Positions 1-64,000 of a stretch of DNA of 64,000 bases are shown here, in pieces; positions within the stretch are counted from its first letter, which is position 1, and every line of letters begins with the position of its first letter. Source of the stretch: Scolanthus callimorphus (lineage: Eukaryota; Cnidaria; Anthozoa; Actiniaria; Edwardsiidae); NCBI GenBank assembly GCA_033964015.1, contig CM066915.1:10253573-10317572 (forward strand), given 5' to 3'. Under the pieces are notes generated by a model, which saw only the letters and a list, made by a program, of their open reading frames with translations, was not told where the DNA came from and searched no databases. The position numbers were made by a program, and so were the translations under genes.

Positions 1-3000
1 TTGGGCACTTCTTAGAACTCAGTTTTGGACGCGGCTTAACCATATGTACCGTTTGATTCGAATTCCAAGACGATAATAAATGTTCGCTTTGACAATTTAA
101 TACAAGAGACCGGAAAGAAGCCTCATTATCTATTCCGCGCGAAAAAGTATGTTCTTGCTGGCACACCGGGGGTGCCTGCCGTGATTGGCTGGAGGTGAAG
201 TGCGTGATGACAGATTCGCCACTAATCCCTCTTATGTTTACACAACTTTAGAAGCCCAAAACTCGCCTCTAAAATTTCGCTAAATCTAATGTATAAATGC
301 TTTGATAGACCAACAGGGTTTTAACGGAATGCTTTGAAATTTTGCCATGAGATAGATAAATGGGGAGCAAAAGTGTGTCGGGCTTTTGTGAATTTCGAAG
401 TATTTCAAAAATTATTCATCACGATAGGGTCCCAGTTAACTATTAAACACAACATCAACTTGATCGTTCGATCTTTCCTAAACAAAGCCTTCAATTGAAA
501 AAGCCCGACACACTTTTAGAGACAACAATATGCTGATTGATATTGTGCAGTCAGATTTGCCAAGCCTGTAAACTGCCGGGGCTTATCAAAGCGTTTATCA
601 GGGGCGGTCGAAAACGCGGTTTTTGCTGTGCGCCGTAAATAATTTTCATGAAACTGCTACAAAAGCTTAACAGCAGATAAATTTCACATTTTATCTTTAA
701 AATGATGTATTGGATATGGCGATGCGATGAATATTTGCGCTGCGACAAGGTTTTGAAAACGCACACCCAGCGAATGTATCCTGTAACCTTAAAAAATACG
801 TCTTGTTTTTACCTTTTATCAAAGCGACTCCATTTTTGGTACCTTTTATATTAGGTGTGAGTAAAATCGAAACTTCCCGCGAGCACTAGGGAATATAGGG
901 GAATATATATATATATTTACCAGCTTGTCGGTCCCTGTATAAGGTGGTATCCGCCGAGCCTTTGAATACCTACCGAAAAGAGTACCTACCGTAAAAAGTA
1001 CAAATGATCGCTTTCCCAATAATAGAGAGCGATCCTCCAACCGCCACATCCCCCCCCCCCCCCAACCACCACCACACCCAGGCAATAGAAATAATCCGAA
1101 TGAATGAATGAATTGATAGAGCAGCCCCTTCTGCCCCCCCTCTCCCCCCAAATTCAACCAGAATTTCCTTCAAATTCCCGCGCCTTTCCCATTATTATGT
1201 GGTTTGAAGGAGCACAGGAATTCTGAGCGTTTCGATGAAAAGATCGATCACGATTTTTTGTGTTACGAGCATGGATTTGTGTAGACGCCACGCACGTGCC
1301 TGTCACGCCAGTAATACACACAAGGGTATCGTTTATTAGTGCGAGCATAGGCGACAGGCGAGATTCAAGCACGATGATTTTGCTAACTATGAGCAGCAAG
1401 CACTCTTCAGTTTTGACTGCAGGCACATGAGCAGTTATCGACCACATACAGTACATTAATTTGAGGATGCGAACATTTGTAAGGATAAGGCCTGAAGTGT
1501 GGTGATTTGAGAAATCAGTACACGAGAATCATGAATTCTGTTCCAAACCATTGTGAATTCTCACGTCGTCCCTGACATCCTACACAACCGAGCAAGATCT
1601 ATAGATGTTCGTCTGTTTCCTTTAGAGTGCTGATATTTCTCTACAAGGATTTATCCTGAAAAAAACTAGCTGAACTAAAGTTCAAGCAGTTATGTTGTTA
1701 TTTACTTTGGACTGGGAGGACATGCCTACCGCCGCGCACCGCGTTGGAGTTCCCTATTTAATACCACGCCGAAACCGATTGTTTTACTGCAAAGACCACA
1801 CTGGATCCCTTGAAATAACTCCACCAAAATGTAAGTCTCACAATCTTAATTCTATTAACTGGGAAATAGAGGCTGTTTTCTTTTCTAGTTTGATTTCACT
1901 CCCCGCAACTTGATACGCACACAGGTCGACGGGTCAAATAACCCGCTATTAGCGTGAAATCTACCGAATTCGTCCTTCCGTTTTAGGGCGCTCAAGGAAA
2001 AAGCCAAAGAAATGTTTATATATTCTTAAAATACTACCTCTCCTTGTTCTAATTCTTGAATTTGGGCTGATTTGAAGAATGGCCCCGTACTTAAATTCGG
2101 CATTTACTTTAGCCAGTAAAATACTGTGTTGTCAAGTGGCTTCGAAAGAATGGTGTTAATCGAGGACACTGGTCAATTGTTTATTATCTGTTGATCGAAA
2201 ATTAAGTGCTAAATCCACTGCAAATATCGTTATAAAAACTACGCGAGGCAATTTGTGGGCCCCTTGAATTTCGCTTAAATAACTGGCCTCAGACCGGCGA
2301 AAACGTAAATCTCGAAAAAATCGAAAAAATCCCCCCGGACTGCGAAAAAAACCCTATAACGGTCTTATCTCACTAAAATCTTGCTACAAACTTGAAATGA
2401 GGGTAAAACAATTTTGAGCTCTGACCGCCCATTGCTCGATTTTTGTGTGCATTCGCTCTTAAATATGCTAAATAACATCACCTAGTCGCAGTTTGCTGCT
2501 TCATTGCAGAGAAAAGTAACAAAACTCAATCACAATACTTCACTAGTCTCAATTGAAGAAATGCAGGCAATAATTCGAGTATTTATGTTCATCTAAAATG
2601 CAGACTCACTGGCTGTTCCGCTTCACTTCCTCTGGCAAACTAAGTAACCCTAAGTAACAACACGCGAGTTTACTAAATATCCAGATTTGAGCTGCTAGTT
2701 CGCCGCTAAGATCCAGATTCTTACCTAGATAACTTGGTAGAAGACTACAGCAATCGTAGGCATAAAATCCAAAGAAATTGATTCAATTAAGCCCATAGTT
2801 TGTCACATTTATAAAACAGATCCCTTTGATCCCTCTAAATCCCTCTAGTGGATCCCTTTGAGAAATGCACAAAGAAAAAATACTAAAACTTTGTCGATTC
2901 TCTCGAGTTTGGTGTCATTCCTGCTATTTTTAAATTTGCTATCCATTAACCTACGCCTGCGGAGCGAGTTGAAGTCCGCTGAGGGGAAAATTTCAGTCCA

Positions 3001-3460
3001 AAATCCATAGCGTGACGGGGAAAAGCGGTGTCATTTTCACACTAGGACAATAATCTCCAAATCGCCGTGCAAAAAGTAAGGGTGCTCAGCCCCCCCTCCC
3101 GTTCAAAAAGTGGGGGTGCTCGAGCACCTCCTGCCCCCCTGGGTCCGCCGCCTATGGTACGAAAACAAATGACATTGAAGATACATGTACATTGTATGTT
3201 TATTATTATGTATAAATAAATGAATACATATTATTCATTCGCCATATTTTCCCGCTTCTGATTGGTTGAGCACCACTGGAAAATTGTTTATGTTTCTAAA
3301 GGCCATCGATGATGTCAAAGATTGGATAAGTTGAAAATTATTGCAAGCGTGAAATCACGCGCTTGTAGACAGGATGGCAAACTGCCTACTCTCTCAAATA
3401 ATTAAAGCTGGGAAATTAATTTTGAATGGACAATAAAGAACAATTAAAAGTTTGAATGAA
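1..3460. other. gene-free stretch with small repeats
   Basis: I see no supported gene here. Open frames are short, have no domain signature and include low-complexity tracts, such as the poly-C run near 1052-1066 that creates Gly/Trp-rich frames on the minus strand. A GC-rich patch at about 2990-3165, with repeated 'gggtgctc' phrases and poly-C, looks like degraded repeat. Only the small foldback at 369-517 is clearly structured. Confidence 0.5.
369..517. repeat. short inverted-repeat element (MITE-like)
   Basis: The segment opens with AAAAGTGTGTCGGGCTTTT and closes with its near-exact reverse complement, giving ~19-bp inverted ends around ~110 bp of unrelated sequence. No target duplication is obvious and no coding capacity is present. 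It is most likely a non-autonomous DNA transposon. Confidence 0.6.
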
Positions 3461-3465
3461 TAACA

Positions 3466-3616
3466 AAACAATCAATGAATTCAGCTTTGTATGATATGGA
3501 TAATTATTTAGATCTAGGGGGTGTTATCCAGATCGACCTTTGGCCTTGATGGATAATACCACCCTCGATCTGAATAATTTTCCATATCACACTCACAGAA
3601 TTCATTAATTGCTTAG
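3466..3616. repeat. foldback MITE
   Basis: Two arms of ~60 bp are inverted copies of each other. The outer arms read AATCAATGAATTCAG and, in reverse complement, AATTAATGAATTCTG. The inner arms contain TGATATGGATAATTATT and a GATC-rich centre. The whole unit can fold into one imperfect hairpin. Confidence 0.6.
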
Positions 3617-3921
3617 CTGCATGGTCACCTCCTGCAATCACCTTTTCAACAGATTTAGAAAAAAGTTTTTTTTTATTAAACTAAAAATATTTATCAATTC
3701 ACCCTACAACAATTGAATGAGAGTAATATGGAGGGAGAATTTCATTTCATTTAAAATGGAACAAGAGGATCCAGAGCACGTTAGGGACTCCTCACAAAGT
3801 GGTCCTCTATTGGTAGGCAAATAGATAATATTTTTTCATTATAATTGAAAAAGTAAATAATGATAGGAGGGCCTGATACAAGATAATTGCACCTGATATA
3901 AGTGTAAATTACTGCCTTTTT

Positions 3922-3991
3922 TTTGGGGGGGGGGGGGGGGGAGGGGTGGAGGGGTGGGTGGTGGTGGTGGTGGGGGGGGGGGGGGGGGGTT
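3922..3991. repeat. poly-G / GGT low-complexity tract
   Basis: Homopolymeric G runs (~18 and ~17 bases) flank a GGTGGTGG stretch. The tract generates spurious Gly/Trp-rich (plus) and Pro/His-rich (minus) open frames that should not be annotated as genes. Confidence 0.9.
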
Positions 3992-4407
3992 TGGTCCAAT
4001 ACTGGTGAAGTTTTATTTTTTTTTATCTTTCCTTCTATACTTTATTACCAAATGTATTTCTTATTATACGATTATAACATTCCTCAGCTAAAATCTGATC
4101 TGCCAAAAAACGAAATTGAAATATATGAAATTAACCAATTAGATGATAAAAAAGAAATAATTTCATTTACCCTTGATTTGATGAACTCATTATTATTGTG
4201 GCTCTTACAAAAACGATGGTACTCCAGTATGTTCACCTACTAAAATCTCTAAGTATCCATAGCCATGCATGCTTTACGTAAGACTGGTAAATAAAAGATC
4301 TGTCTTCAAGGCTCATGGTTATTATCTTTCGATTTCAGTGACCACACAACATCCGCCAGAGGTGGCTTTTGGACACACCATACCATGACACAAGTAAAAC
4401 ATAGTTA

Positions 4408-4680
4408 GAGCGGTTTTCACGTGACTGTCGTGAGAATTACAAATTACTTTGTAATTGCGATTGGTTTGGGTTGTGATTGGTCAAGAGCATGATCTTTGAC
4501 CCTTCTGCCAATTATATCGCATAGAGAAAATACTTACACAACTATTTGTAATTACTTTGCTCACAAAAAGGAGAGATTGTGAATCACCTTGCTCTCTGAT
4601 TGGTTTGTTGTCGAATTTCCATTTTATTTGATTGGATAGTAAATTACTTATTGCTTTCATGACAGTCATATGAACACCGC
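4408..4680. mobile_element. MITE with TA target duplication
   Basis: The left end GAGCGGTTTTCACGTGACTG matches the reverse complement of the right end (GCGGTGTTCATATGACTGTC) with a few mismatches. TA dinucleotides lie directly outside both ends (4406-4407 and 4681-4682), as for Tc1/mariner-type insertion. The 273-bp body is AT-rich and non-coding. The 'GAGYGGTTTTCA' start is shared with the larger element at 26483-27535, suggesting a common transposase source. Confidence 0.65.
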
Positions 4681-4705
4681 TATACGGTGTATTTTTACTA
4701 TAAAT

Positions 4706-4847
4706 CAGGGGCATAGCTAGGGGGTGGTCCTAGGGTGCCTGTGACCCCCAATACAGTAAACATTAAGCAAAAAATTGTAAAGCTGGAAAGGGGCACTATA
4801 CATTTGTACAGTGTGACCCCCTTTCTCAAATCCTGGCTACGCCCCTG
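4706..4847. mobile_element. hAT-like MITE, 142 bp
   Basis: The left terminus CAGGGGCATAGCTAGG pairs with the reverse complement of the right terminus, CAGGGGCGTAGCCAGG. A perfect 5-bp duplication TAAAT flanks the element (4701-4705 and 4848-4852). Termini starting CAGGGGCGTAGCCAGG are, from general knowledge, typical of widespread animal hAT-type non-autonomous elements. It sits only 25 bp from the preceding MITE. Confidence 0.75.
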
Positions 4848-4852
4848 TAAAT

Positions 4853-6074
4853 ACTTGTCAATGGAATCAGTTAGAGAGCATATGATGCTAAATCAATTTG
4901 TTGTATTCTTAAACATGATTAGAGATGAAATACTTATTAAAACTTTGGGTATGATCCGATAAATAGCCTTGAAGTTATGGCATTGAGAAGTTTCTGTTTT
5001 GCATGTGACATGCCTTTCTCCAGGTGTGTCGGATGTCTGATTTGCTTCGGGAGGCGGGAGGGTAGTCACCTAGGTTGCTCCAGTTGGTTGCAATCAAAGC
5101 AGAATTTTGTTAATAATGTAAAGGTTTTGCGAAAACTGTCTTTATCACTAGTGCGAGTAGCCATACTGACATACATACCCTACCAGAGACAAAACAAACT
5201 ATACCCTACGGCAGACCTCAGGAGCCCCCAAAACATACTTTATATGGCGGTACATACCCGTCTACCATATATGAGGGAGTGCCCCACCTCAAGCCCATTC
5301 TCAGTGCGTATAATTAATTAGAATGGCGAAAGATCGATTAAAATCATCAAAACGTGACCAAAGGGCATCACATGACCACGCTAGTACTTAATCCTGCGTT
5401 CCTGCCATCTTATCATTCTGCCTTCGACCAGTTTGACATAAAGTTCGAGAGTGAAGTTTGATAGCCAGTATTGCCACTGAGTTGCAGCACCATTATTCCC
5501 TAGAAGAGCGGAGTTTTGTCATACTGTATGCTGTACGGATCTTCATACTACAGAGAGGAAGCGAGATTTTTCCCATCCTGGAAATGTTTACCTCGAGTCT
5601 CCCGACCTTGCGAAGCAAAACTCATAAGTAAGATAAGTTTACTGCACTACTGTTCAGTTTTACCCTGACAGTGATTTATATGCTACCTTTGTATCTAATG
5701 GTCCTACTTCCATGCCTTGCTGATACAACGCTTGTACAAGTTTATACTGTATCTGTCGGTATTTCTAGTCCATTGCTACTCGTCCGGATTTGCATATTTC
5801 TTCATGCGTATAACACGCAGAGTTCGCTTCCCGTCGCTTTCCTTTCGCCGTTTAACTTTAGTCATCTCCTGCCTGTAGTTTTCATACCTTGTATTTTTAA
5901 AATGTTCTTCTTTCTTGCTAACTTTTACTTTGTATTTTTAGGTACCATGTGTAGTTAATATTCTCTGCCTCCCCGGATACACAGTAATAATATGAATTCA
6001 ATAAACTGTACTTGTTAGTTGTTCTTTGACTGCATTCTGTTTGCTTTATAACCATTATGTATCTTACATAATCT
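4853..6074. other. no supported gene; degraded repeats
   Basis: Apart from the dispersed repeat at 5297-5470, this holds a MITE-like fragment (about 5160-5295, 'cataccctacc...gagggagtg'). There is also a 95-codon hydrophobic frame at 5671-5958 with no recognisable domain. That frame is followed by an AATAAA at about 5998 and then the 6075-6830 satellite, so it may belong to the 3' part of a retroelement, but nothing confirms it. Confidence 0.4.
5297..5470 (+). repeat. dispersed repeat, copy 1
   Basis: About 170 bp, starting at 'attctcagtgcgtataatt' and running to 'gagagtgaagtttgat', recur almost unchanged at 15098-15270 in the same orientation. Differences are single substitutions and a short indel. 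No coding capacity is conserved between copies, so it is a dispersed mobile-element fragment. Confidence 0.8.
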
Positions 6075-6830
6075 TCCAGCACTTTTTAAATCGGCCGGCT
6101 CATTTTCTACGCCGGGATGCCATCCAGCCTTACAATTTCTAAGGTTTGGGCCGGTGTAAATTTTCTACCGGGTTGTTAGCCAGCCTCCAATTTCATCAAG
6201 GACTGGGCCGGCGATAATTTTTATGGTGCCGGGTTCTTATCCAGCCTTAGCAATTTCTAGTAAGGCTAGGACCGGTGTAATTTTTATACCGGGTTGTTAG
6301 CCAGACTTCAATTTCTTCAAAAGTCTGGGCCAGCACTAATTTTCTTGTGCCGTGTTCGTTATCCTACCTTACCAATTTCTAGTAAGGCTAGGGCCGGTGT
6401 AATTTTTATACCGGGTTGTTAGCCAGACTTAAATTTCTTCAAAAATCTGGGCCAGCACTAATTTTCTTTTGCTGGGTTGTTATCCTGAGCCTTAACAATT
6501 TCTATTAAGGCTAGGGCCGGTGTAATTTTTATACCGGGTTGTTAGCCAGACTTCAATTTCTTTAAAAGTCTTGGCCAGCACTAATTTTCTTGTGCCGGGG
6601 TTGTTATCCAGCCTTAACAATTTCTAGTAAGGCTAGGGCCGGTGGAATTTTTATACCGGGTTGTTAGACAGACTTCAATTTCTTAAAGTCTGGGCCAGCA
6701 CTAATTTTCTTGTGCCTGGTTGTTATCCTGCGTTAAAATTTCTAGTAAGTCTAGCAGTAGTGTAACTTTTATACCGGGCTCTGTTGACCAAAGCTTGAGC
6801 TTTGATTTTTCTATGCCGGTTGTTTGATAA
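6075..6830 (+). repeat. hairpin-forming tandem repeat, ~122-bp period
   Basis: About six copies of a ~122-bp unit are made of two half-units. Each half-unit is a short hairpin: GGCCGGTGTAA...TTATACCGGG, then CCAGACTT...AAGTCTGG, then GCCAGCAC...GTGCCGGG. Identity between copies is high with small indels. The array is followed by an AAATACAAATAAAATGAAAT tail (about 6832-6853), reminiscent of a retroelement 3' end. Confidence 0.8.
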
Positions 6831-7008
6831 AATACAAATAAAATGAAATGAAATGTTTTGAACTTGATCCCTCAAAGATATTATGAATTTAGTATTTATA
6901 GGTATGTCAATCATATTTTCGGTCATTTCGGACTTCAGACTTGCACCCCACTGGTTCTAAGATTGGGCTGACTTAAGCCGTATCTCCGTTTCGGCGGGGC
7001 TTTCTTGG

Positions 7009-7195
7009 TTCCAGTGGCGTGTAGGCCTGCCTTCCAACAAACCAATTATATTTTCCCTTAGTACAGAAGTATACTCAGCTCCCTTTGTTCCAAAAGGCAA
7101 TTACATTGATTGTATAACGGATTATGTCCTATATGATTATGAGCTGATTACTTATTGCAATTTGTAAGGCAGGCCTAACTTACGCCACTGGACCA
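7009..7195. repeat. foldback repeat around a unique core
   Basis: The arm at 7009-7035 (TTCCAGTGGCGTGTAGGCCT region) is inverted at 7169-7195 (AGGCCTAACTTACGCCACTG region), with ~130 bp between. The arms are followed by an AATAAA and a TTGTATTGTATTATATTATA run. It is probably a small non-autonomous transposon. Confidence 0.5.
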
Positions 7196-10010
7196 AGATA
7201 AGCCCGCACTCGAGGGCCATAAGTTAGAAACCTACTTGTATGGTTACTATAAAAGTCTTGTGAAATAAAGTTTCTTGTATTGTATTATATTATAGGAAAT
7301 CATCATATCCTCGGTAACAGTAGTAGAATCTTGTATACTTGACTGACATTTCAGTTTCTGTATGGAGATGATTATACTGTTAAGGACTGTGCACTTCTCC
7401 TCAACTTCGCATTAAAAAAATGTATGTCACAGTAAATGTATCAAAATCACACTCTTTCCACTTATCTAAAGTCGTAAGGATATTTTTGCAGGTGACAAGT
7501 CCCCGTTTCTATTTATCATTTTATTTCTCTCGGCCAAACTAGTAATAGTCCAATTTACCTGGTAGACCCGGTAAACAAAGTCATTGGATATTGATACGTA
7601 ATTATTAAATTTACATCGTCAATTCAAGGAGATTGGCTCAAAAAGGGGATCCCATGACGTTTTCTCACCCATTTTGTATTGACTATTTGCGCTTCTCGAG
7701 GTATTTTGCGCTTATTTGAGGATAAAGCCCTGAAAATTTCGGGACAGTTGGTATAGGTACACAGCCACTTTGTTGTTTAGTACAGCCATGTTCTCATATG
7801 CCAAGTTTCATGTTGCGTAGTTACCGGACTTGTAGTCACGTGTTGGTACAAACTCTATAATGACAATCCTAACATTCAAGTAATTTCCCTGTATCAATAT
7901 ACACACGCGCACCAACGTGATTGTTATTATCGATTTTTGTACCTCAAGACACCATTCTTCATCTGTATATCGATCCAGTTTCTAGCAGTAAAGGTGGCTA
8001 TGAACTCGCTTTCAAGCTGATATTGACATTTTTTATTTTCAAAATTTTGATAATTTAATTAATTAATTTGCGCCGGGGAGCACCCTTTACTTTTGCAAGA
8101 GGGCTTTTTCGTGGTATACTCCGATTGAATTGATATTTTGTAACAAAGCTTCATGAATTTCACGAAGGGATTGCCACTGCAATTCCTTCCGCTTTATTAA
8201 AAAAAAATATGTTGCCATGAAAACCAGCTTCACCTCGGCATGTAATAAAGTTTTGACCCCCTAGGGGTCTGCATCCGCCACTGCTTATTTAACTTGTCAA
8301 CTCTCATTATGAAGATGTGACATCCTTATCAGCATCGCAATCCCCTTAGTACTCGTGATTTTCCCAATAATACGCATTCGGGTCATCACCGAAAAAAAAT
8401 TACAATATATATTATTTTTTAGAATCCTAAATATCACGAGGCAACGGCTCACACTAAGGAACGTTCCAAAATTTAAAACTGGACGAACATTAACTAGCTG
8501 TTATTATACTCGTTTTGAGTATATTCAATTTCAAATCTTAATGAAGCTGTAAGGTGATTTTATACATTCACATATCTCATTTTATATAGGAGCCATACCT
8601 TTAAGCTTAATCGTATTTCTTTTACAATTTGCAGCTCATACTAGAGACTCGCTGCAGTCGTTTAGGCAATATTTAGTAAGCGCATGCCAAAGAGGAAACA
8701 AGCACAACGCGGGTTTAGTGAAATTAATGACGACATTTATAAGGGGCGTTTTCTTTCAAAGCCAACGGACTTCAACTTCAACTTTATTATATCTTATTTT
8801 TTTAATATTACAAAGACAGCACACCGCCTGCAAATAGCATAGCTAGTTGAGGCAGCCGGTGAGAGGACAAAGAAGCAGAGAGAGACGAAGGGTAAAAACG
8901 TGAAAAAAAGAAGAAAACCGTTAATAACAAGCGAAAAAGAGAAGGATGTAAACTAGAAAATAACACAAATGATTTGATTTTATTCATTTCATTTGCTGTA
9001 ATAAAAAAAAAGAAAATTTGAGACAGTTTATAATAGAAGTAAAAGTTTTCTATGTTTTTTTGGGGTATTTATGATCACAGTTTATTTTCAAAAACTTTCT
9101 TGGAGAAAAAACATGCTATGTATATTCGAACAAAAACAAGGAACTAGAAAGGCCGAAACTTATTTGTTTACAAATGAATAGTTAGTTATTTACATAAAAA
9201 TATAATTCAAAGAGTTGACAAAGACGACAGTGAGATTTGAAAGTCGGTATTATGTGCAGAGACTTAAAGGGTTTTGGCCTGACTCGCCATCGTCACATTC
9301 TCGTTACATTCCATCGCCAGAAGAAAACGCCATGTCCGCCATTTTGAATCCCAAATCTGGGGCTCAAGTGACACATACAAAGAGATCTCGATACAGTAAT
9401 TATGTGGGCCCAAATCACAAATCTGTTTTTTTCTCGCGTTATAGAAGTCGAGTTAAAATTACGAAAACGATAACTTGTGTTTCACTCTTCGGTTTAAAGC
9501 AATAGCTAAGAATTACTAGAATTAAGATTATTTTGAGGTTTCCTTTTTGCATTTTAAACTTAAAGGTGTCATGACCCACTGTTTAACAAGGAATAAGTGA
9601 GAAATACACGGCAATAATACACGGTCATAGTTTATAACTCGCCATAAAAATTGTGATATTACCTGACTACAGTTTCCGAAAGCGGAGATGTCTCCTTCGA
9701 TCCTCGAGGATGCCTTTCACAACAATTATTATCCACCAGAAATACATTTGATGATTCCTTCTTAGTTCTATAATGATGCAGTAGTAATAAACGCTTGAAA
9801 TTCCTCCATCTTGCCCGCTGAATCTCCCAAAATCGACTGAGTTTGGATGGCCATAATTCCGCTCAGAATTCGCAAATAAACAAACCATTGCTACTAAAAT
9901 GAAGTTTGGGCCCCCTTTGTGAAGCTGCGATCTACAGAAAATCCTAAATCAGCGGAAATCCTAAAGAAAAGTTCCCGATTGTATCCTCTATGGAAGACCC
10001 TTCGCGGCTT
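7196..10010. other. no gene recognised
   Basis: AT-rich sequence with only short frames lacking domain or exon signatures. A run at about 8765-8790 (TTCAACTTTATTATATC) followed by structured sequence resembles the reversed 3' end of a LINE/SINE-type element, but no coding part is attached. Confidence 0.4.
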
Positions 10011-10050
10011 TGGCGGGTTTCCTGTGGCCAGCACAGGAAACCCGCCAAAG
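10011..10050. repeat. near-perfect 19-bp stem hairpin
   Basis: CTTTGGCGGGTTTCCTGTG is followed after a 2-bp loop by its exact reverse complement. It is GC-rich compared with its surroundings. It could be a hairpin terminator-like or recombination-generated palindrome; no neighbouring gene gives it a role. Confidence 0.7.
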
Positions 10051-10305
10051 ATTCAGCGGTTTTTTCCAAATTTTAGAACGCAATTCGAATAAAAATAGCC
10101 AAAAATCCTATACTGGAGCTCCAAATTAACTTCAGAACACAAATTGATGTACAATAATTTGTCAACCCTTTATTTATATTGCGTTCGCCATCTTGCATTC
10201 GAAGCACCTCATTAATTGAGAAACCGCTGACCACTTACTGATGGCGAGAATTTCTGGCGATGCCGACTCTATGCTTTCCATGCTTCGACTATGCCCGATG
10301 CAGAG

Positions 10306-12550
10306 CACAGGAAAAAATTCCTAAAAACCATAATGGTTTTTATGGTGGTTTTTACTGGAAAAACCATTCAAAACCATGAATGGGTTGGAGAACCAAATCC
10401 ATTCATGGGTTTTACAACAAAAACATTCTTGGTTAATGTTATAATATCGGAATGGGTTTCACAGCAAATACGAGCTGTTTTCTGCATATTTCCAACATGG
10501 TTTTTCCGATTAAAACGTTAATTGTAAAATGGTAAGTATGTGAAATCCATTTACAATAAATAGGAAAACTGTGGATTTATTCATTTCTTATATTTTGGAA
10601 GCGTTTTTTTCCACAATAACCACTTAATGCGAAATGGTTACTGTGTAAAATCCATTGAAAGCCATCAGAAAACATGATGGATTATGAAGCAAACCCTTCA
10701 TGGGTTTTACATAAAATACCTACCAATTTTTCCATGTTTTAAATGGTATTTCTTTGAAAACCATTGGATGTAAAACGTTTTTTTCCGTAAAAAACCGCTT
10801 TCAAACCAAATGGGAAAATGCTTTTACACATTTGGGAGCTAACCCATTACGGATTTCAATAAAAAACGGCGTGGGTTTTGCTTAATTACCAACTCATTTC
10901 TTCTGCATCGAGAATGGTTATTCGTTGAAACCATTTTGAAAACCATAGCAGGGAAAAAGAAAAAAATCCTATCACCGTTGCAGCATGATTCGAACACTCG
11001 GGTTGATATTCCTTGTGTGATTAAAGTCCGTCGTACTAACCATTAGGCCACCCCTGTTAGCCTGACTTATAGCGATAAGATTTAGACTTCTATATGGCTG
11101 ACAGTCAGATTTTTTTTTTTAATATCTAGGAAATGACGTCTTATGACAGCCAAAATGTTTTGTTTTAGGAGCGGCATTTTAAACCTCAAATCTGCGCATG
11201 TAGAGTTTTTGCCGTTGATAATTTTTTGGCCTTATTGTTCGAGCGTCGCGCCACTTCGCAAATTCTCTATTTCAATAAGATGCAGAGACGACTTCGAGAC
11301 ATAAAACATTGAGCTGCGCCGTCTTGTATTTTGTACTTATATGGCAACAACCATCAATGAAAGCTTGAATCCAGATTGTTTTAAGCTAAAAAGTGACATC
11401 CTCTTATGGGAATGCACAAACCATCCCGTTGTTGAAACACAACCAATCGCTGATAACGTTGAATCCAATCTCTTTGCAAGTCATAATCCTTTCATGGGAA
11501 AATGGAAACCATTGAATCCGTGGGACATTGTGCCATTTCGTTTTTATGGCTGATCTACAAAATTGAAAAATAGTAAATCAGCGTATTTTGTCGATTTTAC
11601 ATTTCATATCAAATAAAGGTAATGAGAAATTGTATTTATTAATTTTTCGTTTTCCTCTTTTTCGAAACGATTTTTATTTATGTGTTTATTGATTATGGAA
11701 AGTTATCTAATAATCGTTTTTCTTTTACCTAATGAGTGTTATAAAAGCGATGCTCAATCGACGCTCAAACGATTCCCATTCGGAATCGCTCCCTAGCCGT
11801 TCTTGTCCTCAACCCTCGCTGTACCAATGGGAATTGTCTTTAACAACTCCGAAATTATTTCACGGTGACATTTCCCTTCCCAGACAAAGGCCTTGATGAA
11901 TTTTCATCAATTTATGGTTTTGCGTAAAATACAAATTAGGAACGAAAATGTTTTTTGTAAGCGATAATCCATTTATGGAAAACGATAACCATTTATGGGT
12001 TTTGCGCAAAACCCATATTTGGATCGAAAATGTTTTTTGTAAGCGATAATTAATTCATGGAAAACGATAACCATTTATGGGTTTTGCGCAAAACCCATAT
12101 TTGGATCGAAAATGTTTTTTTGGAAGCGATAATCCATTTATGGGAAAACGATAACCATTTGCGGGTTTTGCGCAAAACCCATATATGGATCGAAAATGTT
12201 TTTTGTAAGCGATAATCCATTCATGGGAAAAAGGTAACCATTAATGGTTTTTATGCAACAAACAATTCTGGTTGAAAACCGTTTTTTCAAAGATATAACC
12301 CATTCATGGAATTATAAAAAACAAAAATGTTTTTTACTGAGAACACGGAAATGGATTTTATAAACCCATAAATGGTTTTAACTTCGTGTGGTTTGGTGAG
12401 GTATATGGAAATTTCCCGATGTTTATTCCATAAAAAACATTTCTAAAATGGAAAAACCATAAATGGTTTTCTCTAAAATACATTGATGGTTTTTATCAAA
12501 GATGGGAAGTACATAAAAGCCATTATGGTTTTTAGGATTTTTTCCCTGTG
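10306..12550. mobile_element. non-autonomous CACTA-superfamily element with internal satellite
   Basis: The left end CACAGGAAAAAATTCCTAAA and right end (reverse complement CACAGGGAAAAAATCCTAAA) form terminal inverted repeats, and GAG is duplicated outside both (10303-10305 and 12551-12553). CACAG termini plus a 3-bp duplication match the large Tnp2-bearing element at 34392-49563, so that transposase type could plausibly mobilise it. The interior has many short palindromes of the AACCATTTATGG type and a ~80-bp tandem array at about 11935-12240 (GCGATAATCCATTCATGG units). A decayed tRNA-like stretch lies near 10977-11055. It encodes no transposase. Confidence 0.8.
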
Positions 12551-12553
12551 GAG

Positions 12554-15020
12554 GTTCTTCAGTTCTTAAGATGAAGAACTTGCTTATAAGATTTCGGCGG
12601 TCTTATGGACGTTGAGGCCGGTGAGTGATCAAAGAGCTTGCTCATAAGGAAAACAAGACATATGAAGCACGTTATATATAGTACCTTCTACGGCTTGGAC
12701 TAGATATAGAGTGCTCTATATGCGTAACCAACGGACCTATCAATCAGATTATCGAGCATACAGTATATTTGTGCAACGTCTCCACTGGCAACAGAAAGTT
12801 TCTTAGGAGCAAAGAGACGCCCATGTCTTTCTAGAAATAGCAACTACATCGCAGTCGTAAGCCGAGCTGATGCCCTGAGAAACGTAGACCGCAGACACCT
12901 AGTAGGTTGGGACGCATATCACTAGAAAGCTAAAACTTATGTACGCCATATTCTATATAACCTTATAATATAACGAAGGCAGTTTAGAGGTGCAGAACGA
13001 TTAATCGAATATGGCCAAGGACAAGACATTCTCATTTTAGGAATTTTACTACGCGTCTCTCTCAACACCTAAACGGGATGGAACACGATTGTTTCATCAT
13101 GCCCAAATTAACCCTATAATTAATTACTCGCCCTTCATGGTACCTACTAGCCTTGCTTTAATGTTACTAGCTACACCTGCAAAGGTACTTGGGGCTCATA
13201 CGCGTGCAGAAAATACTTTTGCCAAGAACTCAAATAAGAAAATAGAGCAACGAAAGTTTGCTCGTCAATGTTAATTCCGCAGTACTAGCAAAATTTTGGA
13301 TAGTTGATGTTTCTATGGCAACCAAATTAAAGGGACCTACCTCATATTTTTCCTAATGTGGGACTTAACAACAAAATGCAAAATGGGGAACAGAAAAACC
13401 TCAACGTATTATTTTCCTTTACTGGGTTGATTCCTTCAACATATCTTCTTCTTAAGGCAACCACCTGCATAATTAACAGAAACAGTTCTTTTCGATCTAT
13501 CACGTAACCCTGGACAAAATAAACAAGATGCTATCAACTGCAAAAATTCATGAAGATTAGGAATCTAGGGTTAAAAGTTCGACCATAAGTTTTCCCCGTA
13601 TTTTATCGAAAGTTAATTGTAAACGATACTTAGCTACAGATAAATGACGTTTCCATGGCAACTAAATATAAACATTTAATGCTGGTGACGTTTTACTCAT
13701 ACAAGTTCCACCTCTGTAACTATTGTCCTAATACAGTTGTTTGCAAAATTGCTGAGACTAGCTTACTCATTGACGCCCAAATCTGTCACTACAGTTCTGA
13801 CTGTAACTACAATACTGATAGTTATAATAATAAATGGGTCCCGGAGCGTCATGCCAAGTTTCAACATCTTGCATCTTATTGGGCTGTCCCAAAAATTGCC
13901 TACCTCTCCCTATATCGAGGAACTGCATATTTTCAAAAATTGTTCTACCCCTGTGGAAATTCCATACTTTCTACAACCTGTGTGGAAATTTGAAGCAACC
14001 ACTGTGGAAATTCCAAATCTGCAAATAAATGCCCACGTAAATTTTGGAATAAAATAAATGGTCCTGTGGAAATTTTAGGGTCACCTGGATGAAACACTAA
14101 ACACTATTAGCCCGGTGGAATTTCCAGTTCCTCGATAGTGAGGTAATAACAGATATAAAATGGAACCAGCCCATATAAAACATACTTAACTCTGGAACTA
14201 GGCATGGAATACTGGTTAGTTTACCAAAGCAGCCACACACCGTTCTAATCGGCCGTTGCCTAGCCACATACTCGGGACATTTTCCTAATTGAAAGGCTAC
14301 GCTTTTGCTCAATTGACTACTACTTTTACCACAACATATGCTCTCCTTACTCAGACTATATCTGCTGTTATATTATTTGGCCTAGTAAGAGTCATCATTA
14401 TTATTCGATTAACAAATTTATCATACTCTCATTGACAACGATAACACCATCGTTAATCACTTACTTCATTCTACTATAAAACATCTAGTCCATTGATGAT
14501 GTTTTAAGTTACAGAATTGGCTCGTCCCGATAGTTTGCATATAATAGTGGATTAAATTTTGTTCTCTAATATTGTTTGTACACACCGTCAGGTCATTTTG
14601 CCATTTTACTGAGTAAGCATCCATAAGCAGTCTTGCACTGCTCTTGCTCTTTACCCCTTTATTCTCTTTCGGTAAAAAAAAAAAACAAAAAAAAAACAAG
14701 CACATCTGAAAACAGGCACATCTGAAACAGCTTCAATGATATATGCCTTGGGACGGACAAGATGAGACGTCAGTTATTATAGGTGTGGGAATTATGCGGA
14801 ACATTTAGATTTTTGCTATAACTATCCTAATAAGCCAGACAAGCTGAAGGCATGGCATTCATGCTGTAATCCCTTTTAGGTATGGGAATTAAGTTTTGAA
14901 TTAGGTTTGGGATGTTTTAGGTATGGGATGTTTATGGTATTGGTATGGGTAGTTTGGTATTGGATACCACCAGAGGGCGTGGTAACGTATTTGAAGACTT
15001 GGGCAAGCCTAGCCGAAGGT
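12554..15020. other. no gene recognised; minor motifs only
   Basis: Frames at 13089-13274 and 13655-14057 have no domains and overlap in different registers. A short motif CTGTGGAAATTCCA recurs at about 13950-14075, giving a weak local repeat. A poly-A/AAAAAC stretch lies near 14672-14700. I see no promoter, RNA or exon structure that I can support. Confidence 0.4.
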
Positions 15021-15101
15021 AGCTCGCCCCTCTCTCCATATCTTCTTAATTAGCTCTGGAGCCATTCTATTAATTCTAGCAACGAAAATATTATACTATT
15101 C
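15021..15101 (+). repeat. 81-bp direct repeat, left copy
   Basis: This sequence ('tagctcgcccctctctccat' through 'actattct') recurs at 15352-15432 with a few substitutions. The two copies bracket about 250 bp that include the second copy of the dispersed repeat. A long direct duplication of this kind can come from a composite insertion or unequal exchange. Confidence 0.75.
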
Positions 15102-15270
15102 TCAGTGCGTATAATTAATTAGAATGGCGAAAGATCGATTAAAATCATCACCACGTGACCAAGGGCATCACATGACCACGCTAGTACTTAATCCTGCGTT
15201 CCTGCCATCTTATCATTCTTATCTTATTCGACCAGTTTGACATAAAGTTCGAGAGTGAAGTTTGATCGCC
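15098..15270 (+). repeat. dispersed repeat, copy 2
   Basis: Near-identical to 5297-5470, including the string GACCACGCTAGTACTTAATC. It differs by a small insertion (TTATCTTA) and point changes. It lies inside the pair of 81-bp direct repeats. Confidence 0.8.
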
Positions 15271-15351
15271 CCTCCCACCTCCCGAATAATGGTGCTGCAA
15301 CGCCACACCCTCAACTCTATTGCAGGACCCCGTCCTGCACCTAGCCTCCAG

Positions 15352-15432
15352 AGCTCGCCCCTCTCTCCATATCTTCTTAATTAGCTCTGGAGCCATTGTA
15401 TTAATTCTAGCAATGAGAATATTCTACTATTC
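15352..15432 (+). repeat. 81-bp direct repeat, right copy
   Basis: Partner of 15021-15101. The boundaries are sharp on the left (AGCTCGCCCCTCTCTCCATA) and fade out on the right after ACTATTCT. Confidence 0.75.
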
Positions 15433-15796
15433 TTTCATACCGGAGAAATACATTTCTTATTGACTGTTCAAGTTTTAGTTCAAACAATCGTGCTATAAAT
15501 TAAATATACGCTTTTCAGCTTGTAATGTAATTGTTAAGTAGGATCATAGGATCCCAGAAAATATCCATACTCATTCCACCATGGTGTGTTTTATACAATA
15601 CACTAACATTTTCAATAAATTTGGAGATTTTGAATCACACATTTTAGTAAAAATGGTTTAAATAAAAAGCTCATGTCAAATAACGTTTTTACTCATTATT
15701 GCCCTTTTGTGCTTTGCTATAGTATCACTCCATTGGAAGTTGTTAGTACCTTAATGGAAACCCTTTTCCATTCACATGGAAAACATATGTAATTGG

Positions 15797-15844
15797 GAGC
15801 TCCGCTTTTAGCCAGTGGCTAAGATAGATAGATAGATAGATAGT
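15797..15844 (-). repeat. terminal fragment of the AGCCACTGGCT repeat family plus TAGA microsatellite
   Basis: GGAGCTCCGCTTTTAGCCAG followed by TGGCTAAG is the conserved end of a repeat family also seen at 21439, 28577 and 30864. Here it runs directly into (GATA)n (15824-15843), so the usual ATCTATATATTAT flank has become a microsatellite. Confidence 0.75.
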
Positions 15845-16925
15845 TTAATTCCATAAAACGTTGCGGTTATAAAAACTGAATTGCGGCTAAATCTATATTA
15901 TTTTGACTTGATCTTTCTGCTCTGCCGCTCTATCGTTAAAAAAACTGGTTTTTGTTTTCCTCCTCGACTTCAATTCATCGGTAGTAATACAGTTTGAGTG
16001 CTTATTTCTGCCATCCGTATATAAATAGATACGCTTTCTTTTTTAAGTTAAATTGTGTTTTTTCGGCGTTTCTACATTTTGTTTCAGCATTTTGTCAGTC
16101 GCCTTTCTTGGTCTGTTTCGTGGATTTCTCTCTCTTCGGAGCAGTAAAACTCGCTTTCATTATCAGATATCACATTTGAGACTATTCAATTGCTTTCAGT
16201 AATGTTTAAAATCATTATTTTTCTCTTTTTAAATGAATTTTCAAGCTCAAATTTCGCGCGAGAGAATGACACAAACACAAAGAGCAAGAGCCGGTCCGGA
16301 TACGGAAAAAGACGGCGGATACGCGATCTACGGACCGTGTGTCGAACAATCAGAGAGCGCGTACTTTCGATGCCATATAATAACATGATTTATCACTATA
16401 TCACATGGGCATTAGACTAAATTCTTAGCTAATTAAATATTTTGATAATATCATAATTTATCACTATATCATAGGCATTACAAGAAGTTTTAGGTAATTA
16501 AATATTCTGATAATATCACGATAAGCAGATGATTATATGATAAAACCCTTTACTGAATATCAAAAAATCAACCCCCTATCAGACAAGTGATATATCATGA
16601 TATATCACATTTTGATAATTAGCCTTGATATAATGATAAATGCAATCCTGCACCTCTCTCGATGTGCCTAAATGTTCTTCCCGAGTCGCGGCACAGGGAG
16701 TCTGAGATTTGGTCGATCGTGTTTATTTCTACTCTTAGTGCCTCTAAGTTAAATTCGCACAACGACTACAAGACGTTTGAACCAAAGCAACGAGTAGAGG
16801 AATTTGGTCACTCCACATGACCTTCAATCTATCGTATTGAAAACTAATAGGGGAGGGTTCTACTAGCTGGAATTAATTCCAAGGGTAATAGTATATTTGA
16901 GACCTGGAGGGGAGGGATCCAGAGC
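15845..16925. other. no gene; AT-rich GATAATATCA repeats
   Basis: Overlapping frames on both strands at 16186-16420 have no recognisable domain. From 16420 to 16640 variants of TGATATATCATGATATATCA and TTTATCACTATATCA recur, giving an AT-rich palindromic region that may be a decayed MITE. Confidence 0.4.
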
Positions 16926-17097
16926 ATTCTCGTACCCAGAGCTCCCCCGGCTCGTCTGCTCGCATTTTGAGAGTTGGAGCGTGCGCTGAAAGGTCTTTCT
17001 CTCAGCAGCTCTGTATTAAATCCCGCGCAGGCGTCAGTGGCTGTCACCAGAGACTCCCCCGCGAGGTGACGAGCCGGGGAGCACTGGGTTCGAGAAT
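16926..17097. repeat. GC-rich foldback repeat
   Basis: The left arm CCCAGAGCTCCCCCGGCTCG is inverted at the right end (reverse complement CCCAGTGCTCCCCGGCTCGT). The unit is much more GC-rich than its surroundings. GGTTCGAGA near 17087 resembles a tRNA B-box, so a SINE origin is conceivable, but no tRNA fold is visible. Confidence 0.5.
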
Positions 17098-17554
17098 GGG
17101 TCGTCGAGGACTTGACCCAAGGGTAGGTAATAGCACTGGTAATAAGCACCTCCTAATTCACCATCCCTGTATGAATCTTTTATTACAACATCTCGTCATA
17201 TAAAAACATAAATATAAATATAAATACACGTCGTATCATATATACATTGCACAGATACTGTAGGCCTGACACTTATTGAGGTGTGTCTGTCATATCAATT
17301 ATTGACATTCGAAATTTATATAATCGAAAAATCGCCACAGATATGTAGCGATCTATAACAGTGTTCAAATGAACGTCAAATGGCAATACAAGGCCACCGA
17401 GCAGGAGTCTGACTTTACATGGGTCATCAAGCCCACGTAAAAAATTAAAGATTGCTTGTGAATCGCATGGACTTATCGAGTACCGCTGTTTTAACCTCCT
17501 CCGCTTATTCTGTTTATTCCATAAATTCCATAAAAATGTTTTGTAAAAAAATCG

Positions 17555-18295
17555 ATTGATGAATTTCGCGTAGTGGGCATTATCGTCAATTTTTCACACG
17601 TGCAACTCAGTTGATCCTGTAAGGCATGGCTCTCGAAAATCAGTCTATTTTCATCAGTTTTAACAATTTCAAGATTGGACATCGTTCAGCATGTAAGTGG
17701 CCAAGAAATAAGTATGTTTTGAGTCTTGTATCCATGACAACGAGGAATATGACCTTTGAACTCTGTGTTTTTTGATCATTTTCCAAAACTGCCTTTGAAA
17801 ACGTAGAAAGACTGGAGTTCCTAAATATGTTTCAATGTAAGGTAATTCAAGTCGGAGGAGGTTTTACTGATCCAACTGGAAATCGTGACTTTTTCAACGG
17901 GAACCATATTTAAGGGGATTTTGAAATTTGATACCTTCCAATAACTTTGCCATCTAAATTGGTGTACATGATTTCCAGTTGTATTTGTAATACTTGCTCT
18001 TAGTTGAATAGGTTTTCGTTTAGACATGCTTGGAAAATCTAGCTTTTCCCCGTTTTCAGAGACGGTTTTTTGAAAATCTTAGAACCCAGAGTTCAAAGGT
18101 CACATTCCATGTTGCCATGGAGACAACACTCAAATCTAGCTATTTCTTGGTGCCCAATAACATGGGTAAAGTTTAGTAATGAAATTGTGATATGTACTCA
18201 AGATAGATCACCCCTAAGGTTTTGGGCCACCACCTTTGAGAGCCATGCCTTACAGGAACTGAGAAATTACGATACTTCTCAGTGGAAGAAATCTC
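17555..18295. repeat. long inverted repeat (foldback element)
   Basis: Two arms of roughly 250-300 bp are imperfect inverted copies. TGTAAGGCATGGCTCTCGAA near 17618 pairs with GAGAGCCATGCCTTACAGGA near 18238, and GACCTTTGAACTCTG near 17767 pairs with CAGAGTTCAAAGGTCA near 18087. A related fragment is found at about 42195-42275. No protein frame is conserved. Confidence 0.65.
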
Positions 18296-18420
18296 GATAA
18301 CACACTGTAGCCCAGATAATAAGATCGTCCAGATCTCGGACTCCCTGTGCCTTTTTCCGTGTGGGCGGCCCGGTTACTACCGTCGATTTTATCTATGCGA
18401 AAACACTTAAAAAGAAAACT

Positions 18421-18710
18421 GCCACTAATTAGGAGCGGTACCTCAAAGTTTTTGCACGTGAAACGTTGACTTTTGCCACGCCAACTTTGCGGTTTTGGCA
18501 TGTAAACATTACGGTAAATTTTCCAAACCGTTAAAATTTGCGCCAGATTCGGCGGGGAAAACATGATGATTCGTACAAATGCTTTTGGACGTAATTATAA
18601 ACCGAAGCTTGAATCACTTGAAGCTTTTCTTGGCAAACGTCAAAGTTTGAAGCGCCAAACTGTCTAATTTTAGACATCAAAACTTTGAGGTACCGCCCAT
18701 AATTAGTGCC
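18421..18710. repeat. MITE with ~35-bp inverted ends
   Basis: GCCACTAATTAGGAGCGGTA at the left pairs with the reverse complement of the right end (GGCACTAATTATGGGCGGTA), both continuing into CCTCAAAGTTT. The interior has no coding capacity. Confidence 0.65.
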
Positions 18711-18987
18711 ATTTTTCTTTTCAAGTGTTTTCGCTTATGAAATCACGTGTTTGTTTTGACAGCACGTGACTAGAATCTGTTATTGCTCTTGTTAAGGGTT
18801 CTGCTGCTCTAATTTTATTATTTGGCAATCCCGGCGTGATATTGTCTTGGGGTTTGGTATCGCACGTGGGAAGAGACATGTCAAAGCAACAAAGTGAACA
18901 CACTTGGGAGCTATTATCGGTATAAAACGGAAATTATGCCTTTTCTTCGCTAGTTATGTAGTTAACAAGTATTCAGTACCTTATATA

Positions 18988-19084
18988 GAGGATATTACAC
19001 GGTGGCGCGAAGATATGAGTTTTATTTTCGAGTGGCAAGACAATATTTTACGAATGAGCGCATCTTCAAGCCACCGTGTAATTT
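18988..19084. repeat. short foldback repeat
   Basis: ATTACACGGTGGCGCGAAGA at the left end is inverted at the right end as TCTTCAAGCCACCGTGTAAT, with about 55 bp between. It is followed by AT-rich sequence with no gene. Confidence 0.6.
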
Positions 19085-20555
19085 TCTTTTTATTATATGG
19101 GCAAACCAGAAAAAATCATTACAAATTGATTTCCAATCACTTTTGTTTTGACCGACATCCTCACTAGTGAGGATATGGAAATATGTCACTGAGGACCCGG
19201 ATGTGGCTTCGTACGAGATCTACGAGTGGCGTATTTCCCAGTAAACACTCTTGTCCATATAATAAAACGTTTTATTGTATCAAAATAAGGGGAGGATTTC
19301 AAAAAAACACGAAAATGGTAAATGGTTTGTTAGTAACTTGACAGGTGTCGATGGAATTCTTGCTGCAGAATGACTTCCATTCGCTTCCCTCAGTACTCGG
19401 CAATTAAATTCCCCCAAAATGTTTTTGCAGAATGAACAGAGGAAGGATTGGTCTTTTCAGAAAATGTATCATTATTGTCAAGAGCAACGTACCATGGTCG
19501 ATTTAGGGCACATCAAAATCTGGAAATTTGAGCCGCGACACGACTTCGCAAAATAATAAATTTCAAAAAGCTCTTAAAACTTCGCAGAATCCATTTCTAA
19601 TTGTTCTAGACAACAGAAAAGATGCTTCATTGCTACTGGATTTTCTTATTGTTGCTAAAAGTTTGGGCAATGAAAATTAGCATGATTTTGACAAGACAAT
19701 TCTCTGTGTGATTTTTTGCCGGTCCGAACCTCGATCGGCGAAAGTCGTTTCGTAAAAAATATTTCGCTGATCGAACTAAGAATAATATTTTCATACAGTG
19801 TGACCCAAAGGCTTATTCTGGTAAAGTTTTTGAAAATTCGATTTTGAGTTTTTGTGAGTTTTTGAGTTTTTTGAGGGTTTTTTTAGGCGATATTATACGC
19901 GAACTCGCTCTTAAACAGTCGTGCTAGGGAGAACCCCCGGGAGATCCATAAATCTGGAACTGCTCCGCTGTCCCTATTTCATTTCTGCCCTTATACTCAA
20001 TTTTATTAAAATACTACTTTTGAAATCTATGTATTCCCCTTAAAAACTCACCACAGGTGTTCGAGGGTATCGCTTGTGAAGCAGAAAACGAGAGAATGTT
20101 AAGCATGAAAACAACGAGTGCTCCTCTTCTCCAAGACGTCATCTTTGAAATCTCCGCTCTTGTAGCGACTACTTTCACCTCCTTTCCTACGTCCTTTCTT
20201 AAACTAAATTTTATTGTTGTTAACGCCCGCTTTATACTAAATCATTTAACAACCATTGCTACAATATATCCGTGGATGAACATAATGGACTTTTATTGTA
20301 TTTGTTATACTGAAAGTGCTCGAAATTATTGGTTTCTCATATTTCACGGCATGTTCCCTCGACCTTGTCTTAATCACGTTTATTTAACGATACCGTAAAC
20401 CTTCGCGGTGTCATTATGATTTTTTTTTTTTGGCCTAGTCATAATCAAGGGTAAGATCTTCAATATTCGCAAAAAAATATATATTGAATTATCTTAAATT
20501 TCGCGGAGAAAAATAAATAAAAAAATCAAGTTGCGTTATTTATGGGTAAGAGAGA
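19085..20555. other. no gene recognised
   Basis: AT-rich sequence. The 113-codon frame at 20057-20398 lacks domain similarity and splice context. I see no repeat of note. Confidence 0.4.
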
Positions 20556-20718
20556 CTTTTATTTCGTGTTTTGTTCACAAATACACGCACTTGCTGGCAA
20601 TACAATGAACGATACATTTTTGAATACTCGGCTAACGCCTCTTGCAGTATTAAAAAAAATAAAAGTTCATTGTATTGCCAGCAAGTGCATGTATTTGTCA
20701 ACAAAACACGAAATAAAA
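20556..20718. repeat. foldback MITE
   Basis: Arms of ~55 bp are inverted and nearly identical: TTTATTTCGTGTTTTGTTCA on the left and its complement TGTCAACAAAACACGAAATA on the right. Both include GCACTTGCTGGCAATACAAT. About 55 bp lie between the arms. The frame 20542-20802 runs through both arms and is therefore an artefact. Confidence 0.8.
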
Positions 20719-20998
20719 GCTTCTAACACTTTTAATAGAATACAATCTGAGTTAACGGCGTGGACCTGCGTGAAGAAGTATCAGAATGGTTTCCCTCACT
20801 AGACTCAAAATCAATTACAACTTTTTACTTCAATACTTACAAGTATTTAATTGAAGTCGGAATATTTAGGTACATGAACTGCATTCTGATAGCTCGGAAT
20901 ACAGAAAGCATAAAACAAATTATTGATTAGTATTAATAAGTTGTAAAATCAAGAAAGATTTGCACTTGCAGTGAACACTGCACGATTTTTAGCGGAAG

Positions 20999-21475
20999 GC
21001 GCCCGCGTAGCGGACAACCAAACTTGGGTTTGGTAGCGGACAACCAACTTGACCTCAGACAACCAAACATGGGTGGAGTTGTCTAAGTGGCAAGGAGGGT
21101 GCAACGGTCTGGTCACGTGGTATGACGTCATCGATTACATCATCAAATGGGAAAAGGTGTATATCTTGGGAAGGGATGAACCTCAGACAATGAAACTTGG
21201 GCGAAATTGTCAAGTGGCAATGGGGGTGCGATGGCGTAGTGACGTGGTATGACGTTATCGATGACGTCATCTAAAAAGGAAAGGTTTATATCTTTGGAAG
21301 GGATGAACCCCAGAGTACCAAACTTGGGTGAATTATCTAAGTGGCAAGAGGATGGTAGTGTTTGGTCATGTGGTATAATGGTGACCGGCTATGTAAATTG
21401 CTGCCTTTCGTCTCATTAACACAAAAATATGTAACCGGGAGCTCCGCTTTTAGCCAGTGGCTAAATCTATATATT
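20999..21475 (-). repeat. CRE-containing minisatellite element ending in the AGCCACTGGCT terminus
   Basis: Three diverged ~125-bp units each contain a 'cc(t/c)cagacaa(c/t)(c/g)aaac(a/t)tggg' stretch, a GGTCACGTGGTATGACGTCA-like segment and AAGGTNTATATCTTGGGAAG. The element ends at 21439-21475 with GGAGCTCCGCTTTTAGCCAG, the same terminus as at 28577 and 30864 but in opposite orientation. It looks like an inverted, diverged relative of the 28577-32025 composite. Confidence 0.65.
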
Positions 21476-22740
21476 ATGCATTATGACCAATACGCACTGG
21501 CCCCGTTTGATGTCGCAAGGTAACGAAAACTCACGTGATCAGTTTTAAACCAATGGGGTCTGCGAATTTTGTCCAGTGAACGAAGACTGTATATTATGCG
21601 TTATAATCTTAATCCTGTTTACTTTCGTCATTTCGGTATGCAACAATGTTCTCATATATATATAGTTTCTTTTTCCTTTATGAATACAAAAAGATGACGA
21701 AATTCCTGTCACACACCGCGAAGATTTTGTGGTCCAAATCTCCCGAAGAAAGATGCCATACGACCGGTAAGGACATAAAGTGATAGAGGACACTAATATC
21801 AATAAAATGCTAATTGTTAAACATGCATAATAAAATTTAGTTAAAATAAAATCAACTTCGCACATCAAAACTTTTCCTTTTTCAAAGGATGCCACTACAT
21901 TAGACGTTATAATAAGAAAACTATCTATTGTTTTGGATTGGAACGTCGCAATTACTCTGGCACGACGTTTGCCGTAGGCCTAAGAAACGTTCAATCTAAA
22001 CATTTTTTGTGAACAATAAAGTAACTGGAGATCAAAGCTAATTGCCGAGAAGAAATAATCATTGATGGTAAAATGCGCTGTCATAAAAACACATCTGGTC
22101 CATCTGTATGATTTCAGAGGTTTGTCAACCAATTTAGTAATCGGCAGTTTAGATCACATTTCTATTCGCTCTTTTTTGACACTGGTTGATGCACTGAAAT
22201 TCGAAATGTGCTTATACCGAGGCTAACTACATTGCAAGGCACCGCGGAGCCGGGGGCTAGGGGGGACTTGGCCCCCCTCCCCCCCCCCCCCCCCCCCCCC
22301 CCCTTACGTCCTTACTAGCCTAATTGTAGCAGAGTGGTTTTCATTGGACTGGAATAAATTGTAGCTGTGAGTAAAAGTCTACTAGTCATAATCATCAGAG
22401 AAGAACAATAGAAATAAACTGTGGGTGTAGCCATATGGGTCTCGATAGATTTTGATAACGTGTCGATTTACTCGTAAATTTACTTCGATAACTCTCAGGC
22501 TCTACAAACATTGCGTCCATAACTACACCGTGCAACGTAGCCCTAGTGCGCATGCCTGGGTTCACACAGGCAACCCATCAACACAACCCAAACAAAGAAA
22601 GATTATTCAAATGAACGCCACGTGATCTTAAGCCGCAAAAAAACTGGAGGGGCAACTGGAGGGGCACAGCTACTGAGGATCCGCGAACCGTTATGAATTA
22701 ACGTGTGACCCTGCCTCCTAAGCGCACGCTGTCGTTCTAT
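21476..22740. other. no gene; poly-C tract
   Basis: The 116-codon minus frame at 21545-21895 has no recognisable domain. A ~28-base poly-C run lies at about 22275-22302. A small MITE-like GC-rich patch precedes it (22238-22275). Confidence 0.4.
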
Positions 22741-23345
22741 GGTAATAATAATACTTTATTCGCATTCTTTTTTATACATATTTTGCTTGCTTTATATACA
22801 AATATATTTATCGAGATATTTTTTCCAGATTTTTGAGTGGGATTGTGTTATGTTTTCTGATTGGAAATGTTAAATTTCTTTTGACGTGGAAAGGCCAGAT
22901 TCAACTTTCCAGTAAGTTGCAAACTCTGAAACTTGTTAAACCACGATTAGAGTTTTCTTATTATTCGACTCCTGTAGTCAATGTCCAAGATGTAGACAAG
23001 CGGTTACGAGATTTTATGAGCACCGATTCGTGGTTGAAGCTGGAAGATACACGGGGACCGATTAATGTCGACGAGGAAGTTTGCTTTCTGTGATTGTTGG
23101 AGATGAGTTACATTATTTTTCGTTTTGTTCAAATGAAGAAATTTCTATGATCAGGAGTACATTTTTGCCTAGCCTGAGGGGTGTGAATTTAGCGTTTTCT
23201 CTTTTCAATGATAGAGATCTATTTATTTATTGTGTATCTATGATAGATGCATCGATAATTCCTTTGACGGCTAGATTTATATGTGATTTAATGTTTCAAT
23301 ATTTAACCATTATCCTACGAGATTGCGCAGAGTTGGCTTAACATC
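22741..23345 (+). other. two adjacent unidentified open frames
   Basis: Two overlapping frames, 22833-23093 and 23081-23341, follow an AT-rich stretch with ACTTTATTC, which resembles a reversed retroelement tail. The first reads as a plausible globular segment (VQDVDKRLRDFMSTDSWLKL), the second as Leu/Ile-rich. I do not recognise either, and neither has clear splice sites. They may be remnants of one frameshifted coding sequence, but this is weakly supported. Confidence 0.25.
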
Positions 23346-24732
23346 AGACGATATTCTTGGTTTGCACTCATTCCTATGGGAATAAAATCACAAAAGCGCA
23401 ACAACAACAACAACAACATCAAGCCTTTATTTCCTGAAAATTTACAATAGTTTTATAATAATAAATTTTGTTTTTAAAAAAAGAAAGAGGGCTGGCTAAT
23501 TAGAATAACTAAAGACTTAAACGTTTTAGGCAGCCAGTTTTATACATATAGATTTAATACAAATATAGGTCGGCATACGAACACATACGCTTACAAGACC
23601 CTTAGCGCCGCGGCCATGTTGTTGTACAGAACAAAGTGCAACAACTGAACTTTCTTTTGCTCCTGTACACCAACATGGCTGCCAATGACGTCGCGTGCAA
23701 ACCAGCAATTCTGCAAAAATCGAGCAAGATATTGGTTTTATATCAGCACATCAATAGCACAAAAAAATCCCAGAAATGATTTCCTTTTGCGTATTAAATA
23801 CGAGTTCAACACATCATATTTCCGCCTCAAACGACGGATATCGCAGGATGTATGTCATGTACCTTACAGACATATTCTTGGTTTTCACTTGTCACGTGAC
23901 GAAATTTATTTCTCTAAATTTACTTCTAAACACTGGATGCCTAATAGAATTATAAAGAATATACAAAATTATGTTTCCTGGGTAAATTTTAGGCCGATTG
24001 GTCACTTTCCGAGCGAGATATTAGCAAGTGAATGTGCGCCATTTTGTACAGTAATTGTATGGAGCCGCCATATTGGAGCCCCAGCAGAGGGGCTCCATAA
24101 TGGCGGCCAATTAATCGGGTCTCCAAAACGACGCTATTTTCAATCCCAATTATAAGAATAGTATCAGAATGGTAAGATATGAACTTTTATAACATACTGA
24201 CGTGCCAAAAAGGTAAGAACGGTACAAATCGAGTGAAATACGGCAAGTTCAAAATATGTGACTGGTGTTGCGTGACATAAATAGCTTTGGCGATATCTCG
24301 AGGAGTACTTGGCAGAAGGTGCCAAAATTTCGTTTGACAAATCCTTGAATAAAGTTATATCATCATAGAAAGGACATCTCTGTAGGTCTCTTGGTTTAGA
24401 AGTTAGCATTTTGATGACGTCACATGAAAACCGAGAATATATACATTAAATATAGACAGGAATACTAAAACAAACGTGGTAGGAGACCCTAAGAAACCAT
24501 AAGGCATATCCGAGTAGGGTCCCCCATGTATAGCTCTATGTTTACAAAGTAAATGTATTTTGCATTAGCTGAGCCAATATCCATGCTTAGTTTACAGTTG
24601 ACGCGGTTTCCATTGTTATTCGTAGGGTTTTAACTCGGATAATGACTCTCAACAAACTAAAAGTCGGGGAGGGATTTGAATTCTCCAGGGAAAGGTTGGG
24701 GTTGATCAATAGAATTGAATTGAATTTCTAGG
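23346..24732. other. no confirmed gene; (CAA)n and a YY1-like palindrome
   Basis: A (CAA)n microsatellite lies at 23399-23424. At 24058-24109 a 52-bp palindrome carries GCCGCCAT-type motifs in both arms around GGAGCCCC...GGGGCTCC. The 156-codon frame at 23685-24155 includes this palindrome and has no recognisable domain, so I do not call it a gene. Confidence 0.4.
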
Positions 24733-24860
24733 TAAATATATGGCTCATTGTGGATTCATAGGTAAGTATATGGGTCATTATGGATTCATAGGTAAGTATC
24801 TAGATACTTACCTATGAATCCATAATAAGCCATATACTTACCTATGAATCTATAATGTAT
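24733..24860. repeat. palindrome of GGTAAGTATATGG units
   Basis: The motif TTCATAGGTAAGTATATGG is repeated on the left, then inverted on the right around the perfect centre GGTAAGTATCTAGATACTTACC. The result is a long, near-perfect hairpin. Confidence 0.8.
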
Positions 24861-25254
24861 GGTTCCAGAAAATACTCCCCCCCGGAAGAGTGTTGAAAAG
24901 TGACCCCCCACCTCTCTGGCATTTCCGAAGAAAATACAGTATTTGCATGGAAAAGATATATTATCCTCCTATTATCCTTCCTATGGATAATTTCTGGGAT
25001 CACACAATAAGCCATTTTTACCTAGACTTCAAGGGGCACTGTCACGGTTGTTTCATCAAAATGTTTTAAAATAAGACCAGTGTTCTACAGAAACAACTCC
25101 GAACCTATATTATGTTTCAAATTAGTCTTAGAAAGAAAAAGAAACTTGTTCAGCCACATTAGTTACGAACCAAGTTAATGAGGAGACTAAGTGCGCGCTT
25201 TCGCATTACGTTCAAGCACCAATTTAATTGATTCAAGAGACAAACTCGATTTCT

Positions 25255-25436
25255 GAAATAAAATTTGAGGGAGTTGAAACGCCGAAATAATATGACCCGA
25301 AAAGTAAACACTGTTGAGCGCCGATAAAACGATAAGAACTGAACAATAGAGGTCACGATGTTCCACAAAATCACCTACCTTGGTACAAGACGAACTAGCC
25401 ACAGCAAGTAAACCTTGGAAAATCCTCTATAATAGT
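25255..25436 (-). repeat. segmental duplicate (partner at 32970-33157)
   Basis: About 185 bp covering the end of the 25379-25596 exon, its donor site GTAGGT and the start of the following intron reappear on the plus strand at 32970-33157 with few changes. The copy retains intron sequence, so it arose at the DNA level rather than from spliced RNA. Confidence 0.85.
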
Positions 25437-25596
25437 CCTGTGTCATTGTTATCGCTTGCTGGGAGTCAATTGATGCCGAGATATCTAGAAATCTCGTCAG
25501 TATTCCTTCGCCTAAGTAAATAAACAGTCCGGTAAGCGAGACACGCGTTAGCAAGATTGTACGTTTCTCTCGAAAACATTTGAATTGAGCGGTCAT
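25379..25596 (-). CDS. candidate first coding exon of an unidentified membrane protein
   Basis: The exon starts with ATG at 25596, reads 72 codons and ends at a strong donor (CCAAG|GTAGGT). Residues about 12-33 (RTILLTRVSLTGLFIYLGEG) form a basic residue followed by one hydrophobic segment, compatible with a first membrane helix. The arrangement faintly recalls the first helix of two-pore-domain potassium channels, but no pore motif is present here, so I leave it unnamed. No following exon was identified between this donor and 24860. The head-to-head partner exon begins 278 bp away at 25874, with an NRF1-like site between them. Part of the exon and its intron is duplicated at 32970-33157. The gene could equally be a chance frame with a good donor; confidence is moderate to low. 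Confidence 0.4.
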
Positions 25597-25873
25597 TTTA
25601 CACTTACCGGAAGAAGGAAACCCCTAGTAATTCCTGTGATATTTTTGCGAGCGAGCGCCAGCGAGCGAGCATATCTAATCTGGACGGAAATGGACAAGTC
25701 ATAACGCCCTTTGTCCTAACGGCCATAGTCCTAACGCCCTTGGAATGTGACGCATGCGCAGTACGATCATTTTCTCGGCTGAGGCCAAGCGATTTTGGGT
25801 TAGGTCGGTCGGTCGGTGGCACACTCCCCCAGAGTCCTTTGCTCGGAGAGTTAGCGACGCCATTCTTGTCAAG
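25597..25873. promoter_or_regulatory. candidate bidirectional promoter with NRF1-like site
   Basis: This 277-bp gap separates two divergently oriented first exons. It is CpG-richer than its surroundings and contains CGCATGCGCA at 25751-25760, matching the core of the animal NRF1 motif, with no TATA box. It also has GCGAGCGCCAGCGAGCGAGC at about 25646-25670. The arrangement is typical of housekeeping bidirectional promoters; activity is inferred only. Confidence 0.45.
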
Positions 25874-25938
25874 ATGGAAAACATTCACGATTTGTCGATC
25901 GGTTTACAGAAATTGTTGTTTAAATTCGGAGGTTATCG
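25874..25938 (+). CDS. candidate first coding exon of an unidentified protein
   Basis: ATG at 25874 sits in a good context (AAGATGG) and opens a 21-codon frame (MENIHDLSIGLQKLLFKFGG...) that ends at the consensus donor CG|GTAAGT at 25939. The short first exon, the strong donor and the upstream NRF1-like site together make a real gene start plausible. Later exons were not found; the downstream 1.05-kb transposon at 26483-27535 would lie in its first intron. The protein is not recognised. Confidence 0.4.
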
Positions 25939-26482
25939 GTAAGTAACAGTCATATGCCTTTTTCAGTCGTGATTGCATATTTGCAGTCCAGAATAGTGCC
26001 TTATCTGGAAACCTCTTTTTGTTGTGATATTTGAGAGATGAAAACATTGGAATGGCCAATCACAGATCGGCATAGACAAAATTCTAACAATGACGTCACT
26101 TCAGTTCCTCCGGGGAACTAAAAAAATCATGGCGGACATCGGCAGACAAGAACTTGTTTCGTTTATGCATGGTTTATGGGATTTAAACATATTGGGACTT
26201 GAAAACAAGGCGGAAAACCCTTTCGAGCTATGATTGCGTTAAGGTTTTAGCTCAGAGAAGTGAAAACCGTCTTCGGTGGTCTTGTTGAGACGAAAATTGG
26301 AATGATCGCGATCTATCAGATGTCAGAATGCTATTTGTCACAGAAAAACTATATATATCTCGAACTACTTCTTGTGATCATGGAGTTATAATAATTCCGC
26401 ATAATAACTCCTCCATGTTGTGATTCATTCTTTGAGGCGATGATTTTTATGAAGTTTTTGAGTTTGAGGTTTTTCTTGTTTA

Positions 26483-27535
26483 GAGTGGTTTTCATAAACC
26501 CGTGGAATACACTTTAGAGTATTTTAGTACATTAGCAGCAATAAGGGTCAAGATGGCGGCGGCTCGTATGCAAATTAGGTCAAAATGGCGACCGTGTCTA
26601 ACAGAAAAACATATGGGGAAAGATAATTACTCGGGGAAGATGCCGTCGGTTCAGTTTTGCGGGAATTAAAATCTGAAAGAATGATGTTTATTGTACTCAC
26701 CGGGCTACAACATAGTTTCCTAGTCAGACAATAAATGGGTTCCTGAGCTTGTCCTTTTCAGTGCTTTAAGAAAGCTCCTTATGTTACACATTTCCTTATA
26801 ATCGAGGTTCACGGCAGTTGAGATCATGACAAACAGTCGCTGATTCGAGAACAAACGCTTTCGAAATGTAGAGTTGCGCGACTCGGGAATGCTTCTACGA
26901 TATACATAGTATCCAAATGAGGGCAAAATGTTCCGTAAATCTCCCTTGAATGTGGTTCCATGATTGAATAAAAGTTCCCTATTTCCCGGCCGTGGATTCA
27001 CCAACAGGACGCCATGTTTATAGTAAATATAAGGCCGCTAACGAAAGCAGAAAGACCGAACATCTCGCAAGCTTCACGAGCAGCCATGTTGTTTGTTGCT
27101 GCTTAACCAGCAATGCTTGATGGGAAATCAGGGCCCCAGGCTCTTTTCATAGCAAAATCAGGCTTGGTTTCTTCAGAAGCACACTGAGCGGGAAATACAA
27201 AGTGAATCACCAGAAGCTCGATAACAGTTCCAATGCTGAAACATTGAACTGTACAGGCTTCTGATAGTTTCTTCTGTCCACTATATCATTTATGAATCTG
27301 TATAATCTACAGAGTTTTAATTTGGAAAGAAAAGGGTACCGGGATCGCTTTATTGCTCTTCTAAATTATCGAAATTTCAGTGTAATGGGATATACCGCTG
27401 ACGAAATCGACCAATTTTATCACGGGCTCGTAATGACCTTCATTTCTGCTAATGCTAATACACTCTAATTTCTTTGTTTTGTTTTGTGCTGGCTTGACTT
27501 CTACACTTTGTTCCACGGGTTTATGAAAACCACTC
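26483..27535. mobile_element. 1,053-bp non-autonomous element, perfect 25-bp TIRs, TA duplication
   Basis: GAGTGGTTTTCATAAACCCG + TGGAA occurs at the left end and, exactly inverted, at the right end. TA flanks both ends (26481-26482 and 27536-27537). The longest internal frame (26720-27004, minus) has no transposase motif. The perfect ends suggest a fairly recent insertion. The terminus resembles that of the MITE at 4408-4680. Confidence 0.85.
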
Positions 27536-27537
27536 TA

Positions 27538-28576
27538 TCGATTTTTTTTTCTAGATACGCTGACACATCTGAAAGCGATTCGTGATTAAAGGCTATTTAC
27601 ACAGGCTGCTGTTGTAGTTACATATTTACTTGGGCAAGCTTAGGGCCAATGGAACAAAAGGTCACCATTTTGGAAAAAGGTGTATGGGCTTTCAAATGTG
27701 ACCATGAATCCTCAAAAATTTTCTTGAGTTTGAAGACAAACCCCCCAAAATGGCTTATGTACATGTATGTTTTTAATATTTCTTTTTGTATTCTGATAAT
27801 ACATCAAAATCTTGGGACTCCCACCTAAATCGGGATTGTTGACATAGCCTGAACATGGACAATGAAACCCCCAAATACCAATGTACAGGGACTGCAGAGC
27901 AATATTTTCAATTGGGGGACTAGTAAGCAAGAAAGTAACACAAGATTGATAGGGACCGGGAGGCACTCAATGTTGAAAAATTCTGGAGCTTAGCCCCCTC
28001 CAGATCTTAACTTTCAAAGGAAATAAAGTTATCAATGAAATATCTATTTTCACCCAATAATCTCCCCCCAGTAAAAGCAAATGTTATAACCAATTTGCAT
28101 AAAACATCCACAAAAGCAAATGGATACAGATGTTTTGGAATTTTTTAATATTATTTTTACAGTAAGATTTCAGGGAGGTGTAACTTTTGCTTCTTGCAGA
28201 CATGACAACTTACTATTTCTGTAGCTTTTTCTCAGATGTAAACCAACACTTTGCTAGGTTATACAGAGTCAATTACCAGTTCCTAGAATAGTGTCTTGCT
28301 TTCATTGTACATTTACATCAATTGTTTAATAGCTGTATAAAAGTGTCTGGTAAATACTGTGAGTCAGTTAGATACATGTATCAATAACAAATCAAATCAT
28401 CATAAACAGGGAAGCTTCCTGCAGTTCCTTTTTAAAACTACAACATTTCTAAACAAAACCACCACTATATTCTTACTATGAGCTTTGTGGTCTAAAACAA
28501 TCCCACTATGGCATTCAAATATATTTAGATTACCATGAAAAAGAACACAGGAATAATATTCAACACATTAAAATAT
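27538..28576. other. no gene recognised
   Basis: AT-rich sequence with only short frames. The minus frame 27712-27966 has no domain. Nothing structured was seen. Confidence 0.4.
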
Positions 28577-29404
28577 ATAGATTTAGCCACTGGCTAAAAG
28601 CGGAGCTCCTGGTTATAAATTTTCTGTGTGAACATCGGGCACAATCCAGCGACATGCATCCGGGACTCTACGGTTAAGCGCCGCCAGATTTGAAAGCTAA
28701 TTAGCCATAACTACAGACAAAACGGAGCTAAACTGCTGACCTTGACTAAAATATTGTCAAATTGTGATGTTGCTACTTTTTCTGTAAAATAGCTGAAAGT
28801 TGATTTCTGTAGTTTAAATATCAAAGAAGACATTTTGCCAGATAGCTGTTATTAATTATTTATTTTTACTTCCCCCACGACAAGGTGAATTTTGGCGGTT
28901 TTAGCCATTTTCAGTGGGGGGAAAATATTCGGAGCTAGTTTTACGCTCTGTCAAGTACTTTTATCAGTTGCTGAAAACGGATATTAACGGTTCTGATTAC
29001 GAAAAAATGATTTTCACCGTCTTTGTTCAGTTAGAGTGGGATTTTACTTCCCCCAGAGAGAGATTTTGCTGTAGGCACACGAATTAGCTCGCCATCTTGA
29101 AGTCGAAGTTCCCGCTTTTGGTTTGAATCCGAATAATAATGAGTCGCATCTCCCTCGAGACGAGTCTAACAAAAGAATCCAAAACAAAAAGAAAGCCAAG
29201 AGTATTCAGCCTTTTGTTTAGGTGACGAGCCTTTTGTTGTGGCAAATAAAAGAGCTCCAAGACATGGTATAGCACCAGGAGCTGAGCGACGAGCTCACTC
29301 ACGCATAGCCAAGTCATGAGATTTGTTTTGGTTTGCTTGATGTCGCTTAGAACAATAGGATTGTGCCCGATGATGAAAGGGATTCCCATGTGTACATGGT
29401 TTAC

Positions 29405-30495
29405 ATGGTTGCTTTAGAGTCTTCCCTTCACGAGATATTAATTTTTCAAGCATAGATGACGTCATATCACATGACCACTTCATTTCGCTCATCTAGTGAC
29501 CTAGACTACACTACCAAAGTTTGGTTGTTTTAGAGTCTTCCCTTCACGAGATATAAATTTTTAAGCATAGATGACGTCGTCGCTAACGTCATATCACGAG
29601 ACCACCTCATTTCGCTCATCTGGTGACCTAGACTACACTACCCTAGTGTGGTTATTTTAGAGTCTTCCCTTCACGAGATATTGTTTTTTCAAGCATAGAT
29701 GACGTCATCGATGACGTCACATCACGTGACCACTTCATTTCGCTCATCTGGGGACCTGGATTACATTACCAAAGTTTGGTTAGTTTAGAGTCTTCCTTTC
29801 ATGAGATATTTATTTTTCAAGCGTAGATGACGTCATCGATGACGTCATATCACGTGACAACTTAATTTCGCTCATCTGGTGACCTGGATTACATTACCCA
29901 AGTTTGGTTGGTTTAGCGTCTTCCTTTCATGAGATATTCATTTTTCAAGCGTAGATGACGTCATCGATGACGTCATATCACGTGACCACTTCATTTCGCT
30001 CATCTAGTGACCTAGACTACACTACCAAAATTTGGTTGTTTTAGAGTCTTCCCTTCACGAGATATTGATTTTTCAAGCATAGATGACGTCATCGATGACA
30101 TCACATCACGTGACCACTTCATTTCGCTCATCTGGTGACCTGGATTACATTACCCAAGTTTGGTTGGTTTAGAGTCTTCCTTTCATGAGATATTCATTTT
30201 TCAAGCGTAGATGACGTCATCGATGACGTCATATCACGTGACCACCTCATGTCGCTCATCTGGTGGCCTAGACTACACTACCCAAGTTTTGTTGTCTTAG
30301 AGTCTTCCCTTCACGAGATATTGATTTTTCAAGCATAGATGACGTCATCGATGACGTCACATCACGTGACCACCTTATTTCGCTCATCTGGTGGCCTAGA
30401 CTACACTTCCCAAGTTTTGTTGTCTTAGAGTCTTCCCTTCACGAGATATTGATTTTCAAGCATAGATGACGTCATCGATGACGTCACATCACGTG
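29405..30495 (+). repeat. ~129-bp satellite array with CRE palindromes, ~8 copies
   Basis: Each monomer has TTAGAGTCTTCCCTTCACGA, then AAGCNTAGATGACGTCATCG ATGACGTCA, then CACGTGACCACTTCATTTCG and CTACACTACCCAAG. Several monomers carry the exact palindrome TGACGTCATCGATGACGTCA, two full CREB/ATF sites back to back, next to a CACGTGAC E-box. Spacing between palindromes is 126-130 bp. Confidence 0.9.
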
Positions 30496-31149
30496 TCCGT
30501 GTTACAGCACCCCCCTTGTGGCATAGACAAAATATCCCAAGTATGGCTGTCTTAGCATGTTCCCTTGAGGAGATATAATTTTTCTTTGCATACCACAGGG
30601 TTCCCATGTGTACACGGACGGACGGACGGACGACGGACGGACTGACGGACGGCGTACGCTATAGGTTTAATACCAGAAAAATAAGAAAAAAAAATCATAT
30701 CTACCGAAGGGTAGCTTCTATAGAAGCCGAACTTGGACAAACTTCCAAAGACCATAAGAGGAACTCTACACCAAAGTCACGTGCCCTTACGCCATCAATG
30801 ACGTCATCAAAATGATCCATAATGCCCGTGACGTTCAAAAATCAACTCGATAGTATAATATATAGATTTAGCCACTGGCTAAAAGCGGAGCTCCCGGTTA
30901 TAAAATTTTCTGTGCGAATGAAAGGGATTCCCATGTGTACATGGTTTATACTTATAGGCTTTTTAAGAAAAAAAAAATATCTCTTGATATGTATACAACA
31001 GTGTTTTCTTCGGTATGTTGCTGCATTGACACAATACAAATACAGGGACGAAAATAAGCATCCTGTTAAGTGAGATAAAAACCTCCTTCAGAAAAATTAA
31101 GGTATTAATTCCTCCAAATGGAATGATTCAAAAGTGCAATAAAGAGAAT

Positions 31150-31590
31150 ATTTTTTCAAGCATAGATGGCGTCGTCGATGACGTTATATCACCTGATCAC
31201 TTCATTTTGCTCATCTGGTGACCTAGACTACACTACAAAAGTTTGGTTGTTTTAGCCTTCCCTCGCAAGATATTAATTTTTCAAGCATAGATGACGTCAT
31301 CGATGATGTCACATCACGTGATCACTTCATTTCGCTCATCTGGTGACCTAGACTACACTACCCAAGTTTGGTTGCTTTAGAGTCCTCCCTTCACGAGATA
31401 TTAATTTTTCAAGCATAGATGACGTGATCGATGACGTCACATGTGACCACTTCATTTCGCTGATCTGATGATCTAGACTACACTATCAAGTTTGGTTGTT
31501 TTAGAGTCTTCCCTTCACGAGATATTAATTTTTCAATCATTGATGACATCATCGATGACGTCACATCACGTGACCATGTTACAGCACCCC
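31150..31590 (+). repeat. ~129-bp CRE satellite, second array (~3.5 copies)
   Basis: Same monomer as 29405-30495, with more substitutions: the palindrome is partly degraded (ATGACGTGATCGATGACGTC, ATGACATCATCGATGACGTC). It lies in the second composite unit and ends in the same GTTACAGCACCCCCCTTGTG junction as the first array. Confidence 0.9.
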
Positions 31591-32025
31591 CCTTGTGGCA
31601 TAGACAAAATATCCCAAATATCCCAAAGTAGTGACTTTGGTGTCTTAGCATGTTCCCTTGAAGAGATATATTTTTTTCTTTGCGTACCACAGGGTTCCAT
31701 GTGTACACGGACGGACGGACGAACGGACGGACGGACGGACGGACACCGGACGGCGTACGCTATAGGTTTAATACCAAAAAAGAAAGAAAAAATCATATCT
31801 CCCGAAGAGAAGCTTCAATAGAAGCCAAACTTGGACAAACTTTCAAAGACCAGAAGAGGAACTCTGCACCAAAGTCACGTGCCCTTTCGTCATCAATGAC
31901 GTCATAAAAATGATCCATAATTTCCCGTGACGTTCAAAAATCAACTCGATAGTATACTATACGTTTTTTTTTTAGGTATGGTGCTCCGCTTGCGCGGGCC
32001 TTCGGCCCGCGCTGGAGCTCCGCTA

Positions 32026-32969
32026 TTAGTTATGTATAATGGTAACACTGCTGGTAAGAATTATTGATACCTTGGCTTTATTATCAACCCTTACAACCCA
32101 TCTGCACTATTTGGTCGTTGTCGAATGCTACAAGTACATCACCCTCTAGAAATGGCAGGAAGGCCAAAGATAGATTGTTTAACAATCTAAAAGCCAAGAT
32201 TTGATTGTTGCATAAGAGCCCCTTGGATGGAACTAGCCATACAGATCAGCTACAAGTACCTTGCTAGATGTCAGAGAGTAGAACATGGTTCTTGTGGAAA
32301 AGCTTAGAGGAGATATAAATCTCCTGTGACAAAGCTGATAAAGGTGCCCAGTACAGCAACTTTCATGAGTCTGGGTGTGTCTTGCATTTTGGTCACTTAA
32401 CATCCCTCGACAATTGATTGCACATTGGGGACCCTTTCTGCCATCCACTTGTGGTTTGTGATAGTTTGAATGTTCTGAGGTACCCCTGATAAACCCCAAC
32501 ATCAGACTTTACTTGTTCTTTTTGGGATTCTATAATTTCTGCAACTATCTGGTCCTGATGATGTCTGTCAATCTTAGCGGACAGGAGCCTTTGGTGTCAC
32601 TCATATCAATTATACAAAAATCATGGCAGAGTCAAGCTTCTGCTAACTCGATCCATACATGAACTAGCCGACAATGATGAACTGTCGTTGTAGTATTTGT
32701 GAGAGCAACACTTCCTGTTCATAATATCCTGGTTTCGCTGACCGTATCAGTGTCTGATGATTTCTTGCTACATTTAAGTAGAGGCACCTCCATCTTTGCT
32801 GGTCATCCACATGTTTTCTTTAAACATTTGCTGCTCTCAGTAGATCCCATCCATTGGACAGGACATTTGTTGGATGAATAACAGCCCCGTTTTTTCGGTA
32901 CTCGTGGCATAACTATGGTGGATGAACATCCACAAAATCTTCCCGAAGTCGTAACTGAAATAAGCAGTC
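32026..32969. other. no gene recognised
   Basis: The minus frame 32233-32502 is Cys/His-containing but matches no family I know and has no splice context. The plus frame 32699-32881 is likewise unsupported. It may be a decayed coding relic. Confidence 0.35.
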
Positions 32970-33157
32970 ACTATTATAGAGGATTTTCCAAGGTTTATTT
33001 GCTGTGGCTAGTTCGTCTTGTACCAAGGTAGGTGATTTTGTGAACATCGTGACCTCTATTGTTCAGTTCTTATCGTTTTATCGGCGCTCAACAGTGTTTA
33101 CTTTTCGCGTCATATTATTTCAGCGTTTCAACTCCCTCAAAATTTTATTTCAGCAAT
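32970..33157 (+). repeat. segmental duplicate of the 25255-25436 exon/intron
   Basis: Begins ACTATTATAGAGGATTTTCC and ends about TTTTATTTCAGCAATCGAG, inverted relative to 25255-25436. It keeps the donor GTAGGT and ~110 bp of intron. It lacks the start codon region, so it cannot encode the same first exon. Confidence 0.85.
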
Positions 33158-33680
33158 CGAGAGGAGAAAGGATCAGGATACCAAAAGTTCCAGGATTTCC
33201 ACGTCTCATCGGAGATATAATATTCTAAACTGAAGCATAGTTGGAGCAATAAAAAAACGGAAGAATAATCAAAAATCGCTCAACATTTATCTTTGATCGG
33301 GAAGAGTTCGCAATTGACTCTGATTGACACTGAAACTATTATCTTTAGGATTCTGTAGTTTTTATTTGCCTCCGGTCTTAGTTTTGTGGAGATTTTGGCG
33401 ATTTTCCGATGACGTGAAAAATGCCGAAAAATCCAGAATTTATTCGATGAAACAATTTCCTTTGCCGTTCTCGCGAAGTATTTAACGCATCGATCTTAAA
33501 CTTTCACAACATAACTGGTCATCTAGGGTGAGCTTCTGACGAAATTTGAGAGTTTTTGAAATTCTCATTCTGACCCCTCAGTCGATATTTACAGACGGGC
33601 GCTCCAAACTGGTTGTATTATTCTTTTGTAGATTGGAGCCTTTGTCTACGGATACGCTAAACTTCGCATGTTGGGAGTTT

Positions 33681-33873
33681 TACTATTCTCACTGCATACA
33701 TTATTGCCACGCCACGAAAGAATTTGAACAACAACCCAAATATGGAGTCTTTGGAGTCTGCGCGTTGTAGGCAACATGTTTGGCAGCGTATTTCACAATC
33801 AGTCACCCATTTCCCTGAGTTCGGTTCGCAAGAAGCTGCCGCCGGGGAGTCTTTCGCAAGCCGTGAAGTTCAC
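33681..33873 (+). repeat. left ~193-bp terminal inverted repeat
   Basis: Matches 58365-58556 in inverse orientation over its full length, with a few substitutions and small indels (for example GCGTATTTCAC versus GCGTGGTTTCAC). Includes CACTGCATACATTATTGCC at 33690-33708. Confidence 0.9.
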
Positions 33874-33924
33874 AATTCCTCGTCGACCACCACCAGCACC
33901 TCAAGCGTACTGTACTTGTAATAA

Positions 33925-34093
33925 ATGGCCGCTAGAGATCTCCCTCTTCCTCCTGGCGCTCTTCCTGCCGTTGTTCCGGCTCCTGTGGCAGTTCCAAACC
34001 CTCCGGCAGTCGTTGACCCAGCGCCAGTTTTGGACGTACCGGCACCCGGTTCCCGCAGCAGTCGCTGCTCCAGCTCCGAATGAAGCCGAACAG
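33925..34093 (+). pseudogene. Pro/Ala-rich first exon of a zinc-knuckle (gag- or TnpA-like) gene
   Basis: ATG at 33925 opens a Pro/Ala/Val-rich frame (MAARDLPLPPGALPAVVPAP...). Near 34041 the reading must shift by one base to continue as APAPNEAEQ and end at a donor CAG|GTAGAG (GT at 34094). The exon is 169 nt, one base off the phase needed, so it carries an indel. The shifted frame joins in phase with the exon at 52270, giving an Ala/Pro-rich N terminus followed by a coiled-coil and a CCHC knuckle. It lies just inside the left inverted repeat, where the first exon of a CACTA TnpA-type gene or a gag gene would be expected. The pairing of the two exons over 18 kb is inference from phase and composition. 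Confidence 0.45.
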
Positions 34094-34439
34094 GTAGAGC
34101 TTTATTCTTGAATGCCTTTATAGTATTTATTTATTGTCGCACATTCTGTCCCGGCTCTCGTCCGTCCCTGTATTCAGTATTGCCTTTACACGTTCGTCCC
34201 GGGGACTTGGTTTGTGTAGCTTACGTTTACACCTGTTCGCTCATCTCCGGTAACTATTTTTAGTCCGAATTTGCAACTTCGGTTGATTTGTTTAACTCGG
34301 TTGGTTTGCTTTTTCGTAACATGTTTACATTCGCTATTCCATTTGCACTACGGCATTCGTTTGCTTTCTTACTACAGTACCCAAGGGAGTTCACAGGACG
34401 AAATCGCTAATTTTGTTGTCATTCATTATCAATGAATCG

Positions 34440-34800
34440 CCCTGAAAGTTAAGGTTTCACCTTTCATGACCTTTCAGTCTGGCTTGAAAGGTATATTTCC
34501 CTTTTAGTTGACTTTAGTGTACCTTTCAGCATTTTCGACTTTTCAGGTCCTTTCATTTTGAAATAAAAACTTCAAAATACACATTTGTCTCGTTCTGAAA
34601 AGGTCCGAAAGATAAACATGATCTTTCGTGGTCTTTCAGGGTGGCTTGAAAGTTTACATTATCTTTCATGGTCTTTCAGGGTGGCTTGAAAGTTTTACGT
34701 GATCTTTCGTGGTCTTTCAAAGAGGCCTTAAAGTTACCTCAGACTTTTGGATATTTAGTGTACTTTACTCTTTAGGTTCCGAAAGTTCAACAATAGTACT
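34440..34800. repeat. left subterminal cluster of GGCTTGAAAG motifs
   Basis: GGCTTGAAAG occurs three times (about 34483, 34633, 34684), along with many CTTTCA/TGAAAG variants such as GTGGTCTTTCAGGGTGGCTT repeated at ~50-bp spacing. The same motif clusters at the other end (49195-49545). By analogy with CACTA elements these are candidate transposase or accessory-protein binding sites. Confidence 0.6.
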
Positions 34801-35167
34801 CTTGTACTGAAATTCTACCTGACGCTGTCAGTTTATCCTGTCTGTTCAAGTCTTATAATCGACACAATTTAATACAGAAAATTTCACGTTTCATGACGAA
34901 AAAATGATGCTCCCTTCCTCAGCATATACAGACAGAAAGCTGCTGGCAATTACTTCTCCAGCAGCAAACTCTAGCTGCATTTTTAGGTAGTTGAGACAAG
35001 CATAATGTTGCGAAACCGATTGCGTACTTCGTTATTTATATCAGCATCTAAATTGAGATACATTGGGCAATCAGTGCTCACGTGTTATTCTGGCGAGTTC
35101 TTATATTAATGTCATAAAACAAGCTGCTGTTCACTGTATTTACTACTGCTGGTTACGCTCTTTCCGA

Positions 35168-38100
35168 ATGGACGGGTATATTTGGTGTAATCATTGCGAA
35201 AAGGAAGTTTCCCGCTCGACATACGAAAGGCATTTAAGGAAAAGTGGTGCCAGAGAATATATTGTGAAGTGGCGTAGAGTTGCTGGTGAAGTGAGTACTT
35301 CATCAGAAGAAAGCGATACAGGTAAGGCTTTGATTTCTTCTGAATATCAAACAATTCGTTTACATAATTATCAGATACACTACACGAATTGACTTTCAAC
35401 TTTATATTAAAGGCTCTACTCTTGTGTATTCAGATTGTAACAAATCCAATGCAGGAATAGAACATGAACTGGAACAAGCCAAAGAACCGGATGCCGAGGT
35501 AATTTTTTACTAATAATAGTTAACCCTTTAGGCTCGGCTCTGTCGTTCCGCGGGGGGCGGTGTTGCGTTGAGAATCTTTCCACGCAGCGATCTGCCTACA
35601 AACGATTCATTTGATTTTCAAAATAAATATTTGTTTTTGTACTATCAGCAGCACTAAAAAAAGTAGAAGTGTTCGCGCGCAAATTTCCTGCAGATTCAAA
35701 TGACACCCGCTAAATGCCGATGTATATCATCAGCCCCCATCCCTTGTGAAATAAAAGCCACACTTTCCTTTTCACATAAAAATGTCGCGATTTTCAGTTG
35801 AGCCGATATTTCCCATTTTGTGATAGTTTGAACAAAAATCACGAAAGTAAAGTTACGCGAAATGGCATGTAATAAGGGTATCTCGCTCTCCGTGCCGATC
35901 TCTACTGATAGTTACATTTCTTATTGAGGGAAGTGGCAGAACAAATTAAAAGTACTTTTTCAGAAACGTGACAAATTTGCAAATGGAATAGGTTCAATTT
36001 CGATAGAATAAAATTCTAAGGCATCCGTAGGCAAGGGAAACAAAACAAAACGCCAATTACACCGAGGGGATTCGTTCTTTTGAAATTTGTTATATCGAAT
36101 TGGCATCTACTGACATTTATATCAAATTGTAATGCAAATTGTCAGTCATAATCATGAAACGTTTTGCAACAAATTTTAGTGGAGACATAATTATTTATAT
36201 TTATTTTTGTGGCCTCTTCATAATATAAATATTCAGTGATTCAATTTGCAAATCACTTTGAGGCTATCATGACAAGAAAAAGACAGTGGTAGGCACGTGC
36301 CTACCTGTAGACGCTCGTTTTATTGCAGCTATTGTACAACATATTTCAAACTGTTACATTTTCAAGTATATTCGTAACAAGTGATTTTACAGTGTATAAT
36401 TTCATTTCTCGCCTTCGAGAGGGGGTGTATTAGAGACGAGGATTACTAAACGTGTCTCACTCGCTTTACACGATATATATCTTTTTTGGCTGATAACCCT
36501 ACACGATAGTTACATTTAACAAAAGATAATTGGAGCCTTTTCGGTATACTGAATTGAGCTTACTATCGCCTCGTATGCCTCTGAAACTCAGGCACTTGCA
36601 GTATGGAATATGCAGCAGTGGTAACTGAAACGGGAGAAAAAATGGGTCAATATATTTTATCATCTTCTATATTTTTATCGAGGGTTAGATTAATTATTTA
36701 TATTTTCTTCGATTCTTAGGAGTCTACTGGGCCACAAGTAGAAAGTAGTAATAGCGAAGATGAAGCTAACGTGGATCAGAGTAGCGGAAGCGCTAGTGAC
36801 GACGCATCGTCGACAAGTGACGAAAATGCCCAAGAAGAAGTGTGGAACGGCGAATTACAAGAAGCGCTTTTACGCGACATCACGGAACCACCCAAACCTT
36901 TGCCAGAGCCCAAGCCCTCAAAGGGAATGATAAAGAAGATAAATGCTCTAGTCTTTTGGCTTATTTATTTCATGCTTGTTTGGCAAACAGCTTGCCGAAT
37001 TAGTGATAATGGCATGGCATGGATGCTACGGTTTTTTGTATCCTGGTTAAAAGTATTAGGGATTGAGTTATCAAACGATTCAGAAAACTTATCAAAACTA
37101 GTCATGGCCTTTCCTACATCCTTATACATGATGAGACAATTCCTCGACGTTGACAGAGACGACTTCGACAAGTTTGTCGTTTGTCCCAAATGTACGAAGC
37201 TCTATGCATACGACTCGTGTTTAAAACTTGTTAACAACAGACAGGTCCCAAGAACATGTACAAATTATTGGTATCGACGAGGAAAGAAGCAGGCTTGCAA
37301 CTCCCCATTAGTTAAGAAAGTAGTCCTTTCAGGTGGAAAGATATCCTTCTATCCAATCAAGTATTATTGTTCCAAGAGCATTATCATGCAACTTGAAAAG
37401 CTTCTCCTACGTGGAAATCTTGTTGATCTTTGCGAGTCCTGGAGAGACAGAGCAGGTAAGGAAAACACTATGTGCGACGTATACGATGGTAGGCTATGGA
37501 AAGACTTTTCGTGCGTGAATGGAAAAGCCTTCTTGAATTGTCCTTACACTTATGGAATGATGCTGAACTTCGATTATTTCCAGCCTATTAAACACAGGAA
37601 AGACTACTCTGTTGGGGTGTTTTATATTGCATTGCTGAATCTCCCCCGATCAATACGATTTAAATGGGAGAACATCATAGTTGTTGGTATTGTACCCTCT
37701 ATGGACAAAGAATCAAAAACTCTGAATGAGTTCCTGGTACCAGCTCTCGACGAATTGAAGGCACTGTGGAAAGGGGTCAAAATGAATTCTTCTCTTGGTC
37801 CATATCCACTACAGGTTCGAGCAGCTCTGATAAGTACCGCTTCAGATGTCCCAGCCGCAAGGAAACTTTGTGGCTTTAAGGGACATGCTGGAAGAGTAGG
37901 ATGTTCTCATTGTTTGAAAGAGTTTCCTGGAGGTTTTGGGGAAAAGAAGGATTATTCTGGTTTCCGACGGGCATCCTGGAAGAAGCGCACAAATGAACAA
38001 CATAGAAGAGTGGCGGAACAAATGAAGAGAGCTACCACACTTATACGACATACATCTTTAGAAAAAAGTTTGGAATAAGTCATGTTAGCGCGCTACTAGA

Positions 38101-39409
38101 ACTGGAATACATTGATATAGTACGATTTTGTACAGTCGATCCGATGCATAACCTATTCTTAGGAACTGCGAAAACAATTTTCCATATCTGGACAGATCAG
38201 GATATTCTTTCTAAAAAGCAGCTGAAGGAAGTAGAGGAAAGAATAGGTACAATTGAAGTTCCCAGTGACATTGGACGACTTCCAATGAAGATATCTTGCA
38301 ACTCAGGATCGTATACTGCAGAACAATGGAAAAACTGGACATTAATTTACTCTATCGTGTGTCTAAAAGGAATTCTCAAAGATGAACATTTTAAATGCTG
38401 GCAAACATTTGTATTAGCATGTCAGGATCTAGTTCAACCAGAAATTTCCAACACTCAGCTAGAGGTTGCCGATCGTAGGCTCCTCAAGTTTTGTACTACA
38501 TTTGAGACACTGTACGGGAAAGAGGCCATAACTCCGAATATGCATCTGCATTGTCATCTGAAAGATATCATCGCTGATCATGGTCCTGTAACAGGATTTT
38601 GGTGCTTTTCGTTTGAAAGGTACAACGGAATATTAGGAAGTACAACAACAAATAAAAGGTCCATTGAGCTACAGCTGATGCGAAAGTTTACCATATCCAG
38701 GTATCTCTCTGAAATAGAATTTCCTGATCATTTCAAGGGTGACTTTCAAGGGTTATGCACGCAAGATACAGACAAGTCATCAGAAACACCACGCATTGGA
38801 GAAGTAGAGGAACAACTGGAATTCCAATCAATTGCAACGTTAAATTCTCTTAGGAATGTAAACTGGTTGAACAAGAGACTAATTGTGCTACCATCAGTCC
38901 ACAGGATAAGCACCCTAGATGATGATGAAATGCAGCTACTTATTCAAGTTTATCATGTTATGTTCCCAAATTATGATGTTAAGATAGAAGACATGAGCCA
39001 GATAATCTACAAATATGGCTCAGTGACTGTCGGATCTGTCTGCTATGGATCAAAAATGCAGCCACGAGGGATTCGATCGAGCGGCATAATGGCTTCCTGG
39101 TCTAATGGAAATGGCCACATTTGCACTGACAAATTTACCTTGACACCTGGATCTGTGCAATTATACTTCAAACACTCTGTTCAGTTGGGAAATAACTACC
39201 ATGAGTTTGTGTTTGCCTACACGCGTTGGTATCAAGCATATGAAAACTGTGCTGAAATTGGAAATCCAGTGATGGTTTGGAAAGCAACATACCAACCAGC
39301 AGGACCAGCTATTTATCTGCCGATACAAAGAATATATTCTCGATTTGGACAAACAATGAGAGATGGAAAAATAATAGTTTGCCCACTTGTTAGAAAAATT
39401 ATAGCTTAA
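35168..39409 (+). pseudogene. Tnp2-type (CACTA/EnSpm) transposase, three exons, one frameshift
   Basis: Exon 1 (35168-35321) encodes a zinc-finger-like start (CNHCEKEVSRSTYERHLRKS); exon 2 is 35434-35498; exon 3 starts at 36720. All three junctions have GT/AG sites and matching phases, giving about 970 codons. After a Ser/Asp/Glu-rich stretch come a Cys-rich segment (CPKC at residue ~228) and the Tnp2 catalytic region with DPMHNLFLGTAK at residue ~546. That motif is characteristic of the Transposase_21/Tnp2 family, which acts in the nucleus by cutting and rejoining its element's ends. The frame breaks in an AAAAAA run at about 38059-38064: the upstream frame ends at 38078, while the next frame is open through the junction to 39409. 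This is either a real inactivating indel or a homopolymer assembly error, since no other lesion is visible. It is the only transposase inside 34392-49563. Confidence 0.85.
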
Positions 39410-39939
39410 ATAATGATGATAGACATCCTAGCAATTTCATGTTAAAGCATATGAAAAAAGAAGAGCATCAGAGACAATCAGCTAGGAGTGCCACCTAACC
39501 AAACACAAAGCAATTAGAGGGTGAATGACTTTCCATCAGTCATGGTAAATGCAAAAAGTAACGACTACCATGAATATAAAATTTAGTTTTTTTTTATTTG
39601 ATACAATACGCAAAATTAATTCTTCGCTTTTGAACAATGGCTGGTATGCATTTGCGTATTAGGTGTATATGACATAAATATAGCTAGGACTTTTCAAGGG
39701 ATCACTCACAAATAGTCTGATTGTTAAATAACTGACGATTACATGTACAGTGTAGAGATGAAATAGAGTATATCCAAATGGTTGAGCCCATGTATTTACC
39801 ATTTCCCCATCATACACCTCCTTACCCAAATCCTTTCCCATTTAAGTATTGCTATATCTTTTAGCTAGGGCACACAATGCAACAGAAAAGCTTTACAATC
39901 CATCTGTAAGTGCAACCCTCCCTAGTGCCAAACATATTA
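39410..39939. other. spacer after the transposase
   Basis: Non-coding AT-rich sequence downstream of the transposase stop. I see no convincing polyadenylation context nearer than scattered AATATAAA-like strings, and no repeats. Confidence 0.4.
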
Positions 39940-40386
39940 CCGGGGGGGGGGGGGGGGGGAGGGTACTTGGCTTGATATAGGGTGGGTGGGTATGTGCCGC
40001 TGAGAATTTCAAATGCGGCCCTTGTTCTAAAACGATTTTTCAAGAAAAGCTACCCCGTTAAATTTTTTTGCACCCAAATGAGACCCTGTTCTAAAGAGAA
40101 ATTAATCAAACCTGTAAATAAAAATTGTTGCTGTTTACATGTTACGGTATTTTCTGTAATAGAATGTTGAAGCTTGTTGAATTCTTTACATTTAATAAAA
40201 CAATACGTGACCGCTGGGTCGCTTCCTAGAAGATTTTACTGGGTGGTCTTTATTATCATACCCCGTTCTAGTGGATGGTTCCTAATCGGTACCCTGTTCT
40301 ATCGGCTGGAGGAAGACAATGGGACCCCGTTTGGCGGCACATACCCCTATAGCTCTTGTAAGGGAGTACCCCCCCCCCCCCCCCAG
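39940..40386. repeat. MITE bounded by poly-G and poly-C
   Basis: A ~17-base poly-G run followed by AGGGTACTTGGCTTGATATA at the left is mirrored by TATAGCTCTTGTAAGGGAGT then ACCCC and poly-C at the right, so the ends are inverted repeats. Inside, CCCTGTTCT/CCCGTTCT phrases recur. It sits between the transposase and the kinase-like gene, downstream of both. Confidence 0.65.
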
Positions 40387-41599
40387 ACATATTGCACTTC
40401 TATCTGCACCATAGATGCATGTACCCATTGGGTACCTTTCTATTTCTTTTGCCACTTGCCATTGGATGGGAAATCCAGGTGGAAGTGTGTTTTACTATTG
40501 ACCATCATCTAAAACATGTTCTAATGTGGCCTGGATACAATTAATGGAAGGCCTGATTCCTGGATTTTCATGCATACACTCCTTGGAAAGCTCATGCAAT
40601 GGGATGTACTTACAAGGGAGGATTCTTAACATTGCTCCAAATGAGTATACATCACTTTTAAATGACTGACAGTGAGTACCTCTTATCAGCTCTGGTGCAA
40701 TATGGAAATATTTTTTTCTGTATTTCTTTTGTTCCTCTTTGCTTAGTTTATAGTATTTAGCATCATTAGTTCTTCGACATTTCCCAAATCAATAACTATA
40801 GGGTGAAGGGTGTCCTTTCCATTATCTGTTATTATTACATTATCACCTTTAATGTCATTGTGGAGCAGGGAAATACCATGGATGTGCTCTATAGCATCAG
40901 CAATTTCCTTATAAATTCTGGCAACATGAGATTGAAGTGTCAGGATCTTCTGATGTACTGCATCACTGAGGGTTACACATTTCCCTTCAATTCCATGAAA
41001 CTGGGTAACTAGAAGAAGTGGTGCACCAGTGAGACAGACTCCAAACAGCAAAGGTAGACCTTTGTATAAAAACATACAAAATATTAAATGCATGTCTCTA
41101 TAATTATTTGGTTTTACAAGCTTGGTTAAATATAAATAATATGTTGTCTTTACTCTCAATACTTTATATTCTCTTTCCCCTATGTAGAGTCTCTTAAGTA
41201 GGAATTGAAATTATGTGTTTTGTCGCCTGTTGAACTTTGTCGAGTTCCTTTTTTTCCTCATTCACTACTTCCTATTGTTTTATTTTCTATTCAGCATTTG
41301 AAATCCAAGTACCCAATTATTTTGATTGTTCAGCCATCTTGTATGTCTGCAATTTTACAAATTTCAGACCCCCCTACAAAATTGCTCCTAAAAATAATTA
41401 TATGCACTTAGATGTATTTAGGGCACTGGAATATTTGGCCTACTGCTGCGAGTAGGAGTGTTGTCTGGTCCAATTGTTGTTTGTATTATTTTTCTGCATG
41501 CACCTATCAATATCATTAATGTTTTAATTTCCTCCTGTTGAAAAAAAAGGGGGGGGGGGGAGATTTCAAATTTGAACATGAGAAGATAAATTTTATGTT

Positions 41600-41975
41600 A
41601 TTTTTTCCTAGAGGGCACAGTAACAAATTCTGTATTCTGATTGGTTCTTAGAGCACATGCACTGGCAATATTTTCCTATCTCTGATCTAGGTCACAGTAA
41701 CCATGCTTGTTTTCATCGAAAAAATCAATTTTAGAGTTGGAAAAAAATATATGTTATTTACCGGCTGGGAGGTCTGTATAGGGAAAAACTGTGATCGAGG
41801 GCTGGAAAATGTTGACCGAGGCCGGAGGCCGAGGTCAGCATTTTCCAGGCCAAGGTCACAGTTTTTGCCTATACAGACCCACCTAAAGCCGGTAAATAAC
41901 TTATTTATTTTTTTCCAACTCTAAGAATGCAGAATTTGTTACCGTGCCCTCTAGGAAAAAAATAAAATAAGTTAT
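41600..41975. repeat. long foldback MITE in the kinase intron
   Basis: CCTAGAGGGCACAGTAACAA at the left is inverted at the right (TTGTTACCGTGCCCTCTAGG). Inner arms with GGAAAATGTTGACCGAGGCC mirror each other around a GGCCGGAGGCCG centre. It fills part of intron 2 of the kinase-like gene. Confidence 0.85.
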
Positions 41976-42125
41976 TTACTAACTTTATGTCAGTCTATAT
42001 AGGGAAAATACTGTGACCTTGGCCTGGAAAATGTTGACCTCAGCCTCTGGCCTTGGTCAACATTTTCCAGCCATCTATTACAGTTTTTCCCTATATATGG
42101 ACCTTCAAGCCAGTAAATAACATAT
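41976..42125. repeat. second, partial copy of the same foldback family
   Basis: TATATAGGGAAAATACTGTG and its inverse CAGTTTTTCCCTATATATGG surround a GGAAAATGTTGACC...GGTCAACATTTTCC palindrome, homologous to the inner arms of 41600-41975. It directly abuts that element. Confidence 0.75.
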
Positions 42126-43147
42126 ATATCTACAAGCGTCAATGTGTTATTCTGCTTTATTATATAAACATGGCCAATACTGTTTTGTGAAAAAATGTTC
42201 GATTGGATGAATTTGCAGTTGTGGGCATTATTGTAATTTTTCACGTGTGTGAATTACAATATTTCTCAGTGGCCAAAATCCTGATAAAGCATTAAAGTTT
42301 ATATGTAAAGTTCTATATTCTTGATCTCACCATACCTGGATGGTTCAGCTTATTAAGGACCGAAGCCTCCCAAACAACCTCATCTTTTGAAACATGTGGT
42401 TTAAATTGCTTTACAGCAACGACAATTCCACGGTAGTCCATCTTGATACATTCACCAAAACAGCCCTTTCCAATCATTACCTTGTCACTACCATCCAAAC
42501 TTCTTTTTTGGATTTCCCTGCAATAAAGCAAATTAACTAGTGAAAATTGATGTTTTAATGCATTATCAAGGTGGTAAGCAGCATTTTCCTGGTGGGATAT
42601 GTATCCAAGTTAACAGCAAACTGAAAAACTACAAAAACTGTGTCTTCTTGAAAATATATATATTTATTCAGAATGATGTATTGTTTGCCAAAGAACCCAG
42701 GACATACTGTTAATACCAATAGGCTCTGCTAGCAGGGACCAAGTCATGTACCAGAAACCATTGTGCTCTAGAAAACATTATGCTGCCCCTTTTGTTCAGG
42801 AAATTATTTATCTTGTTCTTGAATCTTCAGAGGAATTTGCTCATCAGAATAAGAAAAATAAAATACAAGAATAATTATATAATGATGTTAATACTATTAG
42901 TGCAAAGTGGCTATTGGCAATTTTGGTGTCCCTCAAATTTTCTCATTCAATAATGTTTCTTAATTTGACAGCATTAGAGCGACTTTCAGATGACTGTTGT
43001 GAGTAATTTGCAATTATTTTATTACACTCCTTAGAGGTCTTGTCCATAATTGGTTTAAGACAGGTTATTATAGAGTTGAGCAATGCTTGGCAAAAAAATA
43101 TTGTTTCTAAAAAGTTTGATACTGGCCTATTGCCTTGCTTTTGGTGT

Positions 43148-43278
43148 CATTTAAAATTCAGTTTCTCAGGTCTACATGAAATTTTTTTCAGCATGGGAAC
43201 ATTCCCATGGTAGAAATAAGCATTGGTAGTTCCCCAAAAAAAATTTCATGTAGACCTCAGAAACTGAATTTTAAAGTT
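43148..43278. repeat. foldback repeat in kinase intron 1
   Basis: AAAATTCAGTTTCTCAGGTC TACATGAAATTTTTTT on the left is precisely inverted on the right around GCATGGGAACATTCCCATGG. The stem is about 40 bp and nearly perfect. Confidence 0.8.
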
Positions 43279-44256
43279 TTCTAAAATAGTACAAGAATGT
43301 GTATAGGATAGACATTGACAATATTTTTCATGCTTAACGCAACATTTTTTGTAAACTTATAGTTTCTCAGATTCCCTTGAGAATTGTTTGGCAGGACGAT
43401 AACAATTTTATATCACTATTATTTATTTATTTATACCTTTCAAAAAAACACCAAAACCAAATGAAAAGATCTGTTACTTTTAGCAACAAGATTTTTTAAC
43501 CCTTGATGTTCAAATTGCTCAAAGTTCTAAAGCAACCTGTCCTAATCTTTTGGTGATTATTTTCACTGCAGTCATATGAAATTCTTTATATTATAAACTA
43601 TAGGTTTCCATAGCAGAGCTATTTCATTTTTTTGGCCAAAAAATACTGCAAGGTTCCCTAGCTAAGGAAATCCAAATAAAAAGAGATAATTCTCTTTTGG
43701 AGTCATATACCTACATGTAACCTAAACAAATAGTCATTTGTCCTTAGCAAGAAATGTTATTTTATACTAAAAATTAGCAAATGTTTTGATCTATCCCTAT
43801 AATGTGATTGTGACAATATCCACACTTCCCCCCCCCCCCCCCTCCCAAACGGAAGGATGTTAAAAGACCCCCCGCCCCCTAAAAAAGGAAAAAACAGGGG
43901 GGTCAATCTCACCTGATATTTGAGCTCATCATTTTTGCTTGTTTGTGCTCTTCTTTCCATTTATTCCAAGCATATGTAGACAGCGTCCGTTCCTTTGCGT
44001 ATCTCTTCTGCCAGAATTCCAATTTTCGCCTGATCGAAGCCACTTGACTCGTGTAATTTCGAGCAACTCTTGCTAAGCTCCTTTCCTTCCTTTCTTTTTT
44101 CGTTAATTCGCGTATGGCATCCTTTTTTGCCCGATTCCTCCTAATTCGCTTGTTCCTCAAGGTCTCCAGCTTCCTCCTTTTCATTGTTCTATTCACGGTT
44201 TGGCCGCCTTCGACATGCAATCTTCCATTGAACCCACTGTCAGCAAGCTCTGCCAT

Positions 44257-44699
44257 GGCAGTACTCGCACAATGTGCTGATTAAAACCACCTTAAGCAGT
44301 TTATCAGCTTGATAAAATGGTCGAATACAATGGTCTCGGCGTCCTTGAGCTTCTATTCTGATTGAAAAGCTATCTGTATGAGACAAATGCTTTTTCTTCG
44401 GTGTAGTTGTGGCGCGAATTTCGCGATCTTCGAAGAGAAACCGCTGATTCCGTATCGCAGGAGCGGATCAATTTCGTCATTTTCCCTCACGTGAACGTAA
44501 ATTAATTCCAACTTCTTTCATCATGCAATTAATATCTATGCCTATGTGGACTAATGATTGGTCGAAATACTGTCTCGTCGATTGACGTTTGACCGTTTAG
44601 ATTTGCATTTTAGGCGCCAACTTTGTGCGCGCATTTTCATCACAAGACGAACGACCGTTCTACTTCTGGGTCTAGTAAGCCTTCTCTGTTTTCTCAAAA
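44257..44699. promoter_or_regulatory. divergent promoter region between kinase-like gene and 313-aa gene
   Basis: The two first exons start 443 bp apart and point away from each other. The gap is relatively CpG-rich, has no TATA box near either start, and includes TAGGCGCCAACTTTG (about 44611), similar to an E2F-type site, and a CACGTG at 44489-44494. A shared promoter would co-express both cargo genes; this is inferred from layout. Confidence 0.45.
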
Positions 44700-47474
44700 A
44701 TGGCGGCAGAAGCTGATGTACAACAACCGCAGACTTCTTCAGAAGAGTATCTTGGGTACTTAACGCGTGATCTGAACAGGATAGTCCGATCTAACGAGAC
44801 GCTAAATGAGGAGAATAGGGCCTTAAGAGTTGCTCTTGAGGAAAGAAATCGCAATCAAGAGCAACTCTTGAGGGCCCTGAGTGAACGCCTGGAGGCCGTG
44901 CACCAGACACAGCAGCAACAACAACAGCAGCAACTGGCTCGCGGGAGAAGAGGAAGAGGCTATGGACGGGAGGCACGACGGATTGTTGTCAGTCCTCGAT
45001 GCAGAGTAAGTGCGATTAAAATGTACCCGTGATAGGTTTCTTTCCTTATATTCCTTATATATTTTAAGCCACAATATTCGCTGTTGAAGAAAGACAGCTT
45101 ACCTTGGCCTTTTTTTACGGAAATAATGTATTCGGAAGGCTTTGAAATAACGTATGCCATGCCTATGGTGATAATAAAGAACACACTGTACTGCATTAAA
45201 ATTTACACTGTACGTGAAAAGTGTGATGATATTGCTAAAATTGCATGTACAAAAACAATATTTGGCTATTTGCCTCTTGCTTTATTTTTCAGAGATCTGT
45301 AAAGGCAGTTTATAGAACACTATTGGGTAGGGAAGACTTCAATGGCTTTTATCTTGATGAGATGTAAGTATAATTATTCATTCCATTTCACACTCAGCAC
45401 CGAGATCGGTAGAGCCATGTCATTTGACCCCTGCATCAATTATCACCAAGTCCAAGCAACAAAAGACTATAGTTTTACATCTTACTCTACAAGTGTCAGT
45501 CACGCAATACTACTGTAGAAATTAACAACATCAGGAAATTTGCGACGCGGGCTTATAAAAAATGGCAGGAAAACTATCGGCTTCCGTTTTTGAGATCCGT
45601 TGTTGTCCATTTCCTTGTTATCGAAGAAATATCCATGAAAGACGAAGTTCCGACTGTTCGATGAAACGGTCAGGAGGAGACAGGTATTTAAATATGCCTT
45701 TCCCGTTTTGTAGGTTCGAATCTGGCAACAACCGCATGTTATGTGACAGGGTGATAGAAGAGGTCCTCCATTGTAACGGGGGAGCAGACCAGTGTCAGTG
45801 GACGAGAGCGATGATGGAAGGTATATGTTAAAAATAGCTTAATGGACGATTTCAGCTTTAAGTGCGCGCTTTCTTATTTATTCATAAATCCCAAAGCCAT
45901 GTCCCACAACGCAACCACAAGAATGCAGCGCGTGCTTTTGAACAGTCTGTTTGTTCGACAAATGTCCTACATCTACTGACATTCAGCGCGTGCGCGCGTT
46001 ATAGCTGGAATCGTCCATTCGAAGCAGCAAACATAATTTCAAAGGCGTAATACAAGCGCCGTGGATTAAAATTTAAAGGCAATAGTTCATCTATTTTTAT
46101 CTTTGTTTTTTTTATATAAAGGGTACCCTCCTCCTAATGTTGTGCGTTTGTATGTGTGCCCTATCTATTTTCGAAGTTACATGGCGAGAAAAAGCGGTGT
46201 CTATCAAAGGGCCCCTACTCAAGCCCTGTGGATTATTATATGGAAGTTTTTTGAGTGGGGAACGGATATTTGGGTGGGCTCTTAAATGGTTTGGATCACT
46301 CCTGTTTTTTTAGAAATAACAAAAACACACGAAAGAACGTGTGAAACATAAAACTCCCTACTAAAACATTTGGGACCTCCTCACGCCCCCTGACCGTATT
46401 ACCTCTTCAAAAAAATTGTTTTTTTCATTTCCTCTTTTCACTCATCCTATGACTTTTGTGTATGTTTCAGCTGTGTTACAGCGATACTATTTGTCCCTCT
46501 ATGAAAAGGGCAGAATGGAGAGAGCGGAAACCCCTATCGATTACGAGGAGCATAAACGGAGAAGTCGGTGTAATGGACGAAAAAGAGAGGTAACAGAAAA
46601 TGATCTAAGAATGAGCTACGTTTGCCATCGTTTTATACTCCCCATTGGCATTGCCCTCTACACGAAATTGTGTGTCAAAAATTGGTACCATTGTGTGTCG
46701 ACCTTGCGAACGCGCGCGCGCTCACTTTCTGGCGTTCGTATGTGAGAAATACTGGACGGGAGAAGGCTTATGCACTAGGTAGTAGCCATAAAAAAGCATT
46801 TTAGATGGGTATATAGGGAGCCCTTACGTATTCCTCTACATTCTTGTTTAGAGGGGTATGTAGGGGATAGAGGAAAGGGCCGCGCCTCTTTGTTACTGCA
46901 TTTAGAACGTTTCCCATCTGCTTTCAATTTAACCCCCGAATGGGTAGCGCTGCCTTTCCCCTTTGGCTCCCCTGGTATGCCATGGCGTTATTGTTTAAGT
47001 AGTGTAATTGAAAAGTATGTCTAGTGCTAGAAATTAAAAATTGCGTGAAACGACCATTGAGTTATTTTTTACTTGGTCTTCTTGTCGAATAAAACACCTT
47101 ATTGAATGCCTGTTGCCTTTTTCTTCCTTACCCAGAAACTAACTCGTCGCACCCTCGCCCTGGAGAAAGTAAAGTGGACTGCAAGAAAGAAGGGGAAGGT
47201 GGCGGAGGTACTAGCAGCAGACTGCATGAGCAGCGAAGAGAGTAGTTATGAGGAAGACGAGGGGGGGAGGAGAAAGGTCGTCCGCTACAAAAGGAGGAAG
47301 CTAGCATGGGAAAGCAATAAATTTGCATCATATAAGGTGAAGCTCGACAGGGAATATCGGAAGTCCCTGACCCAAAGAGCTAAAGATCGTATTTTGCCCA
47401 GAGTAGATGGGGAGCACCCTTCAAGGAGACCAGTCCCAGAGGATCTCCCTGAATGGGCAAAAAAGGATCTTTAG
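44700..47474 (+). CDS. intact five-exon gene, 313-aa protein of unknown function, transposon cargo
   Basis: Exons 44700-45005, 45293-45363, 45714-45820, 46471-46589 and 47136-47474 have GT/AG borders and phases that join into one uninterrupted 942-nt frame. The protein has a leucine/glutamate-rich coiled coil (residues ~15-68), a Gln8 run (71-78) and an Arg/Gly-rich basic stretch (81-94, RGRRGRGYGREARR). A Cys-containing middle (CNGGADQCQW at ~148) follows, then an acidic MSSEESSYEEDE patch (~231-242), and a basic C terminus ending PEDLPEWAKKDL. The acidic patch followed by a Trp- and Arg-containing segment and a closing WA resembles, from memory, a multicopy cnidarian family linked to transposons; this was not checked. 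Features suggest a nucleic-acid-binding accessory protein. It is the only undamaged gene in the element, which hints at selection or recent insertion. Confidence 0.75.
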
Positions 47475-47526
47475 AGCTTTGGGCCGGCGCTCATCTTGCG
47501 GGGCTTATTTATTGCTTTCCCATTGC

Positions 47527-47712
47527 CAACCATAACCATCAGGCGTTGTTTCTTACGACTCAGTGAGGACGCTTCGTCGCAGCGTCGTAAGGTGCTTAAC
47601 GAACAAGTTAAGCACGATCATGTTCAACATTGAATTTCTTACAATCGTGCTTATGACGAAGCGTCCTCGCTAAGTCATAAGAAACATAACGCCTGGTGGT
47701 TATGATTCTTAC
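47527..47712. repeat. foldback MITE downstream of the 313-aa gene
   Basis: CATAACCATCAGGCGTTGTTTCTTACGACT at the left mirrors AAGTCATAAGAAACATAACG CCTGGTGGTTATG at the right. Inner arms (GAGGACGCTTCGTCGC / GACGAAGCGTCCTCG; AAGCACGAT / ATCGTGCTT) extend the stem almost throughout. Confidence 0.85.
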
Positions 47713-47837
47713 GACCCCTTATGGCGCTAGTGGGGACCGAGCTTTAGACGCAGTTTTCACATGACGTAAGACTCTCGTGCTTCCACTTATACATACGTTG
47801 CTAGTAAAACCAACCCTATGGGTCCCTCTCTATGGTA

Positions 47838-48322
47838 TATGCCTTTATCACGCGATATTGATTAGTAATATCTAATAGTTATCAGAAAATGAAATCCAGT
47901 TTCAAATTCTACACATCCGTATTAGTAAAACTGCAAGGTTTTGAAAGAATTACTTGAAAACCGGCTGAGATATGAATTTTCTAAACGTCGTATTCTGGCT
48001 TACTTTTTACAAGGAAATGTATGGGCAAATACGCCAAGACAAGGCTGGACGGGCATCGATGCCCGAGTTGACTATTTGACGAAAACGAGTAGTCTAATGT
48101 TTTAGTAGAAACCCACTTGCATACTACCTTCGAGTTGTTGCTAAAAAGTATTTGTTTTCATGGTTTTAGAAAGTTTTGCGCTAGCGTTTTCGCTACTCAC
48201 TATCTATTACGTGATAGATAGCGAGTAGCGGAGCCAATCAGATGGCAGGATTCGTGATAGTATGCGAGTGGGTTTCTACTAATATATATTATTAATCAAT
48301 ATTGCGTGATAAAGGCCTATTG
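47838..48322. repeat. nested foldback repeat
   Basis: The outer arms GCCTTTATCACGCGATATTG and CAATATTGCGTGATAAAGGC are inverted. A further inverted pair lies inside (AGTAGAAACCCACTTGCATA at about 48104 and its inverse near 48262), and an innermost palindrome (GCGAGTAGC/GCTACTCACTATC) near 48195-48230. Confidence 0.75.
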
Positions 48323-49037
48323 GAGCCCTTTTTCTTTGTATATATATATATATATATTTAAAATATAACTAGGATACAACTCGCGCTCTTGTTGGTCCGA
48401 ATCTATCTATTTCACCGATAAAGTAATGGTTCTCCTCCGTTTTATCATAAAAAACATTTGAGCACAACGTTCTATGACTTTATCGGCGAAATAGAGCACT
48501 AATGATGTTGGGAGAGACACTCGAAGCATTTCAAAATCGCTCGCATGCGGCTCGTGATTTTACAACGTTCTCGTGTCCCAAAATCATGAGATAAAGTCTA
48601 ATTCTTAAGAAATACAGAAAAACATGGAGGAAAAAGGACACGCTAGATATTAGACATAGAATGGAATAGAAGATGTTCGATTCAAATGGTTGTAGATATT
48701 CAAGTCTTGTAAAATGTGATGATTTTTAAGTGATTGTAAAACTGTAAAACAAATATTGAAAGTTATATGTATATGTTCAGGCAAGCCTGAAAGCAAGAAA
48801 GTTGTTCGATTCACATGATCGTTGTAGATATTCAAGTCATTATAAGCGATTGTATTATAAGTGACTGTATGGTTATAGAAGGCCGCAGCTTTGATTAAGT
48901 TCGAACAAACCTATACAAGTGATATAAAAATGAATAAAGATGTATGATAGCAAAATATGTCGTAGTTCCGTCTGATCCTCGCACCTCGTTATCCACATCG
49001 CTATGCAAGTAGTCCTTTTCACAACCCCTCGCTTTAT

Positions 49038-49148
49038 TGTGATTCAAATTGGAATTCTAGCCTGAAGTAGAGTCTACTGTTGACCAAACAATACATTGGT
49101 AAACAGTAAACTCGACTTCAGGCTAGAATTCCAATTTGAATCACAAAA
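49038..49148. repeat. foldback repeat, near-perfect 45-bp stem
   Basis: TTGTGATTCAAATTGGAATT CTAGCCTGAAGT is exactly inverted at the right end. Only the central ~25 bp differ. Confidence 0.85.
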
Positions 49149-49194
49149 GAGCGAAGAACTGTGAAACAGACTATTGCGCAATAAAGCACTAACC

Positions 49195-49545
49195 ATTCAA
49201 TGGCTTGAAAGGTGTCAAAAGGGCACAAAAGTAGATTGCTGTAAACACGCAGCCCAATGACTTTATAAACCTTTCCAGTCAATTAATATCACATTTTGTA
49301 ACCTTTCAAGCCACTTAAATCTAACGAAATACGTATTTTATATTATTTTGTTATTATACCTGAAAGCTTAACAAAACTCTACCTTTGTAAACTTTAAATC
49401 GCACTGGCGAAATCCTTCATTACTTGCTTTTCAAGTCGCCTTGAAAGATGATGAAATGTTAGTTTCCGAAATTTCAAGAGAACTCGAAAGGTACCTGAAA
49501 CACCTCATTCGAGTACCTTTCAGTGTCCTTTCAAGCCACCGAAAT
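49195..49545. repeat. right subterminal cluster of GGCTTGAAAG motifs
   Basis: GGCTTGAAAG (49202), CTTTCAAGCC (49307, 49529), GCCTTGAAAG (49437) and many TGAAAG/CTTTCA variants lie inside the right terminus of the 15.2-kb element, mirroring 34440-34800. Confidence 0.6.
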
Positions 49546-49694
49546 CTGTTATTTCGTCCTGTGGTTGTACCTGCTTTTATGTCTTGTGTTTTGGGTGTAC
49601 TCGCAATTCTAATTTCGTATTTCCTCTTCATCTACTCGTAAACTTTTGGTCCTTATGTTTTCTCTTCATTACGGGAGCCGGGCTCGGTTACAGA

Positions 49695-51990
49695 ATTGCG
49701 GCTAGATAATTTGTGTGCACGGTAGTAACTACTAGGGGTATGTGTGCAGTGGTAGCTGCATGGGATAATTGTGTGCGCAATAGTAGCTGCATGGGATAAT
49801 TGTGTGCGCAAAAGTAGCTGCGCGGGGCAATAGTGTGCGCAGTAGTAGCTGCATGGGGTAATAGTGTGCGCAGTAGTAGCTGCAAGGGTAATAGTGTGCG
49901 CAGTAGTAGCTGCAAGGGTAATAGTGTGCACAGTAGTAGCTGCAAGGGTAATAGTGTGCGCAGTAGTAGTTGCATGGGGTAATAGTGTGCGCAGTAGTAG
50001 CTGCAAGGGTAATAGTGTGCGCAGTAGTAGCTGCAAGGGTAATAGTGTGCGCAGTAGTAGCTGCATGGTGTAATAGTGTGCGCAGTAGTAGCTGCAAGGG
50101 TAATAGTGTGCGCAAAAGTAACTTCAAGAGGTAATAGTGTGCGCAGCAGTAGCTGCAAGGGGCAATAGTGTGCGCAGTAGTGGCTGCATGGGGTAATAGT
50201 GTGCGCAATAGTAGTTGCAAGGGTAATAGTGTGCGCAATAGTAACTACAAGGGCAATAGTGTGCGCAGTAGTAGGTGCAAGGGTAAAAGTGTGTGCAGTA
50301 GTAGCTGCATGGGGTAATAGTGTGCGAAGTTGTAGCTGCATGGGATAATTGTGTGTACAATAGTAGCTGCACGGGGCAATAGTGTGCGCAGTAGTAGCTG
50401 CAAGTGGTAATAGTGTGCGCAGTAGTAGCTGCATGGGCAATAGTATGCGCAGTGGTAACTGCAAGAGTTATAGTATGCGCAGTAGTAGTTGCAAGGGGTA
50501 ATAGTGTGCGCAGTAGTAGCTGCAAGGGTAATAGTGTGCGCAGTGGTAGCTGCATGGGGTAATAGTGTGCGCAATAGTAGCTGCAAGGGTAATAGTGTGC
50601 GCAGTAGTAGTTGCAAGGGGTAATAGTGTGCGCAGTAGTAGCTGCATGGGTAATAGTGTGCGCAGTAGTAGCTGCATGGGGTAATAGTATGCGCAGTAGT
50701 AGCTGCATGGGGTAATAGTGTGCGCAGTAGTAGCTGCACGGGGTAATAGTGTGCGCAGCATAGCTGCATGGGATAATAGTGTGCGCAGTAGTAGCTGCAG
50801 GGCTAATAATGTGCGCAGTAGTAGCTGCCAGTGTAATAGTGTGCGCGGTAGTAGCTGCAGGGGTAAAAGTGTGCGCAGTAGTAGCTGCAAGGGTAATAGT
50901 GTGTGCAGTAGTAGCTGCATGGGGTAATAGTGTGCGCAGTAGTAGCTGCATGGGGTAATAGTATGCACAGTAGTTGCAAGGGTAATAGTGTGCGCAATAG
51001 TAACTACAAGGGGCAATAGTGTGCGCAGTAGTAGTTGCAAGGGTAATAGTGTGCGCAATAGTAACTACAAGGGGCAATAGTGTGCGCAGTAGTAGCTGCA
51101 ACGGTAATAGTGTGTGCAGTAGTAGCTGCATGGGGTAATAGTGTGCGCAGTAGTAGCTGCATGGGGTAATAGTATGCACAGTAGTAGCTGCAAGGGTAAT
51201 AGTGTGCGCAATAGTAACTACAAGGGGCAATAGTGCCCAGTAGTAGCTGCAAGGGTAAAAGTGTGTGCAGTGGTAGCTGCATGGGGTAATAGTGTGCGAA
51301 GTTGTAGCTGCATGGGATAATTGTGTGTACAATAGTAGCTGCACGGGGTAATAGTGTGCGCAGTAGTAGCTGCTAGTGGTAATAGTGTGCGCAGTAGTAG
51401 CTGCATGGGCAATAGTATGCGCAGTGGTAACTGCAAGAGTTATAGTGTGCGCAGTAGTAGCTGCAAGGGTAATAGTGTGCGCAGTAGTAGTTGCAAGGGG
51501 TAATAGTGTGCGCAGTAGTAGCTGCAAGGGTAATAGTGTGCGCAGTAGTAGCTGCATGGGGTAATAGTATGCGCAGTAGTAGCTGCATGGGTAATAGTGT
51601 GCGCAGTAGTAGCTGCACGGGGTAATAGTGTGCGCAGCATAGCTGCATGGGATAATAGTGTGCGCAGTAGTAGCTGCAGGGCTAATAATGTGCGCATAGC
51701 TGCATGGGATAATAGTGTGCGCAGTAGTAGCTGCAGGGCTAATAATGTGCGCAGTAGTAGCTGCCAGTGTAATAGTGTGCGCGGTAGTAGCTGCAGGGGT
51801 AAAAGTGTGCGCAGTAGTAGCTGCAGGGGGTAATGGTTTGCGCGCTCAGTAGTAGCTGCAAAGGGTAATCGTGTGCGCAGTAGTAGCTGCATGGGGTAAT
51901 AGTATGCGCAGTTGTGGCTGCATAGTGTAATACTGTGGGCATTCGTAACTACAAGGGGTAATAGTGTGCACAGTAGTAGCTAATAGGGAC
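49695..51990 (+). repeat. ~30-bp minisatellite, about 75 copies, with 971-bp higher-order unit
   Basis: The core is AGTGTGCGCAGTAGTAGCTG followed by CA(A/T)GGG(G)TAAT, in 29-31-bp units over 2.3 kb. Rare variants recur in the same order 971 bp apart, for example GAAGTTGTAGCTGCATGGGA at about 50326 and 51297, and AGTGGTAACTGCAAGAGTTA at about 50450 and 51421. This shows amplification of blocks. Long minus-strand open frames (up to 477 codons of AHTIT/CSYY-type repeats) are by-products of the repeat. It lies in the intron between the two zinc-knuckle-gene exons. Confidence 0.95.
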
Positions 51991-52269
51991 ATTAGCTAGA
52001 AGGGGGATCGTTGTACGCAGTGGTAGCTATTAGGGTATCTTCGTGACAGTAAGATGTCAGCGATACTCGCTACGGGAGGTGATAATATTCGTAATTGCAG
52101 ACACGAGGAATAAGAGTAGTAACTGCAATGGTTGGTTGGGTACGCAATATAGATATAGTTGTGGGTGCCTATATAGCAGGCGCAACAGATAACGATGTCA
52201 GCATGTCGTAGTGTCTGCTAATAGCACCATAGTAATTTCTTTTTTCTTCCCCTTTTCACCCTCTTGTAG

Positions 52270-52788
52270 CCCGACCGGGTCAAAGTATTAGAAGACAGGG
52301 TAAAAGCCATGGAATAAGAGAGGGCATCTGAGAGCTGCACTGTCGCATTAGCTTCCTTGAGGCGTTACCTTAACAGGCATATCACAATGTTCGACCGGCT
52401 AAAGGTTATCGAACTCTTGCAGGCTCTTGTGAGGACATCACGTTCCCAGGCCCATGAGAAAGCGAAAAAGGATTCAGCCGCCCTCGATGAAGTCACTGCT
52501 AGGCTCTCGTCTATCGAGGATGCTCAGCTCCAGCGGTTATTGGTCGGCCTTCTTGGTGACCCCATCCGCGCCAAAATGGCCAAAGAAGCTGCCTCGATTT
52601 TGAAGGGAGGGACCAAGCCTCAGCCGCTGTTGGGGCGTACCCTCAGGAGGAACAGCTCAGCCCCGTACCAATACGTGCAATGTTATAATTGTTACAAGTG
52701 GGGTCATTATGCTAGAAGTTGCCCTCTCCGAACCCAGCAAAGGGGAAGGAATTCGGGCCGAGGACTGTGGAATGGAGCTCAGTACTAA
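52270..52788 (+). pseudogene. CCHC zinc-knuckle (gag- or TnpA-like) terminal exon with premature stop
   Basis: A strong acceptor (long pyrimidine tract then TTGTAG) precedes 52270. The frame PDRVKVLEDRVKAME is interrupted by TAA at 52315-52317, then continues open to 52788 with a helical Leu/Ala-rich region (LQALVRT...AKKDSAALDEVTARLSSIED). It ends with a zinc knuckle C-x2-C-x4-H-x4-C (CYNCYKWGHYARSC, 52680-52721) and a basic RGRNSGRG tail. Such knuckles bind single-stranded nucleic acid in gag proteins and some transposon proteins. The frame is in phase with the donor at 34094. No reverse transcriptase or integrase follows. It is best described as a decayed structural or DNA-binding protein gene of the outer element. 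Confidence 0.6.
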
Positions 52789-53487
52789 CTTTCCTTATCT
52801 GAACTGTACCCTGGATAATAAAAATAATAGATAATAAAGATATAAACTAAGCAATGAGCTGGGATGTACAACCAGTCTTAATGAATTATAATTAAAGGTT
52901 CTTTGCATTTACGAAGTTTGCGCTCGTACTTCGACCACCTTTTATACAGCATAATTGTTTGGTTAGTATATTCTTAGGCATCTATTCTCCACCCTTTATC
53001 CCTTCGGTGATCGGGGGGGCCTTAATAGCGTCCACATGGACATAGTCCAAATCCGGATCACCGAAGGGTTGGGTTCCTTGTGTTTTCGTCTTGTCTCCTT
53101 GTTCGTCACCTTGGCCTTTTCGTTCATTTCTATGCAAATTGCCCCTCATTCGCAACAAGAGTTCACCTGGCTAAACCAACGTTAAGGCCGTCGTTTTTCT
53201 TCGGGGCATCTCACAAGGAGCCCAACCCTTCGTTGGTCCTTTCTCCAGAAATGGTAGTCAAGCCTTGAGAGGTTATGGTTTTCGACCCCGATCACTTCAG
53301 AGCGGGAAATATCTATCGTTACTTTCGTGTTTGGGAGAGGTTGCTTTCCAGTTATCACTGCGAGGAGGGTACTTTCTCGGCGTGATGGGATTTAAGTCGC
53401 GGGCATTTCTTCCAACCTTTTAAAGGTCAGTTTACGAGCATAAAGCCTGATTTCAGTTCCCCTCCACCCGTAGTGCTTAAGACCTTG
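52789..53487. other. 3' region of zinc-knuckle gene; no further gene
   Basis: AATAA-type strings follow the stop (about 52815-52845). A GC-rich inverted pair CCCTTCGGTGATCGG (about 53000) and CCGGATCACCGAAGGG (53052) forms a hairpin. The 62-codon frame at 53080-53268 is not supported. Confidence 0.4.
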
Positions 53488-53607
53488 CCCAGCCACAAGA
53501 ACTCCCGGGTCTCATCGCCCAGCCACAAGAACTCCCGGGTCTCATCGCCCAGCCACAAGAACTCCCGGGTCTCATCGCCCAGCCACAAGAACTCCCGGGT
53601 CTCATCG
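53488..53607 (+). repeat. four perfect 30-bp tandem repeats
   Basis: CCCAGCCACAAGAACTCCCG followed by GGTCTCATCG is repeated exactly four times with no spacer. In one frame it encodes PSHKNSRVSS repeated four times. Exact identity points to very recent slippage. Confidence 0.95.
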
Positions 53608-53857
53608 GGAATTTTGTTGATATGTGGAGAAGTGGGCATAGTCGACCCTCCACACTTGGTACTACCCCTCACAGTCGAACCGCCCAAGACTAGGCTGTGC
53701 CATGACGAGCGGAATATGGACCTTTGGATTCAAGATCTCCAATTCAAGTGAGACCATGTCGGTAATCTCCCGCGTTATGTATTCCCCAGTCATGTTCAGA
53801 CCCCTCGTCTTACACCTTTTTCGGGCTCGAATACAAAGGCATGTATTTCGTATTCCT

Positions 53858-54090
53858 CACATGTGCCTTTCTATAGGCTCGGGTTGGCTGTGTCTAATGC
53901 GATTCGATCATGAGAGTGCCGGTCTCGCTCTATACAGACCGACGTGTGGGCCAGTTGTTTATACCTCCCTATCATGTGCCTTTCTATAAGCTCGGGTTGG
54001 CTGTGTCTAATGCGGTTCGATCATGGGAGTGCCGGTCTCGCTCTATACAGACCGACGTGTGGGCCAGTTGTTTATACCTCCCCCTCATGA
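53858..54090 (+). repeat. tandem duplication of ~117 bp
   Basis: The block from CATGTGCCTTTCTATAGGCT to TTGTTTATACCTCCC is present twice in tandem, differing by a few transitions (for example TATAGGCT/TATAAGCT, TGCGATTC/TGCGGTTC). Overlapping frames here have no recognised domain. Confidence 0.9.
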
Positions 54091-54384
54091 GAGTGTCCTT
54101 CAATCATGTACGCGCGGAAGCGGCAACGTATATTATATGCCTAAATCCACATGTGTATTATATAACAACCAAAGCTGTATTTAAACTGCACGCGTTGCAG
54201 TTCGCATCTCAGAGATTAACACAAAAGTGAACAGTAAAAGTTTATAAAGTTTAACCAACTCTTAAAGATTAGGAATTCTGAGTGATGGGAGAGGTGTGCT
54301 CTTTATTTGGTTTACGCGCACCCGTAGTGCGGACAATAGGGCTTAAGCTTGCAAACATAGCAAATGACGTGTTACGCGGCAGGA

Positions 54385-54450
54385 GCGATCACCTCCCATA
54401 ACTTAATTCCCGTGACGGGGTAATAGGTATGCAGTGAGGATAAGATACTA
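54385..54450 (-). repeat. 66-bp inverted arm (left) with CACTGCATAC motif
   Basis: Nearly identical, inverted, to 58228-58293 (one clear mismatch, CGGGGTAAT versus CGAGGTAAT). Contains the element's subterminal motif CACTGCATACCTATTACC on the minus strand. Confidence 0.9.
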
Positions 54451-54942
54451 TTTACAGTTTTTCTAGCAGACTCGTTTATATATGTACAATTTCTAGATAT
54501 CTAGTGGACACGTCGATATCAGCCATCACTTTGCGCTTCGCAGCCATCACTTTGCGCTTCGGGTAAAAATACGAGAATCCTCTGCGCTCTTGAGTGTAAG
54601 TATACATAACATTCTTAACAACACGAAATCCGCGATTCACACCTGAGCTTGACTGTTTTGTGCGCAACACATCTAGGTACCTTTCTTTCGTGATGTCATT
54701 ATTTTTCTTATTGATACCTTTACAATAATATTTACAACTCCCTTCCGAGAAGCAAATGTAAGTTTTCGAGCAAAGCGCCACCGCACCATCTGACTCGTTC
54801 TCCAGTTTAAATAATCCTGGTTTCTGAGATCGTAGGCTGCGTTCTCTGGTGTGTCATTTCTGGGGAACCAGTTGCACTTGTCAGCTTCGGATGGTCTCGT
54901 TACTCGGGTTTGAACAAGCTTTCAAGTGATTCCCCATAAATA
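54451..54942. other. no supported gene
   Basis: The minus frame 54476-54781 contains a short tandem duplication (GCAGCCATCACTTTGCGCTT twice at about 54519-54560) and no recognised domain. Confidence 0.4.
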
Positions 54943-55303
54943 ATAACTGATCTCATTAAAATCTATTGTTTTCTCTCTGCATTATATCAACGAATACCAC
55001 AATCTAAGTGTCTAAGCAAAAAACGGGAGCGGCTTTTTTTGTCAGCAGGGAAATTATCAGGGGGTAATTTCTTATACTCGCTAAATGGACACACTGCAAT
55101 ATTTTTAATAATGCTGTCTGGATTTGGAAACGGACAGCATTATTAAAAATATTGCAGTGTGTCTATTTTGCGAGTAAAAGAGATTACCCCTAATAATTTC
55201 TCTACTAGCAAAAAAAGACCGATCTTGCTAAGACACTTAGATTTTGATTTTCGTCAACATAATGCAGAAAAATAACTTATAGAATTTAAATAAGATCAGT
55301 TAT
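54943..55303. repeat. 360-bp near-perfect palindrome (foldback element)
   Basis: GATAACTGATCTCATTAAAA at the left is inverted at the right, and the arms stay complementary through AATCTAAGTGTCTTAGCAA, GTAATTTCTT and GACACACTGCAATATTTTTA to the centre GGATTTGGAAACGG. At ~360 bp this is one of the longest foldbacks in the window. Confidence 0.9.
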
Positions 55304-56616
55304 CATTTCTCGCGAAAGAAATAATAACACTGATGACGTATTCAATAATATAGTTTTAATTTCTTGTTTTGAGCTCTTTTACGGCTCGCTGCCGCCTTGT
55401 TCCTCGAGACACGGCATTCTTAGAACACCCTGAGACTCCACCTCCACTTTCTCATTTTGGCATCGGAAACCCAGCCTTCTTCAAACTTGCGACACTCTTT
55501 GTTTGAGATGGGTATGCGGAATCTGGTGGAAAAGGACAATTATTAGTTGTTTTTTTAAACAAAGGATTGTGTTGGGAGAGAGACTCTCGCACGCTTAATC
55601 TGTGTCCATCGTGAACAGAAAAATAAGCACTAGAACTGTACGTCAAAAACACATTTAAATTGTCCGGAGTAACCAAAATAATGTCCCAGACTTTTAGAAA
55701 AAGCATCCAGCTGTTAGATAAAGAACATTATAGGCTATTTTGATCTGTCTTCAAGAGGATGGGATTGGATTGAGATTTGAACCATTTTTGATTTTGTTGT
55801 CAGGAAAGCGGCCGGCAAAACTGCGACAGCCAGGTTTAATATTTAAAAAAACTCTTCAAAACTTGAAAGATTGGAGGACCTATTTGTTATGGAAAGCTTG
55901 TCATTCTAAGTTTCGTGAAAGTGTACAACTTGAATGATTGAAAGTCTAGTCAAATTTTAAAGCCGCACATTTGGAACAGTGAAATAGAGCTATTAGTTCT
56001 AATCCATGCAGTCGTGAATCATTTACGTTCGAAAATACAAGATTGGCAAAATAACTTACCGTATCTACTATCGCCTCTGCATTACGCAGCGTTTCTCCCT
56101 GAAAGAGCACTGCGTCAGGAAAATTCCTCCTTCATCATCCGAATCGTTCTGCATTTTGCGGCCGGTCAATCCAACAAATGTTGAGCAACGAATTAATTCT
56201 AGCCCAGGCAAATTATTTTAAAACAATAGAGAACCAATGAAAAGTTGACAATCTACAGCCTTCTTTATTTATTTTACAATTGATTCAAATTGCACAATAA
56301 ACTTTCAAAAGCAATTATCTATTCGTTCCGCCCATCTCATTCAACGCAATTATCCCTTTGACCATCTGACAATCGGCAAACAATAAACACTGTCAAACCT
56401 GTCAACTTCATCAACAATACTGATTCCCTATGATTATCCTATTAATTCTGCAGCCAATGAAAAGCTGTCAAATTTACAACTTTATTAATTGTTGTGATTT
56501 CTTTTGAAAATCTGACAATAATCAAAACCAAACCCTGATTAGCAATCTAATTTGAACTTTTTGCCAATATTATGCTAGAGAGAAAACAATGCATTTTAAT
56601 AAGATTAGTTATTATT
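55304..56616. other. no supported gene
   Basis: Frames at 55452-55706 (minus) and 55740-55937 (plus) have no recognised domain. The latter (PFLILLSGKRPAKLRQPGLI...) may be a decayed fragment. The rest is AT-rich with no clear repeats. Confidence 0.4.
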
Positions 56617-56733
56617 AAAGATAATCACTTCGGCACACAGCATTCGTTGAAATATTGCTGTTGGCTTCGGGCTGCGCCCTCAGCCTACAGCAATATTTCA
56701 ACGAATGCTGTATGCCTCAGTGATTATCTATTA
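56617..56733. repeat. 117-bp palindromic MITE
   Basis: AGATAATCACTTCGGCACAC AGCATTCGTTGAAATATTGC on the left is inverted on the right around GGCTTCGGGCTGCGCCCTCAGCC. The stem is about 50 bp. Confidence 0.9.
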
Positions 56734-56799
56734 AATAGCAAAGTATAGACTATCAGTATCGTCTCAACCAGGGAAAAATCACGCCTGTCTAAGTACTTA

Positions 56800-58213
56800 C
56801 AGTGTGTTGCCCAAACTCCGGACGGTACCCAACCTCGGACACTTTGCATTTAAAGTACAGTATTTTTAAAACTTAAAAGAAATTTAAGTTTTGATAACGC
56901 ACAAATTAACAACCAACTATCATTCTCACTTGTAGTGCATTTTGTTACGTGCTCAACGCCATTTGATGCGGGAGAATAAAAGTTTTACGAGGCAAGTTGC
57001 AGCGCGTTTGGCTTTAATATGAATGTTAACGGCTCCGTGAGTGTATCTTTCCAATTTGTATCAGTTCTACTATCTTTTACGTAAAAGAAACATTTTGCTT
57101 TTTGGTTTAGAAAGGGAGTTATATAGTAGCTGTTTCTAACCCAAATGAAAACTTTGTGTTTCCGCTTCTTATTAGGAAGAAATCACGTTTTATACTGTTC
57201 CTGAAGTTTTTCCACGAAATGAACCCATCTTCGGACGCAAATAAACCACAACCTTAAATTGTGTCTAAAAAAGACGAGAGAAAAATATAATGACTCTATG
57301 TTGCAGGATTTCGAAAATAAATAAGTGCATGGTAATGTGCTGGGTATTGTTTTAATGTTATTTAACAGAACCTCGAGAAAATACTGGAAAAACGAGAAGG
57401 TAATTAGATAGGATGCGAAGAAGTTATGGATAATTTGCATTTGAAAGCGTCGCATACTGCAAAAAAAAAATGGTGATTATTCTACTCGTGGAGCTACCTC
57501 GCTTTCTTATTGGCAATAAAGAATTACATTAATGTTTATTATTAAGGAAACTTTCTAGCCTTGACGATTAGCGATTTAGAGCTGAATTTTCGCCCCCAAG
57601 TCGAGGGATAATTAGTGTGACAATTCATCGCATGTTAGCAGCTACAAAATATAGATACCTACGAAGAAGAAGACCAAAACGATAAATTTGAAGTTCTTTC
57701 TTCTGTTAAATGAGCTGAAGTTTCTAAAATTTAATTGTAGAAATGCTAAGTATCAAAATAATTACTTTTATTTCAACGAAGCGGGATAGTTATAAACGGA
57801 AAATATAGATAAGCTCGTTACCAACAACAACCACAAATTTCCCGCTGAAAATTTATTTTATTCGCGATTCTTCGCACACAATAAAATTATAATAAGGAGA
57901 CAAATATGTTGGCTGCAATTATGTTCGCAATTTCATCTTGACTGATAACACATATACTCAAAGGGAGTGGTGAAAATAATTTGTGCAGTTTGTGTCCGGA
58001 GTTTGGGCAAATTGTCCGTAGTTTGGGCAATTTTGAACAACAGAATTTTACCACACAGTTACTTATCATTTAGAGAAAAATTAGAGTTTTTACGCTGTTT
58101 ACATCAGAAAACAGGTTTACTTACCGCTTACAAACTTTCAAACTGTTGCGACTTATTTTCGAAATGTTATAGCGATAAACGCAAAAACCGTCCGGAGTTT
58201 GGGCAACACACTG
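56800..58213. mobile_element. 1,414-bp TA-flanked element with 27-bp TIRs
   Basis: CAGTGTGTTGCCCAAACTCC GGACGG at the left end is exactly inverted at the right end. TA flanks both (56798-56799 and 58214-58215). The core GGAGTTTGGGCAA also occurs internally at about 57989-58032, so subterminal repeats exist. CAGTG-type termini with a TA duplication fit the Tc1/mariner/pogo superfamily. No transposase frame is present. Confidence 0.85.
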
Positions 58214-58227
58214 TATCTAAACATTCA

Positions 58228-58293
58228 TAGTATCTTATCCTCACTGCATACCTATTACCTCGTCACGGGAATTAAGTTATGGGAGGTGATCGC
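58228..58293 (+). repeat. 66-bp inverted arm (right) with CACTGCATAC motif
   Basis: Partner of 54385-54450. CACTGCATACCTATTACC lies at 58242-58259, and a degenerate inverted copy follows at 58301-58320. Confidence 0.9.
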
Positions 58294-58364
58294 GACTGCC
58301 GGGTAATAGGCATGCGGTGAGCATGCGAGGCGTGGTGTCGACCACCACCAGGGGAGGTGGGTGG

Positions 58365-58556
58365 GTGAACTTCACGGCTTTGCTGACTCCCCGGCGGCAG
58401 CTTCTTGCGAACCGAACTCAGGGAAATGGGTGACTGATTGTGAAACCACGCTGCCAAACATGTTGCCTACAACGCGCAGACTCCAAAGACTCCATATTTG
58501 GGTTGTTGTTCAAATTCTTTCGTGGCGTGGCAATAATGTATGCAGTGAGAATAGTG
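58365..58556 (-). repeat. right ~192-bp terminal inverted repeat
   Basis: Inverse of 33681-33873. Read from the outside inward on the minus strand it begins CACTATTCTCACTGCATACA. It is followed on the plus strand by TATATATTCAATAAAG. Confidence 0.9.
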
Positions 58557-58897
58557 TATATATTCAATAAAGACATGTGTATCAACTCAATTCGTCCCTT
58601 CAGTCCCTAGCGACCCTTATGTCCCTGTCTAAAAGGGTTATAGAGGTGGGTTTGAGTCTGTTTTCCGTCATTTGGATCTCGTAGCGTAACCATAACCAAG
58701 CGAAGGAAATGTAAAAAATTGTCCCATTCCTCATTGTCAAGCCAAATATTTAGTGAAACTTTCCAATCATCTTAGTTAAGTTCATGAATTATCTCCTCAA
58801 CAACGAAAGTATTGGTTACAAGAAGCAAAATTACAAAATACTATAATCGCTCGAGATTACAATACAAAGCATGTCAGCGCTTGGACTATTTAGAGCT
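58557..58897. other. spacer between the nested element and the Polinton block
   Basis: No frame or repeat is recognised. A Polinton terminal repeat could lie here, but I could not identify a matching inverted copy elsewhere in the window. Confidence 0.35.
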
Positions 58898-58904
58898 ATA
58901 AAAC
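58898..58904 (+). promoter_or_regulatory. TATA box upstream of the Polinton ATPase
   Basis: TATAAAA lies 35 bp before the ATPase start codon. Polinton and adintovirus genes often have compact promoters; the position is compatible with a very short leader. Confidence 0.4.
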
Positions 58905-58938
58905 CTGTCGCGTTCCTTATAAGCTATCATTTGAAGTT

Positions 58939-59580
58939 ATGGACACTAGACTAGCACATCCCTTTAGTGCGATCGTTGCGGGCCCGAGCCAGTCGGGGAA
59001 AACCCAGCTGATTAAGCAACTTTTACAAGAGGGCGAGAATGTGATCCGTGGAGCCCCCGAAAAGATTATTTGGTGTTACACCTGGTGTTAGACCAACCAG
59101 CTTATCACGAGATGAAGCAAAATATTCCAAATATAACGTTTGTAGAAGGGTTCCCTGCCGATTTGGAAACTTAATTAGATCCTACAATCCGTAATTGTAT
59201 CGTAATTGACGATTTACTGCACCTGGCGAACGACCCAAGACTCAGTCAATTATTCTACAGAACTTGCCACCATAAAAATTTGTCTTGTTTTTTTCATCGT
59301 ACAAAATGTGTTTCTTCAAGGGAAAGAAATGCGCACTGCAAGCTTGAATACCAATTATATATTTCTCTTCAAAAATCCAAGAGAGGGTTCTCAAATTGGT
59401 CATTTAGCACGTCAAATGTTTCCAGGATATAACAAATACATGAAAGACGCCTTTGAAGATGCGACCGCAAAGCCTTATGGGGATCTATTGTGCGATCTCA
59501 AAGACGACTGTCTTACGGATTATCGACTGAGAACCAATATTCTCCCTGGAGAGATCCAATACGCGTATAAACGAGTATAA
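58939..59580 (+). pseudogene. Polinton packaging ATPase (A32/FtsK-like), broken
   Basis: The start ATG opens a frame with a Walker A loop (GPSQSGKTQ, residues ~15-23) and continues to IIWCYTW, where the frame is lost at a TAG (about 59088). A second frame carries the middle part, with a TAA (about 59173) and a Walker B strand (CIVIDDLL, about 59198). The original frame resumes by ~59285 and ends at 59580 with the conserved NPREGSQIGHLARQMFPG segment. So at least two compensating frameshifts and one nonsense codon are present. The family pumps genomic DNA into capsids in double-jelly-roll viruses. The length (~213 codons) is normal for Polinton ATPases. Confidence 0.85.
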
Positions 59581-59615
59581 ATATATTGAGGTTTTCGCGT
59601 TAGCTTTATTTGACG

Positions 59616-59939
59616 ATGAGCCGTCAAGCAAGAAACAACTACCATCACTTAAAGGTGTTATCTCAGAGTAAACCTCACCAAGTCAAAGCTTTATTAAAAG
59701 TAGCGGACGATTCTCTTATCAAGACCTTGTGCGAGTGCGTTTATAACACGCTTAAAGAAATCGTACCAGTTACCCTTCAACAGCGACGCAAGCTTTGTCG
59801 GCACAAAAAGCTTCTTCTGAAGTTGGTGGATAAAAAGACTATCGAGAGTTCGAAACCCAAAGAGCTGGTCTAGAAAGGGGGTAATTTACTGACTGTTTTG
59901 TTACCACCAATGCTTACGATCTTGGAAAACTTTTTATAA
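59616..59939 (+). pseudogene. small basic Polinton structural-type protein, premature stop
   Basis: Starts at ATG 59616 (MSRQARNNYHHLKVL...), basic and rich in Lys/Arg/His, with QQRRKLCRHKKLLLKLVDKK. A TAG at 59871-59873 interrupts it, but the same frame continues with KGGN and a hydrophobic tail to a TAA at 59937-59939. That stop overlaps the next gene's ATG by one base, which argues that the original gene extended to 59939. Small basic proteins with a GG-containing hydrophobic C terminus are recurrent in cnidarian Polintons and may be protease-processed minor capsid or core proteins; the role is inferred. Confidence 0.7.
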
Positions 59940-60678
59940 TGCAACACGCCAGGAAAGTGGTCCTTGTCCCAGAACCCACATTACAGAGACTAGAAAGAAA
60001 ACAAAAAGCCAGCAACGCCCCTTTAACCAACAGACTGAATGAGTTACACAAAGAAATGCAAGTCACGTTGACAAGTGAGGAATTGACTAACGAAGAAAAA
60101 GTTAGACAGCATATTCAGACCCTCCAAAATTACCTCACATATTATAAACAAAGGAAAGAAGAACCCTTGAAAGTTAGATTGGAAAGTGGTGAAGAAAAAA
60201 CGAAAGAACCTTCGATCATTTCTAAGGATAAAATTGAACAAGAAATTCTTAAAAATATTCGAAGCTCGTTGACTAAAAGGGCAGAACGCATGATTGAAAA
60301 AATAAAATAACATCCTGACATCGTCACTTGGGACGAAAAAGGTCAAGTTTTGTTTGATAACACGCCTATGGACGGAACCCATATAGAGACCTAGTAAGCG
60401 ATTTTCTGAGAACAAAGAAAGGGTATGATCCGGTCGGTTGGGAATCTTTTGCAAAAGCACTCGTAAAAATGAACGCCCCAGAAGATTTAGTACGCAACCA
60501 AGAAAGGAGACAAACTATGAGAGAACTCGAATCACCCGTACCCACCACTTCTCACGAACCAGTACAGAACGAAACAGACGTTTTATCAGCAGCTCCTTCA
60601 AACGAGACGCCGCTTGTAGGACCTATACGGCAAAAGTCTAAAAACCCTCAAAAACAACTTCGCCAACGATGGTTTTAA
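59939..60678 (+). pseudogene. conserved Polinton protein with N-terminal coiled coil, broken
   Basis: ATG at 59939 overlaps the previous stop. The first 123 codons are charged and helical (heptad-like Leu/Glu/Lys, QTLQNYLTYYKQRKEEP) and end at TAA (60308-60310). The same frame then reads to about 60395, and after a shift the protein continues (GYDPVGWESFAKALVKMNAP) to a stop at 60678, ending in a basic tail. It would total ~245 codons. Its place between the ATPase and the convergent capsid genes matches uncharacterised Polinton genes of the PX/PY type; I cannot assign which. Confidence 0.7.
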
Positions 60679-60768
60679 AAGTTTGAAATAAAATAAAACA
60701 ACAGTTAATAAACTACGTGGTGTGATTTATTCTTCTTTCTAGACATTTGATGGATGTGTGTTAATTAA
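60679..60768. other. convergent intergenic gap
   Basis: Ninety bases separate the ends of the two convergent gene blocks. AATAAAATAAAA follows the plus-strand stop (60690-60701), a plausible polyadenylation signal; the opposite strand has AATAAATCACACC-type sequence. Confidence 0.4.
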
Positions 60769-61262
60769 TTAACTAATTTTGCGCGAATGACGGTATACAA
60801 ATCCGTAATGCTTGGTAATAAATTGTAATACATAATTATCATTTTTTTGACTATTCGATGAAAATCTTCCTACAATGTTTTTCCTCTACTGCGTAGCAAC
60901 AGAAAATACAGGAAATAATGTCCTCAGACATTAGATCGAAGTCCTTGAAGAGCTTTTGTGTTAAAAGTCCACTCCGTTGTGTTATTATCCAGAAACGACT
61001 CGAACTCTTGAGAATACACTTGCGGTCGTAATTCGTAGCTGTCAAAAAACTCCCCTATAACCGTCCCTTCGTTGTCGTCTTTATACATAAAAAACGCTAA
61101 CCAATGGGTTCCTGGCTCTCCCTTTTTATCGCTATTGGCGACGAATACTGCAGGTAACTTGAACGCTTTTCCAGTCAATCCATCTGAAGGGTAGACTCCT
61201 TGAAAATAAGGTTTTGTATATCAATCTCTTGATAGTACAGCTTCAATCTGACGCGAGTTCAT
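60769..61262 (-). pseudogene. Polinton adenain-like cysteine protease, inactivated
   Basis: ATG at 61262 overlaps the capsid stop (TGATG). Codon 14 is TGA, after which the frame continues with the histidine of GTHWLAFF (residue ~53) and the acidic residue of EFFDSY (~74). The stretch LQGLRSNV precedes the family's nucleophilic cysteine, but that codon is TGA (60926-60924); GHYFLYF follows. A further TAG and a frameshift precede the probable natural end at 60769. This Ulp1-like family matures capsid proteins at Gly-Gly sites in adenoviruses and Polintons. Two stops, one exactly at the catalytic position, make the copy dead. Confidence 0.85.
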
Positions 61263-62552
61263 CACCTCCAGTTTACGGTAGTATTGCGATTTGCGTCGAT
61301 CGAAAGCACCGAATCGAACTCACTGTAAATTAGATAGGAGATGGTAGCTGGCAGGGACTCGGCAAACTGAATTCCGAGTCTAAGGTTTCCTTGTTTTATA
61401 CTAGAGATGTGCGGGCTGTTCGAGTGGTCTACGCTTAGATCAAAGCAGTATAAAGCATTTCCCTGGGGATAGTCTTTGAGGGCAATGTGATTTCCAGTGT
61501 TATGGAGCATGGTTCCTGTTCCGTCAAACAAACTCATGTAGCCAGCGAGGTACTGGTTTTTACTGTAGTTTAACTTTAATGGTCATCGGCGTAGCTTCTC
61601 CGTTCACGTAGACAGCAACTTCACTGACGTTGAAAAGTTGAAAGTTAAATGGGTTGTGACTGTAACTTCCGTTAAATGTTCTGTTGTCCACAAAGCCTAA
61701 CACAATTCTTTTCGGAATAAAGCCTAGAAACACATCGTCTGGACAAAACGGCATGTTTCCAGCCGGAATACTGAGTGCCTTGCATTCAACACGACGAAGG
61801 GGGTATAATGCTGGTGCGCGCTGAAGTGCGGCAGTTATTCCTAGAAACGTGTCGTCGTACAACTTGACTTTGCGAGCGTACAAACTGGAGTGAACAATGG
61901 CGACTTTGTAGTCAGCATCTTGCGTTGATGATAGGAGACAAAAGGCGTTTTTGGCTCTGTTTTGTCTGAGACGAACATTAACTCCATTTAGAAATAGTCG
62001 GTCTTGAGAAAAAAGACCTAACATCTCAAAGTGAGCGCTGTTCTTGGGAAGATTGTACCGTTTGTACAACCCCTCGTTCCTATTTGCGGCTGTAGCTAGG
62101 GGATTCGTCTCATCGAGCTTTCCTGGGGTATCTTTGTATAACATTTCTGCTTGAAGCGGACTGGTTTTTGCATCGAAACCATAAGTGAGTAACGATGTAA
62201 TCATAGCTCGGTAGGGATTAGTGTTGGTAGACGAGGAAACCAGCTTGTCGTTAATGGTGAGATCAACTTGGCTGAACATCGCGTGAAAAAACAAGTTTGC
62301 GGGGCCAACAGCATCGTCATCTTCAAGTGCACTTCCATCAGCCTTGGTTATTTTAAAAATGTTGTATAACCACGTGTTTCTCAAGTCTACAAGCTCTTCA
62401 CCGTTTCCCGATAAATTGTACTCCAGCGGACCAGAGTCCGTTATATTAGAAACGGGAAAGTATTCGATCCATTGACTGCGCTCAATATTGGTCTGCATTA
62501 AAGGTGCCGCAAACAAATCTAATTCTGACTTGCTGCATTCCTGAGTATTCAT
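61262..62552 (-). pseudogene. Polinton major capsid protein (double jelly-roll, F54H12.2-type), one frameshift
   Basis: The N-terminal part (62552-61560, 330 codons) and the C-terminal part (61537-61262, with its frame open upstream to ~61575) are split by a one-base frame change at about 61560-61575. No other lesion is visible, so this gene is the best preserved of the block. Recognisable stretches include QWIEYFPVSN, LVDLRNTWL and GTGTMLHNTGNH, typical of the animal F54H12.2-like family, which corresponds to the hexon-like double jelly-roll capsid protein of Polintons and adintoviruses. Expected length is ~430 residues, matching. It starts 7 bases after the pVI-like gene's stop and overlaps the protease start by one base. 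Confidence 0.9.
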
Positions 62553-62559
62553 TTGCTTG

Positions 62560-62979
62560 CTATTTTGACAAAAGCGTAAACGCCGTGCGAGGAGATGTTT
62601 TCTGTCTCTTGGTTGAAGACGACTGACGCGGTTTCCTGGCTCGCTTACGTTTTGTAGCCTTTTTCCTTTTTCCTTCTCCGGACTGATTTGGTGGCGTCAG
62701 AGTGACGTCAGAATACATTCGCTTTCCAGATTGCGCGACCTTGTCAAAATTGATTTCCTCTCCGTTCATTGCGTCTTTCGCGAGCGATACCCCTTCTTTG
62801 AGTGCAGCTTGTCCTATCATGTTCGCTTTAGGAATAACAGCTCTAAACAGTCCCCTTAGCCACCGACCAAGACCATATCATTTTTGTATGTCAGCTCCGT
62901 GAAACGCTGGTAAGCTACCACCGTTTTGCTGTGCCTGGCTAATGTAGTAATTCTTGTAAAACTCAGCTAAACGCCCCAT
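62560..62979 (-). pseudogene. Polinton minor capsid protein (pVI/pX-like), premature stop
   Basis: ATG at 62979 starts MGRLAEFYKNYYISQAQQNG, followed by a Gly-Gly/Ser site suggestive of protease processing. Codon 34 is TGA (62880-62878). The frame then continues through a Gly/Leu/Arg-rich amphipathic region (YGLGRWLRGLFRAVIP), a helix, and a Lys/Arg-rich tail (KRKKATKRKRARKPRQ) to 62560. The plan of cleavable N terminus, amphipathic segment and basic tail matches the minor capsid proteins found upstream of the capsid gene in Polintons. The shorter frame from Met 62820 is only the part after the stop. Confidence 0.75.
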
Positions 62980-63535
62980 GCTTAAACAAAAGAAGACGCA
63001 CGTCTAAAGTGTAGTGTTAGCAACACTCTTCCAGATCGGAATGGGACTTTTGACGAGGATTCCAAGCATATATTCGTTTCCACTGAATCGATAAATTTTC
63101 TGCTGACTGGTAAGTACTGTGTTTCTTCTCTCGGTTGGCTGCCGAGCAAAGAGGAAAGGAGGTCGAACAAAATCAGCTAGAAGAAGAAGCAGAGCCGCTA
63201 GCTATTGAACGACAGACACTCCTGCAAAATGTAGTTGAACAGGCGCCAGAGAGAGATCGATTTGCCACATCCTATCATTTTCAACAACATGTCTGCTGCA
63301 AAGTAAAAACAAATTGTCCGATACACTTGGAAAGTTGAAGATCAGCGAGTTGAAGTAAATGCACGAAAGTCTAAAGTTGGAGATCGCTGGCGGCATTTCA
63401 TCGCGGAAGAAAAGTTATATCAAGCCGATTGTTGATTTGGTAAAATCTTGCAGCTGCAGTCAATATAAATAATTTTATAGAATTTTTTTTATTTTTTTTT
63501 ACACCTTTTTATATAGCCTTATCATCATTAGTTTA
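62980..63535. other. no supported gene
   Basis: Overlapping frames at 62982-63170, 63135-63338 and 63202-63396 have no recognised domains. The plus frame 63135 is Glu/Gln-rich (EQRGKEVEQNQLEEEAEPLA) and could be the end of a decayed coding region. No Polinton terminal repeat was recognised. Confidence 0.35.
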
Positions 63536-63608
63536 ATTTATATTATTAGTTTTAACAGACGAAGAGCCACCTCGTGGAAGCTCTGTTACTAAACCATTAT
63601 TATTATTA

Positions 63609-63655
<47 letters not shown>

Positions 63656-63656
63656 G
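63536..63656 (+). repeat. LINE-like 3' tail with (ATT)n microsatellite
   Basis: GAAGAGCCACCTCGTGGAAGCTCTGTTACTAAA forms a short hairpin (GAGCCACC.../...GGAAGCTC) and runs directly into about 20 ATT repeats (63596-63656). A small stem followed by a simple-repeat tail is typical of CR1/L2/RTE-type retroposon 3' ends in cnidarians. No coding part is attached. Confidence 0.6.
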
Positions 63657-64000
63657 AGAACGCTTTTTGGGAAGCGCAGAGTTTATAAAAAAGTTTCTCC
63701 TTCCTTTGGTATAACCACATCGTACAGTTTCTGGAGGCGCATTTAGCCAAGGAACTTTACTTCCCATAGCTCGTACTTGCTTTCGTCCCCACTGAATATG
63801 AGCGTCCTCCTGGGCCCATAACCTGTTGCGTTTAGCCCTGTAGCCATAGTAGTTCAACAAGATAGCATACAAGAACTTGACAGGATATTCACTGAACTGA
63901 GCTGAACAACTAATTTATTTCATAAAGCTCAATCATATTTATATACAAGTTTTAGGCGTATCAAGAATGGACTTCACGTACGATTATTTAGAGTTACATT
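63657..64000. other. window end; unidentified minus-strand frame
   Basis: The 73-codon minus frame at 63651-63872 (QWGRKQVRAMGSKVPWLNAP...) is Arg/Trp-rich and not recognised. It starts inside the window and has no visible splice sites, so it may be an isolated relic. Confidence 0.25.

Follow-up and report, generated by a model that had tools for sequence, protein, structure and literature searches.

The window analysed, a 64-kb stretch of Scolanthus callimorphus DNA, contains at positions 34392–49563 an element of approximately 15.2 kb with exact 13-bp inverted repeats at its ends, a 3-bp GTT duplication in its flanks and a Tnp2 transposase. A kinase gene and a five-exon gene lie between the same ends, as listed below with the basis of each assignment in brackets.

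34389..34391, no strand: left target-site duplication GTT, 3 bp (flank comparison)
34392..34404, + strand: left terminal inverted repeat CACAGGACGAAAT (exact match to right end)
34405..34811, no strand: left subterminal motif cluster, GGCTTGAAAG / CTTTCA (6-mer counts)
35168..35321, + strand: transposase exon 1, BED-like finger (GT-AG junctions; translation; weak zf-BED match)
35434..35498, + strand: transposase exon 2 (translation)
36720..39409, + strand: transposase exon 3, Tnp2 (PF02992) domain (Pfam; frame broken once in the window copy)
40495..41059, − strand: kinase exon 3 with HND, DFG and APE motifs (Pfam; frame broken once in the window copy)
42336..42517, − strand: kinase exon 2 with glycine loop and VAVK (Pfam, translation)
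43913..44256, − strand: kinase exon 1, conserved basic N-terminal region (aligns with anemone and octocoral kinases)
44257..44699, no strand: head-to-head region between the kinase and five-exon genes, 443 bp (candidate shared promoter)
44700..45005, + strand: five-exon gene, exon 1 (GT-AG junctions, translation)
45293..45363, + strand: five-exon gene, exon 2 (GT-AG junctions, translation)
45714..45820, + strand: five-exon gene, exon 3 (GT-AG junctions, translation)
46471..46589, + strand: five-exon gene, exon 4 (GT-AG junctions, translation)
47136..47474, + strand: five-exon gene, exon 5 and stop (GT-AG junctions, translation)
49144..49550, no strand: right subterminal motif cluster (6-mer counts; comparison with the relative C2c)
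49551..49563, − strand: right terminal inverted repeat (exact match to left end)
49564..49566, no strand: right target-site duplication GTT, 3 bp (flank comparison)

The terminal sequence CACAGGACGAAAT occurred once in the window (at 34392) and its complement once (at 49551–49563), with GTT adjoining both. Genome-wide (597 Mb), the exact 13-mer was found 31 times compared to 3 times for a reversed control, and a chance pairing of the ends was therefore rejected. Subterminal repeated motifs are a feature of the CACTA/EnSpm superfamily, with clusters of them present in plant CACTA elements, and 6-mer counts showed that the window element has them likewise: CTTTCA, TGAAAG, CTTTCG and CGAAAG together numbered 16 in the left-hand 420 bp and 7 in the right-hand 420 bp, compared with a background of 0.53 per 420 bp within the element and 0.63 outside it. 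All six exact copies of GGCTTGAAAG or CTTTCAAGCC in the window lay within the terminal clusters of the element, and its right 300 bp shared 72% identity with C2c. A search of the window against Rfam gave zero matches at the gathering threshold.

The window transposase matched the Pfam tnp2 family (PF02992) above the cut-off, with an E value of 7.8e-15; the zf-BED match of its first exon (E 0.035) fell below the cut-off. The C(2)C and H(3–4)H motifs that precede the last acidic catalytic residue in CACTA/EnSpm transposases, the catalytic assignment here being made by motif, were present: CxxC was seen in the window transposase, and H(3)H and FxFERxN-type motifs were found in all 13 Tnp2 C-terminal parts. 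The DxMHN motif was found in 10 of these 13, being absent in L027, L031 and L032. The termini, CACAGG..CCTGTG, conform to the 5′-CAC..GTG-3′ pattern given for EnSpm in the accessible portion of PMC12730594. The literal plant-type CACTA terminus was present at neither end of the window element, with CACAG in its place, implying that the element is of EnSpm/Tnp2 type and not CACTA in the strict sense. The preliminary description of one complete element was thus borne out for a CACTA/EnSpm-type transposon by the 13-bp ends, GTT, the terminal clusters and PF02992, and its CACTA superfamily label holds as regards Tnp2, the 3-bp duplication and CAC..GTG but not as regards the CACAG termini.

Besides the window copy, three near-full-length copies were found at other sites (C2, C9 and C16), each with its own 3-bp duplication, and two of the three had less than 0.2% substitutions compared to the window copy. 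All four near-15-kb copies, including the damaged C16 copy, contain the three genes (transposase, kinase and five-exon), indicating that the genes travel with the ends. The preliminary description had called for a search for other copies with the same termini, and had named copies lacking both cargo genes, with those genes at fixed host loci, as the case against it; that case was not borne out for the near-15-kb copies, 4/4 of which contain all three genes. A 3-bp target-site duplication was found in five of the seven copies with both exact ends (GTT, GAT, GAA, ATG and ATA); the two C5 copies had non-matching 3-bp flanks, TAT/ATG, which are common to both. These C5 copies, of 23.6 and 49.7 kb, appear to be split by insertions. 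The window element is a cut-and-paste CACTA/EnSpm (Tnp2) DNA transposon that was recently active.

The kinase exons matched Pkinase and PK_Tyr_Ser-Thr (PF00069 and PF07714), and no alpha-kinase family was among their Pfam matches. Among related loci, exon 1 had matches in L025, L033 and C2c, and in L026 on visual comparison. The spliced kinase-like gene and the Tnp2 transposase noted earlier are both aboard, but in the window copy their frames are each broken once, leaving the five-exon gene as the only intact gene there. The transposase frame was broken in all four copies examined. The kinase frame is intact in the C2 (C2a) and C9 copies, where the glycine loop, lysine, HxD, DFG and APE are all present; eight other kinase loci all showed the glycine-loop motif, a VAxK or VCxK lysine, HND and DFG, and APE was seen in seven of them, L032 having none in its matched stretch. 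By these motifs, the kinase of the intact copies is Ser/Thr-like and predicted to be active.

The five-exon gene is, as first described, intact and spliced, its GT-AG junctions giving a product of 313 aa with zero internal stops. The protein showed no Pfam match at a meaningful E value and no family shared among six members; neither the best match among PDB sequences (E 0.36) nor that of a fold search with a model of its Acropora relative P0001 (E 1.1) was significant, and a known domain was rejected on these Pfam, PDB and fold results. The P0001 model, of low confidence (mean pLDDT 57.9), suggests that the protein may have a long helix, a helical domain and a basic tail. Viral contigs scanned with the five-exon alignment yielded no relative. 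In Acropora palmata, an isoform (gene model) has a transposase-like first exon spliced to the five-exon body, so that, should the gene model be correct, the transposase and the five-exon gene would share a transcription unit in that species. The five-exon gene more probably encodes a protein of the element than constitutes cargo. It stands head to head with the kinase, in agreement with the divergent transcription proposed before, and part of the region between them has been conserved. When the window copy was compared with C2c, 71 bp of this region matched at 91.5% and 239 bp at 68% identity, and no match at that threshold came from any of four introns, two taken from the kinase and two from the five-exon gene.

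Three older relatives share the order and orientation of the three genes: C2c, L025 and, over the part that was read, L033. Genome-wide, merging left 79 Tnp2 loci (96 transposase entries minus 17 further pieces of loci already listed) and 91 kinase entries (113 minus 22 such pieces). A kinase match lay within 10 kb of Tnp2 at 31 of the 79 loci, which is likely a lower bound since 91 of 366 and 112 of 375 candidates were scored in the two genome searches. The kinase was downstream of and antiparallel to the transposase at every one of these 31 loci, and 20 of the 31 transposases were less than 70% identical to that of the window, indicating that this is not one family counted repeatedly. Copies of a single family among these loci are nevertheless not independent observations, as a binomial test would assume. 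At 48 of the 79 loci no kinase was among the matches listed, and at four (L028, L029, L030 and L035) of 11 diverged Tnp2 loci, chosen mostly with long open frames, no kinase was found in the 6–10 kb downstream, implying that the kinase is not required by all Tnp2 elements. The kinase tree and the transposase tree showed compatible groupings.

Between the window type and C2c, pS/pN was 0.73/0.18 for the kinase, 0.76/0.19 for the five-exon gene and 0.64/0.14 for the C-terminal part of the transposase, so that silent-site change was about four times protein-changing-site change in all three genes; silent sites were near saturation and protein-changing sites were not. Among the three youngest copies, 0 of the 2033 coding sites of the kinase and the five-exon gene varied, compared to 32 of 10199 noncoding sites (Fisher p 0.007). 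The close pair L025/L033 gave a dN/dS of about 0.65 for the kinase (two silent, five protein-changing) and 0.67 for the five-exon gene, and in the damaged copies C5b, C5c and C15 protein-changing differences exceeded silent ones in the genes aligned, with copy C2a as the kinase reference. Judged from these sequence comparisons, the kinase, the five-exon protein and the transposase are under long-term constraint between diverged relatives, and recent changes in L025/L033 and the damaged copies are under little constraint, as in decaying copies. The long retention of these genes suggests that the transposon uses the kinase and the second gene for itself.

We lean towards a CACTA/EnSpm-type transposon that has the kinase among its working parts, joined in one sublineage by a TnpA-like helper, with the following putative roles. 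The ends would be cut and joined by the Tnp2 protein. The five-exon protein, like plant TnpA, would bind the GGCTTGAAAG clusters and control promoters; the helices in the low-confidence model of the Acropora relative and the Acropora palmata splice to transposase exon 1 are hints of such a role. The kinase would be expressed divergently from a promoter shared with this helper, and may phosphorylate one of the element's other two proteins (transposase or helper) or a host factor acting in chromatin or repair, thereby affecting the timing or strength of element movement or silencing. It is rather unlikely that the kinase instead works against the host, blunting defence, silencing or the DNA-damage response with no direct role in transposition. 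The constraint, the catalytic motifs and the occurrence of the kinase in several Tnp2 lineages but not, as found, in others would suit this, as would the interpretation of transposon-borne TET/JBP enzymes as anti-silencing tools in the accessible text of PMC12730594; however, the tight convergent layout beside the transposase suits a regulatory role equally well.

Capture of the kinase and five-exon gene as host passengers useless to the element, as in gene-capturing plant CACTA elements, appears improbable. Plant CACTA elements with gene fragments are known (PMC1947982, in the part accessible), 60 of the 91 kinase entries had no listed Tnp2 within 10 kb, and recent changes in L025/L033 and the damaged copies point the same way. 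Passengers, however, would be fragmentary and differ from copy to copy, whereas here the introns are kept, near-saturation is confined to silent sites between the window type and C2c, the kinase place and orientation are fixed in 31/31 and its tree is compatible with that of the transposase. This reading is disfavoured, and the preliminary picture of passively packaged host genes gives way to a kinase in a fixed place across several Tnp2 lineages, constrained over long divergence. A separate mobile unit or host locus merely adjoining Tnp2 copies is very improbable. Some kinase pieces do lie farther off, with 23–32 kb to the closest Tnp2 listed (C11:11450125 and C1:43870501, for instance), but such pieces can belong to copies split by insertions, as those at C5 appear to be, and a single pair of ends with a single duplication encloses the genes in each of the window, C2, C9 and C16 copies. 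As an extension of the working-parts account, we tentatively raise the possibility, which we rate at somewhat below even, of a whole animal CACTA/EnSpm lineage controlled through a kinase module of its own, which would invariably be convergent with the transposase, would have diverged together with it, and would regulate movement or disarm the host by phosphorylation.

The window element resembles plant Spm/En and the animal TRC element SmTRC1 in its Tnp2 transposase, CA..TG-type termini and short inverted repeats, and in joining to the transposase a possible second DNA-binding protein. It differs in its CACAG ends (CACTA in plants, a CCC core in animal TRC elements), in its 3-bp duplication compared to the 2-bp direct repeat of SmTRC1, and in arranging three genes, a kinase among them, both divergently and convergently, unlike Spm/En and TRC elements. 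Spm tnpA/tnpD and alternatively spliced SmTRC1 products are treated in PMC1636069, in the accessible part of which the word 'kinase' has 0 occurrences. The fungal IS3EU is likewise a DNA transposon with a kinase gene opposite in orientation to the transposase, but it belongs to another transposase superfamily (6-bp duplications), encodes an alpha-kinase and is found in fungi (PMC12730594, accessible part), whereas the window element has a conventional protein kinase, not an alpha-kinase, and an animal host. According to the portions accessible, TET/JBP dioxygenases borne by transposons of fungi are viewed as a counter to methylation (PMC12730594) and VTD deubiquitinases ride on Helitrons, cnidarians included (PMC9741609); these too are DNA transposons carrying host-type enzymes, but other enzymes.

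No paper on kinase-carrying CACTA elements in animals was found by title or abstract start. The usual picture of a eukaryotic DNA transposon is of a transposase gene with, at most, a single helper. If our reading is true, a constrained kinase with its full set of catalytic motifs, retained next to the transposase in elements that have diverged deeply, would mean that some transposons carry a signalling enzyme of their own, and would allow experiments on the ways in which animal transposons govern their movement or the response of the host. For annotation, kinase genes in such genomes can belong to mobile elements.

The element has exact 13-bp inverted ends, each present just once in the window, and is flanked by GTT on either side; CTTTCA/TGAAAG-type motifs are dense in its two ends (16 and 7 per 420 bp, versus 0.53 inside the element), where all six exact window copies of GGCTTGAAAG are also located. 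Between the ends lie a Tnp2 transposase of three exons, a three-exon kinase gene on the opposite strand and a five-exon gene, the last two head to head with 443 bp between them. These results bear out the preliminary description of a single Tnp2 element with exact inverted ends, a GTT duplication and terminal motif clusters. The EnSpm characters found were Tnp2, a 3-bp duplication, CAC..GTG and C(2)C/H(3)H; a literal CACTA terminus was absent from the element ends. Given the ends, the duplications and the Tnp2 protein, cut-and-paste movement is the safe reading of the sequence. Three repeats were noted within or beside the element:

Window 39931-40392: palindromic, MITE-like insert, a stretch bounded by a G-run and a C-run in the transposase-kinase interval
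Window 41601-42130: palindromic, MITE-like insert, a nested inverted repeat in the second intron of the kinase gene
Window 49741-51981: 31-bp minisatellite of about 73 copies, beginning 178 bp past the right end of the element

A search of the genome (597 Mb, 302 contigs) showed that the 13-mer occurs 31 times and its reversed control 3 times. Three more near-15-kb copies were found, on contigs C2 (15176 bp), C9 (15207 bp) and C16 (15001 bp). The 3-bp flanks were identical in five of the seven copies having both exact ends (GTT, GAT, GAA, ATG and ATA), and pairwise substitutions were 0.13-0.19% among the window, C2 and C9 copies and about 0.70% between C16 and these. Copies elsewhere with their own 3-bp flanks and low divergence indicate that the element has moved recently and, as had been proposed, that all three genes travel with it. 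The element is real, well bounded and recently mobile. Three exact-end spans were larger, two on C5 (23.6 and 49.7 kb) and one on C15 (52.1 kb); the element matched them with gaps (on C15, in the outer parts of the span), and they presumably hold inserts. In the two enlarged C5 copies (C5:16227803-16251403 and C5:17558151-17607889), left and right 3-bp flanks did not match each other. The flanks on both sides are common to the two copies, which points to segmental duplication, and not separate insertion, as the probable origin of one of them.

The five-exon gene was unbroken in three copies (window, C2, C9), in agreement with its earlier description as intact; in C16 it was broken. The kinase gene is spliced as described, yet its frame is broken once in the window copy; it was unbroken in C2 and C9 and damaged in C16. 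The transposase frame was broken in all four copies, at differing places. Some one-base indels may be assembly errors, because most of those between the youngest copies fell in single-base runs of at least three (10/14, 13/19 and 10/14 in the three pairs). Among the three youngest copies, variable sites numbered 0/2033 in kinase plus five-exon coding sequence, 5/2906 in the transposase and 32/10199 in noncoding sequence (Fisher p 0.007 for the first versus the last). In the damaged copies C5b, C5c and C15, protein-changing differences from the window type exceeded silent ones in the aligned genes (for example, 21, 23 and 22 versus 12, 12 and 15 in the transposase), which is as expected of decaying copies and lends selection no support.

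A genome search with the C-terminal part of the transposase gave 96 matches, including more diverged loci.

Diverged Tnp2 loci of the same genome, with transposase identity to the window element
C2c (L047/L048): 74%; kinase 55-72%, five-exon gene 48-85%; order as in window; ends in the same 13-mer
L025: 60-61% (with L033); kinase and five-exon gene in order and orientation of window; five-exon gene in five pieces
L033: 60-61% (with L025); kinase and five-exon gene in order and orientation of window; first part of five-exon gene only, in a 6-kb stretch
L026, L034: 46-47%; kinase in three pieces; no recognisable five-exon gene
L027, L031, L032: 38-40%; different kinase type (L027, one 431-aa open frame)

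At L028, L029, L030 and L035 (transposase 42-44%) a kinase match was absent from the 6-10 kb examined, and the sole five-exon match at L028 was weak (E 0.003). The kinase was thus present in 7 of 11 diverged loci, which were hand-picked and exclude C2c. Genome-wide, with matches merged into 79 transposase loci and 91 kinase rows, 31 of the 79 had a kinase match within 10 kb, downstream and antiparallel in every case; 11 of the 31 had at least 74% identity with the window transposase, the remaining 20 at most 66%. By chance about 0.28% of kinase rows, or about 0.3 of 91, would lie there (binomial p ~2e-55 on the assumption, untrue for copies of one family, that rows are independent). The other 60 rows had no transposase within 10 kb among the listed matches; 50 of them fell below 40% identity and could be kinases of the host or components of other elements. 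There were also two multi-copy sets of kinase-like open frames (292 and 295 aa; 32-35% identity to the element kinase), at C12:1447347, C4:24339191, C3:665497, C5:11080330 and C2:16422922 and at C1:43790822, C2:3578589, C2:36224621 and C48:868407; these had no listed Tnp2 within 10 kb and are perhaps kinases of other mobile elements.

The preliminary description treated the accessory genes as cargo. Comparison of the window type with C2c gave pS 0.73 and pN 0.18 for the kinase, 0.76 and 0.19 for the five-exon gene, and 0.64 and 0.14 for the C-terminal part of the transposase; silent sites, unlike protein-changing ones, are close to saturation. Evidence against selection comes from the close pair L025/L033, which is little constrained: dN/dS was about 0.65 for the kinase (7 changes) and 0.67 across 147 codons of the five-exon gene. 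Kinase and transposase trees shared the supported groups (L027, L031, L032), (L026, L034) and (L025, L033); the grouping of the window element with C2c was supported by the kinase tree and left open by the transposase tree. Deep branches of the kinase tree were weak and drew long-branch warnings; kinases from anemones and octocorals were placed beside L026/L034, and a common element-borne ancestor for the L027-type kinase and the others is no more than possible. A fixed position next to the transposase and long-standing constraint suggest that the kinase serves the element, with the transposase, a helper or the host as candidate targets, and both accessory genes are better understood as functional components of the transposon than as cargo. 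The kinase has a full set of catalytic motifs, of which HNDIK presumably points to the Ser/Thr type.

The head-to-head region had been proposed as a shared promoter. It is partly conserved between the window type and C2c (71 bp at 91.5% and 239 bp at 68% identity), while four tested introns, two per gene, gave no match; this fits a candidate shared promoter without proving it.

Searches for relatives returned five proteins for the five-exon protein (three from Acropora, at 45-48%, one from Exaiptasia and one further) and 47 for the kinase (best Actinia tenebrosa, an anemone, 45% over 94%, then Paramuricea; Exaiptasia included), whose basic N-terminal region is conserved in relatives long enough to include it. 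The Exaiptasia relatives P0005 (five-exon) and P0015 (kinase) are probably linked too, since each is assigned to a contig of 227694 bp. The transposase had 191 relatives at E 1e-20 or better, the best 120 including octocoral, stony coral, oyster, abalone and lancelet proteins. The closest relatives suggest that the host is an anthozoan. An Acropora palmata isoform starts with a piece resembling the first transposase exon (E 3e-7, small comparison) and continues as the five-exon protein, and a low-confidence model of an Acropora relative predicted helices and a basic tail.

In the plant model, subterminal repeats are bound by TnpA and cutting is done by a Tnp2-type protein. Both proteins of this system are named in PMC1636069. 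The five-exon protein may have a TnpA-like role, because it is conserved, its gene lies head to head with the kinase and may in one relative be joined by splicing to transposase exon 1, helices and a basic tail are predicted in the model of the Acropora relative, and the element that encodes it has dense end motifs. Fungal IS3EU elements, with an alpha-kinase gene opposite the transposase, are a precedent for a transposon-borne kinase (PMC12730594); as described there, they resemble the window element in this arrangement but belong to another superfamily and carry another kinase type. In searches confined to open-access papers, no description of a CACTA element with a kinase was encountered for animals.

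Other features were observed elsewhere in the window:

Window 29451-31573: long tandem arrays, repeat unit about 125-128 bp
Window 52318-52788, plus strand: 156-aa open frame resembling a piece of retroelement Gag, its CCHC zinc knuckle slightly under the Pfam cut-off
Window 61560-62696, minus strand: 378-aa open frame with no Pfam match, which we take to be reminiscent of a Polinton-type protein
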